NCBI RefSeq assembly: GCF_027947535.2
Contig: NZ_JAAGKO020000010.1
Location: 1 to 64,000 of the forward strand
DNA length: 64,000 nt
Direction: 5' to 3'
DNA from: Streptantibioticus silvisoli
GTDB taxonomy: Bacteria > Actinomycetota > Actinomycetes > Streptomycetales > Streptomycetaceae
A model generated the notes under the pieces. The model searched no databases, was not told the DNA's origin, and worked only from the letters and a program-made list of their open reading frames with translations. A program made the translations under genes and the position numbers. Positions 1 through 64,000 of this stretch are shown in pieces. Within the stretch, counting starts at the first letter, position 1. Each line of letters starts with the position of its first letter.

Positions 1-1
1 G

Positions 2-397
2 CACGACTACGTGCGGCAGCTCCTCGCCGACCCGCGCGTCAGCCACCGCAACGAGCTGCTGGCCCACGTGGTCGCGCCGCCGTTCCCCCTCCCGGAGTAC
101 AACCCGCAGCCGTCACCGCCCGGGGCGGTGCGGGCGCGGTGCGGGAGCGGTGTCCGGGGCGGTGCGGGAGCGGTGCGGGAGCGGTGCGGGAGCGGTGCGG
201 GCGTGGTGTCCGGTGCCATGCGGTCGTGGCGTCCGGAGCCGTGCGGGCACCGTGCGGGTGTGGTGTCCGGAGCCGGACCGCACCGGTCGCAACCTCTTGC
301 TCCATCAAGATCCACAAAGCCGCCCCCTAGGGATATCCTTAGACCGTTTCGGCGAAAATGGGCAGTGACTTCGGACACAGGCGCACCTGACGGCTGA
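2..397 (+). CDS. 3' end of an unrecognised gene, cut by the window start
   Basis: An open + strand frame enters from the left edge and stops at 397. Its first 38 or so codons (about 2-115, beginning HDYVRQLLADPRV) have the strong G/C third-position bias of a real Streptomyces gene and read like a normal globular C-terminus. I do not recognise the family. From about 120 the frame runs through an 11-bp GC-rich repeat and becomes Arg/Gly/Cys/Ser-rich, which is unlikely to be a folded domain. The original stop may therefore have been lost or displaced by repeat expansion. The predicted PAS-LuxR operator at 327-342 lies inside the nominal frame, which also argues that functional coding ends before it. 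Confidence 0.45.
   Translation, partial: HDYVRQLLADPRVSHRNELLAHVVAPPFPLPEYNPQPSPPGAVRARCGSGVRGGAGAVRERCGSGAGVVSGAMRSWRPEPCGHRAGVVSGAGPHRSQPLAPSRSTKPPPRDILRPFRRKWAVTSDTGAPDG
119..280. repeat. Degenerate 11-bp GC-rich tandem repeat tract
   Basis: The tract is built from an 11-bp unit close to AGCGGTGCGGG, repeated in register about ten times with point changes. It is grouped into larger blocks that each end in GTGTCCGG (about 150-156, 207-214, 232-237 and 263-270). It lies between the end of the partial gene and the operator in front of the first regulator. The unit length is close to one helical turn. It may be simple slippage or a repeated protein-binding surface; the sequence alone does not decide. 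Confidence 0.7.
327..342. promoter_or_regulatory. Predicted PAS-LuxR (PimM-type) operator upstream of the first LAL gene
   Basis: The palindrome CTAGGGATATCCTTAG matches the published PimM-type operator CTVGGGAWWTCCCBAG at 15 of 16 positions; the only mismatch is T for the third C of the right half. It lies about 125 bp before the LAL gene start at 467. The window encodes its own PAS-LuxR regulator at 10009-10731. The likely wiring is that this activator switches on the LAL gene, but binding is inferred. Confidence 0.75.
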
Positions 398-466
398 CGG
401 CGGCCGGGAGCGGCCGCGCTCCGTCGCCGTTGCACCAGGCACAGTTCGACGGGCGAGAAGGTGGGG

Positions 467-3313
467 ATGAGCGGACCGGACCGGGACGGACAGACGGCGG
501 CGCACCCACTCCCCCGCACGCAGGACCCGCGCCGCGAGCAGGAGCTGGGCGTGGTGTGCGACCTGCTGGAAGGGTCGCGGTCCGGCATCGGCGGCGTCGT
601 CCTGGTGGAGGGCCCGGTCGGCATCGGCAAGACCACCTTGCTGGGCCGGCTCGCGGACGCGGCCGGGCCGCACGGGATGCGGGTGCTGCGCGCCGCGTGC
701 CGGCCGGCCGACGGCGACGTCCCCTTCTCCGGGGTGCGGCAGCTGTTCGTCCCCCTGCTCGAATCGCTGGACGAGGCGGAACGGGACGTGCTGCTGGAGG
801 GGTACACCAGCGCCGCGCGCTCGGCCCTGGCCCACCCGGTCCCCGGTGAGCCGGCGCCCCCGGCGTCCTACGGCGTGCTGCACGGGCTGCACCGGTTCAC
901 CGCGCGGCTGGCCCGGCGCGAGCCGCTGGTGCTGCTGGTGGACGACGCCCAGTACGCCGACGCGGCCACCGTGCAGTTCCTGTCCTTCAGCGCGCGGCGG
1001 CTGGCCGGGCTGCCGGTGCTGCTGGCGGTCTTCCGGCGCACCGGCGGCATGGTGCGCCGCACGAGGCTGGACGAGCTGGCGGCGCAGCCGCGCTGCCGGG
1101 TGGTGTGCCCGCGCCCGCTGGCGGTCGAGGGGATCGCCGCGATGGTCGCGCGGGAGACGGGCGGCGCGGGCGACGAGGAACTGCACACCGCGCTGCTGGA
1201 CGCGACGGGCGGCAATCCGTTGCTGCTGCGCGCGGCGTTGTCGGGGATGCGGGACGGTGCCCGGCCGCCGGTCGCCGACAGCCTGCTGCGCGGCGGTGCC
1301 GAGGAGGAGGAACTGTTCGGCGCGTGCGTGCTGCGGGTGGTCGGCGAGCAGACGCCGGCCGCCGCCGCCGCTGCCCGGGCGCTGGCGGTCCTGGGCGACG
1401 GGGCGACCTCGGAGATGTGCGCCGACCTGACCGGTGTGCCCGCCGGCCGGCTGGTCCCGGCGCTGCGCACGCTGTGCGCCATCGGCCTGGTCAGGGGCTC
1501 GGCGGACGACCGGACGTGGTCGTTGTCCTCGCCCCTGCTGGAGCGGGCCGTGCTGGCGGCGATGGACGGCTACGAGCGTTCCTCGGCGCACCACCGGGCC
1601 GCCCGGCTGCTGGCCGTCAACGGCTCGCACGCCCGGCAGGTGGTCGACCACCTGCTGAAGGCCGGGGCCGCGGTCACCGAGGCCTGGGCGTCGGCCGCGC
1701 TGCGCGAGGCGGCCCGCGAGGCCGTCGGCCGCGGCGACCAGCCCGGTGCGGTCACCATCCTGCGGTACTGCCGGGCGCACGAGCCGCAGGAGGACACCGA
1801 ACTGCTGGTGGAACTCGGGCTGGCCGAGGCGTCGGTGGACGTGTCCGCCAGCGTGCGGACCCTGGAACTGGCGCTGCCCGGGGTGAGCGACCCGGCGCGG
1901 CGGCTGACCGTGGTGACGACGCTGGTGGAGGGGCTGCTCGTCGAGGGCCGGGCGGACCGTGCCGTGCGGGTGCTCGCCGAGCACCGCGCGCGGGCGCCGC
2001 ACGGTGACGAGGCGTCGGAGCGGACGCTGGAGGCGCGGCGGCTGCTGGCCTCCTACGAGGTGTGCGGGACCGCGGCGCCCTGCGACGACCTGGCGTCGGA
2101 CGGCGGCACCGCCGGTGAGCGGGCGCTGCTGGCCTCGCAGTCGGTGCTGAGCGTGCTGCGCGGGCACCGGGTGGCGCAGGCGGTCGACGCCGCCCGGCTG
2201 GTGCTGCGGCTCGGGATACCGGCCGAGGACTCCCCGTTCCCCCTGAACGCGGCCGCCGTCGCCCTGCTGTACGCGGACCGGGCCGAGGAGACCGAACGTT
2301 TCTGCGCCCGGATCGGCGGCAGCGACGGCTCCCGTCCCGGTCGCGACTTCCCCGCCCTGCGCGCCGAGGCGTACTACCGGCTGGGCGAGCTGTCGAAGAT
2401 CCTGGCGCCCGTCGGCACGGCGGCCGCGGACGGCCCGGCGCACCGGTCGGCAGGCGTCAACCTGCCGCTGATCGCGGTCCGGGTGCACGCCCTGCTGGAC
2501 GCCGGTGACCTGGCGGGCGCCGATGTCGTCGTCGGCGAGGACCTGCGCGTGCCGCCGCGGGACAACTGGCGGTGGAACGAGTACCTGTGCGCACGCGGCC
2601 GGCTGCACCTGGCGCACCACCGGCCGGAGACGGCGCTGGTGGACCTGCTGGAGTGCGGCCGGCGGCAGCGCAAGTGGGGCAGGACCAGCCCGGGGGTGTC
2701 GTCGTGGTGGTTCTGGGCCGGCCACGCGCACCTGGCGTCGGGGGAGGTCGACGCGGCGCGTTCGCTGGCCGAGGAGATGGTCGGCGCAGCCCGCAAAAAC
2801 GATCTTCCCCGTGCGCTGGGCATGGCGTTGTCCTTGCAGGCGGCGACGGAACCCGGACCCCGCAGGTCGGCGCTGCTGGCGGAGGCGGTCGCGGTCCTGG
2901 AGGGCTCGACCGCGCGCCTGGAGCTGGCCCGGGTGCTGCTGGCCCACGGCCGGGCCCTGCACGAGGCCGGCCAGGTGGCGGTCGCGCGTGACGTGCTGCG
3001 CCGCGGCCTGGAGCTGGCGGAGGCGGTGGGGGCGAAGGCGCTGCGCGAGTGGTCGCTGGCGGCGCTGACCGCGACCGGGGCGCGGCCGCGCCGGACGGTG
3101 TCGAGCGGGGTCGACTCCCTGACCCGCAGCGAGGCCGAGGTGGCCAGGCTGGCCGCCGCCGGGCGCAGCAACCAGGAGATCGCGTCCGCCCTGTTCGTCA
3201 CGCAGCGTACGGTTGAACTGCACCTGACCTCGGTGTACCGCAAGCTGGGGCTGACCGGGCGCCGCATGCTGCGTGACGTCTTACACGAGGGCGCGGAGAG
3301 CAGGTCGGCCTGA
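467..3313 (+). CDS. LAL-family transcriptional activator (AAA ATPase plus LuxR HTH), TTA-containing
   Basis: A pathway-specific activator of the large ATP-binding LuxR (LAL) family, 948 aa. The N-terminus has a Walker A loop GPVGIGKT (residues 49-56) and a Walker B LLVDDAQYAD near 160. The middle is a long helical, TPR-like region. The C-terminus (about 880-945) is a LuxR helix-turn-helix with the typical SNQEIAS and TVELHLTSVYRKLG elements. The ATG at 467 is preferred over the GTG at 461 because AAGGTGGGG ends directly before it. A TTA leucine codon at 3281-3283 lies ten codons before the stop, in the HTH region, so translation should depend on the bldA tRNA. The operator at 327-342 lies upstream. 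It probably activates PKS or starter genes; its direct targets cannot be read here. Confidence 0.9.
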   Translation: MSGPDRDGQTAAHPLPRTQDPRREQELGVVCDLLEGSRSGIGGVVLVEGPVGIGKTTLLGRLADAAGPHGMRVLRAACRPADGDVPFSGVRQLFVPLLESLDEAERDVLLEGYTSAARSALAHPVPGEPAPPASYGVLHGLHRFTARLARREPLVLLVDDAQYADAATVQFLSFSARRLAGLPVLLAVFRRTGGMVRRTRLDELAAQPRCRVVCPRPLAVEGIAAMVARETGGAGDEELHTALLDATGGNPLLLRAALSGMRDGARPPVADSLLRGGAEEEELFGACVLRVVGEQTPAAAAAARALAVLGDGATSEMCADLTGVPAGRLVPALRTLCAIGLVRGSADDRTWSLSSPLLERAVLAAMDGYERSSAHHRAARLLAVNGSHARQVVDHLLKAGAAVTEAWASAALREAAREAVGRGDQPGAVTILRYCRAHEPQEDTELLVELGLAEASVDVSASVRTLELALPGVSDPARRLTVVTTLVEGLLVEGRADRAVRVLAEHRARAPHGDEASERTLEARRLLASYEVCGTAAPCDDLASDGGTAGERALLASQSVLSVLRGHRVAQAVDAARLVLRLGIPAEDSPFPLNAAAVALLYADRAEETERFCARIGGSDGSRPGRDFPALRAEAYYRLGELSKILAPVGTAAADGPAHRSAGVNLPLIAVRVHALLDAGDLAGADVVVGEDLRVPPRDNWRWNEYLCARGRLHLAHHRPETALVDLLECGRRQRKWGRTSPGVSSWWFWAGHAHLASGEVDAARSLAEEMVGAARKNDLPRALGMALSLQAATEPGPRRSALLAEAVAVLEGSTARLELARVLLAHGRALHEAGQVAVARDVLRRGLELAEAVGAKALREWSLAALTATGARPRRTVSSGVDSLTRSEAEVARLAAAGRSNQEIASALFVTQRTVELHLTSVYRKLGLTGRRMLRDVLHEGAESRSA
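3281..3283 (+). promoter_or_regulatory. In-frame TTA codon (bldA-dependent translation) in the first LAL gene
   Basis: The triplet is in frame with the start at 467 (codon 939). TTA is very rare in Streptomyces and is read by the developmentally regulated bldA leucyl-tRNA, so full-length protein, including the last part of the HTH domain, should appear only when that tRNA is present. Confidence 0.85.
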
Positions 3314-4091
3314 GGCCGGCGTGCGGTGCCCGGCGGGTGTCCCGCCGGCCCGCACGCGCCGGTCCGCCGCGCTTCGGGCGGCGCCGGGCCCGGCCGGGTT
3401 CCCGCGTCCCGGCGACCGTGCTTCCCGGCGGCTCCGGAGGCCGCGGGAGGCGGCAACGGAGGGTCCCTCCACCGGCAACTTCACCTCATGACCATCCGTG
3501 CGCCCGCATGGATCCACTCCCCACGCCCACCACCTGCGACGACGCATAGCACAGCCATTTTCACGCCCGGTCTTGATGTGCGCTCATGACCCACTTTGTC
3601 ATCACCGTGCCACACAATAGCTTCACATTTAGGTGACGCAATCCAAACACCTCGGGCTATGCGGCAGGCATATCTTGCGGCAATGGAATGTGGGTTCGAC
3701 CCGCGCGACGGGCATGATTCATTGGGTTCGGGCGCACCGTACGAACCCCCACCACACCGGGCGGGCGGCCGGTTCACCCCCGCGAGGCGCACCTCGGGCA
3801 TTACCCCGTGCCCGTTCGGTCCGACTCCGCGCCCGTTCCACGCCCGCCCGTAAATTCAACCCCCAGGTCACCCGGAGGCCATTAATCTGTGGAATCTTGC
3901 AGATATCAAGATTGCTGGCCTAGACTAAGCGGCCACTCGCAGCAAGGCGTAAAGCGACTGGATTTCATTTGGCGGAGACCTCCTGGAAATGAAACCGCCG
4001 AATGATCCCGTCGTGCCGGGACCGATGCGTCAGAACACAGTCCACGTCGTCCGGTGAATAGACGGGGGCAGACTGTGGAGGAGGAAACGAT
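3314..4091. other. 778-bp intergenic region between two LAL genes, no gene seen
   Basis: No open frame here has convincing coding bias. The first part is GC-rich with small inverted repeats, for example GGAGGGTCCCTCC near 3458-3470. From about 3550 to 3960 the base composition falls clearly below that of the surrounding genes. This is what one expects of a regulatory region, and it probably holds the promoter of the LAL-like gene at 4092. The inverted repeat at 3893-3913 is listed separately. I found no good PAS-LuxR operator match. Confidence 0.6.
3893..3913. promoter_or_regulatory. Perfect 7-bp inverted repeat, possible operator
   Basis: AATCTTG (3893-3899) and CAAGATT (3907-3913) are perfect inverted arms around a 7-bp AT-rich spacer, about 180 bp before the start at 4092. 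Such symmetric AT-rich arms are unusual in this GC-rich window and resemble a dimeric regulator site. No specific regulator is implied. Confidence 0.35.
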
Positions 4092-6539
4092 ATGGCCAGT
4101 ACTCGGCCACGGTGGCACACCGCCGCCGACGATTCCGGTGAAGTCTTTCCCCCGGCCGGCCTGCCGTTCGCCGTCGGAGAAGTCGACCGCGCCCTGGTCC
4201 GCCGGCTGACCAGAGAACTGCGCGGCGGGGTCCCCGTCGCCGCGGCGGTGGTCGGACCCCGCGGCGCCGGGCGTACCGCCTTCGTCCGGCGCGCGTCCTC
4301 GCTGGCTGCCCAATCGGGCATGTCGGTCCTGACCGCCATCGGTTCGCCCTCCGGCAGTTCCAGTCCCTACGGCCTGATCCAGCAGCTGATCTCCGCGCTG
4401 CCCGAAGACCGGCGGCCGGTGCTGCCGCTGCGGGGCGGGATCGACCGGCTGCCGCGTTCGGCACTGGTGCAGAGCTTCAGCCGGACCCTGCTGCGGGCGG
4501 CCCGGGAACACCCTACGGCCCTGGTCGTCGACGACGTGCAGTGGGCCGACTCCGGTTCCTTCGAGGTGCTGTGCGCGGTGCTGCGGCGGCTGCACAGCAG
4601 CCGGCTGTCGGTGCTGATCTCCACCACCGGAACGGCCCCCGACGTCGCGGCCCCCTGCATGGAGCTGCTCTCCTTGATCTGCTCGCCCTCGGTGCGCGGC
4701 CACGTGCTGCGTCTGACGTCGCGGTTCGATCCGACGCCGGGCACCCGGCGCCCGGACGCCGGCCGGCCGCCGCGGGTGCCGCGTCCCCGCGAGGCGCCCG
4801 GCATGATCGGCCGCCGCCCGATGCGCGCCCCCGGCGGCAGCCTGCCGCCCGCCACGGTCCCGGCGCCCCGGCCCGCACCGTCCTCCCCCGACCCCGACCC
4901 CACCTGGGGCCTGGCGCGGGAACCCCTGGCGCTGCTGCGCGGGCTGGCCGTGTGCGGCAACCTGCTGCCCCTCCAGCTGGTCGGCTCCGTCGTGCGGCTG
5001 CGGGAGACCTCGACCGTCTCGGCCCTGCGGACCCTGCGCACCACCGGCCTGGTCGCCCCGGAACTCCCGGTACGGCTGACCTCCCGGGTGAGCGTCGAAC
5101 GGGTGCTGTCGGCCATGGACGACACCGAGCGGCAGGCGCTGCACGAACGCGCCGCCGAACTGGGCCACCGCGCCGCGCTGCCCGACGAGGAGCTCGCCGA
5201 CCTGGTGCTCGGCTCCCGGCCGTCGGGCGCCGCGTGGGTGGTCGCGCTGCTGCGCCGGGTGGCGGCGGCCTGCCGCACCCGCGGCGAGCACCAGCAGGCC
5301 GTACGGTGCCTGGACCGGGCGTTGCAGGAGCCGCTGTCGGGCGACGAGCGCGCGGACCTGCTGCTGGAGATCGGCGCGGCCAGCTGCCTGACCGACCCCG
5401 ACGCCGGCGACCGCTTCCTCGCCGAGGTGGTGCGCCGGCCCAGCCGTCCGGGCGGCGTCTGGCGCCAGCTGACGGCGGCCGACCTGCTGCTGGCCCGCGG
5501 CGACGCCGTCGCGGCCCGGCAGGCGCTGGCGGTGGCGAGGGCGGAGGACCCGCGCGAGCAGGAGTCCCTCCAGGCGATGCTCTGGCTGGCCGGCGACACC
5601 CAGCTGGACACCGGCGGCCTGGAGGGCATGCCGTACGAGGCCGCCACGCTGTCCCAGCACCCGCAGGACGCCTGCGGCGCCGCCGCACTGGCGTGGCACG
5701 CCGCGACGACGAGCGCGGACACCGAGCGGATCGGCCGGCTCGCCCGCACCGCGCTGGCCTTCCCGGTGCGCCACCTGCCGCTGTACCCCCGCATGCTGGC
5801 CTGCCTGGCCCTGGGATGGGCCGGCGAGACCGACACCGCCTGCGCGGAGCTGTCGGTGATCCTCGCCGAGGCCAGGCGCCGGCACGCCTACTCCCTGTCG
5901 GGCTTCGTGCTGCTGGCCACCTGCTCGCTGCACCTGCGGTGCCAGGACACCGACCGCGCGTCGCGGGACCTGGCCATGGCCCGGGCGGAGATGCCGATCA
6001 GCTCCTGGCACCCGGCCGTCGCCCCGCTGACCCAGGCCCTGGAGGTACGGGTCCTGCTCGCCCGCGGCGAGGTGGACGCGGCCGCCCGCACCGCCTACGG
6101 CGACTTCCGGGCCGATGTGGAGCAGCGGTTCGGCTGGCTCCAGCTGCGCTACGCCCGGGGCCTGCTGCACCTCGCCCAGGAGCAGCCGCGCGAGGCCGCG
6201 GCGGAGTTCACCGCCTGCGGACAGTGGCTGCTGGCCAAGGGCTGGACCAGTCCGGCGCTGTTCCCGTGGCGGCTGCTGTCCGCGGTGGCCCACGCCTGGT
6301 CGGGCGACCGCGCGGAGGCGGTACGGCTCGTCGTGGAGGGACAGCGCCCGGCGTCCGGGCCGGCCCGGACGGCGCCCGTGGGCCCGGCCGACCGGCTGCG
6401 CGCGGCGGTCTGGCTGGAGGAGATCCTGGCGGAAATCGACGACTTCCCGTCCACCGACCTGCACACCTACACGCTGCGCCGGCTGACCTCACCGCCGGGC
6501 GGTTCAGACGGTCCGCGCCGACAATCCACCGGCCACTGA
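4092..6539 (+). CDS. LAL-like AAA-ATPase protein lacking the LuxR DNA-binding domain
   Basis: 815 aa, collinear with the ATPase and helical-repeat regions of LAL regulators. The P-loop reads GPRGAGRT (residues 55-62), with arginine where the nucleotide-binding lysine of GxxGxGK[ST] is expected. The Walker B region VVDDVQWAD (about 142-150) is intact. An insertion rich in Pro/Arg (about 215-275) is likely disordered. The protein ends around 815 with no SNxxIA...VxxHLxxxYRKLG motif, so there is no LuxR helix-turn-helix. The 197 bp downstream do not encode a detached one. The start follows GGAGGAAACGAT. It lies between two complete LAL genes on the same strand. It could act as a partner or negative regulator of those proteins, or be a decayed copy; I cannot choose. 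Confidence 0.8.
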   Translation: MASTRPRWHTAADDSGEVFPPAGLPFAVGEVDRALVRRLTRELRGGVPVAAAVVGPRGAGRTAFVRRASSLAAQSGMSVLTAIGSPSGSSSPYGLIQQLISALPEDRRPVLPLRGGIDRLPRSALVQSFSRTLLRAAREHPTALVVDDVQWADSGSFEVLCAVLRRLHSSRLSVLISTTGTAPDVAAPCMELLSLICSPSVRGHVLRLTSRFDPTPGTRRPDAGRPPRVPRPREAPGMIGRRPMRAPGGSLPPATVPAPRPAPSSPDPDPTWGLAREPLALLRGLAVCGNLLPLQLVGSVVRLRETSTVSALRTLRTTGLVAPELPVRLTSRVSVERVLSAMDDTERQALHERAAELGHRAALPDEELADLVLGSRPSGAAWVVALLRRVAAACRTRGEHQQAVRCLDRALQEPLSGDERADLLLEIGAASCLTDPDAGDRFLAEVVRRPSRPGGVWRQLTAADLLLARGDAVAARQALAVARAEDPREQESLQAMLWLAGDTQLDTGGLEGMPYEAATLSQHPQDACGAAALAWHAATTSADTERIGRLARTALAFPVRHLPLYPRMLACLALGWAGETDTACAELSVILAEARRRHAYSLSGFVLLATCSLHLRCQDTDRASRDLAMARAEMPISSWHPAVAPLTQALEVRVLLARGEVDAAARTAYGDFRADVEQRFGWLQLRYARGLLHLAQEQPREAAAEFTACGQWLLAKGWTSPALFPWRLLSAVAHAWSGDRAEAVRLVVEGQRPASGPARTAPVGPADRLRAAVWLEEILAEIDDFPSTDLHTYTLRRLTSPPGGSDGPRRQSTGH

Positions 6540-6736
6540 TCACGCCTGCCCACCCGGCATGGCATCCGGCGCTACGCTCTCGACCCATCGGAGCGTTCTC
6601 CCTGGCGACATCTCCCGACACATGACCGACATCCCCACCGCCGGACGACTCTTCGGTCACGCGGAACGACCCGGTGTCCGCCATGTGCCACTGATCGACA
6701 GCCATCCCTGGCTGTGACCGCAAACGGGGTAGGAAC

Positions 6737-9568
6737 GTGCTGTTACTGGAACGCGGTAGAGACCTGGACCTGGTGACCGCTGCGCTGCACGAGGCGCGGG
6801 CGGGCCGGGGGTCCCTGGTCGTCGTCCGGGGCCCGCTGGGCATCGGCAAGTCCGCGCTGCTGGAGAGCCTGCACGAACTCGGCACCCGGGAAGGGGCGCT
6901 GACCCTCAGGGCCCAGGCGGCGGCCGCGGAGCACGACTACTCCTTCGGCGTGGTCCGGCAGTTGCTGGAGCCCGCGCTGGGCGGCGCCTCCCCGGCCGAA
7001 CTGGAGGTCTGGGGGGCGGGCAGCGCGGCGCTGTCGCGGGCCGCGCTGGCCGACGTCGCCCTCACCGACTGCGAGTCGCCGTGGCAGGACAGCGACCTGG
7101 AGCAGGTCCACGAGGGCCTGTCCGCCCTGGTGGAGAACATGAGCCAGGACGGCCCGGTGCTGCTGCTGGTCGACGACATCCAGTGGGCGGACGCGGAATC
7201 GCTGCGGTGGCTGCGCAAGATGGTGCGCCGGGCGCCGGACCGGCGCGTGCTGCTGGTGTGCGCGCTGCTCGACGGCGAACTGGGCGAGGAGCAGCCCCTG
7301 CTGCACGAGCTGCTGCCGCACGCCCGCGACACCGTCACGCCCGAACGGCTGAGCGCGGAGGGCGTGGGGAGCGTCGTACGGCAGCACTACGGCGCGGCCG
7401 TGGAGCAGGACTTCGTCACCGTTTGCCATGAACTGTCGGGCGGCAACCCGCTGTTCCTCAACTGCATACTGGTCGAGGCGGCGTTCCGCGGGCTGAAGCC
7501 GACCACCGCCGACGCCCCGCGCCTGGCCGCACTGCGCCCGTCGCTGCTGCGGCAGCAGTTGCTGGTCTTCCTGGAACACCTGCCCCAGCACGTGCGCCGC
7601 ACCGCCGACGCGCTGACCATCCTCGGCGAGGGGGTGAGCGCCGAGATCATCGGCCGGCTCGCCGAGCTGGACGCGGTGCAGCGGGTCGACGCCATGCGGG
7701 TGCTGCACGCGCTGGGCCTGATCGACGACCCCGCCGCGCCCCGGTTCACCCACCGGGCGGTGCAGGAGGCCATCGAGGAGGGCATGCCACTGCCCGAGCG
7801 GTCGGCTTTCCACGTCGTCGCCGCGGAACTCCTGCACGGCAGCGGGCACCCGGCGGAGCAGGTGGCGGACCAGCTGCTGGAGGTCGTCTCCCTCCAGGGG
7901 CCGTGGGCGGTGCAGGTACTGCGGACCGCCGCGGACCAGGCCCTGCGCCGCGGCATGCCCAAGGCCGCCACCCGCTACCTGCGGCGCGCCCTCATGGACA
8001 GCCCGCCCGCCGGACCGCAGCGGGCCCGGCTGCTCATCGACCTGGCCACCGTGGAACGCAGTTTCGCCACCGGCGCCTCCCTGCGGCACATCGCGCAGGC
8101 CGTTCCGCTGCTGTGCACCGTCCACGAGCAGGCCGCCGCCATGGCCCGGCTGGGGCCGATCGTCCTGGACCCGGAGACCCTGCAGATCGGCGAGATGCTG
8201 CAACGCGTCACCCGCGACCTGGCCGAGACCGGTGACCCGGCGGGGGCGGACCGGGAGCTGATGATGCGGCTGGAGGCCCGGCTGACGCACATGTCGGTCA
8301 GGGGGCCGAACGAGCAGTCGGCCTCGACCGGCGCGCTGGCCCGGCTGGGCACCGACCCGCCCATCGAGACGGTCGGCGAGCGCGAGCTGCTGGCGGTGCA
8401 GATCTACGGCGCGATGGCCACCAACACCATCTCCGCGGCCGAGTCCGCCCGGCTGTCGGCCCGGCTGCTGGAGCGCGAGCCCCCCTCGCCACTGCACGTG
8501 CACACCACCTTGCCGCTGGTGGTGTGCACCCTCGCCGCCGCGGACAGCGCCCAGGGGCTGATGCCGTGGCTCGACGAGGCGTACCGCATCGCCGAGGGCC
8601 GGGAGGGCGAGGTCGAGCAGGCCGTCATCCGCGTCGAACAGGCCATGGTGGCGCTGTCGTGCGGGGACCCGATGGACGCCCGGGCGAAGATCCTGGACGC
8701 CTACCGGTTCGCCCCCGGCGAGCAGGACGGGTTCACCACGCTGTCGGCCACCGTGCTGGCCTTCGTGGCCCTGGAGACCGAGGAGCCCGAGCTGGCCCGC
8801 CGGGTGCTGAGGGAGCACCGCCCGCGGGCCGGTGCCCAGCACATCGCGGCGCTGCTGGCCACCGCGGAGGGCAGCATCGCGGTCCGCGCCGGCGACCTGC
8901 GCACGGCGCTGGAGCACTTCCTCAACGCCGGCCACCGGATGGAACTCATCAGCTGGCACAACCCCGTGCTGGCGCCCTGGGCCTCGCTGGCCGCCATGGT
9001 CCACCACCGGCTCGGCGACTCGGTACGGGCCGAGGAGCTCGTCACCCAGGAGATCGAGGCGGCGCGCGCCTGGGGAGCGGCGGCCCCGCTGGGCCGGGCC
9101 CTGATCGTGCAGGGCCGCATCACCTCCGGCCGGCGCGGGCTGCTCCTGCTGGAGGAGGCGGTGGCCGTGCTGGAGACCTCGCCCAACCGCTACGAGCTGT
9201 GCCGCGCGCTGGAGGCGTACGGCAACCGGCTGGGCCGGTCCGACCCGCACGGCAGGGCGGTGCTGCGCCAGGCCGAGACGATGGCGGTGGAGTGCGGGGC
9301 GCGCTTCATCGCGGACCGCGTGCGCAACGGCACGGGCGACCACCACGCCGACCGCCCCGCCTCCCACGCCTCCCTCACCCCGGCGGAGCTGAAGGTCGCC
9401 CAGCTCGCCGTCTCCGGCTCCAGCAACCAGGCGATCGCCGAAGGGCTGGCCATCTCCACCCGCGCGGTCGAGAAGCACCTGACCAACTGCTACCGCAAGC
9501 TCGGCATCAAGGGCAGGGCGGCCCTGCGGGCGGCCCTTGACGAGCACGAGGTGGACCGGCCGCTGTGA
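6737..9568 (+). CDS. LAL-family transcriptional activator, TTA at codon 3
   Basis: 943 aa, full LAL architecture. The N-terminus has Walker A GPLGIGKS (residues 32-39) and Walker B LLVDDIQWAD near 142-151. A helical middle follows, and the C-terminal LuxR HTH (about 875-935) contains SSNQAIAEGLA and AVEKHLTNCYRKLG. The GTG at 6737 follows GTAGGAAC at good spacing and begins directly with a domain-like sequence. The third codon (6743-6745) is TTA, so translation is expected to need bldA tRNA almost from initiation. It probably works with the LAL protein at 467 and the PAS-LuxR protein at 10009 as the cluster's regulatory cascade. Its target genes are not shown by the sequence. Confidence 0.9.
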   Translation: MLLLERGRDLDLVTAALHEARAGRGSLVVVRGPLGIGKSALLESLHELGTREGALTLRAQAAAAEHDYSFGVVRQLLEPALGGASPAELEVWGAGSAALSRAALADVALTDCESPWQDSDLEQVHEGLSALVENMSQDGPVLLLVDDIQWADAESLRWLRKMVRRAPDRRVLLVCALLDGELGEEQPLLHELLPHARDTVTPERLSAEGVGSVVRQHYGAAVEQDFVTVCHELSGGNPLFLNCILVEAAFRGLKPTTADAPRLAALRPSLLRQQLLVFLEHLPQHVRRTADALTILGEGVSAEIIGRLAELDAVQRVDAMRVLHALGLIDDPAAPRFTHRAVQEAIEEGMPLPERSAFHVVAAELLHGSGHPAEQVADQLLEVVSLQGPWAVQVLRTAADQALRRGMPKAATRYLRRALMDSPPAGPQRARLLIDLATVERSFATGASLRHIAQAVPLLCTVHEQAAAMARLGPIVLDPETLQIGEMLQRVTRDLAETGDPAGADRELMMRLEARLTHMSVRGPNEQSASTGALARLGTDPPIETVGERELLAVQIYGAMATNTISAAESARLSARLLEREPPSPLHVHTTLPLVVCTLAAADSAQGLMPWLDEAYRIAEGREGEVEQAVIRVEQAMVALSCGDPMDARAKILDAYRFAPGEQDGFTTLSATVLAFVALETEEPELARRVLREHRPRAGAQHIAALLATAEGSIAVRAGDLRTALEHFLNAGHRMELISWHNPVLAPWASLAAMVHHRLGDSVRAEELVTQEIEAARAWGAAAPLGRALIVQGRITSGRRGLLLLEEAVAVLETSPNRYELCRALEAYGNRLGRSDPHGRAVLRQAETMAVECGARFIADRVRNGTGDHHADRPASHASLTPAELKVAQLAVSGSSNQAIAEGLAISTRAVEKHLTNCYRKLGIKGRAALRAALDEHEVDRPL
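6743..6745 (+). promoter_or_regulatory. In-frame TTA codon at position 3 of the third LAL-type gene
   Basis: The gene begins GTG CTG TTA CTG. A TTA this near the start is a typical bldA gate, since stalling there blocks the whole protein. It is the second TTA-bearing regulator in the window. Confidence 0.85.
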
Positions 9569-9706
9569 GCGCGCGGCCCGGCCCCTGGCACCGCCCAGGG
9601 GGCCGGGCCCGCCCGTCACGCGGCGACTGACCGGTCCGGCCGCCCGGCACGCCGTTTTCCGCCCCGCGCCATGCGCTCACAATGACCGTACGGGCACGGA
9701 GAGTTG

Positions 9707-9762
9707 ACCGAACCATACCGAACCACGCGACCGAACCACGCGGCGACCGAACCACCGAACCA
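9707..9762 (+). repeat. Five direct copies of ACCGAACCA
   Basis: Exact copies start at 9707, 9717, 9730, 9746 and 9754; the last two share one base. They sit 30 to 85 bp upstream of the predicted -35 box of the PAS-LuxR gene. Short, closely spaced direct repeats at this position are typical of activator binding sites, for example for tandem-binding regulators. The binding protein is unknown. Confidence 0.6.
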
Positions 9763-9791
9763 CAGTGTTTGACCCCTGTGCAGAAGTTTGC

Positions 9792-9820
9792 TTGACCGAC
9801 CTGAGGCCCCTTCCTAAGCT
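9792..9820 (+). promoter_or_regulatory. Sigma-70-like promoter for the PAS-LuxR gene
   Basis: TTGACC (9792-9797) and TAAGCT (9815-9820) are separated by 17 bp. A start near 9827 would leave a leader of about 180 nt that includes the small hairpin at 9877-9891. This is a consensus-based prediction. Confidence 0.45.
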
Positions 9821-10008
9821 CATTGCACGGATGAGCAAAGCACGGAAATTAGTCTTCTCCAGTTCTTCAGGTCTTTCCGGCGAAGCGCCGGGGCGCGTTC
9901 CCTTATGCCTCGGTCTTCGTCACCGGCAACACCCGGGCGCGTTCCCCACTTGCGCCCGAGCCCTGATCTCTCCGCTCCCTCCTGAAATCAGAAGGATGAC
10001 CCACCTTG

Positions 10009-10731
10009 ATGATCCAGGAAACCATCACGCGACCCCAGGAATCACCCAGCACGACGGTGACGGGTCATGGTCCGCTCAACTCGGCGCATTCGGGCGCTTC
10101 CGGACAGACGACAGATCTCCGGATGCGGCGTTCGCGCCGCCACACCTATACGGCCAACCTCGACCCCGAACTGAACGTCACGTCGGCCGACCCCGATTTC
10201 TACCGCCAGTTCGGCCGCACCGCGTCGGACATCTGCGGCCGCAGTCTTTACGACCTGCTCCACCCCAGCGCGCCGGCCGTCATCGGGCGGCACTTCACCC
10301 GGCTGGCGGAGCGACGATGCAACCGCTTCGTCGAGAGAATGGTGGGGCTCAACGGTGAGAACCCCTTCTCCGGGGAGCTGATCGGCATAGCGGTCCACCA
10401 GAGCACCGATCGGCTGGCTGGCATCGTTGTCATGGTGCAGCCCGACGAGGAGGCGACGGACCCCGCGTCCGACGAGTCCCTCGGCCACCGCAAGCCGATC
10501 CTGAGCAAGCTGGACGCGCTCGTGCTGGAGGGCGTCGCCAGTGGCGCGTCCACCGTCCAGCTCGCCGCACGCCTCTACCTGAGCCGTCAGGGCGTCGAAT
10601 ACCACGTCGGCCTGATGCTGAGGAAGCTCAAGGCACCCAACCGGGCCGCCCTGGTGGCCCGCGCGCACTCGATGGGCATGCTGACGGTCGGTCACTGGCC
10701 GCCGCGCGTGCTGCCCGAGTTCGTCAAGTAA
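10009..10731 (+). CDS. PAS-LuxR transcriptional activator (PimM/AmphRIV type)
   Basis: 240 aa. Residues about 45-150 are a PAS sensory domain (DPELNVTSADPDFYRQFGR onward). Residues about 165-230 are a LuxR helix-turn-helix with STVQLAARLYLSRQGVEYHVG and MLRKLK. This two-domain layout and size match the conserved positive regulators of polyene and polyol macrolide clusters, which bind CTVGGGAWWTCCCBAG. Matching sites occur in this window at 327-342 and, more weakly, at 31847-31862. The ATG at 10009 is chosen; a TTG one codon earlier is equally possible relative to GAAGGA at 9991. No TTA codon is present. It probably sits at the top of, or beside, the LAL proteins and controls structural genes directly. 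Confidence 0.9.
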   Translation: MIQETITRPQESPSTTVTGHGPLNSAHSGASGQTTDLRMRRSRRHTYTANLDPELNVTSADPDFYRQFGRTASDICGRSLYDLLHPSAPAVIGRHFTRLAERRCNRFVERMVGLNGENPFSGELIGIAVHQSTDRLAGIVVMVQPDEEATDPASDESLGHRKPILSKLDALVLEGVASGASTVQLAARLYLSRQGVEYHVGLMLRKLKAPNRAALVARAHSMGMLTVGHWPPRVLPEFVK

Positions 10732-10786
10732 CCCCGGGCCTTCCGTACCCGCTCGTTCGACGGCACCAGCAACAGAACCGCTTCGA

Positions 10787-10857
10787 CGGCCCCACCAAGA
10801 GAACCGCGGCCGATGCCAGTGACAGTGGCATCGCCCGCGGTTCTGTTCGTGGGGCCG
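10787..10857. terminator. Nested inverted repeat, bidirectional terminator between convergent genes
   Basis: The outer arms are CGGCCCCAC (10787-10795) and GTGGGGCCG (10849-10857). The inner arms are AGAACCGCGG (10800-10809) and CCGCGGTTCT (10835-10844), continued by CGATGCCA and TGGCATCG around a GTGACAG loop. It lies between the stop of the PAS-LuxR gene and the stop of PKS A, as expected for a shared terminator. Confidence 0.85.
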
Positions 10858-10911
10858 TTCCGGGCCGCCGTACCCAGGGTACGGCGGCCCGGCGGCCGTT
10901 CCGCGCCCCCG

Positions 10912-13900
10912 TCAGTCCCGGCGCAGGGTGTTGATGAAGTCGAACAGCTCGTCGTCCGACGCCTCGCCCAGCTGATCGGAGATGGCGGCCCGGTCCTCGC
11001 CGTCCTCCCCGTCCTCGTCGACGGAGGCCAGCAGCGACTTCAGCCGGGCCTTGACCAGCACCCGCACGTCGTCGTCCAGCGACGCCCTGCCGATCCGCGC
11101 CGCGGTCTTCTCCAGGTCGGCCAGCAGGGCCGCGCCGGTCTGCGCGTCCCTGCCGCCCAGCAGGCCGTCCAGGTGGTCGGCGAGCGCGGCCGGCGTGGGG
11201 TGGTCGAAGACCATCGTGCTCGGCAGGCGCAGCCCGGTGGCCGCGCCGAGCAGGTTGCGCAGCTCGACGGCGGTCAGCGAGTCGAGCCCCATGTCCTTGA
11301 ACGCCCGCCCGGACTCCACCGCGGCGACCCCGGCGAACCCCATGACCTGCGCCGCGTGGCCGCGCACCAGATCCACCAGCCGGCGGGTGCGTTCGTCCGC
11401 GGAGCACTCCGCCAGTTCGCTGGCGAGCGTCTCCCCCGCCGAGCCGCCGGCGGACGGCGCCTCGGCGGCCTCCAGCGCGTCGCGCACCTCCGCCAGGCCG
11501 CCGAGCAGCGGGCTGGGCCGGCGGCTGGTGAACGCCGGCGCGAACCGCTGCCAGTCCACGTCCGCCACCGTGACCGCCGCCTCGTCGCCCTCCAGCGCGT
11601 AACCCAGCGCCGCGAGCGCCCCCTGAGGCGGCAGCGCCGGCAGACCGCGCCGGCTCAGGGCCTCCTCGGCCTCGGTGCCGGCGGCCATGCCGCTGTCGGC
11701 CCACGGCCCCCACGCCACCGCCGTCGCCACCTCACCCCGCGCACGACGACCCTCCGCCAACGCGTCCAACTGCGCGTTCGCCGCCGCATACGCACCCTGA
11801 CCACCACTGCCCCACACACCCGCGATCGACGAGAACAACACGAACGCCGACAACCCACGACCCCGCGTCAACTCGTCCAACACCACAGCACCACCCACCT
11901 TCGCACCCGCCACCTCACCCCACCGCACACCATCCAACTCACCCAACGGCGTCACATCAGCCACCCCCGCCGCATGAAACACCGCATCCACCTCGAACCG
12001 CGACAACAACCCCTCCACCGCACCCCGATCAGCCACATCACACGCCACCACCGACACCCGCGCACCCAACGCCGCCAACTCCGCCTCCAACTCCACCGCA
12101 CCCGGCGCCCCCACACCACGCCGACTCGTCAACACCACATGCCCCGCACCACGCCCAACCGCCCACCGCGCCACCCGCGCACCCAACGCACCCGTACCAC
12201 CCGTCACCAACACCGCACCCTTCGGCGACCACGAACCCACCGACGAACCCACACCCGACGCCCGCACCAAACGACGAGCGAACACACCCGAAGACCGCAA
12301 CGCCACCTGATCCTCGCCACCCCCCGCGAGCAGACCCGTCAGCCACTCCGCCACCCGGCCGTCCCCGGCCGGCGGCAGGTCCACCAGGCCGCCCCAGCGG
12401 TCCGGGAACTCCAGCGCCACCACCCGGCCCAGGCCCCACACGCCCGCCTGGCCGACGTCCGGGGCCCCGTCGGAACCCACCGCGGCGACCGCACCCGACG
12501 TGAGCACCCACAGCCGCCCGGGCACACCGACGTCCTCCAGCGCCTGGACCAGGCCCAGCGTCGCCAGGACCCCGGCGCTCTCGTCGGACCCGTCTCCCGG
12601 CATCGCCAGCAACGACACCACGCCCGCGACCGGTTCACTGCCGGACACCGCGTCCCGCAGCAGCAACGCCCACTCGTCCCGCCCGCTCCCCGCGGGGGAC
12701 GTCACGATCTCCAGCCCGTCGGCCACGGCCTCCAGCGCCTCGGGCACCGGCGCCCCGGCCGTCAGCACCAGCCAACGCCCCTCCAGCCGTGCACCCCGCA
12801 CGGGCATCGTCAACGGCGCCCAGTCCGTCCGGTAACGCCAGCCGTCCACCACGGACTGCTCACGCCGTCCACGCCACCACGACGACAACGCCGGCACGAC
12901 CTCGCCCAACGGCCCCTCGCCGACGCCCAGCGTCCCGGCGAGACCATCGAGGTCACCACGCTCCACCGCGTCCCAGAACGCCGCGTCCACCGCGTCGCCC
13001 GCACCGGACGACACCGTCAGCGTCGGCCAGAAACGCTCGCGCTGGAAGGCGTAGGTCGGCAGCTCCACGACCGACGAACCGGCGAAGAACCCGGCCCACT
13101 CGACCTCGACACCGTCCACGTGCAACCGGCCCAGGGCACCGAGCAACGTGTCGGTCTCGGACCGGTCCTTGCGCAGCGCCGGAACGGTGAGGGTCTCCTC
13201 GCCGAACAGCACGTCCTGCGCCATCGCGGTCAACGAGCCGTCGGGGCCGATCTCCAGGAACCGCGTCGCACCCGCACCCGCCAGCCACTCCAGCCCGTCG
13301 GCGAACCGCACCGGCCGCCGCACATGGTCCACCCAGTACTCGGGCGACCCCAACTCGTCGACACCGGCCGCCTGTCCGGTCACGTTCGACACCACCGCCA
13401 TCGACGGCGTTCCGAACTCCACGCCGGACAGAACGGCGTTGAACTCCTTCAGCATCGGCTCCATCAGCGGCGAATGGAACGCGTGACTGACCCGCAGCCG
13501 CGTCGTCTTCCGCCCCAGACCCGCGAAGTGCTCCTGGATACCGGCAACGGCCGCCTCCGCACCGGCCACCACGGTAGCCGTCGGACCGTTCAGCGCGGCG
13601 ATACCGGCACGGTCCTCCAGGCCCTCCAGCAGCGGCAACACCTCCACCTCGGACGCCTGAAGAGCCACCATCACCCCACCGGCGGGCAACGCCTGCATCA
13701 ACCGGCCACGGGCCGCGACCACCCGGCCGGCATCCTCCAACGACCACACACCAGCAACGTGCGCAGCGGCGATCTCACCGATCGAGTGACCGACCAGGAA
13801 GTCCGGACGCACACCCCACGACTCCACCAACCGGAACAACGCCACCTCAACCGCGAACAACGCCGGCTGCGTGAACTCCGTCCGGTTCAACAACTCCGCA

Positions 13901-16900
13901 TCAGCACCGAACACCAAGTCCTTCAGCGAACGGCCCAACTCACCGTCCAGCACGGCACACGCAGCGTCGAACGCCTCCGCGTAGACCGGGAACGCCTCGT
14001 ACAACTCACGGCCCATACCCAGCCGTTGCGCACCCTGACCGGCGAAGACGAACGCCAGCTTGCCCTCACCGCGCACCGAACCGGACACCACACCCGGAGC
14101 TGACGTACCGTCAGCCACCGCAGTGAGCCCGGCCAGCAACTCATCGCGGTCACGACCAGAGACCACCGCCCGGTGCTCGAAGACCGAACGCGAGGCCGCC
14201 AACGACAGCCCCACATCCCGCACATCCAGATCCGCACCGGCACCCTCACCCACGAAGCCCGCCAGGCTCAACGCCTGCGCTCGCAACGCCTCCGGAGTGC
14301 GAGCCGACACCGTCCACGGCACCACCGGCGACACCGGCGCCCCGACCGCCTCGGCGACCTCGACGACCGACTCCGGCGCCTGCTCCAGCACGATGTGCGC
14401 GTTGGTCCCGCTCAGCCCGAAGGACGAGACACCCGCACGACGCACCCGACCCGTCCGCGGCCACTCCACCGCATCCGTCAGCAACCGCACATTGCCCGCC
14501 GACCAGTCCACATGCGACGACGGCGCATCCACATGCAACGTCTTCGGCAGCACACCGTGCCGCATCGCCAGCACCATCTTGATCACACCCGCCACACCCG
14601 CGGCAGCCTGCGTATGACCGAAGTTCGACTTCACCGACCCCAGCCACAACGGCCGGTCCTCCGCACGCTCCTGGCCATACGTCGCCAGCAACGCCTGCGC
14701 CTCGATCGGGTCACCCAACGACGTCCCCGTACCGTGCGCCTCCACCGCGTCCACATCCGACGCCGACAAACCCGCACTGGCGAGAGCGGCCCGGATCACC
14801 CGCTGCTGCGACGGACCGTTCGGCGCCGTCAAACCATTGCTCGCACCGTCCTGGTTGACCGCGGAACCGGCCACCACCGCCAGCACCCGGTGCCCCTTGG
14901 CCCGCGCGTCCGACAACCGCTCCACCAGCAGAACGCCGACACCCTCACCCCAACCCGTGCCGTCCGCACCCTCCGCGAACGCCTTGCACCGGCCATCACC
15001 GGCCAGACCACCCTGCCGCGCGAACTCCACGAACGCACCCGGCGTCGACATCACCGTCACACCACCGGCCAGCGCCAAGTCACACTCACCCGACCGCAAC
15101 GCCTGCGCCGCCAGGTGCAACGCCACCAACGACGACGAACACGCCGTGTCCACCGTCACCGCAGGACCCTCGAACCCCAACACGTACGAGATACGGCCCG
15201 ACGCGACACTCGCCGCGTTACCCGTACCGACGTACCCCACGAAGTCCTCGTCCGACGCACCCAGCAACGCCGGATAATCCTGACCGTTCGTCCCTACGAA
15301 AACCCCCGTACGACTCCCCCGCAACGACACCGGATCAACCCCGGCACCCTCCACCGCCTCCCACGCCGCCTCCAGCAACAACCGCTGCTGCGGATCCATC
15401 CCCAACGCCTCACGCGGCGAAATCCCGAAGAACCCCGCGTCGAACTCCCCCACCCCCGACAAGAACCCACCGACGCCACTGCCCCAGCCGGAAGCCCTGG
15501 CCGCCTCGGCGAAGAAGCCGTCGAGCCGGTCCCACCCGCGGTCGTCCGGGAACGGGGAAAGCCCTTCCCCGCCGGCCGCCAGCAGACCCCACAGCTCCTC
15601 CGGCCCGCGCACACCACCGGGGAAACGGCAGCTCATCCCCACGATCGCGATGGGATCACCGGAGACCACCGCACCGCCCACCACACCCGCGGCAGCACCC
15701 TCCGCCGCGACACCCACCACACCATCACGCAGGAACCCACCCAACGCCAACGGCGTCGGATAGTCGAAGACCACCGTCGACGGCAGCGATATGCCGCACT
15801 CGGCGGCCAGCACGTTCCGCAGTTCCACCGCGATCAGGGAATCCACCCCCAGATCACGGAAAGCCCGATCCGCGGCCACATCCCCCATCCCCGCGAAACC
15901 CAAGACAGCCGCGGCCGAGGAACGCACCAACTCCACCAACTGCCGCGCCTGCTCCCCCGCCGACAGGGCGAGGAGCCGATCACGCAGGACGGAGGACGGG
16001 GTCTTCTCGGCGGAGGCTCCCGTGCCCGAGGGGACCTCGGGGATCTCGCGCAGCAGGGCGCTGGGCCGGGTCGCGGTGAAGGCGGGGGCGAAGCGCGCCC
16101 AGTCGACGTCGGCGACCATGACGGTCGCCCCGCCGGACTCCATCGCGTCCCGCAGGGCGAGCAGGGCCAGTCCGGGGTCCAGCGCGGTGACGGAACCCCG
16201 GCGCTGCCGGCGTTCGACGGCACCGGCGGCCGCCATGCCGCCGCCGCCCCACGGCCCCCAGCCGACCGACGTGGCGGGCAGTCCCTGGGCCACCCGGCGC
16301 TCGGCCAGGGCGTCCAGCACGGCGTTCGCCGCGGCGTACATCCCCTGCCCGGCGCTGCCCATGACACCGGCGAGGGAGGAGAACAGGACGAAGGCGGACA
16401 GCTCACGGTCCCGGGTCAGCTCGTCCAGGTGCAGGGCCGCCACCGCCTTGGCCCGCAGAACGGTCGCGAGCCGCGCCGCGTCGATCGAGTCGACCACCCC
16501 GTCGTCGAGGACACCGGCGGTGTGGAACACCGCGTCCACGGCGTGGCGGTCCAGCAGAAGGGCGAGCGCCTCGCGGTCGGCGACGTCGCAGGCGGCGACC
16601 GTCACGTTGGCGCCCAGGGCGCCCAGTTCCGCGCGCAACGCGTCGGCGTTCGGGGCCTGGGGGCCGCTGCGGCTGACCAGGACGAGGTCCCGCGCCCCGC
16701 GTTCGACGGCCCAGCGGGCCACCCGGGCGCCGAGAGCACCGGTGCCGCCGGTGATCAGCACCGTGCCGGCCGGGGTCCACGGGCGCGCTTCGCCGCTCCG
16801 GCCGCGCACCAGGCGGCGTCCGAAGACACCGGTGGAGCGGACCGCGACCTGGTCCTCGTCGCCGGGCAGGCCGGCGAGCACTTTCGCCAGCCGTGCGACG

Positions 16901-19900
16901 GCGCGCGGGTCCGGGTCCTGCGGCAGGTCGACCAGGCCGCCCCAGCGGTCGGGGTGCTCCAGCGCGACGACCCGGCCCAGACCCCAGACCGCGGCGGTCC
17001 CGGGGGACCGCAGCGGGTCGGTGCGTCCGGTGGAGACCGCGCCGCTGGTCAGCGTCCACAGCCGGCCGGGCGTGCCGGCGTCGCCCATGGCCTGGGCGAG
17101 CAGGGCGACCGCCGCCGCGCCGTCGGCCGGCGCCGGCAGGGACAGCACGCCGTCGACGGGACCGTCCTGCGCCGTACGGCCGAGTTCGGCGGCCAGCGCG
17201 GCCCGGTCCAGCCCGTCGGCCGCCACGCACACGACGTCGAGCCCGCAGGTCCTGAGGCCGTCGAGCACGGCGAGGTCGGCCCCCTCGGGCGCAGGCCCGG
17301 CGTGCACGGCCACCCAGCGCCCGGAGGCGAGCGGGGCGTCCGCGACCGCGGGAAGCGGCTTCCACACGATCCGGTAGCGCCAGGAGTCCACCGCGGACTG
17401 CGCGCTCTGCTTGCGGCGCCAGGAGGACAGGGCGGGGATCACCGCGACGAGCGCGTCCCGGTCGACGTCGAGGACCTCGGCCAGTTCCGCGGCGTCCTCG
17501 CGTTCGACCGCCTCCCAGAACCGGGTGTCGACGAGGGTGGCGGCGAACCTGCCGTCGTCCGCGGGCCGGTACGCCGCGGTGGCGGGGTCGAGCCAGTGCC
17601 GGCGGCGCTGGAAGGCGTAGGTCGGCAGTTCGACCGTGCGCGCCCCGGAGCCCGCGAAGTAGCCGGCCCAGCCGATCGCGGCGCCGTCGATCTGGAGCCG
17701 GGCCACCGCGCCGAGCAGCGTGTCGGTCTCGGGCCGGTCCTTGCGCAGCGCCGGAACGGTGAGGGTCTCCTCGCCGTTCAGCACGTCCTGCGCCATCGCG
17801 GTCAGCGACCCGTCGGGACCGATCTCCAGGAACCGGGTCACCTTGTGCCCGGCCAGCCATTCCAACCCGTCGGCGAACCGCACCGGACGCCGCACATGGT
17901 CCACCCAGTACTCCGGCGACCCCAACTCCGCGGCCGTCGCGGCCTGCCCGGTCACGTTCGACACCACCGCCATCGACGGCGCGGCGAACTCCACCCCGGC
18001 CAGCACCGAGGCGAACTCCTTCAGCATCGGCTCCATCAGCGGCGAGTGGAACGCGTGGCTGACCCGCAACCGCGTCGTCTTCCGCCCCAGACCCGAGAAG
18101 TGCTCCTGAACCTGGGCAACGGCGGCTTCCTCACCGGCGACCACCGTCGAGGCCGGACCGTTCAGCGCGGCGATTCCCACACGGTCGGCCAAGCCCTCCA
18201 GCAGCGGCAGCACCTCCGCCTCGGACGCCTGGACGGCGGCCATCACGCCGCCGGCGGGCAGCGCCTGCATCAGCCGGCCACGGGCCGCGACCACCCGGCA
18301 GGCATCCGCCAACGACCACACACCGGCCACGTGGGCCGCGGCCACCTCACCGATCGAGTGGCCGACGAGGTAGTCCGGGCGAACGCCCCACGACTCCACC
18401 AGGCGGTACAGCGCCACCTCGACGGCGAACAACGCCGGCTGCGTGTACCCCGTGCGGTTCAGCGCCTCCGGGTCGGCACCGAACACCACGTCCCGCAACG
18501 GCACGTCGAGTTCGCCGTCGAGCACCGCGCACACCGCGTCGAACGCCTCGGCGTACACCGGGAACGCCTCGTACAACTCCCGGCCCATACCCAGGCGTTG
18601 GGCACCCTGACCGGCGAAGACGAACGCCAGCTTGCCCTCACCACGCACGGTGCCGGTCAGCACGCCGGAGGCGGAGGTGCCGGCGGCGACCGCGTCGAGG
18701 CCGTGCAGCAGGGTGTCCCGGTCGCCGCCGAGCACGACGGCCCGGTGTTCGAAGACCGAACGCGACACCGCCAGCGACAGGCCCACGTCGGCCGGGTCGG
18801 CCCCGGAGGCCCGGACGGCCGCCGCGAGGTTCCTGGCCTGGGCCTTCAGCGCCTCCGGCTCGCGGGCGGAGATCGGCCAGGCGACCAGCGGCAGGGCGGC
18901 CGGGGCGGCGGCGGGGCCGTCCTCGGCGGCGGCCGGGGCCGGGGGCTGCTCCAGGACGACGTGGGCGTTGGTCCCCGAGACGCCGAAGGCGGAGACGCCG
19001 GCCCGGCGCGGGCGGTCGTCCGTACGCGGCCACCGCACGGCGTCCGTCAGCAGCCGCACCTGGCCCGCGTCCCAGTCCACGTGCGAGGAGGGCGCGTCCA
19101 CGTGCAGCGTCCTGGGCAGCAACCCGTGCCGCATCGCCATGACCATCTTGATCACACCCGCCACGCCGGCGGCGGCCTGGGTGTGGCCCAGGTTCGACTT
19201 CACCGAGCCCAGCCACAACGGCCGGTCCTGCGACCGACCCTGGCCGTAGGTCGCCAGCAGCGCCTGCGCCTCGATCGGGTCGCCCAGCGCGGTGCCGGTG
19301 CCGTGCGCCTCGACCGCGTCCACGTCGGCCGGCGACAGGCCCGCACCCGCCAGCGCGGCCCGGATCACCCGCTGCTGCGACGGACCGTTCGGCGCCGTCA
19401 GGCCGTTGCTCGCGCCGTCCTGGTTGACCGCGGAACCGGCCACCACCGCCAGCACCCGGTGACCGTTGCGCCGCGCGTCCGACAGGCGTTCCACCAGCAG
19501 GACGCCGACACCCTCGCCCCAGCCCGTGCCGTCCGCACCCTCGGCGAACGCCTTGCACCGGCCGTCGCCCGCCAGACCGCCCTGCCGCGCGAACTCCGCG
19601 AAGACGTCGGGGGTGGACATGACCGTCACGCCGCCGGCCAGCGCGAGGTCGCAGTCGCCGGAGCGCAGCGCCTGGGCGGCGAGGTGCAGGGCGACCAGGG
19701 AGGAGGAGCAGGCGGTGTCCACCGTCACGGCCGGGCCTTCGAGGCCCAGCGCGTAGGAGACCCGGCCGGAGACCACGGCGGCGGCGCTGCCGGTCAGCAG
19801 GTGGCCCTCGACGCCCTCGGGCAGGTTGCCGGCGGCCGCGGCGCCGTAGTTCTGGTTGCTGCTGCCGACGAAGACGCCGGTGCGGCTGCCGCGCACGGCG

Positions 19901-20313
19901 GCCGCGTCGATGCCGGCCCGTTCGAACGCCTCCCAGGACGCCTCAAGGATCAGGCGCTGCTGCGGGTCCATCGCCGCGGCCTCGCGCGGGGAGATGGCGA
20001 AGAACGACGCGTCGAACTCGTCGGCGTCGTGGACGAACCCGCCGCGCGGCCCGTCGCCGTCGCCCCCGGTCGCGCCGGCCGTCTCCCAGCCGCGGTTGGC
20101 GGGGAAGTCGGACAGCGCGTCCGTGCCGTCGGCGAGCAGCCGCCACAGGTCTTCCGGGGACCGCACGTCGCCGGGGTAACGGCACGCCATGGCGACGATC
20201 GCCACGGGTTCGGTGGCCGCGCGCGAGAGTTTGTCGTTCTGCTTGCGCAGCCTCTCGTTCTCAACCAGCGACGCCCGGAGGGCAGTGACGACTCGTTCCT
20301 CGGAAGTGGCCAT
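10912..20313 (-). CDS. Type I polyketide synthase, two modules (PKS A): KS-AT-KR-ACP, KS-AT-KR-ACP
   Basis: 3133 aa; ATG at 20313 with GGAG 8 nt upstream. The N-terminal coiled-coil docking segment ([25 protein letters not shown]) occupies residues 1-32. Module 1 has KS (Cys about 198, DTACSSS; EAHGTGT), malonyl AT (GHSIGE about 654, HAFH about 752), KR (GGTGALG about 1189, LDD motif, intact YAAAN; B-type) and ACP (LGVDSL about 1490). Module 2 has KS (Cys about 1721), malonyl AT (about 2176 and 2275), KR (about 2707; no LDD, Trp in GVWGSGG; A-type) and ACP (GLDSL about 3009). The C-terminal docking region ends [13 protein letters not shown]. Both modules should give hydroxyls of opposite configuration. 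There is no TE, so the chain passes on. It lies 64 nt behind PKS B and is probably co-transcribed with it. Confidence 0.95.
11662..12330 (-). repeat. Copy 1 of a 669-bp near-identical KR-encoding block (PKS A module 2)
   Basis: This block matches 21134-21802 base for base without gaps; I count four substitutions by eye. It encodes the catalytic half of an A-type KR. Within it the coding strand switches to T- and G-ending codons (TTG, GGT, GTG) unlike the C-ending usage on either side, so it looks like a module spread by gene conversion or recombination. Confidence 0.9.
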
Positions 20314-20377
20314 GCTCAGCTCCGCGTTTCTTGCCTGGTGGACGTGTCGGGGGAGGTGACCTGGTGCGCCGGCCGGC

Positions 20378-23300
20378 TCAGCCGTCCGAACCACCGAGCG
20401 CCAGGTCGACGAGATCGTCGATCGCCATGGCGTGGATGGCGTCCTCGTCCGCGGTGGGGCCTTCCGCGGTCTCGGGTTCGGGGGAATGCCCGCCGGCCGG
20501 CCCGGCGAGGGCCAGCAGGGTGTCCAGCAGTCCGCTCTCCTTCAGGCGGGAGAGCGGGATGGTGGCGATCATCGCCCGCACGGCCGCGGGGTCGCCGTGC
20601 CCGGCGTCGTCCCCGTCGTCCCCGGCGGGGAAGAGAGCTCCCGACAGGTGGTCGGCCAGCGCCGCCGGGGTCGGGTAGTCGAAGACCAGCGTGCTCGGCA
20701 GCCGCAGCCCGGTCTCGCTGTTGAGCAGGTTGCGCAGTTCGACCGCGGTGAGCGAGTCGAATCCCAGGTCGCGGAACGGCTGCCGGGAGCCAACGGAACG
20801 GGCGTCCCGGTGGCCCAGCACGGCCGTCGCGCAGTCCCGGACCAGGTCGAGCAGCGCGCTGTCGCGGTCGCCGGGGGACAGCCCGGCCAGCCGCTGCCGC
20901 ACGGCGTCGTCCGGCGCGTCCGCGGCGGAACCCTCGGCCGCGTCCAGCGCGTCGCGCACCTCGGCCAGTTCGCCGAGCAGCGGGCTGGGCCGGCGGCTGG
21001 TGAACGCCGGGGCGAACCGCTGCCAGTCCACGTCCGCCACGGCCACCGCGGAGTCGTCGCAGGCGAGGGCGTGCCCGAGGGAGAGCAGGGCGGTGTCCGG
21101 CCGCAGGGAGACCAGTCCCCACCGCCGCAACTGCTCCTCGGCCTCGGTGCCGGCGGCCATGCCACTGTCGGCCCACGGACCCCACGCCACCGCCGTCGCC
21201 ACCTCACCCCGCGCACGACGACCCTCCGCCAACGCGTCCAACTGCGCGTTCGCCGCCGCATACGCACCCTGACCACCACTGCCCCACACACCCGCGATCG
21301 ACGAGAACAACACGAACGCCGACAACCCACGACCCCGCGTCAACTCGTCCAACACCACAGCACCACCCACCTTCGCACCCGCCACCTCACCCCACCGCAC
21401 ACCATCCAACTCACCCAACGGCGTCACATCAGCCACCCCCGCCGCATGAAACACCGCATCCACCTCGAACCGCGACAACAACCCCTCCACCGCACCCCGA
21501 TCAGCCACATCACACGCCACCACCGACACCCGCGCACCCAACGCCTCCAACTCCGCCTCCAACTCCACCGCACCCGGCGCCCCCACACCACGCCGACTCG
21601 TCAACACCACATGCCCCGCACCACGCCCAACCGCCCACCGCGCCACCCGCGCACCCAACGCACCCGTACCACCCGTCACCAACACCGCACCCTTCGGCGA
21701 CCACGAACCCACCGACGAACCCACACCCGACGCCCGCACCAAACGACGAGCGAACACACCCGAAGACCGCAACGCCACCTGATCCTCACCACCCCCCGCG
21801 AGAACGGAGACCAACCGGCCGAGGCCATTCACGTCCAGCGGTCCGGCCAGGTCGACCAACCCGCCCCAGCGGTCGGGGTGTTCGAGCGCGACGACCCGGC
21901 CGAGGCCCCACACGCCGGCCGACGCCGGATCGGGAGCCCACTCCCCCGCGACCGCGACCGCACCCGAGGTCACCGCCCACAGGCGGGCGCCGATCCCGGC
22001 GTCACCGATCGCCTGGACCAGCGCGACCGTCACCGGCACCGGGTCCTCGCCACCGACCGATCCACCCGCCGATCCACCGGTGAACGCCAGCAGGGAGACG
22101 ATGCCGTCGACCGGCCCGTCAGCGGCGGCGTCCCGCAGCAGCGCGGTCAGCTCCGCGCGGCCGGCACCCGCCTCCACCACCACGGTGTCCAACCGGTCCA
22201 CCGAACCGGCCAGACCCTCCAGCCCCCACTCCCCCGGCACCGAAGCCGACGGCGCCAGCACCAGCCAACGCCCCTCCAGCCGCGCACCCGGAGCCAGCCC
22301 GTCCACCGGACGCCACACCACCCGGTAACGCCAACTGTCCACCACGGACTGCTCACGCCGCCCACGCCACCACGACGACAACGCCGGCACGACCTCGCCC
22401 AACGGCCCCTCGTCCACGCCCAGCGTCCCGGCGAGACCGTCCAGGTCACCGCGCTCCACCGCGTCCCAGAACGCCGCGTCCACCGCGTCACCCGCACCGG
22501 ACGACACGACGGCGGCGGGGACCGGCCAGAAGCGCTCGCGCTGGAAGGCGTAGGTCGGCAGCTCCACGACCGAGGAACCGGCGAAGAACCCGGCCCACTC
22601 GACCTCGACACCGTCCACGTGCAACCGGCCCAGCGCGGTCAGCACCGCCTCGACCTCGGGCCGGTCCTTGCGCAACGCCGGAACGGTGAGGGTGTCGTCG
22701 GGATCGAGCACGGCCTGCGCCATCGCGGTCAGCGACCCGTCGGGGCCGATCTCCAGGAACCGCGTCGCACCCGCACCCGCCAGCCACTCCAGCCCGTCCG
22801 CGAACCGCACCGGACGCCGCACATGCTCCACCCAGTACTCCGGCGACCCCAACTCCGCAGCGGTGGCGGCCTGTCCGGTCACGTTCGACACCACCGCCAT
22901 CGACGGGGTTCCGAACTCCACCCCGGACAGAACGGCGTTGAACTCCTTCAGCATCGGCTCCATCAGCGGCGAGTGGAACGCGTGGCTGACCCGCAGCCGC
23001 GTCGTCTTACGACCCAGACCCGCGAAGTGCTCCTGGATACCGGCAACGGCCGCTTCCGCACCGGCGACCACGGTGGCCGTCGGGCCATTCAGCGCGGCGA
23101 TACCGGCACGGTCCTCCAGGCCCTCCAGCAGCGGCAACACCTCGGCCTCGGACGCCTGAAGGGCGACCATGACCCCACCGGCGGGCAACGCCTGCATCAG
23201 CCGGCCACGGGCCGCGACGACCCGGCCGGCATCCTCCAACGACCACACACCAGCAACGTGCGCAGCGGCGATCTCACCGATCGAGTGACCGACCAGGAAG

Positions 23301-26300
23301 TCCGGACGCACACCCCACGACTCCACCAACCGGAACAACGCCACCTCAACCGCGAACAACGCCGGCTGCGTGAACTCCGTCCGGTTCAACAACTCCGCGT
23401 CGCCACCGAACACCAAGTCCTTCAGCGAACGGCCCAACTCACCGTCCAGCACCGCACACGCGGCGTCGAACGCCTCGGCGTAGACCGGGAACGCCTCGTA
23501 CAACTCACGGCCCATACCGAGCCGTTGGGCACCCTGACCGGCGAAGACGAACGCGAGCTTGCCTTCACCGCGGGCGGAACCGGACACCACACCCGGAGCT
23601 GACGTACCGTCAACAACCGCAGCGAGCCCGGCCAGCAACTCCTCGCGGTCACGACCGGAGACCACCGCCCGGTGCTCGAAGACCGAACGTGACGCCGCCA
23701 ACGACAGCCCCACATCCCGCACATCGAGATCCGCACCCGCACCGACGAACGCCGCCAGGCTCAACGCCTGCGCCCGCAACGCCTCCGGGCTACGCGCCGA
23801 CACCGTCCACGGCACCACCGGCGACACCGAAGACCCGGACGACACCGGCGCCCCGGCCGCCTCGGCGACCGACTCCGGCGCCTGCTCCAGGATGACGTGG
23901 GCGTTGGTCCCGCTGAAGCCGAAGGCGGAGACGCCGGCCCGGCGCGGGCCCGCGGTCTGCGGCCACTCCACGGCGTCCGTCAGCAACCGCACGTTGCCCG
24001 CCGACCAGTCCACGTGCGACGACGGCGCGTCCACATGCAACGTCTTCGGCAGCACACCGTGCCGCATCGCCAGCACCATCTTGATCACACCCGCCACACC
24101 GGCGGCGGCCTGGGTGTGGCCCAGGTTCGACTTCACCGAGCCCAGCCACAGCGGCCGGTCCTCCGCACGCTCCTGGCCGTAGGTGGCCAGCAGCGCCTGC
24201 GCCTCGATCGGGTCGCCCAGCGACGTCCCCGTACCGTGTGCCTCCACCGCGTCCACGTCCGACGCCGACAGCCCCGCGTTGGCGAGCGCGGCCCGGATCA
24301 CCCGCTGCTGCGAGGGACCGTTCGGCGCCGTCAGGCCGTTGCTCGCGCCGTCCTGGTTGACCGCGGAACCGGCCACCACCGCCAGCACCCGGTGGCCGTT
24401 GGCCCGCGCGTCCGACAGGCGTTCCAGCAGCAGGACGCCGACGCCCTCGCCCCAGCCGGTGCCGTCCGCACCCTCGGCGAACGCCTTGCACCGGCCGTCA
24501 CCGGCCAGACCGCCCTGCCGCGCGAACTCCACGAAGGCGGCGGGGGTGGACATGACGGTGACGCCGCCGGCCAGCGCCAGCGAGCACTCGTTCGAGCGGA
24601 GCGCGCGGGCGGCCCAGTGCAGGGCGACCAGGGAGGAGGAGCAGGCGGTGTCCAGCGTGACGGCCGGACCTTCCAGGCCCAGGGCGTAGGAGACGCGGCC
24701 CGACATCACGCTCGCCGCGTTGCCGGTGCCCAGGTAGCCTTCCGCGCTCTCCTCGGCGGCGCTCAGGACGTTGGTGTAGTCCTGCCCGTTGGTCCCGGCG
24801 AACACCCCGGTCCGGCTGCCCCGCAGCGCGCGGGGATCGATGCCGGCGCGTTCCACCGCCTCCCAGGCGGACTCCAGCAGCAGCCGCTGCTGCGGGTCCA
24901 TGGCGAGGGCCTCGCGCGGCGAGACGCCGAAGAACGAGGCGTCGAAGCGGTCGACCCCGGTGAGGAACCCGCCGTTGCGGGTGTAGGTCGTGCCCTTGCG
25001 GTGGTTCTCGCGGTCCGGGTCGTAGAGCGCCTCGACGTCCCAGCCGCGGTCCGGCGGGAAGTCGCCGATGCCGTCGGCGCCGTTCGCCAGCAGCGACCAG
25101 AGCTGTTCGGGCTCCGCCACGCCGCCGGGGAAACGGCAGCTCATGCCGATGATGGCGATGGGCTCCGAGCCGGTGTCCGCGTCGGTCGTGCCCGGGCCGC
25201 CGGTGGTGGACGCGGCGGTCGCGCCGTTCAGCACGACGGCGAGGTGGTCGATCACCGCCGCCGGGGTGGGGTGGTCGAAGACCAGGGTGGCGTCGAGTTT
25301 CACGCCGGTCGAGCGGCTGAGGGCGTTGCGCAGTTCCAGGGCGGTGAGGGAGTCGAAGCCCAGGCCGCTGAACGTCCGCTCGACGTCGACGGCCGAGCCG
25401 GAGTCGTGGCCGAGGACCGCGGCGGTCGCGGTGACGACGATCTCGCGCACCGCGGCCCGCAGTTCCTTCGACGACAGGCCGGCGAACCCGGTGGCCGGGC
25501 CGGACCCGCTGTCGCCACCGGCACCGGGGCCGGCCGCGGTGCGCAGCGTGCTCCCGGCCAGCTTGCGCAGCACCTGCGGCGGTTCGGCGCCGCCGGCCCG
25601 CTGCACGCGCAGCGCGGCCACGTCGATCCGCACCGGCAGGGGTGCGGCGGGGTACGGGGTCAGGCAGCGGTCGAAGAGGGCGAGGGCGTCGTCGGTCGGC
25701 AGGGCGCCGATGCCGCCGCGGGCGATGCGGCCGCGGTCGGAGTCGTCCAGGGTGCCGGTCATGGCGCTGCTCTGCGCCCACAGGCCCCAGCCGATGGCGA
25801 CGGCGGGCGCGCCGTCGAAGCGGCGCCGGTGGGCCAGCGCCTCCAGGAACCCGTTGGCGGCGGCGTAGTTGCCCTGGCCGGGACCGCCGAAGGTGGCGGC
25901 GGCCGAGGAGAACAGCACGAACGCCGACAGGTCCAGGTCCCGGGTGAGTTCGTGCAGGTGGGCCGCCGCGTCCGCCTTGGGGCGCAGCACCGTCGCCAGG
26001 CGTTCCGGGGTCAGCGAGGTGATCACGCCGTCGTCGATCACGCCCGCGGCGTGGACCACGGCGCCCAGCGGGTGGTCCTGCGGGACGGTGGCGAGCAGGG
26101 CGGCCAGCGCGGCGCGGTCGGCCACGTCGCACGCCTCGACCCGGACCCGGGCACCGGCGGCGGACAGTTCGGCGACGAGTTCGCGGGCGCCGGGCGCCTC
26201 GATGCCCCGGCGGCCGGCCAGCAGGAGGTCGCGCACGCCGTGGCGGTCGACGAGGTGGCGTACGACGGCGGTGCCCACGGTGCCGGTGCCGCCGGTGACC

Positions 26301-29300
26301 AGGACCGTCCGGTCCGGGTCGAACGTCATGGGCTGCCCGGGGCCGGCCGCGTCACGGCGCAGCCGGGTCAGGCGCGGCACGAGGACGCGTCCGGCGCGGA
26401 CGGCGGCCTGGGGTTCGCCCGGCAGCAGGGCCGCCGCGGCATCGGCCGCGGTCGGCTCGGCCGCGTCGGTGTCGACCAGGGCGAACCGCTCGGGGTTCTC
26501 CGACTGGGCGGAGCGTGCCAGGCCCAGGACGGCGGCGGCCGGCAGGTCCCGCACGCTCTCGCCGGGCGCGGTGGCGACCGCGCCGCGGGTGAGCAGCACG
26601 AGGCGTGAGGCGGCGAACCGTTCGTCGGCGAGCCAGGTCCGGAGCAGGGTGAGGGCGCGGGCCGTCGCCTCGCGGACCGCGGCGGACAGCTCCGTGCCGT
26701 CCGCGGGGGCGCTGTCCCAGGCCAGGACGACCGTGGACGGCACCGGTGCGCCGGTCGCCGCGGCGGCGAGCAGGCTGTCGAGGTCGGTGTGGAGCTGGGC
26801 GCCGGCCGCCGCCGTACCGTCCGGGGTGCCGGCCGGTGTCCATTCCAGGGTGAAGAGGTCGTCGTCGCCGGTGTCGGCGTCGGGCAGTTCCAGCCCGGCG
26901 ACCGGGCGCACGGTCAACGGCCCGGCGGAGAGCACCGGTTCGCCCAGTCCGTCGGCCATCCGCAGGGTCCACGAGCCGTCGGCGAGCGGCGCGAGGTGGA
27001 TCCGCACCGACTCGGCCGCCTGGGCGTGCAGGGTGAGGTCACCCCACTCCACGGCGTACACCGCGGTGGAGTCCACCGCGGCCAGCGCGTGCAGGGCGGC
27101 GTCCAGGAGCGCGGGGTGCAGCACGAAGCGGCCGGCGTCGGGGCGGTGGTCGTCGGGCAGGGCGGCCTCGGCGAACACCTCGTCGCCGACCCGCCACACC
27201 TCGCGCAGGCAGCGGAAGGCCGGGCCGAGGTCGACCTGGTGCTCCGCCAGGGAGCGGTGGACGGTCTCGGGGGCGACGCGGACCCCGCCGTGCGGCGGCC
27301 ACGCCTTCAGCCGCGCGCCGCTGTCGGGCTGCGGCGCGGTGGCATCGGCGACGGTGCCGTGGGCGTGCCGGGTCCACGGGCGGTCGTCGTCGGTGTCGGC
27401 GTCGCCGTCGAGCGGGCGGGAGTGGAGGGAGAAGGCCCGCTGTCCGGTGCCGTCCGAGGCGTGCACCACGGTCTGGATCTCGACGGTGTCGTCGGCGGGC
27501 AGCAGCAGCGGGACATCGGTGGTCAGCCCGGTCACCCGGTGGCTGCCGACCCGGCCGCAGGCGTGCAGGGCCAGGTCGACGAAGGCGCCGACCGGCAGCA
27601 GCACGTTGCCGAGGACCTCGTTCTCCGCGAGCCAGGGGTGCGTACGGCGGGAGAGCCGGCCCGTGGAGATGACGGCGCGCGAGTCGGCGAGGGTGACGGT
27701 GGCGTCCAGCAGCGGGTGCCCGGCGGCCGTGGAGGGGGAGGCCGTCGCGCGCTCGGGGTCGAGCCAGTAGCGGCGGCGCTGGAAGGCGTAGGTGGGCAGC
27801 TGGACGGCTGGGCCGGCGGGGAGGATCGCCGTCCAGTCCACGGCCGCGCCGGTCACGTGCAGACCGCCGATGGCCGCCAGGAGTGCCGCGGTCTCGGGCC
27901 GGTCCTTGCGCAGCGCCGGGACGGTGAGGGTGTCGTCGGGATCGAGCACGGCCTGCGCCATCGCGGTCAGCGACCCGTCGGGGCCGATCTCCAGGAACCG
28001 CGTCGCCTTGTGCCCGGCCAGCCACTCCAACCCGTCGGCGAACCGCACCGGACGCCGCACATGCTCCACCCAGTACTCCGGCGACCCCAACTCCGCGGCC
28101 GTGGCGGCCTGTCCGGTCACGTTCGACACCACCGCCATCGACGGGGTTCCGAACTGCACGCCGGACAGAACGGCGTTGAACTCCTTCAGCATCGGCTCCA
28201 TCAGCGGCGAGTGGAACGCGTGACTGACCCGCAACCGCGTCGTCTTACGACCCAGACCCGCGACATGCTCCTGGACACCGGCGACGGCGGCCTCCTCACC
28301 GGCGACCACCGTCGAGGTCGGACCGTTGAGCGCGGCGATACCCGCACGGTCGGCCAGCCCCTCCAGCAGCGGCAACACCTCGGCCTCGGACGCCTGAAGA
28401 GCGACCATCACGCCACCGGCGGGCAACGCCTGCATCAACCGGCCACGAGCCGCGACGACCCGGCCCGCGTCCGCAAGCGACCACACACCGGCCACGTGCG
28501 CAGCGGCGATCTCACCGATCGAGTGACCGACCAGGAAGTCCGGACGCACACCCCACGACTCCACCAACCGGAACAACGCCACCTCGACCGCGAACAACGC
28601 CGGCTGCGTGAACTCCGTCCGGTTCAACAACTCCGCATCAGCACCGAACACCAGATCCTTCAGCGAACAGCCCAACTCACCGTCCAGAACGGCACACGCG
28701 GCGTCGAACGCCTCGGCGTACACCGGGAACGCCTCGTACAACTCACGGCCCATACCCAGCCGTTGCGCACCCTGGCCGGCGAAGACGAACGCCAGCTTGC
28801 CGCCGCGCCTGGCCTTGCCGAGGACGGCGTCGGGGGTGGTCCGGCCGTCGGCGACGGCGGTGAGGGCCCGGGTGAGGGCGTCGGCGTCCTCGCCGAGCAC
28901 CACGGCGCGGTGCTCGAAGACCGAGCGGGTGGTGGCGAGGGAGGCGGCGGTGGCGTGCAGGTCCTCGTGCGAGGCCGCCGGGCCGAGCAGCCGGGCCGCC
29001 TGGGCCCGCAACGCCTCGGCGCTGGTGGCCGACAGCAGCCAGGGCACGACGGGCAGCGGCGGCGCCGTGACGACCGGGACGGCCTCGGCGTCGTCGGCCG
29101 GTTCTGCGCCCTCGGGGCTGTCGGGGGTCGGCGGTTCCGGCGGGGTCTGTTCGAGGATGACGTGGGCGTTGGTGCCGCTCACGCCGAAGGCGGAGACCGC
29201 GGCACGCCGGGGGCGGTCGGGGCTGTTCCACTCCACCGGTTCGGTGAGCAGCCGCACGTTGCCCTCGGACCAGTCGACGGTGGAGGACGGGGCGTCGACG

Positions 29301-30520
29301 TGCAGGGTGCGCGGCAGCCGCTCGTTGCGCAGTGCCTGGACCATCTTGATGACGCCGCCGACGCCGGCCGCGGCCTGGGTGTGACCGATGTTGGACTTCA
29401 GCGAGCCGAGCCACAGCGGCCGGTCGGCGGGCCGGTCCTGGCCGTAGGTCGCCAGGACCGCCTGCGCCTCGATGGGGTCGCCGAGCACCGTTCCGGTGCC
29501 GTGCGCCTCGACCGCGTCCACGTCGGCCGCCGTCAGGCCGGCGCTCGCCAGGGCGGCGCGGATCACGCGTTGCTGCGAGGGGCCGTTGGGGGCCGTCAGC
29601 CCGCTGCTGGCGCCGTCCTGGTTGACCGCGGAGCCGCGGATCACCGCGAGCACCTCGTGGCCGTTGCGGCGGGCGTCCGACAGCCGCTCCAGCAGGAGCA
29701 TGCCGACGCCCTCGCCCCAGCCGGTGCCGTCCGCGGCGTCGGCGAAGGACTTGCAGCGGCCGTCGGGCGACAGGCCGCGCTGCCGGCTGAACTCCATGAA
29801 GGTCACCGGGGTGGACATCACGGCGACGCCGCCGGCCAGTGCCAGGTCGCACTCGTCGGAGCGCAGGGCGTTGGTGGCCAGGTGCAGGGCGACCAGCGAG
29901 GAGGAGCAGGCGGTGTCGACGGTGACCGCGGGGCCTTCGAGGCCGAAGGTGTAGGAGATCCGGCCGGAGGCGATGCTCGCCGCGCTGCCGTTGCCGATGT
30001 AGCCGTCGAGGCCGGCCGGCGGCTCGGTGAAGCGGGAGCCGTAGTCGTTGTACATGACGCCGACGAAGACACCGGTGGGGGTGCCCCTCAGGGCGGAGGG
30101 GCGGATGCCGGCGCGTTCGAACGCCTCCCAGGACACCTCCAGCAGCAGCCGCTGCTGGGGGTCGGTGGCGAGTGCCTCGCGGGGGGACATGCCGAAGAAC
30201 TCGGCGTCGAAGTCGGCGGCGTCGTGCAGGAAGCCGCCTTCGCGGGTGTAGCAGGTGCCGGGGCGGTCCGGGTCGGGGTCGTAGAGGGTGTCGACGTTCC
30301 AGCCGCGGTCCTCGGGGAACGGCGAGATGGCGTCGCCGCCGGTGTCGACGAGCCGCCACAGGTCTTCGGGTGTCCTGACACCGCCGGGGTAACGGCAGCT
30401 CATCGCGACGACGGCGATGGGCTCCGCTGCCTTCGACTCGACCTGGCGCAAGCGGGTGCGGGTGCGTTGCAGATCCGCGGTGACACGCTTGAGGAAGTCG
30501 CGAAGCCTGTCGTCGCTCAC
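20378..30520 (-). CDS. Type I polyketide synthase, two modules (PKS B): KS-AT-DH(dead)-KR-ACP, KS-AT-KR-ACP
   Basis: 3380 aa; GTG at 30520 preceded by GAAGGGA. The N-terminal docking coil is [17 protein letters not shown]. Module 1 has KS (Cys about 205), malonyl AT (GHSIGE about 666, HAFH about 767), DH-like domain (about 935-1210), KR (GGTGTVG about 1410, IDD in the LDD position, so B-type) and ACP (GFDSL about 1722). The DH motif reads [14 protein letters not shown]: the catalytic His of HxxxGxxxxP is Asn (AAC near 27624), although Asp of LLDAALH remains, so dehydration is unlikely. Module 2 has KS (Cys about 1958), malonyl AT (about 2410 and 2512), A-type KR (about 2953) and ACP (about 3252). 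The C-terminus has [11 protein letters not shown] and IDDLVDLAL, a docking type usually paired with MATSEE-type N-termini, as in PKS A. Predicted output is a run of hydroxyls. Confidence 0.95.
21134..21802 (-). repeat. Copy 2 of the 669-bp near-identical KR-encoding block (PKS B module 2)
   Basis: Partner of 11662-12330, at a constant offset of 9472 bp. Flanking sequence diverges at once on both sides. The two copies encode the same A-type reductase core, so both modules should set the same hydroxyl configuration. Confidence 0.9.
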
Positions 30521-30821
30521 AGATCGATCCCTTCAGCAGCGGGCGCACGGTGTCGCCGGGACACCGCCGGATGTCGGTTCCGTCAGCCGTGCGGCGGGAC
30601 GGGGTGTGAGGCCATGACTCCCCGGACGTGTCCGCCCGTGCCGGGGCGGGACCGGGTGTTGGGGCCGTGACTCCCCAGGTGCATCCGCCCTTTCCCGCCG
30701 ATTATGCGGAGCCGCCGGGACGCTCCCGGGCTTCGGCCGGACAGCTCTAAGCGAACTTCTAACGTTGGCGGTGTCCCGCCGTCCCCGGGCGTCCCGGGGC
30801 ACGGCGGTGGGCACGCCGGGC
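30521..30821. promoter_or_regulatory. 301-bp gap between mqnD and PKS B with a 14-bp direct repeat
   Basis: No gene is seen. GGCCATGACTCCCC (30610-30623) and GGCCGTGACTCCCC (30663-30676) are direct repeats whose starts are 53 bp apart, five helical turns. On the - strand each reads as GGGGAGTCA, resembling one half of the PAS-LuxR operator. GGTGTC and GACACC (30549-30565) form a short hairpin in the PKS B leader. The gap is long for an operon interior, so a separate promoter for the PKS B-PKS A unit is likely. Confidence 0.5.
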
Positions 30822-31682
30822 TCAGGCCGGGACGGGGAAGTCCAGCGCGTTCGGCTTCAGGGCGGGCAGCAGTCCCTCGTCGGCCGCTCTGTTGAGCAGC
30901 TCGCGCACCGCGGCGTAGCCCTCGTCGCCGAGGTCGGCGGTGAACGGGTTCACGTACAGCTCGATGTGCTGCTCGACGACCGAGGTCTCCATCTCCTGCG
31001 CGTGGGCCCGCACGTACTCGCTGGACGCCTCGGGGGCGTTCCAGGCGAAGCGCACCGAGGTCCTGATGGTGTCGGCGAGCGCGGCGAGCCGTTCGTCACC
31101 GAGGTCGCGGCGGGCGACGATGGCGCCGAGCGGGATGGGCAGTCCGGTGTGCTTCTCCCACTCCTCGCCCATGTCGGCGAGCCGGAACAGGCCGTACTGC
31201 TGGTAGGTGAAGCGGGCTTCGTGGATGACCAGGCCGGCGTCGACGCGGCCGTCGCGGACGGCGGGCATGATGTCGTCGAAGGGCAGCACCACGACCTCGC
31301 CGATGCCGCCGGGCACGTCCCGGGAGGCCCACAGGCGGAACAGCAGGTAGGCCGTCGACCGGGTGCTGGGCACGGCGATGCGCTTGCCGACCAGCGTCTC
31401 GGGGCCGCCGGGCTCCTTGGTCAGGACCAGGGGTCCGCAGCCGCGGCCGAGGGCGCCGCCGCAGGGCAGCAGGGCGTAGCGGTCCAGGACGTGGGGCAGG
31501 GCGCCGAAGGAGATCTTGAGGATGTCGAGTTCGCCGCGCTCGGCGAGGCCGTTGGTGATGTCGATGTCCGCGAGGGTGACGTCGACCTGTGGGGCTCCTG
31601 GCACCAGACCGTGCGTCCACGCGTGGAAAACGAAGGTGTCGTTGGGGCACGGTGAATGCGCCAAGGTGAGCCGGTCTGACAT
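30822..31682 (-). CDS. mqnD: 1,4-dihydroxy-6-naphthoate synthase (futalosine pathway)
   Basis: 286 aa, a full-length MqnD of the periplasmic-binding-protein fold. It converts cyclic dehypoxanthine futalosine to 1,4-dihydroxy-6-naphthoate. Diagnostic sequences are SPCPNDTFVFHAW near the N-terminus, DIDITNGLAERGE and ALLPCGGALGRGCGPL. The ATG at 31682 has AAAGGG 8 nt upstream. In menaquinone-only contexts it serves respiration; here it is the first gene of a - strand unit leading into two PKS genes. It faces a divergently transcribed ligase-mqnE unit. The reasonable inference is a cluster-dedicated copy supplying a naphthoate unit. It is cytosolic, with no signal peptide. Confidence 0.93.
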   Translation of the reverse strand: MSDRLTLAHSPCPNDTFVFHAWTHGLVPGAPQVDVTLADIDITNGLAERGELDILKISFGALPHVLDRYALLPCGGALGRGCGPLVLTKEPGGPETLVGKRIAVPSTRSTAYLLFRLWASRDVPGGIGEVVVLPFDDIMPAVRDGRVDAGLVIHEARFTYQQYGLFRLADMGEEWEKHTGLPIPLGAIVARRDLGDERLAALADTIRTSVRFAWNAPEASSEYVRAHAQEMETSVVEQHIELYVNPFTADLGDEGYAAVRELLNRAADEGLLPALKPNALDFPVPA

Positions 31683-31700
31683 GAGAAGCCCTTTCTGTCC

Positions 31701-31770
31701 CTGTCGGTCGTTGTCGGTCTCTGCCGGTCCGCGCCGGTCCGCGCCGGTCCGTGCCGGTCCGCGCCGGGCG
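31701..31770. repeat. Seven-unit 10-bp tandem repeat in the mqnD leader
   Basis: Units begin every ten bases from 31701. The core four (31721-31760) are close to GCGCCGGTCC; the two before and one after are degenerate copies (CTGTCGGTCG, TTGTCGGTCT, GCGCCGGGCG). A 10-bp period presents the same face of the helix repeatedly. It begins only 18 bp upstream of the mqnD start, so it could affect its transcript or a regulator's cooperative binding. Confidence 0.75.
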
Positions 31771-31846
31771 CCGAGCTGTGCCGGTCGCGCTGCCGCCTCT
31801 ACGGTGAGGGGCGTCGGGCACCGCTATTCAGCAAACCGGTCGGGGT

Positions 31847-31862
31847 GTGGGGTTTTCCCCAG
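31847..31862. promoter_or_regulatory. Candidate PAS-LuxR operator in the divergent promoter
   Basis: GTGGGGTTTTCCCCAG (reverse strand CTGGGGAAAACCCCAC) fits CTVGGGAWWTCCCBAG at 14 of 16 positions and is a perfect GGGG-TTTT-CCCC palindrome at its centre. It lies about 165 bp from mqnD and 165 bp from the ligase start. Confidence 0.55.
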
Positions 31863-31881
31863 ACCGCAACCAGCGACCATG

Positions 31882-31897
31882 GGAGGGCTTTCCCCAC
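31882..31897. promoter_or_regulatory. Second, weaker PAS-LuxR-like site
   Basis: GGAGGGCTTTCCCCAC matches the same consensus at about 12 of 16 positions and lies 35 bp from the stronger site. It may be a low-affinity second site or chance. Confidence 0.3.
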
Positions 31898-32027
31898 GGC
31901 GTCGGTCCGGGGCATGTTTCCTGCCTGCCCAACCACGGTCTCCGATCCGCTCCGGCCCCGTGCGGGAATCCGTACGCCACCTCGCGTCCAGGGCCGCGAC
32001 GCACCGGAGGATGAGAAAGGATCGGTG

Positions 32028-33107
32028 ATGACGGTCTACGAATCACCCGATGTTCTTTCCGACGACCGGCCGCCCGCCGTGGATCTCGACGCGTGGACAC
32101 GGCACGTCGTCAGATGCCACTTCGACGCCACGTCGGGCAGCCCGTTCTGGCTGAAGCGGCGTGGCTCGCTGGGTTTCGACCCGTTCGACGTCACGCGGTA
32201 CGCGGAGCTCGCCCAGTTCGGGCCCCTCACGCAGGACGTCCTGCGCGAGGTGGACCCGGTCGACCTGCTTCCGCAGGGACTGCCGCGCCCGCTGACGGGT
32301 CCGGTCTACGACAGGGCCGGTTCCTCGGGCCGGCCGTGCCGGATCCTGCAGACCGGCGCGATGCGCGAGCACCGCGCCGCATGGCGGGAACGCGGTCTGC
32401 GTGAGGCGGGCTTCCGCCCCGACGGCACCTGGCTGTACGCCGCGCCCGGCGGACCGCACCCGGCGGGGCAGGGGAGCGGGCAGACCGCTCTCGCGCACGC
32501 CGCGGTGGTCTACGGGATCGATCTGGACTGGCGCTGGGTCAAACAGCTGATGCGCCAGGCCCGGCTGACCGAGGTCAACCGCTACGTCGACCACCTGGTC
32601 GGCCAGATCACCGATGTGCTGGCCGGTGCGCAGGTGGACTACCTGCAGACCACGCCGGCACTGTTCCAGGCGCTGGTGCAGCGCAGACCGGACCTGGCGG
32701 CGAAGCTCGCCGGGGTGGGTCTGAGCGGCAGCCGTGTCCTGCCGGCGATGTACCGGCAGTTCACCGAGGCGCTCGACGGCGGCGTCGTCGGGCTCACCTA
32801 TGAGAACGCGTTCGGCGCCGCGATGGGCCTGCCCGCGGAGGACGGCGGCGCGGTGCTGCCGTACCTGCCGCACTATCCGCAGGTGACCATGACGGTCGTC
32901 GACCGGAACGACCCCGCACGGATCGTGGAGTACGGGAAGGTCGGCCAGTTGCGGCTCACCCTGCTCCACGAGGACCTGTTCCTGCCCAACGTGATGGAAC
33001 GCGATCAGGCGATCCGCCACCGGACCGGCCCCGGCCGGCCGTGTGACGCGGTCGCCAACATCCAGCCGTTGCAGCCGACATGGGCCGTGCCCGAGGGGAT
33101 CCACTGA
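32028..33107 (+). CDS. Short PaaK-like adenylate-forming protein, C-terminal subdomain missing
   Basis: 359 aa, related to the phenylacetate-CoA ligase (PaaK) branch of adenylate-forming enzymes. Visible features are RYAELAQFGPLTQ, a short glycine-rich phosphate loop DRAGSSGRPC (about residues 95-104), a substrate-pocket region with LSGSRVLPAMYRQ, and TYENAFGAAMG in place of the usual TYGxTE. The chain stops after the GKVGQLRLTLLHEDLFLPN stretch. PaaK enzymes are normally about 430 residues, and their mobile C-terminal subdomain with the catalytic lysine appears absent. AAAGGA precedes the ATG at 32028. Beside mqnE and opposite mqnD, it may adenylate or bind an aryl acid from the futalosine branch, but the thioester-forming step may need a partner or not occur. 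Confidence 0.7.
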   Translation: MTVYESPDVLSDDRPPAVDLDAWTRHVVRCHFDATSGSPFWLKRRGSLGFDPFDVTRYAELAQFGPLTQDVLREVDPVDLLPQGLPRPLTGPVYDRAGSSGRPCRILQTGAMREHRAAWRERGLREAGFRPDGTWLYAAPGGPHPAGQGSGQTALAHAAVVYGIDLDWRWVKQLMRQARLTEVNRYVDHLVGQITDVLAGAQVDYLQTTPALFQALVQRRPDLAAKLAGVGLSGSRVLPAMYRQFTEALDGGVVGLTYENAFGAAMGLPAEDGGAVLPYLPHYPQVTMTVVDRNDPARIVEYGKVGQLRLTLLHEDLFLPNVMERDQAIRHRTGPGRPCDAVANIQPLQPTWAVPEGIH

Positions 33108-33169
33108 GCGGACGTCGCGGACGCCGCTCACCACTTGCCACAGGCACTCACCGAGGAAGGTTGCTGGGA

Positions 33170-34333
33170 ATGGACGCTGGGCTCAAGCGCGAACTTGAGG
33201 CGAAGGTCTACTCCGGCGAGAGGCTGTCCCGCGAGGACGGCATCGCGCTGTACGAGAGCGATGACCTGGCATGGCTGGGTGGCCTCGCGCACCACGTGCG
33301 GACGCAGAAGAACGGTGACGCGGTCCACTTCAACGTCAACCGCCACCTGAACATGACCAACGTGTGCACCGCGTCGTGCGCGTACTGCTCGTTCCAGCGC
33401 AAGCCGGGCGAGAAGGACGCGTACACCATGCGCATCGAGGAGGCCGTCCGGCTGGCCGAGACGATGGTCAGCGAGCACCTGTCGGAGCTGCACATCGTCA
33501 ACGGTCTGCACCCGACGCTGCCGTGGCGGTACTACCCGCGCAGCCTGCGGGCGCTGAAGGAGGCGCTGCCGAACGTCTCGCTGAAGGCGTTCACCGCCAC
33601 CGAGATCCACCACTTCGAGACCATCTCCGGGCTGACCGCCTCGGAGATCCTCGACGAGCTGATCGACGCCGGCCTGGAGTCGCTGACCGGCGGCGGCGCG
33701 GAGATCTTCGACTGGGAGGTGCGCCAGCACATCGTGGACCACCGCACCCACTGGGAGGACTGGTCCCGCATCCACCGGCTGGCGCACGAGAAGGGGCTCA
33801 AGACCCCCTGCACCATGCTGTACGGCCACATCGAGGAGCCCCGCCACCGCGTCGACCACGTGCTGCGGCTGCGGGAGTTGCAGGACGAGACCAACGGCTT
33901 CCAGGTCTTCATCCCGCTGCGCTACCAGCACGACTTCGTCGACATGAAGGACGGCAAGGTCCGCAACCGCCTCCAGGCCCGCACCACCATGGCCTCCGGC
34001 GCCGAGGCCCTGAAGACCTTCGCCGTCTCCCGGCTGCTGTTCGACAACGTGCCGCACGTCAAGGTCTTCTGGGTCATGCACGGCCTGGCCACCGCCCAGC
34101 TGGCGCTCAACCACGGCGCCGACGACATGGACGGCTCGGTCGTGGAGTACAAGATCACCCACGACGCCGACGACTTCGGCACCCCCAACAAGCTCACCCG
34201 CAACGACATCCTCGACCTCATCCGGGACGCCGGCTTCCGCCCGGTGGAGCGCAACACCCGCTACGAGATCCTCCGCGAGTTCCCCGGTCCCGACCTCGAG
34301 CGTCGCGAGGCTCCGCAGGCCATGCGGGTGTGA
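33170..34333 (+). CDS. mqnE: Aminodeoxyfutalosine synthase (radical SAM, MqnE)
   Basis: 387 aa. A radical-SAM enzyme that adds the adenosyl group to 3-[(1-carboxyvinyl)oxy]benzoate to give 6-amino-6-deoxyfutalosine. The cluster-binding motif is CTASCAYCSF (Cys66, Cys70, Cys73). MqnE-like stretches include NRHLNMTNVC, HIVNGLHPTLPWRYY and LYGHIEEPRHRVDH. The start at 33170 follows GAAGG and begins MDAGLKREL; longer upstream extensions lack domain content. It lies 62 nt after the ligase gene, so it is probably in the same transcript. With MqnA and MqnC at 37409-39568 and MqnD at 30822 it makes most of a naphthoate pathway; the hydrolase step (MqnB) is not in the window. Confidence 0.93.
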   Translation: MDAGLKRELEAKVYSGERLSREDGIALYESDDLAWLGGLAHHVRTQKNGDAVHFNVNRHLNMTNVCTASCAYCSFQRKPGEKDAYTMRIEEAVRLAETMVSEHLSELHIVNGLHPTLPWRYYPRSLRALKEALPNVSLKAFTATEIHHFETISGLTASEILDELIDAGLESLTGGGAEIFDWEVRQHIVDHRTHWEDWSRIHRLAHEKGLKTPCTMLYGHIEEPRHRVDHVLRLRELQDETNGFQVFIPLRYQHDFVDMKDGKVRNRLQARTTMASGAEALKTFAVSRLLFDNVPHVKVFWVMHGLATAQLALNHGADDMDGSVVEYKITHDADDFGTPNKLTRNDILDLIRDAGFRPVERNTRYEILREFPGPDLERREAPQAMRV

Positions 34334-34407
34334 ACCGGCCCTGCGGCCCCGGGTGACGGCTGACCACCGCGGAATCCTCCAACCGTACGATCGACAGGCA
34401 GGCGGAA

Positions 34408-38311
<3,904 letters not shown>

Positions 38312-38362
38312 GCCGACATGACCCGCACCACGTCACCGACATCTCCCGGAAAGGCCGGCACC

Positions 38363-39568
38363 ATGCCCCCTGTTCCCCTGTCCGAACTGCAGTCCGTGCT
38401 CGACCGTGCCGCCGCCGGAGGCCGGATCACCCCCGAAGAGGCGCTCGACCTGTACCGCTGGGCGCCGCTGCACGCGCTGGGCGTGGCGGCCGACACGATC
38501 CGCCGCCGCCGGTACGCCGGTACCGAGCACATCGCGACGTACATCATCGAGCGCAACATCAACTACACCAACGTGTGCGTCACGGCGTGCAAGTTCTGCG
38601 CCTTCTACGCCGCGCCGAAGGACACCGCCAAGGGCTGGACCCGCGACCTCGAGGACATCCTGCGCCGCTGCGCGGAGACCGTCGAGCTGGGCGGCACCCA
38701 GATCATGTTCCAGGGCGGCCACCACCCCGACTACGGCGTGGAGTACTACGAGAAGCACTTCTCCGCGATCAAGGAGGCCTACCCGCAGCTGGTCATCCAC
38801 TCGCTCGGCGCCTCCGAGGTCGAGCACATGGCCCGCATCTCCAAGGTGAGCGTCGAGGAGGCCATCAGCCGCATCCACGCCGCCGGCCTCGACTCGTTCG
38901 CCGGCGCCGGCGCGGAACTGCTGCCCGCCCGGCCCCGCAAGGCCATCGCGCCGCTGAAGGAGTCCGGCGAGCGCTGGCTGGAGATCATGGAGACCGCGCA
39001 CCGGCTGGGCGTGGAATCCACCACGACCATGCTGATGGGCACCGGTGAGACCAACGCCGAGCGCATCGAGCACCTGCGGATGATCCGCGACACCCAGGAC
39101 CGCTCCAGCGGCTTCCGCGCCTTCATCCCGTACACCTACCAGCCCGAGAACAACCACCTCAAGGGCCAGACCCACGCCACGTCGTTCGAGTACCTGCGGA
39201 TGATCGCGATCGCCCGCATCTTCCTCGACAACGTCGCCCACATCCAGGGCTCCTGGCTGACCACCGGCAAGGAGATCGGCCAGCTGTCGCTGCACTACGG
39301 CGCCGACGACCTCGGCTCGATCATGCTGGAGGAGAACGTCGTGTCCTCCGCCGGCGCCAAGCACCGCTCCAACCGCATGGAGATCATCAACCTCATCCGC
39401 AGCTCCGGCCGCGTGCCGGCGCAGCGCAACACCACCTACGAACACCTCCTGGTGCACGACGACCCGGCCAACGACCCGGTCGACGACCTGGTCGTCTCCC
39501 ACCTGTCCTCCACGGCCATCGAGGGCGGCACCGCGCACCCCGAGCTGAAGCTGCTCTCGGCGACCTGA
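38363..39568 (+). CDS. mqnC: Cyclic dehypoxanthine futalosine synthase (radical SAM, MqnC)
   Basis: 401 aa. It cyclises dehypoxanthine futalosine by radical SAM chemistry, giving the substrate of MqnD. The [4Fe-4S] motif is CVTACKFCAF (Cys72, Cys76, Cys79). Conserved blocks ERNINYTNVC, FQGGHHPDYGVEYY and YTYQPENNHLKG identify MqnC. The ATG at 38363 follows GGAAAGG at good spacing and gives the usual length; an upstream in-frame ATG at 38318 would add 15 unremarkable residues. Downstream is a strong hairpin, so the thioesterase-mqnA-mqnC unit likely ends here. Two radical-SAM futalosine enzymes within 6 kb of each other, inside a PKS cluster, is uncommon. Confidence 0.93.
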   Translation: MPPVPLSELQSVLDRAAAGGRITPEEALDLYRWAPLHALGVAADTIRRRRYAGTEHIATYIIERNINYTNVCVTACKFCAFYAAPKDTAKGWTRDLEDILRRCAETVELGGTQIMFQGGHHPDYGVEYYEKHFSAIKEAYPQLVIHSLGASEVEHMARISKVSVEEAISRIHAAGLDSFAGAGAELLPARPRKAIAPLKESGERWLEIMETAHRLGVESTTTMLMGTGETNAERIEHLRMIRDTQDRSSGFRAFIPYTYQPENNHLKGQTHATSFEYLRMIAIARIFLDNVAHIQGSWLTTGKEIGQLSLHYGADDLGSIMLEENVVSSAGAKHRSNRMEIINLIRSSGRVPAQRNTTYEHLLVHDDPANDPVDDLVVSHLSSTAIEGGTAHPELKLLSAT

Positions 39569-39579
39569 CCGGAGGCCCT

Positions 39580-39619
39580 GTCGGCCCCGGCCGGCCCGTA
39601 CCGGCGGGCCGGGGCCGAC
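39580..39619. terminator. GC-rich hairpin after mqnC
   Basis: GTCGGCCCCGGCC (39580-39592) pairs with GGCCGGGGCCGAC (39607-39619), with a further GGCCCG/CGGGCC pairing towards the loop. There is no U tract, which is common in Streptomyces. It separates the mqnAC unit from the ABC transporter. Confidence 0.75.
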
Positions 39620-39703
39620 GGGTCGTTCCGGCGCCCCCGCACCCCGTCCGCGCGAGGGCGGGTGCGCCGGCACAACCCATCTCACGAACAGGACGGAGAA
39701 ACC

Positions 39704-40666
39704 ATGCCGGGCGCTATTCACGCCGAAGGTCTGGTGAAGGAATTCGGCAAGGTCACGGCGGTGGCCGGCGTCGACCTGGATGTCCCGGAAGGCCAGGTCC
39801 TCGGGCTGCTGGGGCCCAACGGCGCGGGAAAGACCACCACGGTCCGCCTGCTGACCACCTTGCTGCGCCCCACCTCCGGTACCGCCACGGTCGCCGGTCA
39901 CGACGTGGTGCGCTCGCCGGAGAAGGTGCGCCGCGCCATCGGCCTGTCCGGCCAGTTCGCCGCGGTCGACGACCGGCTGACCGGCCGGGAGAACCTGCGG
40001 ATGGTCGGGGAGCTGTACGGCATGCGGTCGCGCGCGGCGCGCGACCGCACCAGCGAACTGCTCGACCAGTTCGACCTGAACGGGGCCGCGGACCGCAGGT
40101 CGAGCACCTACTCCGGAGGCATGCGGCGCCGGCTGGACCTGGCCGCCGCGCTCGTGGTGCGCCCGTCGGTGATGTTCCTCGACGAGCCGTCGGCGGGCCT
40201 GGACCCCGGCAGCAGGCTGATGCTGTGGGAGGCGATCGAGAAGCTCGCCGCCGAGGGCACGACGCTGCTGCTGACCACGCAGTACCTGGAGGAGGCCGAC
40301 CGCCTCGCCGACAACATCGCCGTGGTGGACCGCGGACAGGTGATCGCGCGGGGAACGCCCGGCCAGCTGAAGGCCCAGACCGGTAACCAGAGCATCGAGA
40401 TGACGGTGCGCGACGTGGCCCGGATCGAGGACGCGACCTCGCTGCTGCTGCGGTTCGGCAAGGCCAAGCCCACAGTGGACGGCGACAGCGGCCGGCTGTC
40501 GGTGGCGGTGGACGGCGGCGCGAACCTGCTGTCCGAGGTGATCCACGAACTGGCCGCCACCGGCATCGAGATCGACGACATCGGGCTGCGCCGCCCGACC
40601 CTGGACGAGGTCTTCCTGTCCCTGACGGGCGGCACCCCCGCGAACAGCGACGAGGAGAAGCGATGA
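39704..40666 (+). CDS. ABC transporter ATP-binding protein (DrrA-like exporter)
   Basis: 320 aa nucleotide-binding subunit of a drug-export ABC transporter. It has Walker A GPNGAGKT (residues 37-44), a signature YSGGMRRRL near 138, Walker B VMFLDEPSAGLDP, and the DrrA-type C-terminal extension typical of antibiotic resistance exporters. ACGGAG precedes the ATG at 39704. Its stop overlaps the start of the permease gene by four bases (ATGA), indicating translational coupling. The likely role is export of the finished polyketide or self-resistance. Confidence 0.93.
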   Translation: MPGAIHAEGLVKEFGKVTAVAGVDLDVPEGQVLGLLGPNGAGKTTTVRLLTTLLRPTSGTATVAGHDVVRSPEKVRRAIGLSGQFAAVDDRLTGRENLRMVGELYGMRSRAARDRTSELLDQFDLNGAADRRSSTYSGGMRRRLDLAAALVVRPSVMFLDEPSAGLDPGSRLMLWEAIEKLAAEGTTLLLTTQYLEEADRLADNIAVVDRGQVIARGTPGQLKAQTGNQSIEMTVRDVARIEDATSLLLRFGKAKPTVDGDSGRLSVAVDGGANLLSEVIHELAATGIEIDDIGLRRPTLDEVFLSLTGGTPANSDEEKR

Positions 40667-41520
40667 CGGTGGCGGTGGCGCCGGAGCCGACGGCGCAGGA
40701 CGTCCTGGCGGCCGGGGGCACGCTCAAGTCCCTGCGCGACACCTGGGTGATCACGAAGCGCAACACGCTGCGCATGATGCGCATACCCGAGGCGCTGCTG
40801 CTGGGCATGGCCCAGCCGGTGGTGTTCGTGCTGCTCTTCGCCTACATCTTCGCGGGCACCTTCACCGTCCCGGGCGGCGGCGGGAGCATGGCGTACCGCG
40901 AGTACATGATGCCGGGCTTCTTCGCCCAGACCGTGGCGTTCGTGACGGCCGGCAACAGCAGCATCGGCATGGCCAACGACATCCAGCGCGGCATGGTGGA
41001 CCGGTTCCGCTCGCTGCCGATCTCCCGCGCGGCGCTGCTCAACGGGCGTGCGGCCGCCGACATCGTGCAGAACTGCCTGGTGATCGTCGTCATGGTCATC
41101 TGCGCGGTCGTCGTCGGCTGGCGCATCCACCGCGGCCTGGGGCACGCGATCCTGGGCTTCCTGCTGCTGCTGGTGCTGGGCTACGCCCTGTCGTGGGTCG
41201 GCGTGCTGATCGGCATGGCGGTGCGTACGCCCGAGGCGGCCGGCAGCGGCAACTTCCTGTGGCTGTTCCCGCTGACCTTCCTGTCGAACGCGTTCGTCAC
41301 CCCGTCGACGCTGCCGGCGGTCCTGCGGTTCGCCGCCGAGTGGAACCCGATCAGCGCGACCATCCAGGCGTGCCGCAACCAGTTCGGCAACCCCTCGCTG
41401 ATGCAGACCCACACCTTCCCGATGCTGCACCCCGCCCTGGTGTCGCTGCTGTGGTCGGTGGGCATCGCGGTGATCTGCCGGACGCTGGCGGTGCGCAAGT
41501 ACAGCTCGGTGGGCGCCTGA
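40663..41520 (+). CDS. ABC-2 type permease (DrrB-like exporter)
   Basis: 285 aa. The membrane partner of the preceding ATPase, with about six hydrophobic segments (for example VVFVLLFAYIFAG, AILGFLLLLVLGYAL and MLHPALVSLLWSVGIAV). MMPGFFAQTVAF and RFRSLPISRAA are typical ABC-2 permease stretches. The coupled ATGA overlap with the ATPase gene supports a two-subunit complex in the cytoplasmic membrane. The substrate is inferred to be the cluster's product. Confidence 0.92.
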   Translation: MTVAVAPEPTAQDVLAAGGTLKSLRDTWVITKRNTLRMMRIPEALLLGMAQPVVFVLLFAYIFAGTFTVPGGGGSMAYREYMMPGFFAQTVAFVTAGNSSIGMANDIQRGMVDRFRSLPISRAALLNGRAAADIVQNCLVIVVMVICAVVVGWRIHRGLGHAILGFLLLLVLGYALSWVGVLIGMAVRTPEAAGSGNFLWLFPLTFLSNAFVTPSTLPAVLRFAAEWNPISATIQACRNQFGNPSLMQTHTFPMLHPALVSLLWSVGIAVICRTLAVRKYSSVGA

Positions 41521-41746
41521 CACGGTGCCGGCGGTGCCGGTGCCGGGAGGTCGCCCACCTTCCGGCACCGGTGCCGCCGGCCCGGTGGCACACCGTCGCC
41601 GCGCGGGGCGCGGGGCCCGGCCGCCGTCCAGGACAGGCCCCGCGCGGACGTTGACCCGGCCGGTGCGGCCGCCGGTCCCGGCGCGGACCGTCCGTCACCG
41701 GCAGCCGTACCCGAGGTGATTGGACGTTGGAGGCGTGAGCCACGAG

Positions 41747-44700
41747 ATGCGCACCGAACTCATCCGGCCGCTGCACGAACTGATCGCGACGCATGCCGCC
41801 GAGCGACCGGACAAGACGGCCTACCACGACGCCCGTACGTCGGTGACGTACGGCGAACTCGCCGGGCGCACCGGGCGGCTGGCCGGACACCTGGCGGCCC
41901 TGGGGCTGGAGCGCGGGGCCCGCGCGGCGCTGTGCCTGGGCAACCGGGTGGAGATGGTGGAGAGCTACCTCGCCGTCACCCGGGCCGCCGCGGTGGGCGT
42001 GGCGATCAACCCGAACTGCTCGGACGACGAACTGGCCTACCTGCTGGACGACTGCTCGGCCGCCCTGGTGATCACCGACCGGGCCCGCGCCGACCAGGTC
42101 GCGCGGGTCGCCGGGGCCGGCGTCGGCGTGGTGGTCGTCGGACCGGACGAGCCCGCCGCGGGCCGGTGGCACTACGAGACGCTGGCGACCACCGAGCCGC
42201 CCGCCGCGCCGCGCGACGACCTGGGGCTGGACGAGCCGGCCTGGATGCTCTACACCTCCGGCACCACCGGATCGCCCAAGGGCGTGCCGTCGACCCAGCG
42301 CGGCTCGCTGTGGGCGACCGCCTCGTGCAACGCGCCCATCCTGGGCCTGTGCGAGGACGACCGGATGCTGTGGCCGATGCCGCTCTTCCACTGCGTGGCG
42401 CACAACCTGTGCGTGCTGGGTGTGCTGGCGGTCGGGGCGACCGCGCACATCATGGACGGGCTGGCGGCCGAGGAGATCCTGCGCACGGTGCGCGAGGAGC
42501 GTTCGACGTTCCTGGTCGGCGTTCCGACGATGTTCCACCACATGGTGGAGGCCGCGCTGGCCGGTGACGTGCCGGTGCACGACCTGCGGGTGTGCATGGT
42601 CGCCGGTTCGGCGTGCCCGGAACCGCTGCACGAGGCGTTCGCCGAGGCGTTCGGCATCTCGCTGCTGGACAGTTACGGCTCCACCGAGACCGGCGGGGCG
42701 ATCACCACGAACTGGCCGGCCCGGCCGCGCGTGCCCGGCTCCTGCGGGCTGCCGCTGCCCGGGCTGGAGCTGCGGCTGACCGACCCGGGGACCGGCCAGG
42801 AGGTGCCGCAGGGCGCGGAGGGCGAGATCTGGGTGGACAGCCCGGCGATGATGACCGGCTACCACGGCAAGCCCGCCGAGACCGCCGCCGTGATGTCCGA
42901 CGGCTGGTACCGCACCGGTGACCTGGCACGCCGGGACGCGGCCGGGTACATCAGCATCACCGGCCGGATCAAGGAACTGATCATCCGCGGCGGGGAGAAC
43001 ATCCACCCCGCGGAGGTGGAACGCGTGCTGGCCTCGGTGCCGGGGGTCGCGGAGGCCGCGGTGGGCGGCCGGGCGCACGACGCGCTCGGTGAGGTGCCGG
43101 TGGCCTACCTGGTGGCCGGCCCGGAGGGCATCGATGCGCAGCTGGTGCTGGAGACCTGCCGCGCCCGGCTGTCGTACTTCAAGATCCCCGACGAGCTGCT
43201 CCAGGTCGAGGCGATCCCGCGCACCGCGGCCGGGAAGATCGCCCGGCGCGAACTGGCGGGGCTGCCCGCCAGGTCGCTGGCGGTCAACCCGGTGACGGCC
43301 GCCCGGCCGCAGCAGGAGGGTCCGGCGCAGGGCGCGGACCACGCCACGCCGGCCATGCTCGGCGCGGTCGGGGCGCACCACCCGCTGCTGGGCGCGGTGG
43401 TGGACCTGCCGGACTCCGACGCGGTGGTCTTCACCGGCCGCCTGTCGGCGGACCGGCACGACTGGCTGGACGACTGCCTGGTGGCCGGTACCCGGGGGGT
43501 GCCCGGTTCCGTGCTCGTCGAACTGGCGGTCCGGGCCGGCGACGAGGTCGGGGCGGGACGCCTGGAGAACCTCGTGCCCGCCGAGCCGCTGGTGCTGCCG
43601 CCGTCCGGCGGTGTGCAGGTGCGGGTGACCGTGGGACCGGCCTGGGACACCGGGCGGCGGCCGCTCACCGTCCACTCGCGCGGCGACGGGGAGGTCAGCG
43701 GACGGCAGTGGATGTGCCACGCCAACGGCATCCTCGCCCCGGACACGGCGACCGCTGCGTGGGACGCGAGCGTGTGGCCCCCGGTCGACGCCGAGCCCCT
43801 ACCGCTGCCCGCCGACCCCGCGCAGCAGGCCGCGGCCGGCCACGGGCGGGTACGCGGGGTGTGGCGGCGCGGCGACGAGGTGTTCGCGGAGGTGGCGCTG
43901 GACGGCGAACGGGCCGGTGAGGGCGCCGCGTTCGGCCTGCACCCGCTGCTGCTGGACACCGCGATCCATCCGCTGCGGGCCGGACTGGCCGGCCCGGACG
44001 CCGGTACCGAGCCGGGCGCCTGGCGCGGGGTGTCGCTGCACGCGGCGGGCGCGGCGGTCCTGCGGGTGCGGATCACCCCGGCCGAGCAGGGCGCGGTACG
44101 GATCGAGACGGCGGACGCCACCGGCGTTCCGGTGCTGACGGTCGACTCGCTGGAGGCCCGGCCGGTCTCGCGGGCGCGGCTGCGGGTGGCGGGCGCGGCA
44201 CAGCAGGACGGCCTGTTCAGCGTGGAGTGGCAGGACGTGGACCTGCCGGCGCCGGCGGACCCGCGTCCGCAGCGCTGGGCGGTGGTGGGCGAGGACCCGT
44301 TGAAGGCCCGCGCGGGCCTGATGGCGGCCGGGCAGTACGCCGAGTCCTACCCCGACCTGGAAACGCTGGCGGCCCGGGCCGCGGCGGACTCGGTGCCGGA
44401 CGTGGTGGTCGTGACGTGCGCCCCGGACCCGGCCGCCGGCCAGGACGTCGCCGCGGTCACGCACCGCACGACCGGGCAGGCGCTGGGCTGGGCCCGTTCG
44501 TGGCTGACGAGCGCGGCGTTCGACGGTTCGCGGCTGGTGTTCCTGACCCGTGGCGCGGTGCCGGCCCCGGGCGACGGGCCGTCCCCGCTCCCGGCGGCCG
44601 GTGCCGTGTGGGGGCTGGTGCGGGCCGCGCAGAGCGAGGCACCGGGGCGTTTCGTACTGGTGGACTTCGAGGGCGGCAAGCCGGCCTGGCGTGCCGTGCG

Positions 44701-45901
44701 GCGTGCCCTCGGGTCGGGCGAGCCGCAGGTGGCGGTGCACGGCCGGACGGTGCGGGTGCCGGTCCTGGAACGTGAGTATCCGGCCGCTCCGGGCCCGCTG
44801 ACGCCGGCCCTGGACGGCGGCACGGTGCTGGTGGCCGGCGGCACGGGCCGGCTGGGCGCCCTGGTCGCCCGGCACCTGGTCGCCGAACGGGGCGCGCGCG
44901 ACCTGCTGCTGGTCAGCCGTCGCGGCCCGGACGCGCCGGGCGCCGGCGATCTGCGGACCGAACTGGCCGCGCTGGGCGCCCGGGTGACGGTGGCCGCCTG
45001 CGACGTGACGGACCGCGCCGCGCTGGCCGGGCTGCTGGAGCGGTTGCCCGCCGACCGGCCGCTGACGGCGGTGGTGCACGCCACCGGGGTGGCCGACGAC
45101 GGCATCCTGACCTCCCTGACGCCGGACCGGCTGTCCACCGCGACCCGCTCGGCGGTGGAGGGGCTGGCGGTGCTGCGCGAGGTGACGGCGGGTCTGGACC
45201 TTTCGGCGTTCTGGGTGTTCTGCACCGTCGCCGGGGTGCTGGGCAGCGCGGGGCGCGGCGCCCACGCGGCGGCCGGCGCGTTCGTCGACGCCTGGGCGCA
45301 CGGGTTGCGCGCCGAGGGCGTTGCGGCCCGCTGCGTGGCGCTGGGCCCGTGGGAGCCGGACGGCGCGGCACCGGCGGCGGACTCGCCGGAGCGGCGCCGG
45401 GCCCGGCGCGACGGGCTGTCGACCGTCACCGCCGAGCAGGGGCTGCTGCTGGTGGACGCCGCGTGGTCGACGGGGCTGGGCTCGGTGGTCGCCGCGCCGC
45501 TGGACTTCACCGCGCTGCGCGACCGGGCCCGGGCGGGAGAGGTTCCGACGCTGCTGCGCCGGCTGCTGCCCGCCGCCGCCCGCCGCCGCGCGTGCGACAC
45601 CCCGGCCGGGGCGCTGGACCTTCGGCAGCGGACCGCGGCGATGACCGAGGAGGAGCGGGACGCGGTTCTGCTCGATCTGGTGCGGTCCCAGGTGGCCGTC
45701 TCGCTCGGGTACGCGTCGGCGGAGGCGGTCGACGCGCAGCGCACCATGAAGGAGTTCGGCTTCGACTCGCTGACGGCGCTGACCGTCCGCAACGCACTGA
45801 ACGCGGCCACCGGCCTCACCCTGGCCCAGGCCGTGGTCTTCGACTTCGCGACGCCGGCCGCGCTCGCGCTGCACCTCAAGAGCGAGCTTCTCGCCCGCTG
45901 A
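41747..45901 (+). CDS. PKS loading protein: CoA-ligase/adenylation domain, dead DH, dead KR, ACP
   Basis: 1384 aa. The adenylation domain (1-515) is complete: YTSGTTGSPKG about 167, YGSTETGG about 309, YRTGDL about 387, GGENIHP, and the catalytic Lys of AAGKIARRE about 496. A DH-fold region (543-805) reads HDWLDDCLVAGTRGVPG, with Cys where the catalytic His belongs. The KR (from about 1030, GGTGRLG) has FCTVAG for FSSxAG and AHAAAG for the YAAAN motif, so Ser and Tyr are lost. The ACP has GFDSL about 1338. There is no KS or AT and no C-terminal docking tail after the ACP. It should activate a free carboxylic acid and load it on its own ACP. The start is uncertain: ATG 41747 is used; GTG 41735 and TTG 41720 are possible. 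The naphthoate made by the mqn genes is the obvious candidate substrate. Confidence 0.88.
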   Translation: MRTELIRPLHELIATHAAERPDKTAYHDARTSVTYGELAGRTGRLAGHLAALGLERGARAALCLGNRVEMVESYLAVTRAAAVGVAINPNCSDDELAYLLDDCSAALVITDRARADQVARVAGAGVGVVVVGPDEPAAGRWHYETLATTEPPAAPRDDLGLDEPAWMLYTSGTTGSPKGVPSTQRGSLWATASCNAPILGLCEDDRMLWPMPLFHCVAHNLCVLGVLAVGATAHIMDGLAAEEILRTVREERSTFLVGVPTMFHHMVEAALAGDVPVHDLRVCMVAGSACPEPLHEAFAEAFGISLLDSYGSTETGGAITTNWPARPRVPGSCGLPLPGLELRLTDPGTGQEVPQGAEGEIWVDSPAMMTGYHGKPAETAAVMSDGWYRTGDLARRDAAGYISITGRIKELIIRGGENIHPAEVERVLASVPGVAEAAVGGRAHDALGEVPVAYLVAGPEGIDAQLVLETCRARLSYFKIPDELLQVEAIPRTAAGKIARRELAGLPARSLAVNPVTAARPQQEGPAQGADHATPAMLGAVGAHHPLLGAVVDLPDSDAVVFTGRLSADRHDWLDDCLVAGTRGVPGSVLVELAVRAGDEVGAGRLENLVPAEPLVLPPSGGVQVRVTVGPAWDTGRRPLTVHSRGDGEVSGRQWMCHANGILAPDTATAAWDASVWPPVDAEPLPLPADPAQQAAAGHGRVRGVWRRGDEVFAEVALDGERAGEGAAFGLHPLLLDTAIHPLRAGLAGPDAGTEPGAWRGVSLHAAGAAVLRVRITPAEQGAVRIETADATGVPVLTVDSLEARPVSRARLRVAGAAQQDGLFSVEWQDVDLPAPADPRPQRWAVVGEDPLKARAGLMAAGQYAESYPDLETLAARAAADSVPDVVVVTCAPDPAAGQDVAAVTHRTTGQALGWARSWLTSAAFDGSRLVFLTRGAVPAPGDGPSPLPAAGAVWGLVRAAQSEAPGRFVLVDFEGGKPAWRAVRRALGSGEPQVAVHGRTVRVPVLEREYPAAPGPLTPALDGGTVLVAGGTGRLGALVARHLVAERGARDLLLVSRRGPDAPGAGDLRTELAALGARVTVAACDVTDRAALAGLLERLPADRPLTAVVHATGVADDGILTSLTPDRLSTATRSAVEGLAVLREVTAGLDLSAFWVFCTVAGVLGSAGRGAHAAAGAFVDAWAHGLRAEGVAARCVALGPWEPDGAAPAADSPERRRARRDGLSTVTAEQGLLLVDAAWSTGLGSVVAAPLDFTALRDRARAGEVPTLLRRLLPAAARRRACDTPAGALDLRQRTAAMTEEERDAVLLDLVRSQVAVSLGYASAEAVDAQRTMKEFGFDSLTALTVRNALNAATGLTLAQAVVFDFATPAALALHLKSELLAR

Positions 45902-45938
45902 GTACCCGTCGTACACCGGACAGAACAGGAGATGGGCG

Positions 45939-46973
45939 ATGAAGGTCGACAACGTCCACATCAACTCGCTGGGGGTCGTGCTCCCCGAGTGGGCCAGCGC
46001 CGAGCAGGCCGTCGCCGACGGTCTGCTGGACGCGGAGATCATCAAGCTGAACGGGCTCACCGGGGCGCACATCGCCGGTGACGTCCCCGCGCTGGACATG
46101 GCGGTGACCGCGGCGCGCACGGCACTGGAGCGTTCCAAGCTCGACCCGGAGGAGATCGGCGCGCACATCCACAGCGCCGTGCACTACCAGGGGCCGGAGG
46201 CGTCGTACCCGCCCGGGTACATCCTGCGCGAGCTCGGGCTGCCGGTGATGCCGGCGTTCTACCTCCAGCAGGGCTGCAACGGCATGCTGGGTGCCCTGGA
46301 GGTGGCCATCGGGCAGATCACCGGGGCCGCGGAGGCGGAGGCGGTGCTGCTGACGACGGGGGAGAACTTCTCCGCGCCGGGGGTGGACCGCTGGAAGGGC
46401 TTCGGCCAGTCCTACATCTCCGGTGACGGCGCCGCCGCGGTGCTGGTCGGCGCCGAGGAGGGGTTCGCCCGGGTCCGCTCGCTCAACGCCGGTGTGCTGA
46501 ACGTGCTGGAGAAGTGGCACCGCGGCAACGGGCCGCTGCTGCTGCGCGACACGGGTGTGCCGACGCCGGGGATGCCGGAGCGCGCGACCCAGTTCAACGA
46601 GACGGAGATGTCGCTGTCGGAGACGCTGGACAAGGTCACCCGGTTCGGCCTGGACGTCATGCAGCGCTCGCTGGTCGACGCCGGCCTGAACGCCTCCGAC
46701 ATCGCGAAGGTCGTCTCGATCAACATGGACGGCCGGATGATCGAGTACTCGATCATGATGCCGCTGGGTCTGCCGATGTCCCGCTCGGCCTGGGACTTCG
46801 GCAAGTCGGTGGGCCACGTCGGCGGTGCCGACGTCTTCATCACCCTCGAACACCTGGTGCGCACCCGGGAGGTGGGACCGGGCGACAACGTCCTGCTGTT
46901 CTCCCAGGGGCCCGGCTGGATCTCCACCGCGGCCGTGGTGACCATCACCGACACCCCGCCCTGGGCGGTCTGA
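45939..46973 (+). CDS. KAS III-like acyltransferase (CerJ/DpsC type)
   Basis: 344 aa, thiolase fold related to FabH. The nucleophile is Cys113 in LQQGCNG. The usual FabH His motif HQANxRI is replaced by SINMDGR (261-266), and the Asn position of GNTSAAS reads GHVGGAD with His293 and Asp298. A Cys/His/Asp set instead of Cys/His/Asn is the hallmark of the CerJ/DpsC/ChlB group, which move acyl groups between carriers rather than condensing with malonyl-ACP. AGGAG precedes the ATG at 45939, only 37 nt after the loading protein, so the two are probably co-translated. Because the loading protein lacks a docking tail, shuttling its aryl group to the first PKS module is an attractive role, but other acyl transfers fit too. 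Confidence 0.85.
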   Translation: MKVDNVHINSLGVVLPEWASAEQAVADGLLDAEIIKLNGLTGAHIAGDVPALDMAVTAARTALERSKLDPEEIGAHIHSAVHYQGPEASYPPGYILRELGLPVMPAFYLQQGCNGMLGALEVAIGQITGAAEAEAVLLTTGENFSAPGVDRWKGFGQSYISGDGAAAVLVGAEEGFARVRSLNAGVLNVLEKWHRGNGPLLLRDTGVPTPGMPERATQFNETEMSLSETLDKVTRFGLDVMQRSLVDAGLNASDIAKVVSINMDGRMIEYSIMMPLGLPMSRSAWDFGKSVGHVGGADVFITLEHLVRTREVGPGDNVLLFSQGPGWISTAAVVTITDTPPWAV

Positions 46974-46993
46974 CCGCACCGCCCGGCAGGACG

Positions 46994-47036
46994 AACGCCC
47001 GCCGGCCACCGCGATACGCGGTGGCCGGCGGGCGTT
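46994..47036. terminator. Perfect 20-bp-stem terminator between convergent genes
   Basis: Arms 46994-47013 and 47017-47036 are exactly complementary around ATA. It follows the KAS III-like stop by 20 nt. Confidence 0.9.
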
Positions 47037-47098
47037 TCGGTGTGCCGATCGAGACGGGTGAGGACGGGCGGGGCCGGGCGGCCGGGCGGTGACAGGAC

Positions 47099-47132
47099 GG
47101 CGCCGTGGCGGGGTCCGCTCCGCCACGGCGCC
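47099..47132. terminator. 13-bp-stem terminator after PKS C
   Basis: GGCGCCGTGGCGG (47099-47111) and CCGCCACGGCGCC (47120-47132) pair around an 8-nt loop, 20 nt beyond the PKS C stop on the - strand. Together with the hairpin at 46994-47036 it insulates the two convergent operons. Confidence 0.85.
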
Positions 47133-47152
47133 GGGTCCTGCGGTGCCGCCGG

Positions 47153-50100
47153 TCAGTTCCCGATGGTGGTGGCCAGCCAGTCGGCGGTGGCCGCGGCGGT
47201 GCCGCGGGCGTAGGCCTCCATCATCGTGAAGTGGTTGCCGGTCACGTCGATCACGGTGTTCGCCCGCTCCCAGGCCGCCTGCCACTCCTCGGGCTCCAGC
47301 ACCCCGATGATGTCGGCCGACAGCGGCGGCTCGGAGGAGCGCACCAGCAGCACCGGGCACGACAGCTCGCCCGGTTCCCACTCGCCGATCATGCTGACGT
47401 ACCAGCTCATGGCGGTCAGCCGGGCCGAGTCCATGTGCGCGAACATCGACTCCCGGTCGAACATCCCGCCGATCATCTCCTGGGAGAACCGCAGGAACGG
47501 GGAGTCGGCCCGCGGCATGTAGGTGTCCAGCAGGACCACCGCGGCCGGCGGCCGGCCCGCCTTCTGCAGGTGGCAGGCGGTCGCGAGGGCCAGGATGCCT
47601 CCGGAGGAGGAACCCAGCAGGACCACGGGCTCGTCCCCCACGCACCGGGCCACCGACTCCGCCTGGAGTTCGGCGACCGCGTCGAGCGACTCGGGCAGCA
47701 TCTGCCCGGCGCCGAAGCCCTGGGTGGGCATCGCCCACACGTCGCGCTCACCGCGGAAGGCGGAGGCGAACCGCGCGTACTGGTGAACGCCGGCCAGCGC
47801 CACGTAGGAGCTGAAGCACACCAGCGGGGCGACCCCGGCGGCGCCGGTGGTCAGCCGGATCGCCTCGGGGACGACGGGCAGTTCACCGGGGCTGCTGAAC
47901 CGCGGCCGCAGTTCGGCCGCCGCCTGCAGCAGGGTGAAGCCCTCGTCGACCTTGCCCGACTCGCACGCCTGCTTGAACAGGGCGCCCAGGGTGTCCTCGC
48001 CGCCGGAGCTGCTGGCCGGCACCCCCGCCTGCGCGCCGGCCGCGGCCGGGCCGGCCAGCAGCAGCTGGTCGACGTGGCCGGCCAGCGCGTGGGCGTCGGG
48101 GTAGTCGAACAGCACCGTCGGCGGCAGTTGCAGCCCGGTGACCGTGGCGAGCTGGTTGCGCAGTTCGACCGCGGTCAGCGAGTCGAAGCCCTGCTCGGTG
48201 AAGAGCCGGTCGGGCTCGACCGCGTCCGGCGAGGCGTGGCCCAGCACGGCGGCGGCCCGCTCGCGCACCAGGCCGACCAGCGTCTCGCGCCGCTTGTCCT
48301 GGTCCAGGCCGGCCAGCAGGGCCGGCAGGCCGCCCGCCGGGGCGAGCGCCCCGGCCGCGGCGCGGCGCGGGGCCGCGGCGGACGGGCGCAGCAGCGCGTC
48401 GATGGCGTGCCGCCCGGGCGCGGTGCCCATGGCGACCAGGGCCGACCGGTCGGCGACGGCGAGCGCCGCGTCGAACAGGTCGAGTCCCTCCTCGGCCGAC
48501 AGCGGGCGCATACCGCCGCGGGCCATCCGGCGCCGGTCGGTCTCGCCCAGTTTGCCGGTCATCGCGCCGCCGACGTCCCACGAACCCCACGCCAGGGAGG
48601 TCGCGGGCAGGCCGAGGCCGCGGCGCCTGGCGGCCAGGCCGTCGAGGAAGGCGTTGGCCGCGGCGTAGTTGGCCTGTCCCGGGGAGCCGAAGGAGCCGGC
48701 CACCGAGGAGAACAGGACGAACGCCGCCAGCGGCAGTCGCGCCGTCAGCTCGTGCAGCAGCCACGCCGCGTCGGCCTTGGGCCGCAGCACGCGGTCGAAG
48801 CGGGCGGCGTCCAGCGAGGTCACGGTGCCGTCGTCCAGGACGCCGGCGGCGTGCACGACCGCGCCGAGCGGGTGGTCGGCCGGTACCCGGGCCAGCAGCT
48901 GTTCGACGGCCGCGCGGTCGCCGACGTCGCAGGAGACCAGGTCCACCCGGGCCCCGGCGGCGGTCAGTTCGGCGACCAGGTCGGCGGCGCCGGGGGCGTC
49001 GGGCCCGCTGCGGCTGGTGAGCAGCAGGCTGCGCACCCGGTGGGCGTCGACCAGGCGCCGGGCGACGAGCCGGCCCAGCGCGCCGGTCGCGCCGGTGACC
49101 AGCACCGTCGCGCCGTCGGGCAGTGCCGGGGCGGGTTCGCCGGCCTCGGTGCGGGCCAGTCCCGGCAGCAGCAGGCGGCCGTCGCGGACCGCGGACTGCG
49201 GGTGCGCGGCGGCGACCGCGGCCAGCAGTCCCTGGTCGGAGGTCTCGGCGGCGTCGAGGTCGATGATCTGGAAGCGGTCGGGGTTCTCGGTCTGGGCGGC
49301 GCGGATCATGCCCCACAGCGCGGCGGAGGCCAGGTCCGCGACGTCCTCGTCGGGGACCGTGGCGATGGCCCGGCGGGTGACGAAGACCAGCCGCGAGCCG
49401 CTGAAGCGCTCGTCCTGGAGCCAGCCGCGGCAGATGTCGTGGCTGGCGGCCAGCAGGCCGCGCACGGCCCGCGGTACGGCCGAGCCGTCGCCGTCGCGCG
49501 CCTCGGGGGCGACCAGGACGACGTCGGGCATGGTCATGGCGGTGTCGACGGCCTTGCCCAGCGACTCCAGGTCGGCGTACGTCTCCAGGTGCACACCGGC
49601 CGCGTCCAGCGCGCCGGCCACCCGGTCGTCGCCCTCGCCCAGCACGATCCAGCGGACCGACTCCGGGGCGGGCACCGCGGTCGCGGCGGTCAGGGCGCGC
49701 CACTCCAGGTGGAGCAGGCTCTGCCCGGCCGCGGCCGCGCGGTCCGGCATCTGGTCGGCGGAGACCGCGCGCAGGGTCAGCGCGTCGGCGTAGGCGACCG
49801 GGGCGCCCTCGGGGTCGGTGACGAGCACGGAGAACCCGTTGGGGTGGCCGGCCGGGGCCAGGCGGACCCGCAGGTCGGTGGCGCCCCGGGCGTACAGCGA
49901 CAGGCCGTTCCACGCGAACGGGAGCATCGCCTCACCGGCCGGCTCCGCCTGCTGTCCGGCATCGGTGTCGGCGCCGGTGTCGGCGCCGGCGTTGACCAGC
50001 AGCGACTGGACGGCGGCGTCGAGCAGCGCGGGGTGCAGGGTGAAGCGGTCGGCCTCGGCGCGGTCGGGTTCGGGCAGGGCGACCTCGGCGAACAGTTCCT

Positions 50101-53100
50101 CGCCGCGCCGCCAGACGGTCCGCAGGCCCTGGAAGGCCGGGCCGTAGTCGAACCCGGCGGCGGCGAACAGCTCGTAGTGCGCGCCGTCGGTGACCTGCTG
50201 GGCGCCGGGCGGCGGCCATTCGGTCAGCCGCTCGGGCAGGGTGTCCGGCTGCGGGGCGAGGGTGCCCTGGGCGTGCCGTTCCCATGCGGCGTCGTCGTTC
50301 TCGGCCCGCGAGTGCACCGCGAAGGCGCGGCGGCCGTTGTCGTCGGCCGCTTCGACGACGAGCTGGATCTGCACGCCGCCGTCCTCGGGCAGCACCAGCG
50401 GGGTCTGGAGGGTGAGTTCGGCCAGGTGGCCGCAGCCGGCGCGGTCACCGGCGTGCACGGCCAGGTCGAGGTAACCGGTGGCGGGCAGGATGACCCGGCC
50501 CAGTACGGCGTGGTCGGCGAGCCAGGGGTGGGTGTGCACCGACAGCCGTCCGGTGTAGACGACGCTGTCGGACCCGGCGGGGCTCAGCGCCGCGCCGAGG
50601 AAGGGATGGCCGACGCGGTCGATGCCGACCGCTTCGAGGTCGCCGGCCCACGTCGCGCCCCGCAGCCAGTAGCGGTCGTGCTGGAAGGCGTAGGTGGGCA
50701 GCTCGACCTGCCGGGCGCCGGCGAACAGGATGCGCCAGTCGGGCGACAGGCCGTGCGTGTGCAGGGCGCCGACGGCGGTCAGCAGGCTGCGGACCTCCGG
50801 GGCGTCCTTGCGCAGGGCCGGCACCACCAGCGCCTCGTCGGCGTCGAGGCAGCCGCGGGCCATGGCGGTCAGCGTGGCGTCCGGTCCGGTCTCCAGCAGG
50901 CGGGTGACCCGCAGCTCGCGCAGGGTGCGCACCGCGTCGTGGAACCGCACGGTCGCCCGCACGTGGCCCACCCAGTACTCGGGGTCGGTCAGTTCCGCGG
51001 CGGTGGCCGCCCGGCCGGTGACGGAGGAGACGATGCCCAGCCGGGGCGGGGCGTAGCTCAGGCCGGCGGCGACCGCGCGGAACTCGTCGAGCATGGGTTC
51101 CATCAGCGGGGAGTGGAAGGCGTGGCTGACCCGCAGCCGGCTGGTCCGGCGCCCCAGGGCCTCGAAGTGGGCCGCGACGCGCAGGGCGGCCTGCTCGTCG
51201 CCGGAGACGACGGTCGCGGCGGGGCCGTTGAGCGCGGCGATGTCCACCGTGCCGTTCTCGGGCTCCAGCAGCGGGCGGACCTCGTCCTCGGAGGCCTGGA
51301 CGGCGACCATGGCGCCGCCGGACGGCAGGGCCTGCATCAGGCGGCCGCGGGCGGCGACCAGCGCGCAGGCGTCGTCCAGCGACAGCACGCCGGCGACGTG
51401 GGCGGCGGCGATCTCGCCGACGGAGTGGCCGGCCAGGTGGTCGGCGGTCACCCCCCACGACTCCAGGAGCCGGAAGAGGGCGACCTCGACCGCGAACAGC
51501 GCGGGCTGCGCGAACGCGGTGCGCTCCAGGGCGGCGGCGTCGGTGCCGAAGACCGTCTCGCGCAGTCCGTCGATGCGGGCGCAGACCGCGTCGAAGGTTT
51601 CGGCGTAGACCGGGAACGCCTCGTGCAGCGCGCGTCCCATGCCCAGCCGCTGGGCGCCCTGGCCGGTGAACAGGAAGGCGGTCCTGCCGCCCGTCCTGGC
51701 GGAGCCGACCGGGGTCTCGCGGGTGGGGTTGCCGTCGGCCAGGGTCCGCAGGCCGTCCATCAGGGCCACCCGGTCCTCGCCGAGCACGACGGCGCGGTGG
51801 TCCTGCAGGGAGCGGCCGGTGGCCAGCGTCAGGCCCACGTCGCGCGGGTCGAGCGCCGGCCGGTCGGTGAGGTGGTCCAGCAGGCGGCGGGCCTGGTCGC
51901 GCAGGGCCTGCGGGGTGCGGCCCGACAGCGGCCACGCCACGGTGCCTGCGGCCGCCGGCCGCGGTGAGGGGGCAGAGTCGGCGGGGGTTTCGGGAGCGGC
52001 CTCGGCGGGCGGCTCCTCCAGGATGAGGTGGGCGTTGGTGCCGCTGATGCCGAACGAGGAGACCGCGGCCCGTCGGGGGCGGTCCTCGCGCTGCGGCCAG
52101 GCGGAGTTCTCCGTCATCAGGCGCACCTGGCCGGCGTCCCAGTCGACGTGCGTGGAGGGGGCGTCGACGTGCAGGGTCCTGGGCAGCAGGCCGTGCCGCA
52201 TCGCCAGCAGGATCTTCATGACGCCGGCCACACCGGCGCCGGCCTGCGTGTGGCCGATGTTGGACTTCACCGAGCCGAGCAGCAGCGGCTGGTCCTGCGG
52301 CCGGTCCTGGCCGTAGGTGGCCAGCACCGCCTGCGCCTCGATGGGGTCGCCCAGCGTGGTGCCGGTGCCGTGGCCCTCGACGACGTCGACGTCCGCGGCC
52401 GCCAGGCCGGAGTTGGCCAGCGCCTGCCGGATGACCCGCTGCTGCGCGGGGCCGTTGGGGGCGCTCAGGCCGTTGGAGGCGCCGTCCTGGTTGACGGCGG
52501 AGCCGGCGATGACCGCGAGGACCGGGTGGCCGTTGCGGCGGGCGTCGGACAGCCGCTCCACCAGGAGCATGCCGCCGCCCTCGGAGAAGCCGGTGCCGTC
52601 GGCGGCGTCCGCGTAGGACTTGCAGCGGCCGTCGGCGGCCAGGCCGCGCTGCCGGCTGAAGTCCACGAACAGGCCGGGGGTGGACATGACGGTCAGGCCG
52701 CCGGCCAGCGCCAGGTCGCACTCCCCCAGCCGCAGCGACTGGGCCGCCAGGTGCAGGGCGACCAGCGAGGAGGAGCAGGCGGTGTCCACCGTGACGGCGG
52801 GGCCTTCGAGGCCGAAGGTGTAGGACAGCCGGCCCGACATCACGCTGGCGGAGTTGCCGGTGCCCAGGTGCGCGGTGGCGTCCTCCTGGCCGGGGGCCAG
52901 CGCGCGGGAGGAGTAGTCCTGGTAGTTGGTGCCGGCGAAGACGCCGGTGCGGCTGCCGCGCAGCAGCGCCGGGTCGATGCCGGCCCGTTCGAACGCCTCC
53001 CAGGAGATCTCCAGCAGCAGCCGCTGCTGGGGGTCCATCGCGGTCGCCTCACGCGGCGAGATCCCGAAGAAGCCGGGGTCGAAGTCGGCGACGCCGTCGA

Positions 53101-56100
53101 GGAAGCCGCCTTCGCGGGTGGAGGTCTTGCCGGGCAGACCCGGTTCGGGGTCGTAGAGGGCGTCGAGGTCCCACTCGCGGTCGGCGGGGAACGGGCCCAT
53201 CGCGTCGGCGCCGTCGTTCAGCAGCCGCCACAGGCCCTCGGGGGAGTCGATCCCGGCGGGGAAGCGGCAGCCCATGGCCACGATGGCGACCGGTTCGTCG
53301 TCGCGGCGCACGCTCACCACGGCGGGCGCGGCGGCGGTCGGCGTGCCGGCCGGGGCCAGGGTGGTGCGCAGGTGGTCGGCGAGGGCGAGGGGGGTGGGGT
53401 AGTCGTAGACGATGGTGGCGGGCAGCCGCAGGCCGGTGGCCTCGCCGAGGGTGTTGCGCAGCTCGACGGCGGTCAGCGAGTCGAAGCCCAGTTCGCGGAA
53501 GGCGCGGGTCGGCTCGACGTCGTCGGGGCTGGGGTGGTTGAGCACGTAGGCGATGTGCCCGCGCACCAGGTCGATCGCCGCCTGGCGCCGGTCGCCCTCG
53601 GCGAGCGCGGCGAACCGCTGCGCCAGGGTGGTCTCGTCGCGGGGCCGCTCGGCGTCGTCGCGGCGGGCTTCCAGCAGCCCGCGCAGCTCGGGCAGGTCGG
53701 CGTACAGGCGGCGGGGGCGGCCCTTGACCAGTTCGGGGCCGAAGACCTCCCAGTCGATGTCGGAGACGACCAGGGCGGGGTCGTCGTGGTCCAGGGCGCG
53801 CTGGAGGGCGTCCACGGCCGTGTCGGGGTCCATCAGGCGCACCCCGTGCCGTTCCAGCCGCTCACCGACGTTGCCGGTGGCCATGCCGCCGTCGGCCCAG
53901 CCGCTCCAGGCGATGGCGGTGGCCGGCAGGCCGCGGGAGCGGCGCACCTCGGCCAGCGCGTCCAGGAAGGCGTTGCCGGGCGCGTAGTTGCCGTGGCCGG
54001 GGCTGCCGAAGGTGCCGGAGGAGGAGGAGAACATCACGAACGCCGACAGGTCCAGGCCGGCGGTGGCCGCTTCGAGGTTGAGCGCGCCGCCGACCTTGAC
54101 CCGCAGCACCTGGGCGAGGCGTTCGGGGCTCAGGGAGGTGATGACGCCGTCGTCGAGGACGGCGGCGGTGTGGAAGACCGCGGTGAGCGGGCGGTCGGCG
54201 GGGATCGCGGCGACCAGGGCGGTGAGCGCGGCGGGGTCGGCGATGTCGCAGGCGGCCAGTTCCACCCGGGCGCCCAGGGCGGTCAGTTCGGCGCTCAGCT
54301 CGCCGGCGCCCGGCGCGTCGGCGCCGGACCTGCTGACCAGCAGCAGGTGGGGGGCGCCGGCCCGGGCGAGCCACCGGGCGACGTGCCGGCCCAGTGCGCC
54401 GGTGCCGCCGGTGACCAGCACCGTGCCGGTCGGGGTCCACACCGGGTCGGCGGACAGGTCGCCGGTCGCGGCGCGCTTCAGGCGCCGGCCCAGGACTCCG
54501 TTGGGGCGGATGGCGACCTGGTCCTCGTGGTCGCCGCGGGCCAGTACCGCCACCAGGCGGTCGGCGGCGGTGTCGTCCACCGTCTGCGGCAGGTCGGCCA
54601 GGCCGCCCCAGCGGTCGGCCTGTTCGAGGGCGACGACCCGGCCGAAGCCCCAGACGAGGGACTGCCAGGGGGCGTCGACCCCGGCGTCGGGCTGGACGGC
54701 CACCGCGCCGCGGGTGGTGAACCACACCGGGAGCTGTGCCGTCAGGTCGTCGAGGGCCTGGACCAGGGTCACCGTGGCGGCGAAGCCGCGTGGCAGGCCG
54801 GCGAGGGTGGTGTGCGGCGCGTCGTCCAGGGCGAGCAGCGAGATCACACCGCGGGCGTTGTCGTGCGCGCCGGCCAGCGCGGTGGCGAAGGCCGCGCGGT
54901 CGCCCTCGGGGTCCAGGGCGACGGTGACGGCCGAGGCGCCGGCCCGGGCGAGCGCGCCGAGCAGCGCGGTCGTGGCGGGGTCGCTCTCGTGGCTGCGCGG
55001 GACGACGACCAGCCAGGTGCCGGCGGCCGAGGGGGCCGGGCGTTCGTCGTCGAGCGGGCGCCAGACGATGCGGTAGCGCCAGGCGTCGGCGGCCGCGGTA
55101 CGCGCGGCGCGGCGGCGGTACTGGGTGAGGGCGGGGAGCAGCTGCGACAGGGCGGCCTCCTCCACGCCCAGCGCGGCGGCCAGCGTCCCGCTGTCCTCGC
55201 CCTCGACGGCCTGCCAGAACCCGGCGTCCGAGGAGCCGGCGGTGGCCGCCGCCGCGGTCGGCAGGGTGAACTCCGGCCAGTAGCGGCGCCGTTGGAAGGC
55301 GTAGACGGGCAGGTCGACGCGGCTGCCGCCGGCGTGCAGGGCCGCGGGCCAGTCGACGGGCACCCCGCGCACGGACAGCTCGCCGAGGGAGAGCAGGAAG
55401 CGCGCGGCTCCCCCGTTGTCCCTGCGCAGCGTGCCGACGACGGCCGCGTCGGTGACGTCGAGGGTGTCGAGGGTGTCGCGGATCGGGGCGGTCAGCACCG
55501 GGTGCGGGCCGACCTCGACGAAGGCGCGGTGTCCGGCGGCGCTCAGGGCGCGCACGGTTTCCTCCAGGCGCACCGGCCGGCGGGCGTTGTCGTACCAGTA
55601 GCCGGCGTCCAGCCCGGTGGTCTCCAGCGGGCCGGCGGTCACGGTGGAGAAGAACGGCACGTCGCCGGCGCGCGGGCGCACCGGGGCGAATCCGGCCATC
55701 AGCTCGTCGCGGACCTGTTCGACGTGGGCGCCGTGCGAGGCGAACGCGATGGCCACCCGGCGGGCCCTGACGCCTTCGCCGGTCAGCTGCTCCAGCAGCT
55801 CGGCGAGGTCGTCGGCGTCGCCCGAGACCACGACGGAGCGCGGGCCGTTGACGCCGCCGACCGACAGCCGGCCGGCGTGGCGCTCCAGCCGGGCCTCGAC
55901 CTCGGCGAGCGGCAGGGGTACGGAGATCATGCCGCCGCGGCCGGCCAGCGGGGCCAGGGCCAGGCCGCGGGCGACGACGAGGCGTGCGGCGTCCTCCAGG
56001 GTGAGGGCGCCCGCCACGTGGGCGGCGGCGATCTCGCCCTGGCTGGACCCGACGACGGCCGAGGGGCGCAGGCCGCAGGACTGCCACAGCCGGGCCAGCG

Positions 56101-58012
56101 CGACGCACACGACGAACAGCACGGGCTGGACGACGTCGAGGCGCTCCAGCGGCGGTGCGCCGGGCGTGCGGTTGAGGACGTCGAGCACCGACCAGTCGGT
56201 GTGCGCCTCGACGGCGGCGGCGACCTGGGTGAAGTGCTCGCGGAAGCCGGCGTCGTCGGCGAGCAGGCCGGTGGCCATGCCTTCCCACTGCGGGCCGTGC
56301 CCGGGGAAGACGAAGACGGTTCCGCCGTCGAGGTCGGCCGCGCCCTGGACCACCTCGGGCCTGCGCTCGCCGGCGGCGAGACCGTCGAGGCCGGTGAGCA
56401 GTTCGGCGCGGTCGCGGGCGACGACGACGGCCCGGTGCTCCAGCGCGGGCCGGGTGGCCGCCAGGGACCAGGCGAGGTCCTCGGGGCGCTGGGCCGCTCC
56501 GGCGCCGGTGCGCAGGTGCTCGCCGAGCCGTTCGGCCTGGGCGCGCAGGGCGGCGGGGGTGCGGCCGGAGACGGTGAACGCCAGCGGTGTGCCGGTGGTG
56601 TCCGGGCGCGGTGCCGCGTCGGCCGGGGCGGCCGGCGCGGGGGGCTGTTCGATGATGACGTGGGCGTTGGTGCCGCTGACGCCGAAGGAGGAGACGCCGG
56701 CCCGGCGCGGGCGGTCGACCGCCGGCCAGGAACGTTCCTCGGACAGCAGTTCGACCTGACCCTGCGTCCAGTCGACGTGGCTGGTGGGACCGTCGACGTG
56801 CAGGGTGCGCGGCAGGAGTCCCTCGCGGATGGCCAGCACCATCTTGATGACGCCGACGACACCGGCGGCGGCCTGGGTGTGGCCGACGTTGGACTTCACC
56901 GAGCCCAGCCACAGCGGGCGGTCCGCGGGCCGGTCCTGGCCGTAGGTGGCCAGCAGCGCCTGCGCCTCGATCGGGTCGCCGAGCTTGGTGCCGGTGCCGT
57001 GCGCCTCGACCGCGTCGACGTCGGCGGCGGACAGGCCGGCGCTCTTGAGGGCCTCCCAGATGACGCGCTGCTGGGCGGGACCGCTGGGCGCGGTCAGGCC
57101 GTTGCTGGCGCCGTCCTGGTTGATCGCGCTGCCGGACAGCACGGCCAGCACCGGGTGCCCGTTGCGGCGCGCGTCGGACAGCCGCTCGACGACCAGGACG
57201 CCGGCGCCCTCGCCCCAGGCGGTGCCGTCGGCCGCGTCGGCGAACGCCTTGCAGCGGCCGTCGGGGGCCAGGCCGCGCTGGCGGCTGAACTCCAGGAAGA
57301 CGGTGGGGGTGGACATGACGGTGACGCCGCCGGCGAGCGCGAGGTCGCACTCGCCGGCGCGCAGCGCCTGGGCCGCCAGGTGCAGGGCGACCAGCGAGGA
57401 GGAGCAGGCGGTGTCGACCGAGACCGCCGGGCCCTCCAGGCCGAGGGCGTAGGAGATCCGCCCGGACACCACGCTGGAGGCGTTGCCGACCCCGTCCTCC
57501 GCGTTCGACGACAGGCTCAGCAGCGTCGAGTAGTCCTGGAGGTTGGTGCCGGCGAACACCCCGGTGCGGCTGCCGCGCAGGGCGAGCGGGTCGATGCCCG
57601 CCCGCTCCAGCGCCTCCCAGCAGATCTCCAGCAGCAGCCGCTGCTGGGGGTCGGTGCCGACCGCCTCACGGGGGGAGATCCCGAAGAAGCCGGCGTCGAA
57701 GTCGGCCACCCGGTCCAGGAAGCCGCCGGTACGGGTGTAGCACTTGCCCGGGACCCCGGGGCGCGGGTCGTACAGCGCCTCGGAGTCCCAGCCGCGGTCG
57801 TGCGGCCACTGCGTCATCGCGTCCTGGCCGGACCGCAGCAGGCGCCACAGGTCCTCCGGGTCGCTGACGCCGCCGGGGAAGCGGCAGCCCATGGCGACGA
57901 GCGCGATCGGTTCGCGCCCCCTGGCCTCCACCTCCCGCAGCCGCTGCCGCGTCTGGTGGAGATCGGCGGTGACCTTCTTCAGGTAACCGAGGATCTTTTC
58001 CTCATCGCTCAT
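47153..58012 (-). CDS. Terminal type I polyketide synthase (PKS C): KS-AT-KR-ACP, KS-AT-DH-KR-ACP-TE
   Basis: 3619 aa; ATG 58012. The docking coil is [18 protein letters not shown]. Module 1 has KS (Cys about 202), AT with GSSQGE (about 657) and FASH (about 757), the methylmalonyl type, KR (about 1204, LDD, B-type, YAPGN) and ACP (about 1509). Module 2 has KS (Cys about 1745; VEGHGTGT with Gly for the usual Ala), AT with GHSVGE and HAFH (malonyl), an intact DH ([10 protein letters not shown] about 2500 and LLDAAVQ), B-type KR (about 2974), ACP (about 3276) and TE (Ser in GSSSGG about 3469, LLDTYMP, His in GNHFTMM about 3592). The last round gives an alpha,beta-alkene next to the ester, preceded by a methyl-branched hydroxyl. 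The TE makes this the end of the assembly line and implies lactone or acid release. PKS D lies 45 nt upstream. Confidence 0.96.
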
Positions 58013-58057
58013 GCGTGTTCACCCGTATCCCGCTCCCCAGTCCCGTAGCCCACGCGC

Positions 58058-61000
58058 TCAGGAGATCCCGAGGTCGTTCTCGATGAAGTCGAAGATCTCC
58101 TGCGCCGCGGCGGAGTTGATGCGTTCGCTGACGTCTTCCGTCCCGGTGGTGCCGTCGGGGTCCGCCGCGGCGGCGGATCCGTTCCACTTGGCGAGCAGTG
58201 CCTGCAGCCGTACGCCGATCCTGGCCCGCTGCGGGTCGTCCCCGGCCAGTGCGCCCAGCGACTCCTCCATGCGGTCGAGTTCGCCGAGCACCTGGCTCGA
58301 TCCGGCCGATCCGCCGGTGAGCCGCACCCGCAGGTCACCGGCGAGCGCGGCGGCGCTGGGCTGGTCGAACAGCAAGGTGGCGGGCAGTTGCAGGCCGGTG
58401 GCCAGGCCGAGCCGGTTGCGCAGCTCGACGGCCATGAGCGAGTCGAACCCGAGGGCGTTGAACGCCTTGGCCGCCTCGACCTTGTCCACCGACGCGTGGC
58501 CGAGGACCCCGGCGACGTGGCCGCGCACGAGCTGGACGAGGATCCGCTCCTGCTCGGCGACCGCGTGCCCGGCCAGCTGGGCGCGCAGCCGCTCGCCGGC
58601 GTCCGCGTCGTCCTGGGCGACGGTGGCGGTGGCGCGCAGGGCGCGCACCTCCGGCAGGTCGGCCAGCAGGGGGCTGGGCCGCACCGAGGTGAAGGACGGC
58701 GCGAACCGGGCCCAGTCGACGTCGGCGACGGTCAGCACGCTCTCGCCGCGGGCCACCGCCCGTCCGACCGCCTCCGGGGCCAGCCGCGGGTCCAGCGGCA
58801 TCATCCCGCTGCGCCGCATGCGCTGCTCGACGTCGGCGTTCTCCACCGCCATGCCGCCGCCGGCCCACGGTCCCCAGGCCAGCGAGGTGGCCGGCAGTCC
58901 CGCCGACCGGCGCTGCTGGGCGAGGGCGTCGAGGTAGGAGTTGGCGGCGGCGTAGTTGGCCTGGCCGACCGAGCCGATGGTGCCGGCCACCGAGGAGAAC
59001 AGCGCGAACGCGCGGACCGGGTGGTCGAGCGTGAGCTCGTGCAGGTTGCGGGCGGCCGCCAGCTTGGGCCGCAGCACCATCTCCAGGCTCTCCGGGGTGA
59101 GGCTGTCGATCAGCCGGTCGTCCAGCACGCCCGCGGTGTGCATCACGGCGTCGACCCGGTGTTCGGCCAGCAGCCGGGCGAGGGCCTCGCGGTCCGCGAC
59201 GTCGCAGGCGGCGAAGACCAGCTCGGTGCCGGACTCCCCCAGCTCGGCGCGCAGCGCGTCGGCCGTGTCGGCGGTCGCGCCGGAGCGGCTGACGACCAGC
59301 AGGCGCTGGGCGCCGTTGCGGGCCAGCCAGCCGGCCATCCGGACGCCGAGCGCGCCGGTTCCGCCGGTCAGCAGCACGGTCCCGGACCACTGCGACTGGT
59401 CGCCGGCCGGGGCCGGGCGGTCGACCCGCACCAGGCGGCGCAGGAAGACGCCGGAGCCGCGTACCGCGACCTGGTCCTCACCGTCGCGGGCGTCCAGCAC
59501 GGCGCACAGCCGGCCGGCGAGCTGCTCGGGGACGGTGGTGTCGGTGCCGCCGGGCAGGTCGACCAGACCGCCCCACGCCTGCGGGTACTCCAGGGCCGCG
59601 GCCCGGCCCATGCCCCACACGGCGGCCTGCACCGGTGCAACCAGCGGGTCCTGATCGTGCACGGCCACCGCGCCCGCGGTCACGCACCACAACGGCGCGG
59701 TCGCGCCGGTGTCGGTGAGGGCCTGGAGCAGGGCGACGGTGGCGGACAGGCCCCTGGGGGTCGACGGCAGGTCCGGGTGCGGGCGCTCGTCGACGGCCAG
59801 CAGCGACAGCACGCGGTCGGCGTCGGGGTGGTTGGCCAGCAGGTCGGCGAGCGACTTGCGGTCGGCGTGGGCGCAGTCGACCGGCAGCGGTACGACCCGC
59901 GCGCCGTGCCCGGTGAGGGCGTCGGCGACCGAGGCGGCCCACGAGCCGTCGGCCCGGTCGGCGGGGACGGCCAGCAGCCAGGTGCCGGTCAGGGACGCCG
60001 CCGCGGTGTCCGCGGCCGGCTTCCACACGATCCGGTGCTCCCAGCCCTCCGCCGCGGAGCGCTCCTGCCGGTCGCGCCGCCAGGAGGCCAGCGCGGGCAG
60101 CACGTCACGCAGCGGCGCGTCGGCGGACAGGTCCAGCCGCGCCGTCAGGTCGTCGAGGTCGATCCGCTCGACCGCCTCCCAGAACTGCCGGTCGGCCGGG
60201 TCCACCGCGGTGGCGGGGGCCGCGGACGACTCCAGCCAGTACCGCTCGCGCTGGAAGGCGTACGGCGGCAGGTCCACCCGGCGGGCGTCGTCGCCGTACA
60301 GGGTCTTCAGGTCGACGCCGCAGCCACGGGCGTACAGCCGGCCGGCCGTCAGCAGCGCGGTGTGCCGCTCGGGCCGGTCGCGGCGCAGCAGCGGCACCGC
60401 GAGCGCCTCGGCGGGGGCGGTCAGGCTTTCGAGCGCCATGGCGGTCAGCGTGCTGTCGGGGCCCAGTTCCACGAAGGTGCGGGCGCCCTCGTCCTCCAGG
60501 GTGCGGACGACGTCGAGGAAGCGCACGGCGTGCCGGACGTGGCGCACCCAGTAGCCGGGTGAGCAGAACTCCTCGTCCTCGACGCGGCGGCCGGTCAGGT
60601 CGGACACGACAGGGATCGCCGGCGGGGCGAACCGCACGCCCGCCGCGATCTGCTCGAAGTCCTCCAGCATCGCGTCCATACGTGCTGAGTGAAACGCATG
60701 GCTGACCCGCAAACGCCTAGTCTTTCGATCCTGTGCGGCGAAGTGGTCGGCGATCCGGGCCACTTCCTCCTCGTCGCCGGACACCACGACGGCCGTGGGG
60801 CCGTTGATCGCGGCGACGGCGGCCCGGTCGGCGTCGAGGACCGCCAGGACCTCTGCCTCGGTGGCCTGGACGGCGGCCATGGCACCGCCGGAGGGCAGGT
60901 CCCGCATCAGCCGGCCGCGGGCGGCGACCAGGGCGCAGGCGTCCTGGAGGGTGAGGGTGCCGGCGGCGTGCGCGGCGGTCAGTTCGCCGATGGAGTGGCC

Positions 61001-64000
61001 GGCGAGCAGGTCGGCCCGGGCACCCCAGGAGCGCACGAGCGCGTACATGGCCGTGCCGAGGGCGAACAGCGACGCCTGCGTGTAGTCGGTGCGGTCCAGC
61101 AGCGCGGACTGCTGGGTCCCCTCGGCGGCGAAGACGGTCTCGCGCAGCGCCGGTCCGTCGAGGTGGCGGTCGAGTTCGGCGCACACCTCGTCGAACGCGC
61201 GGGCGTAGACGGGGTAGGCGTCGTACAGCTCCTGCCCCATGCCCGGGCGCTGGGAGCCCTGGCCGCTGAACAGGAACGCGGTGGCGCCCGCGGTGCCGAC
61301 GGCGCCGGTCACCGCGTGCGCGGCGGTGTCGTGGCCGTCGGCGACGGCGGCCAGCCCGGTGAGCAGCTCCTCGTGGTCGGCGGCCACCACCACGGCGCGG
61401 TGGTCCAGCGGGTGGCGGGTGGCGGCCAGCGCGTGCCCGAGGTCGCGCAACTGCTCCTCGGGGCGGGCCCGCACGTGGGCCCGCAGCCGCTTGGCCTGGT
61501 CGCGCAGCGCCTCCGGGGTGTGTCCGGAGACGGTCAGGGCGTAGGGCCCCGGGGCGGCGTCCGGGCGGGCCGCCAGGGCGCGCGCGGCGGCCGGTTCCTC
61601 CAGGATGACGTGGGCGTTGCTGCCGCTGATGCCGAACGACGACACGCCCGCCCGGCGCGGCCGGGGGCCGCCCGCCGGCCAGGGGTGGGCCTCGGTGAGC
61701 AGGTGCAGGGCGCCGCTGGACCAGTCGATGTGCGGGGACGGCTCGTCCACGTGCAGGGTCTGCGGCAGTTCGCCGTGCCGCATGGCCATGATCATCTTGA
61801 TGACGCCGGCGGCACCGGCGGCGGCCTGGGTGTGGCCGAAGTTGGACTTGGCCGACCCCAGCAGCAGCGGCCGCTGCGGGTCGCGGTCGCGGCCGTAGGT
61901 GGCCAGCAGGGCCTGGGCCTCGATCGGGTCGCCGAGCGAGGTGCCGGTGCCGTGCGCCTCGACGGCGTCGACGTCGGCCGGGGACAGCCCGGCGGCGGTC
62001 AGGGCCTGCCGGATGACGTGCTGCTGCGAACGGCCGTTGGGGGCGGTCAGCCCGTTGCTGGCGCCGTCCTGGTTGGTGGCCGAACCGCGGACGACGGCCA
62101 GCACCGGGTGGCCCAGCCGCTCGGCGTCGGACAGCCGCTCCAGCAGCAGGACGCCGACGCCCTCGGAGAAGCTGGTGCCGTCGGCGGAGGCGGCGAACGC
62201 CTTGCAGCGTCCGTCGGCCGCCAGACCGTTCTGCGCGGTGAACTCGGTGTAGGTGCCGGGAGTGGCCATCACAGTCACACCGCCGGCCAGCGCCATGGTG
62301 CACTCGCCCTTGCGCAGCGCGTGCGCCGCCAGGTGCAGGGCGACCAGCGCGGAGGAGCAGGCGGTGTCGATGGTCATGGCCGGGCCTTCGAGACCGAAGG
62401 TGTAGGCCACGCGGCCGGAGATGACGCTGCCGGACACCCCGAGCCCGATGTAGCCCTCCATGCCCTCGGGGATGTCGGACAGCCCGGAGGCGTAGCCCGA
62501 GCCCATGGCGCCGACGTACACGCCGGTACGGGTGCCGCGCAGCGACAGCGGGTCGATGCCGGCGCGTTCGAAGACCTCCCAGGAGGTCTCCAGCAGCAGC
62601 CGCTGCTGGGGGTCCATCGCCAGCGCCTCACGCGGCGAGATGCCGAACAGCGCGGCGTCGAAGTGCGTGGCGCCGTACAGGAAGCCGGCCTGCAGGCCGG
62701 GCAGGTGGTCCAGGTCCCAGCCGCGGTCGGTGGGGAAGGCGGAGATCGCGTCGCCGCCCTCGCTGACGAAGCGCCACAGGTCCTCGGGGGAGTTGACGCC
62801 GCCGGGGTACTGGCAGGCCATGCCCACGATGACGACCGGGTCGTCCTCGGTGACGGCCGGGGAGGCGGTCGTCATGGCCTGCTCCACCGTGCCGGCGGCC
62901 TCGTCGCGCAGGAAGCGGGCCAGGGCGGTCGGGCGGGGGTGGTCGAAGACCAGCGTGGCGGGCAGCCGGATGCCGGTCTCGGCGCTGAGGCGGTTGCGCA
63001 GTTCGACGGAGGTCAGCGAGTCGAAGCCCAGGTCCTTGAAGGACTGGTCCGCGCCGACCGCCTGGGCGGAGGCGTAGCCCAGGGCCGTGGCGGCGTGCTT
63101 GCGCACCACGTCGAGCAGCGCGCGCTCCTGCTCGACCGGGTCCAGGCCGGCCAGCCGCCGGGCCAGGGCGGGGCCGCCGCCGTCGGCGGTGCCTTCCACG
63201 GTGCGCCGCACGGTGACCCGTACGAGGCCCTTGAACAGCGTGGGCAGCCGGCCGGCGGTGGCCGCCTTGCGCAGCGCGGCCAGGTCCAGGCGCAGCGGGG
63301 CGAGCAGCGGGTCGCCGGCGGCCAGGGCGGCGTCGAACAGCTCCAGGCCCTGCTCGCCGGACAGGGCGGGCAGCCCGGCCGCGGCGATGCGGGCCAGGTC
63401 GGCGTCGGTCAGGTTCCCGGCGATGCCGTCGGAGCCGGACCACAGGGTCCAGGCGAGCGAAGTGGCCGCCAGGCCGTTGGCACGCCGGTGCTGGGCCAGC
63501 GCGTCCAGGTAGGTGTTGGCCGCCGCGTAGTTGGCCTGTCCGGCGCCGCCCAGCAGGCCGGCTGCCGAGGAGAACAGCACGAACGCGGTCAGGTCCAGGT
63601 CGCGGGTCAGTTCGTGCAGGTTGGCCGCGGCGGTGGCCTTGGGCCGCATGACGGCGGTGACCCGTTCGGCGGTGAGTGCCTCGACGACGCCGTCGTCCAG
63701 GACGCCCGCGGTGTGCACGACGCCGCGCAGCGGGCGGTCCTGCGGGATGCCGGCGAGCAGCCGCGCGAGGTCGTCGCGGTCGGCGATGTCGCACGCCTCG
63801 ACCAGGACGTCCGCGCCCAGGCCGGTCAGTTCGGCGGCCAGTTGCCCGGCGCCGGGCGCGGACGGTCCGCGCCGGGAGGCCAGTACCAGGCTGCGCACAC
63901 CGTGCCGGGCGACGAGGTGCCGGGCCACCAGGGCGCCGAGCGCTCCGGTGCCGCCGGTGATCAGGACGGTGCCGTCCGGGTCCCAGGACCGCGCCGGGCC
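58058..64000 (-). CDS. Type I polyketide synthase (PKS D), 5' part off the window: ...KR-ACP, KS-AT-KR-ACP
   Basis: The frame is open to the window edge; 1980 residues are visible (numbered from 64000). They begin inside a KR at its [14 protein letters not shown] nucleotide motif (LDD present, B-type), then ACP (GFDSL about 328). A full module follows: KS (Cys about 543, DTACSSA), malonyl AT (GHSIGE about 1000, HAFH about 1103), B-type KR (about 1546) and ACP (about 1850). The C-terminal docking region has [10 protein letters not shown] and [10 protein letters not shown], the type that normally pairs with MSDEEK-type N-termini, as on PKS C next door. No DH lies in the complete module, so another hydroxyl is expected. 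The N-terminus and earlier modules are to the right of the window. Confidence 0.95.

Follow-up and report, generated by a model that had tools for sequence, protein, structure and literature searches.

The window, by which we mean the whole 64,000-nucleotide stretch of Streptantibioticus silvisoli DNA analyzed here (contig NZ_JAAGKO020000010.1), harbors a gene for a CoA ligase-DH-KR-ACP protein that is probably a GonSL-type carrier, free-standing and able to activate the acyl group it bears. GonSL, the closest published match, belongs to the PM100117/118 (gon) cluster of Streptomyces caniferus, described in 2016 (PMC4763440, cited here and below from the accessible part of the paper). The ligase would adenylate an aromatic acid of the futalosine pathway, namely 1,4-dihydroxy-6-naphthoate or a close derivative, which would be loaded on the C-terminal ACP of the same protein. 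The cysteine of a neighboring ChlB3-like KASIII would accept the acyl group, and the enzyme would pass it on without chain extension, most likely to a hydroxyl on a sugar of the completed macrolide. The decayed DH and KR would perform no chemistry and would be kept as a scaffold for ligase and ACP, left over from an extension module minus its ACP-KS-AT. Within this scheme we infer the identity of the substrate, the direction of transfer, the sugar acceptor, the product and the absence of extension. Architecture, motif status, family and triad of the KASIII, futalosine genes, the separate KSQ loading module and synteny were read from the sequence (Table 1).

Table 1. Genes and domains of the cluster discussed in the text, with positions in the window.
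Feature	Position	Strand	Basis or remark
MqnA/MqnD family gene (VitK2_biosynth), presumed MqnD	30822..31682	-	family match; MqnD assigned by position
MqnE, aminofutalosine synthase	33170..34333	+	above curated cut-off
4Fe-4S ferredoxin	34408..34701	+	adjoins MqnE in relatives as well
Discrete thioesterase	36567..37334	+	counterparts in G590 and G343
MqnA/MqnD family gene (VitK2_biosynth), presumed MqnA	37409..38311	+	family match; MqnA assigned by position
MqnC, cyclic dehypoxanthinyl futalosine synthase	38318..39568	+	above curated cut-off
ABC exporter genes, DrrA-type and DrrB-like	39662..41520	+	DrrA above cut-off, DrrB below
CoA ligase-DH-KR-ACP protein, 1384 aa	41747..45901	+	domain search
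CoA ligase (adenylation) domain, aa 15-497	41789..43237	+	core motifs and K497 intact
DH domain, aa 545-811	43379..44179	+	Cys577 in place of the catalytic His
KR structural (SpnB-type Rossmann) subdomain, aa 832-1001	44240..44749	+	domain search
KR catalytic subdomain, aa 1025-1203	44819..45355	+	NADPH motif kept; Lys, Ser, Tyr and Asn lost
ACP, aa 1312-1377	45680..45877	+	S1341 kept; protein stops 7 aa further on
KASIII-like acyltransferase, best PDB match ChlB3	45939..46973	+	C113, H293 and D298 in place
Final protein of the main PKS, with two modules and a C-terminal thioesterase	47153..58012	-	domain search

The ATG at 41747 was used as start codon; an alternative in-frame GTG at 41735, just behind GGAGG, is immaterial here. 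Pfam domain search resolved the ligase region into AMP-binding (aa 15-373) and AMP-binding_C (aa 423-497), covered the DH region with two PKS DH models and assigned the remaining segments to SpnB_Rossmann, KR and PP-binding. Motif inspection located what we take to be adenylation motifs A3, A5, A7 and A8 and the A10 lysine (K497), in agreement with the initial annotation, which had described the ligase as active from its motifs. The PDB sequences matching this domain are acyl- and aryl-CoA ligases, the nearest acting on malonyl, fatty acyl, succinylbenzoate or benzoate substrates, and they leave the substrate unsettled. That the protein is a functionless, dying relic is very improbable. Six relatives do encode CoL-DH remnants without ACP, in which the A3 lysine is lost in four cases and the A10 lysine in two, but the window protein keeps both its ligase motifs and the ACP serine and is the single ligase of its kind in the genome, the next best-scoring one sharing 35% identity.

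In alignments, the DH carries Cys577 at the position expected for His and retains the Asp. The KR retains GGTGRLG, but Lys is replaced by Ala1136, FSS by F-Cys-Thr (1159-1160), Tyr by His1173 and Asn by Gly1177. The DH cysteine and the absent KR Ser and Tyr had been reported initially and were recovered here, with Lys and Asn lost as well. Lys, Ser and Tyr are kept in all 17 KR domains recovered from the main macrolide PKS of the cluster (18 extension modules, one without a KR hit), which indicates that the loss is not due to chance. The KR Tyr is present in 11/11 aligned module rows and in 0/6 rows of KS-AT-less proteins. The DH His is lost in the last modules of all six full-length relatives, yet kept in two of 11 KS-AT-less proteins; thus DH decay does not track the loss of KS-AT. 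In a comparison of G580 with G590, the one pair on which dN/dS for this architecture is based, values were 0.22 for the ligase, 0.22 for the ACP and 0.12 for the KASIII versus 0.46 for the DH and 0.59 and 0.45 for the KR parts; the second-module KR of a full-length pair gave 0.37-0.41, little lower than the decayed KR. The predicted persistence of the DH and KR folds rests on near-full-length Pfam matches (PKS_DH_N, KR) and PDB sequence matches (among them 8g7w, 4ln9 and 3slk); an AlphaFold model of aa 531-1384 (DH-KR-ACP) was of low confidence (mean pLDDT 42).

Ten relatives keep the MqnC-DrrA-DrrB-ligase genes and the KASIII together. Because the ligase proteins of relatives form a series, with complete CoL-ACP-KS-AT-DH-KR-ACP at one end and a CoL-DH remnant at the other, DH and KR of the window protein look like the remains of a lost extension module. 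Derivation from such a module had been suggested initially and stands, but the accompanying idea that KS-AT was replaced by the ligase was changed to a loss of ACP-KS-AT, since the full-length relatives contain ligase and KS-AT in one protein. Loss of this middle part is probably the simpler path, with loss as the presumed direction. The full-length protein of Streptomyces echinoruber (L022, 2425 aa) shares 66% identity with the window in the ligase, 54% in the DH, 57% in the catalytic part of the KR, 56% in the ACP and 73% in the adjacent KASIII. It has also lost the DH His but, unlike the window protein, contains the middle ACP-KS-AT and an intact KR and should therefore extend the acid by one unit. 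In the ligase tree, G580 and G590 group with full-length proteins (100/99) and the window protein stands on an open fork, and in the DH-KR-ACP tree a single clade of KS-AT-less proteins was rejected (AU p 0.012; long branches). ACP-KS-AT was therefore likely lost more than once.

In the clusters of all six ACP-less proteins, an extending PKS lies next to the KASIII, and no extending partner was found for the four ACP-bearing proteins whose genome or cluster was searched (window, G580, G590 and G343). These genomes are consistent with a rule allowing ACP loss only where there is an extending partner, but the rule was rejected because gon contradicts it: GonP8 occurs there together with an ACP-bearing GonSL. 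It is possible, and we propose it tentatively, that in the window, G580, G590, G343 and probably S. cavernae an aryl-primed extension module collapsed through repeated loss of ACP-KS-AT. The clusters would thereby have given up the extended naphthoquinone acyl group, and one KASIII would now transfer 1,4-dihydroxy-6-naphthoate, unextended, directly onto the macrolide sugar, with the dead DH-KR as a scaffold still needed by ligase and ACP. The products of collapsed-module clusters would then be a distinct subgroup of naphthoquinone macrolides. The graded relatives preserve stages in the collapse of a PKS module to a loading carrier and can serve to study why the inactive DH and KR are retained.

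The window protein ends right after its ACP, as noted before: 43 residues follow S1341 versus 120-131 in six of the seven main PKS proteins, the seventh having a terminal thioesterase. By this measure of C-terminal length it lacks a docking tail. Such a tail was present in none of 14 KASIII-coupled proteins measured, and seven further KASIII-coupled proteins end 2-16 residues past the ACP match. The initial annotation had asked how the acyl group is handed over without a docking domain. The likely answer is the ChlB3-like KASIII encoded 37 bases downstream, as acyl transfer by this neighbor would make a docking domain unnecessary. Its best PDB sequence match is ChlB3 (E 6e-65), with CerJ (4e-51) and DpsC (5e-42) matched as well. 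Residues C113, H293 and D298, invariant in 10/10 rows (window and nine relatives), align with the ChlB3 triad C113-H296-D301, whereas the condensing relative DpsC has Ser-His-His (PMC9573744, from the portion available). Similarity and the Cys-His-Asp triad make the enzyme a likely acyltransferase of the ChlB3/CerJ type. It is the only KASIII of its kind in the genome (next, 39% identity); a model from the 10-row alignment was of low confidence (pLDDT 48).

The cluster contains dedicated futalosine genes (MqnE, MqnC and two MqnA/MqnD family genes), which supports the initial suggestion of 1,4-dihydroxy-6-naphthoate, a futalosine-type acid, as the likely substrate; two further MqnA/MqnD family genes lie on other contigs of the genome. 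The same annotation had the acid serve as starter for a PKS. CoA-ligase loading modules are common in PKS, and more distant relatives are fused to a KS (CoL-KR-ACP-KS). For a gon-like cluster, a proposal near to that annotation has been made, in which ligase-activated naphthoate is passed to PKS modules, as annotation rather than experiment in the accessible part of the source (PMC6746918). The window protein, however, is neither fused nor docked to a first extension module, and the macrolide PKS, which has a TE, starts with its own KSQ-AT-ACP loading module. Deletion of gonSL or of the adjacent KASIII gene gonS1 abolished PM100117/118 and left the glycosylated macrolide without naphthoquinone (PMC4763440); in gon, the equivalent ligase-ACP protein and KASIII are thus needed for the naphthoquinone. 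Starter loading for the macrolide PKS is probably not the function of the protein; as a rival reading, with contact to the PKS made without a docking domain, it is hardly credible.

One point against a single hand-over to the sugar is that it was not proposed for gon, in which the ligase protein, the extending PKS GonP8 and the second KASIII GonS2 are all required (PMC4763440). In the window organism the loaded naphthoate could likewise be handed to a counterpart of GonP8 for extension by a methylmalonate unit, with a second KASIII transferring the product. The assembly is a draft of 130 contigs (98% complete), and such a partner could have been missed in an assembly gap. Six relatives encode a CoL-ACP-KS protein, and the related macrolide cyphomycin has an extended 2-methyl acid between naphthoquinone and sugar (PMC6355912, in the text available). 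We nevertheless consider this route unlikely. Ligase and KASIII of these kinds each occur just once in the genome, and no GonP8-like partner or second KASIII was found there or in the contiguous, syntenic G590 and G343 clusters, each with one ligase and one KASIII. At 1e-120, G343 and G580 gave one ligase match each; the second match of G590 (54%, 2775-aa frame) is distant on the chromosome.

Contig C40 of the genome matches the part of the G590 and G343 clusters that carries a glycosyltransferase, sugar genes and P450s. Two genes seen in the analysis, one EhpF-like and one AT-like, resemble additional steps. C40 encodes a PF02458 (BAHD-like) acyltransferase (C40:11087-12445) with relatives in G590 and G343, and in S. 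echinoruber a PF02458 gene lies upstream of the ligase gene (L022:384-1745). This enzyme could attach a free acyl-CoA released by the ligase, leaving ACP and KASIII to another role, but we regard this as improbable. Related macrolides without naphthoquinone often bear malonyl half-esters, and their formation is a likelier task for the PF02458 enzyme. The ACP is fused to the ligase and strongly constrained in G580/G590, and no PF02458 enzyme appears in the gon gene table as far as it was available (PMC4763440). All 20 ACPs in C2:1-130000 and C40:1-20000 are within PKS proteins or the ligase-DH-KR-ACP protein, so no discrete ACP was seen in these regions.

The reading of the protein as a carrier that works with one KASIII turns an odd protein into a testable step, the diversion of a menaquinone precursor and its attachment to a macrolide. 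Its kinship with GonSL (gon records LN997801/2) was judged by domain order, decay and neighbors rather than by alignment. According to the accessible gon data, GonSL shares the CoA ligase-DH-KR-ACP order; its ligase and ACP likewise appear active, and its DH and KR carry substitutions. The next gene likewise encodes a 3-oxoacyl-ACP synthase III, and the cluster has MqnA, C, D and E type genes, a ferredoxin, a thioesterase and a KSQ-primed macrolide PKS. GonSL differs in length (1107 versus 1384 aa), and gon possesses GonP8, GonS2 and GonMT, for which no counterparts were found in the window cluster. For GonMT, two common methyltransferase families gave 58 and 69 matches in the genome; C40 has none of these, and the single one on C2, at 171 kb, falls beyond the cluster. 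The lack of GonP8 and a second KASIII is taken as variation between clusters, not as part of the definition of the protein. A protein of this kind was known already; what this analysis adds is the failure to find an extending partner or second KASIII, from which an unextended naphthoate ester is predicted. In open-licence literature, occurrences of the names GonSL, gonS1 and gonP8 besides the gon paper are unrelated by title. As a lead to the product, quinolidomicin was weighed and set aside. Related compounds are antifungal (PMC6746918, PMC6355912), and loss of the naphthoquinone in gon lowers cytotoxicity (PMC4763440). Cyphomycin, a related macrolide, resembles the predicted product in bearing a menaquinone-like acid as an ester on a sugar, but this acid carries a methyl group and a 2-methyl three-carbon extension (PMC6355912). 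ChlB3 (chlorothricin) and CerJ, the closest solved structures to the window KASIII by sequence, share the Cys-His-Asp triad and acyl transfer on a KASIII fold. ChlB3 moves 6-methylsalicylate from ACP to ACP and CerJ transfers malonate onto a sugar (PMC9573744), whereas the acyl group of the window KASIII is probably naphthoate.

The CoL-DH-KR-ACP protein of the window combines a CoA ligase (CoL) with all core motifs intact, including the A10 lysine K497, and an ACP that retains its serine (S1341). Cys577 stands in place of the catalytic His of the DH. The KR has kept the NADPH motif GGTGRLG, with Lys, Ser, Tyr and Asn each replaced. Lys, Ser and Tyr are retained in all 17 KRs recovered from the macrolide PKS of the same cluster (18 extension modules, one without a KR match). 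The initial annotation, which had described an intact ligase, a DH with Cys for His, a KR without Ser and Tyr and reductive domains that are dead, is borne out by these residues. It had also claimed that the protein ends right behind its ACP, and only 43 residues indeed follow the ACP serine, compared with 120-131 in six of the seven main PKS proteins; the seventh has a thioesterase end.

Genes and loci discussed in the text (window positions unless a contig, C, or locus, L, is named)
Feature	Position	Strand	Remark
CoA ligase, PKS dehydratase, KR structural and KR catalytic subdomains, ACP	41747-45901	+	1384-aa reading frame
KASIII gene	45939-46973	+	37 bases downstream of ligase-protein gene
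EhpF-like adenylating enzyme	32028-33107	+	between MqnD-type gene and MqnE
Weak patatin-type match	34798-35748	-	below cut-off
Left end of contig C40	C40:1-12445 (L106)		
Two more KASIII-family genes, same genome	C24:114129-122998 (L043)		39% and 36%
Relative of EhpF-like enzyme, G509	L132:8295-9380		56%
CoL-DH remnant	L034:11386-13896		
CoL-DH remnant	L036:6109-8688		
CoL-DH remnant	L082:7062-9668		
CoL-DH remnant	L085:1583-4189		

The top PDB matches of the window KASIII are ChlB3 (6e-65), 9z38, 7vyu and CerJ (4e-51), followed by the condensing enzyme DpsC (5e-42). ChlB3 harbors the triad Cys113-His296-Asp301 and DpsC a Ser-His-His triad (PMC9573744). C113, H293 and D298 of the window KASIII align with the ChlB3 triad and do not vary across the window and nine relatives. 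A KSQ-AT-ACP loading module belongs to the macrolide PKS itself, as does a terminal thioesterase, and all 20 ACPs found in C2:1-130000 (the contig holding the window) and C40:1-20000 are located in PKS proteins or the window protein. Upstream of the ligase-protein gene lie MqnE and MqnC genes, two MqnA/MqnD family genes, presumptively assigned as A or D by position, and ferredoxin, thioesterase and exporter genes. Because two further MqnA/MqnD family genes occur on other contigs of the genome, the cluster copies look dedicated. Futalosine genes are known to lead to 1,4-dihydroxy-6-naphthoate. The dedicated genes would supply this acid, a compound of the type suggested initially and judged correct in sense; the ligase, with its observed motifs, is predicted to activate it and load the fused ACP, and the KASIII would transfer the acyl group from the ACP to the completed macrolide, onto one of its sugars. 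This acceptor is the most likely one by analogy with gon, the PM100117/118 cluster of Streptomyces caniferus, and with cyphomycin, while family and triad are seen directly. Hand-over to a PKS without a docking domain had been regarded as a puzzle. This view is not upheld, as all 14 KASIII-coupled proteins measured lack such a domain, and with KASIII hand-over to a finished macrolide its absence is expected. Seven other proteins end 2-16 residues beyond the ACP match.

The product of the EhpF-like gene matches EhpF in the PDB (E 1.8e-43) and no Pfam family, and a search at E 1e-20 gave no match in any of nine relatives that have this kind of cluster. Its relative in genome G509 adjoins a ligase-like frame. 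The enzyme possibly acts on the aryl acid in a second step. The protein with the patatin-type match reads like a discrete acyltransferase in which GTGTG replaces GHSxG; it has no PDB match, and none in the G590 and G343 stretches.

The window starts at the end of contig C2, and the clusters of the relatives G590 and G343 are each on a single contig. In both, the genes on the left side of the regulators correspond to the left end of C40 in the window's genome, where the gene order beside the regulators is much alike; this segment is probably the other end of the window's cluster. It carries two P450s, a glycosyltransferase with sugar genes and a PF02458 transferase, which together with a 2,3-dehydratase and an rmlA-type gene on C2 points to a glycosylated macrolide. 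The G590 and G343 clusters each contain one ligase protein and one KASIII of these kinds and no KS-AT-bearing ligase protein; a second ligase match in G590 (54%) lies in a 2775-aa frame elsewhere in the genome. In the window's genome the next best ligase and KASIII show 35% and 39% identity. The two KASIII-family genes on C24 have a KS-AT-KR protein in their vicinity as well as a distant ligase, perhaps another acyl-transfer cluster. Neither an extending partner nor a second KASIII of this kind turned up in the window's genome or the G590 and G343 clusters, and the cluster's parts of the two contigs contain no member of two methyltransferase families. On these grounds an acyl group without extension, and perhaps without methylation, is expected, a new prediction and the least certain one.

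The window KASIII was matched in 11 of 394 family genomes at E<=1e-100 (own genome counted), in 15 of 392 genomes of G343's genus at E<=1e-90 and at 5 loci of a named collection. Four forms of the ligase protein were surveyed around the closer KASIII loci. Form (a), CoL-ACP-KS-AT-DH-KR-ACP, contains a single extension module in S. echinoruber, and G529, G009, G568 and G480 have two; in S. monashensis, apparently identical with G628, its start and end are on separate contigs. Form (b), CoL-DH-KR-ACP, occurs in the window, G580 and G590, and form (c), CoL-DH-eroded KR-ACP, in G343 and S. cavernae. Form (d), CoL-DH without ACP, is present in S. monashensis, G529 (with part of the KR), G009, G390, G568 and G480. 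Here the A3 lysine is lost in 4/6 and the A10 lysine in 2/6; the ligase itself is decaying. MqnC, DrrA and DrrB adjoin the ligase gene in ten relatives. The four tabulated remnants, with ligase active-site losses, sit beside KASIII and PKS, and gene death is apparently under way. More distant ligase relatives (54-58%; L127, L128, L129, L135) have the order CoL-ACP-KS, and in three of them a KR-like stretch separates ligase and ACP; the fetched stretches contain no match to the window KASIII.

The KR tyrosine is retained in 11 of 11 module rows (in two the contig ends inside the module, with KS-AT itself out of view), whereas none of the six KS-AT-less rows having a KR region retains it; five further such rows lack any KR. 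The DH His is lost in all six last modules of full-length proteins, and of the 11 KS-AT-less proteins two, G580 and G590, retain it, a pattern that goes against a simple decay story. Between G580 and G590, the one pair on which dN/dS for this form rests, the window protein being too distant from its nearest relative, the ligase and the ACP have values of 0.22 and the KASIII 0.12; the DH reaches 0.46 and the KR parts 0.59 and 0.45. The full-length pair G480/G009 gives 0.10-0.41, highest in the second-module KR (0.41 and 0.37), and ligase and DH of the CoL-DH remnants give 0.49-0.71. Selection on the reductive domains looks relaxed yet still purifying, in keeping with a scaffold. The ligase tree joins G580 and G590 to the full-length proteins (100/99) and unites forms (c) and (d) in another group (100/100); the window protein is placed on an open fork. 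The DH-KR-ACP tree, in which long branches are involved, rejects a single clade of KS-AT-less rows (AU p 0.012). The simplest reading is that ACP-KS-AT was lost more than once. The interest lies in this graded module collapse and in the predicted unextended product.

GonSL of the gon cluster is described as acyl-CoA ligase, DH, KR and ACP, in which the ligase and the ACP seem active and DH and KR carry substitutions, and is listed directly ahead of the KASIII GonS1 (PMC4763440). Deletion of gonSL or gonS1 abolished the naphthoquinone-bearing products, and the six mutants made there accumulate glycosylated products without naphthoquinone (PMC4763440). The authors propose that GonSL loads methylated 1,4-dihydroxy-6-naphthoate, which GonP8 then extends, and that transfers may be done by KASIII enzymes (PMC4763440). 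Free chromophore and unextended precursor were reported for another gon mutant (PMC5103430), and in cyphomycin an acid of such kind is esterified to a sugar (PMC6355912). For another gon-like cluster the activated naphthoate is proposed to go to PKS modules (PMC6746918), which speaks against transfer to a finished macrolide but is an annotation. Given the description of GonSL and the knock-outs, this kind of protein is already known and, in the gon cluster, its role is not that of starting the macrolide. The window protein shares with GonSL the domain order, the apparently active ligase and ACP, the substituted DH and KR and the adjacent KASIII, and is a further member of the kind described in 2016.
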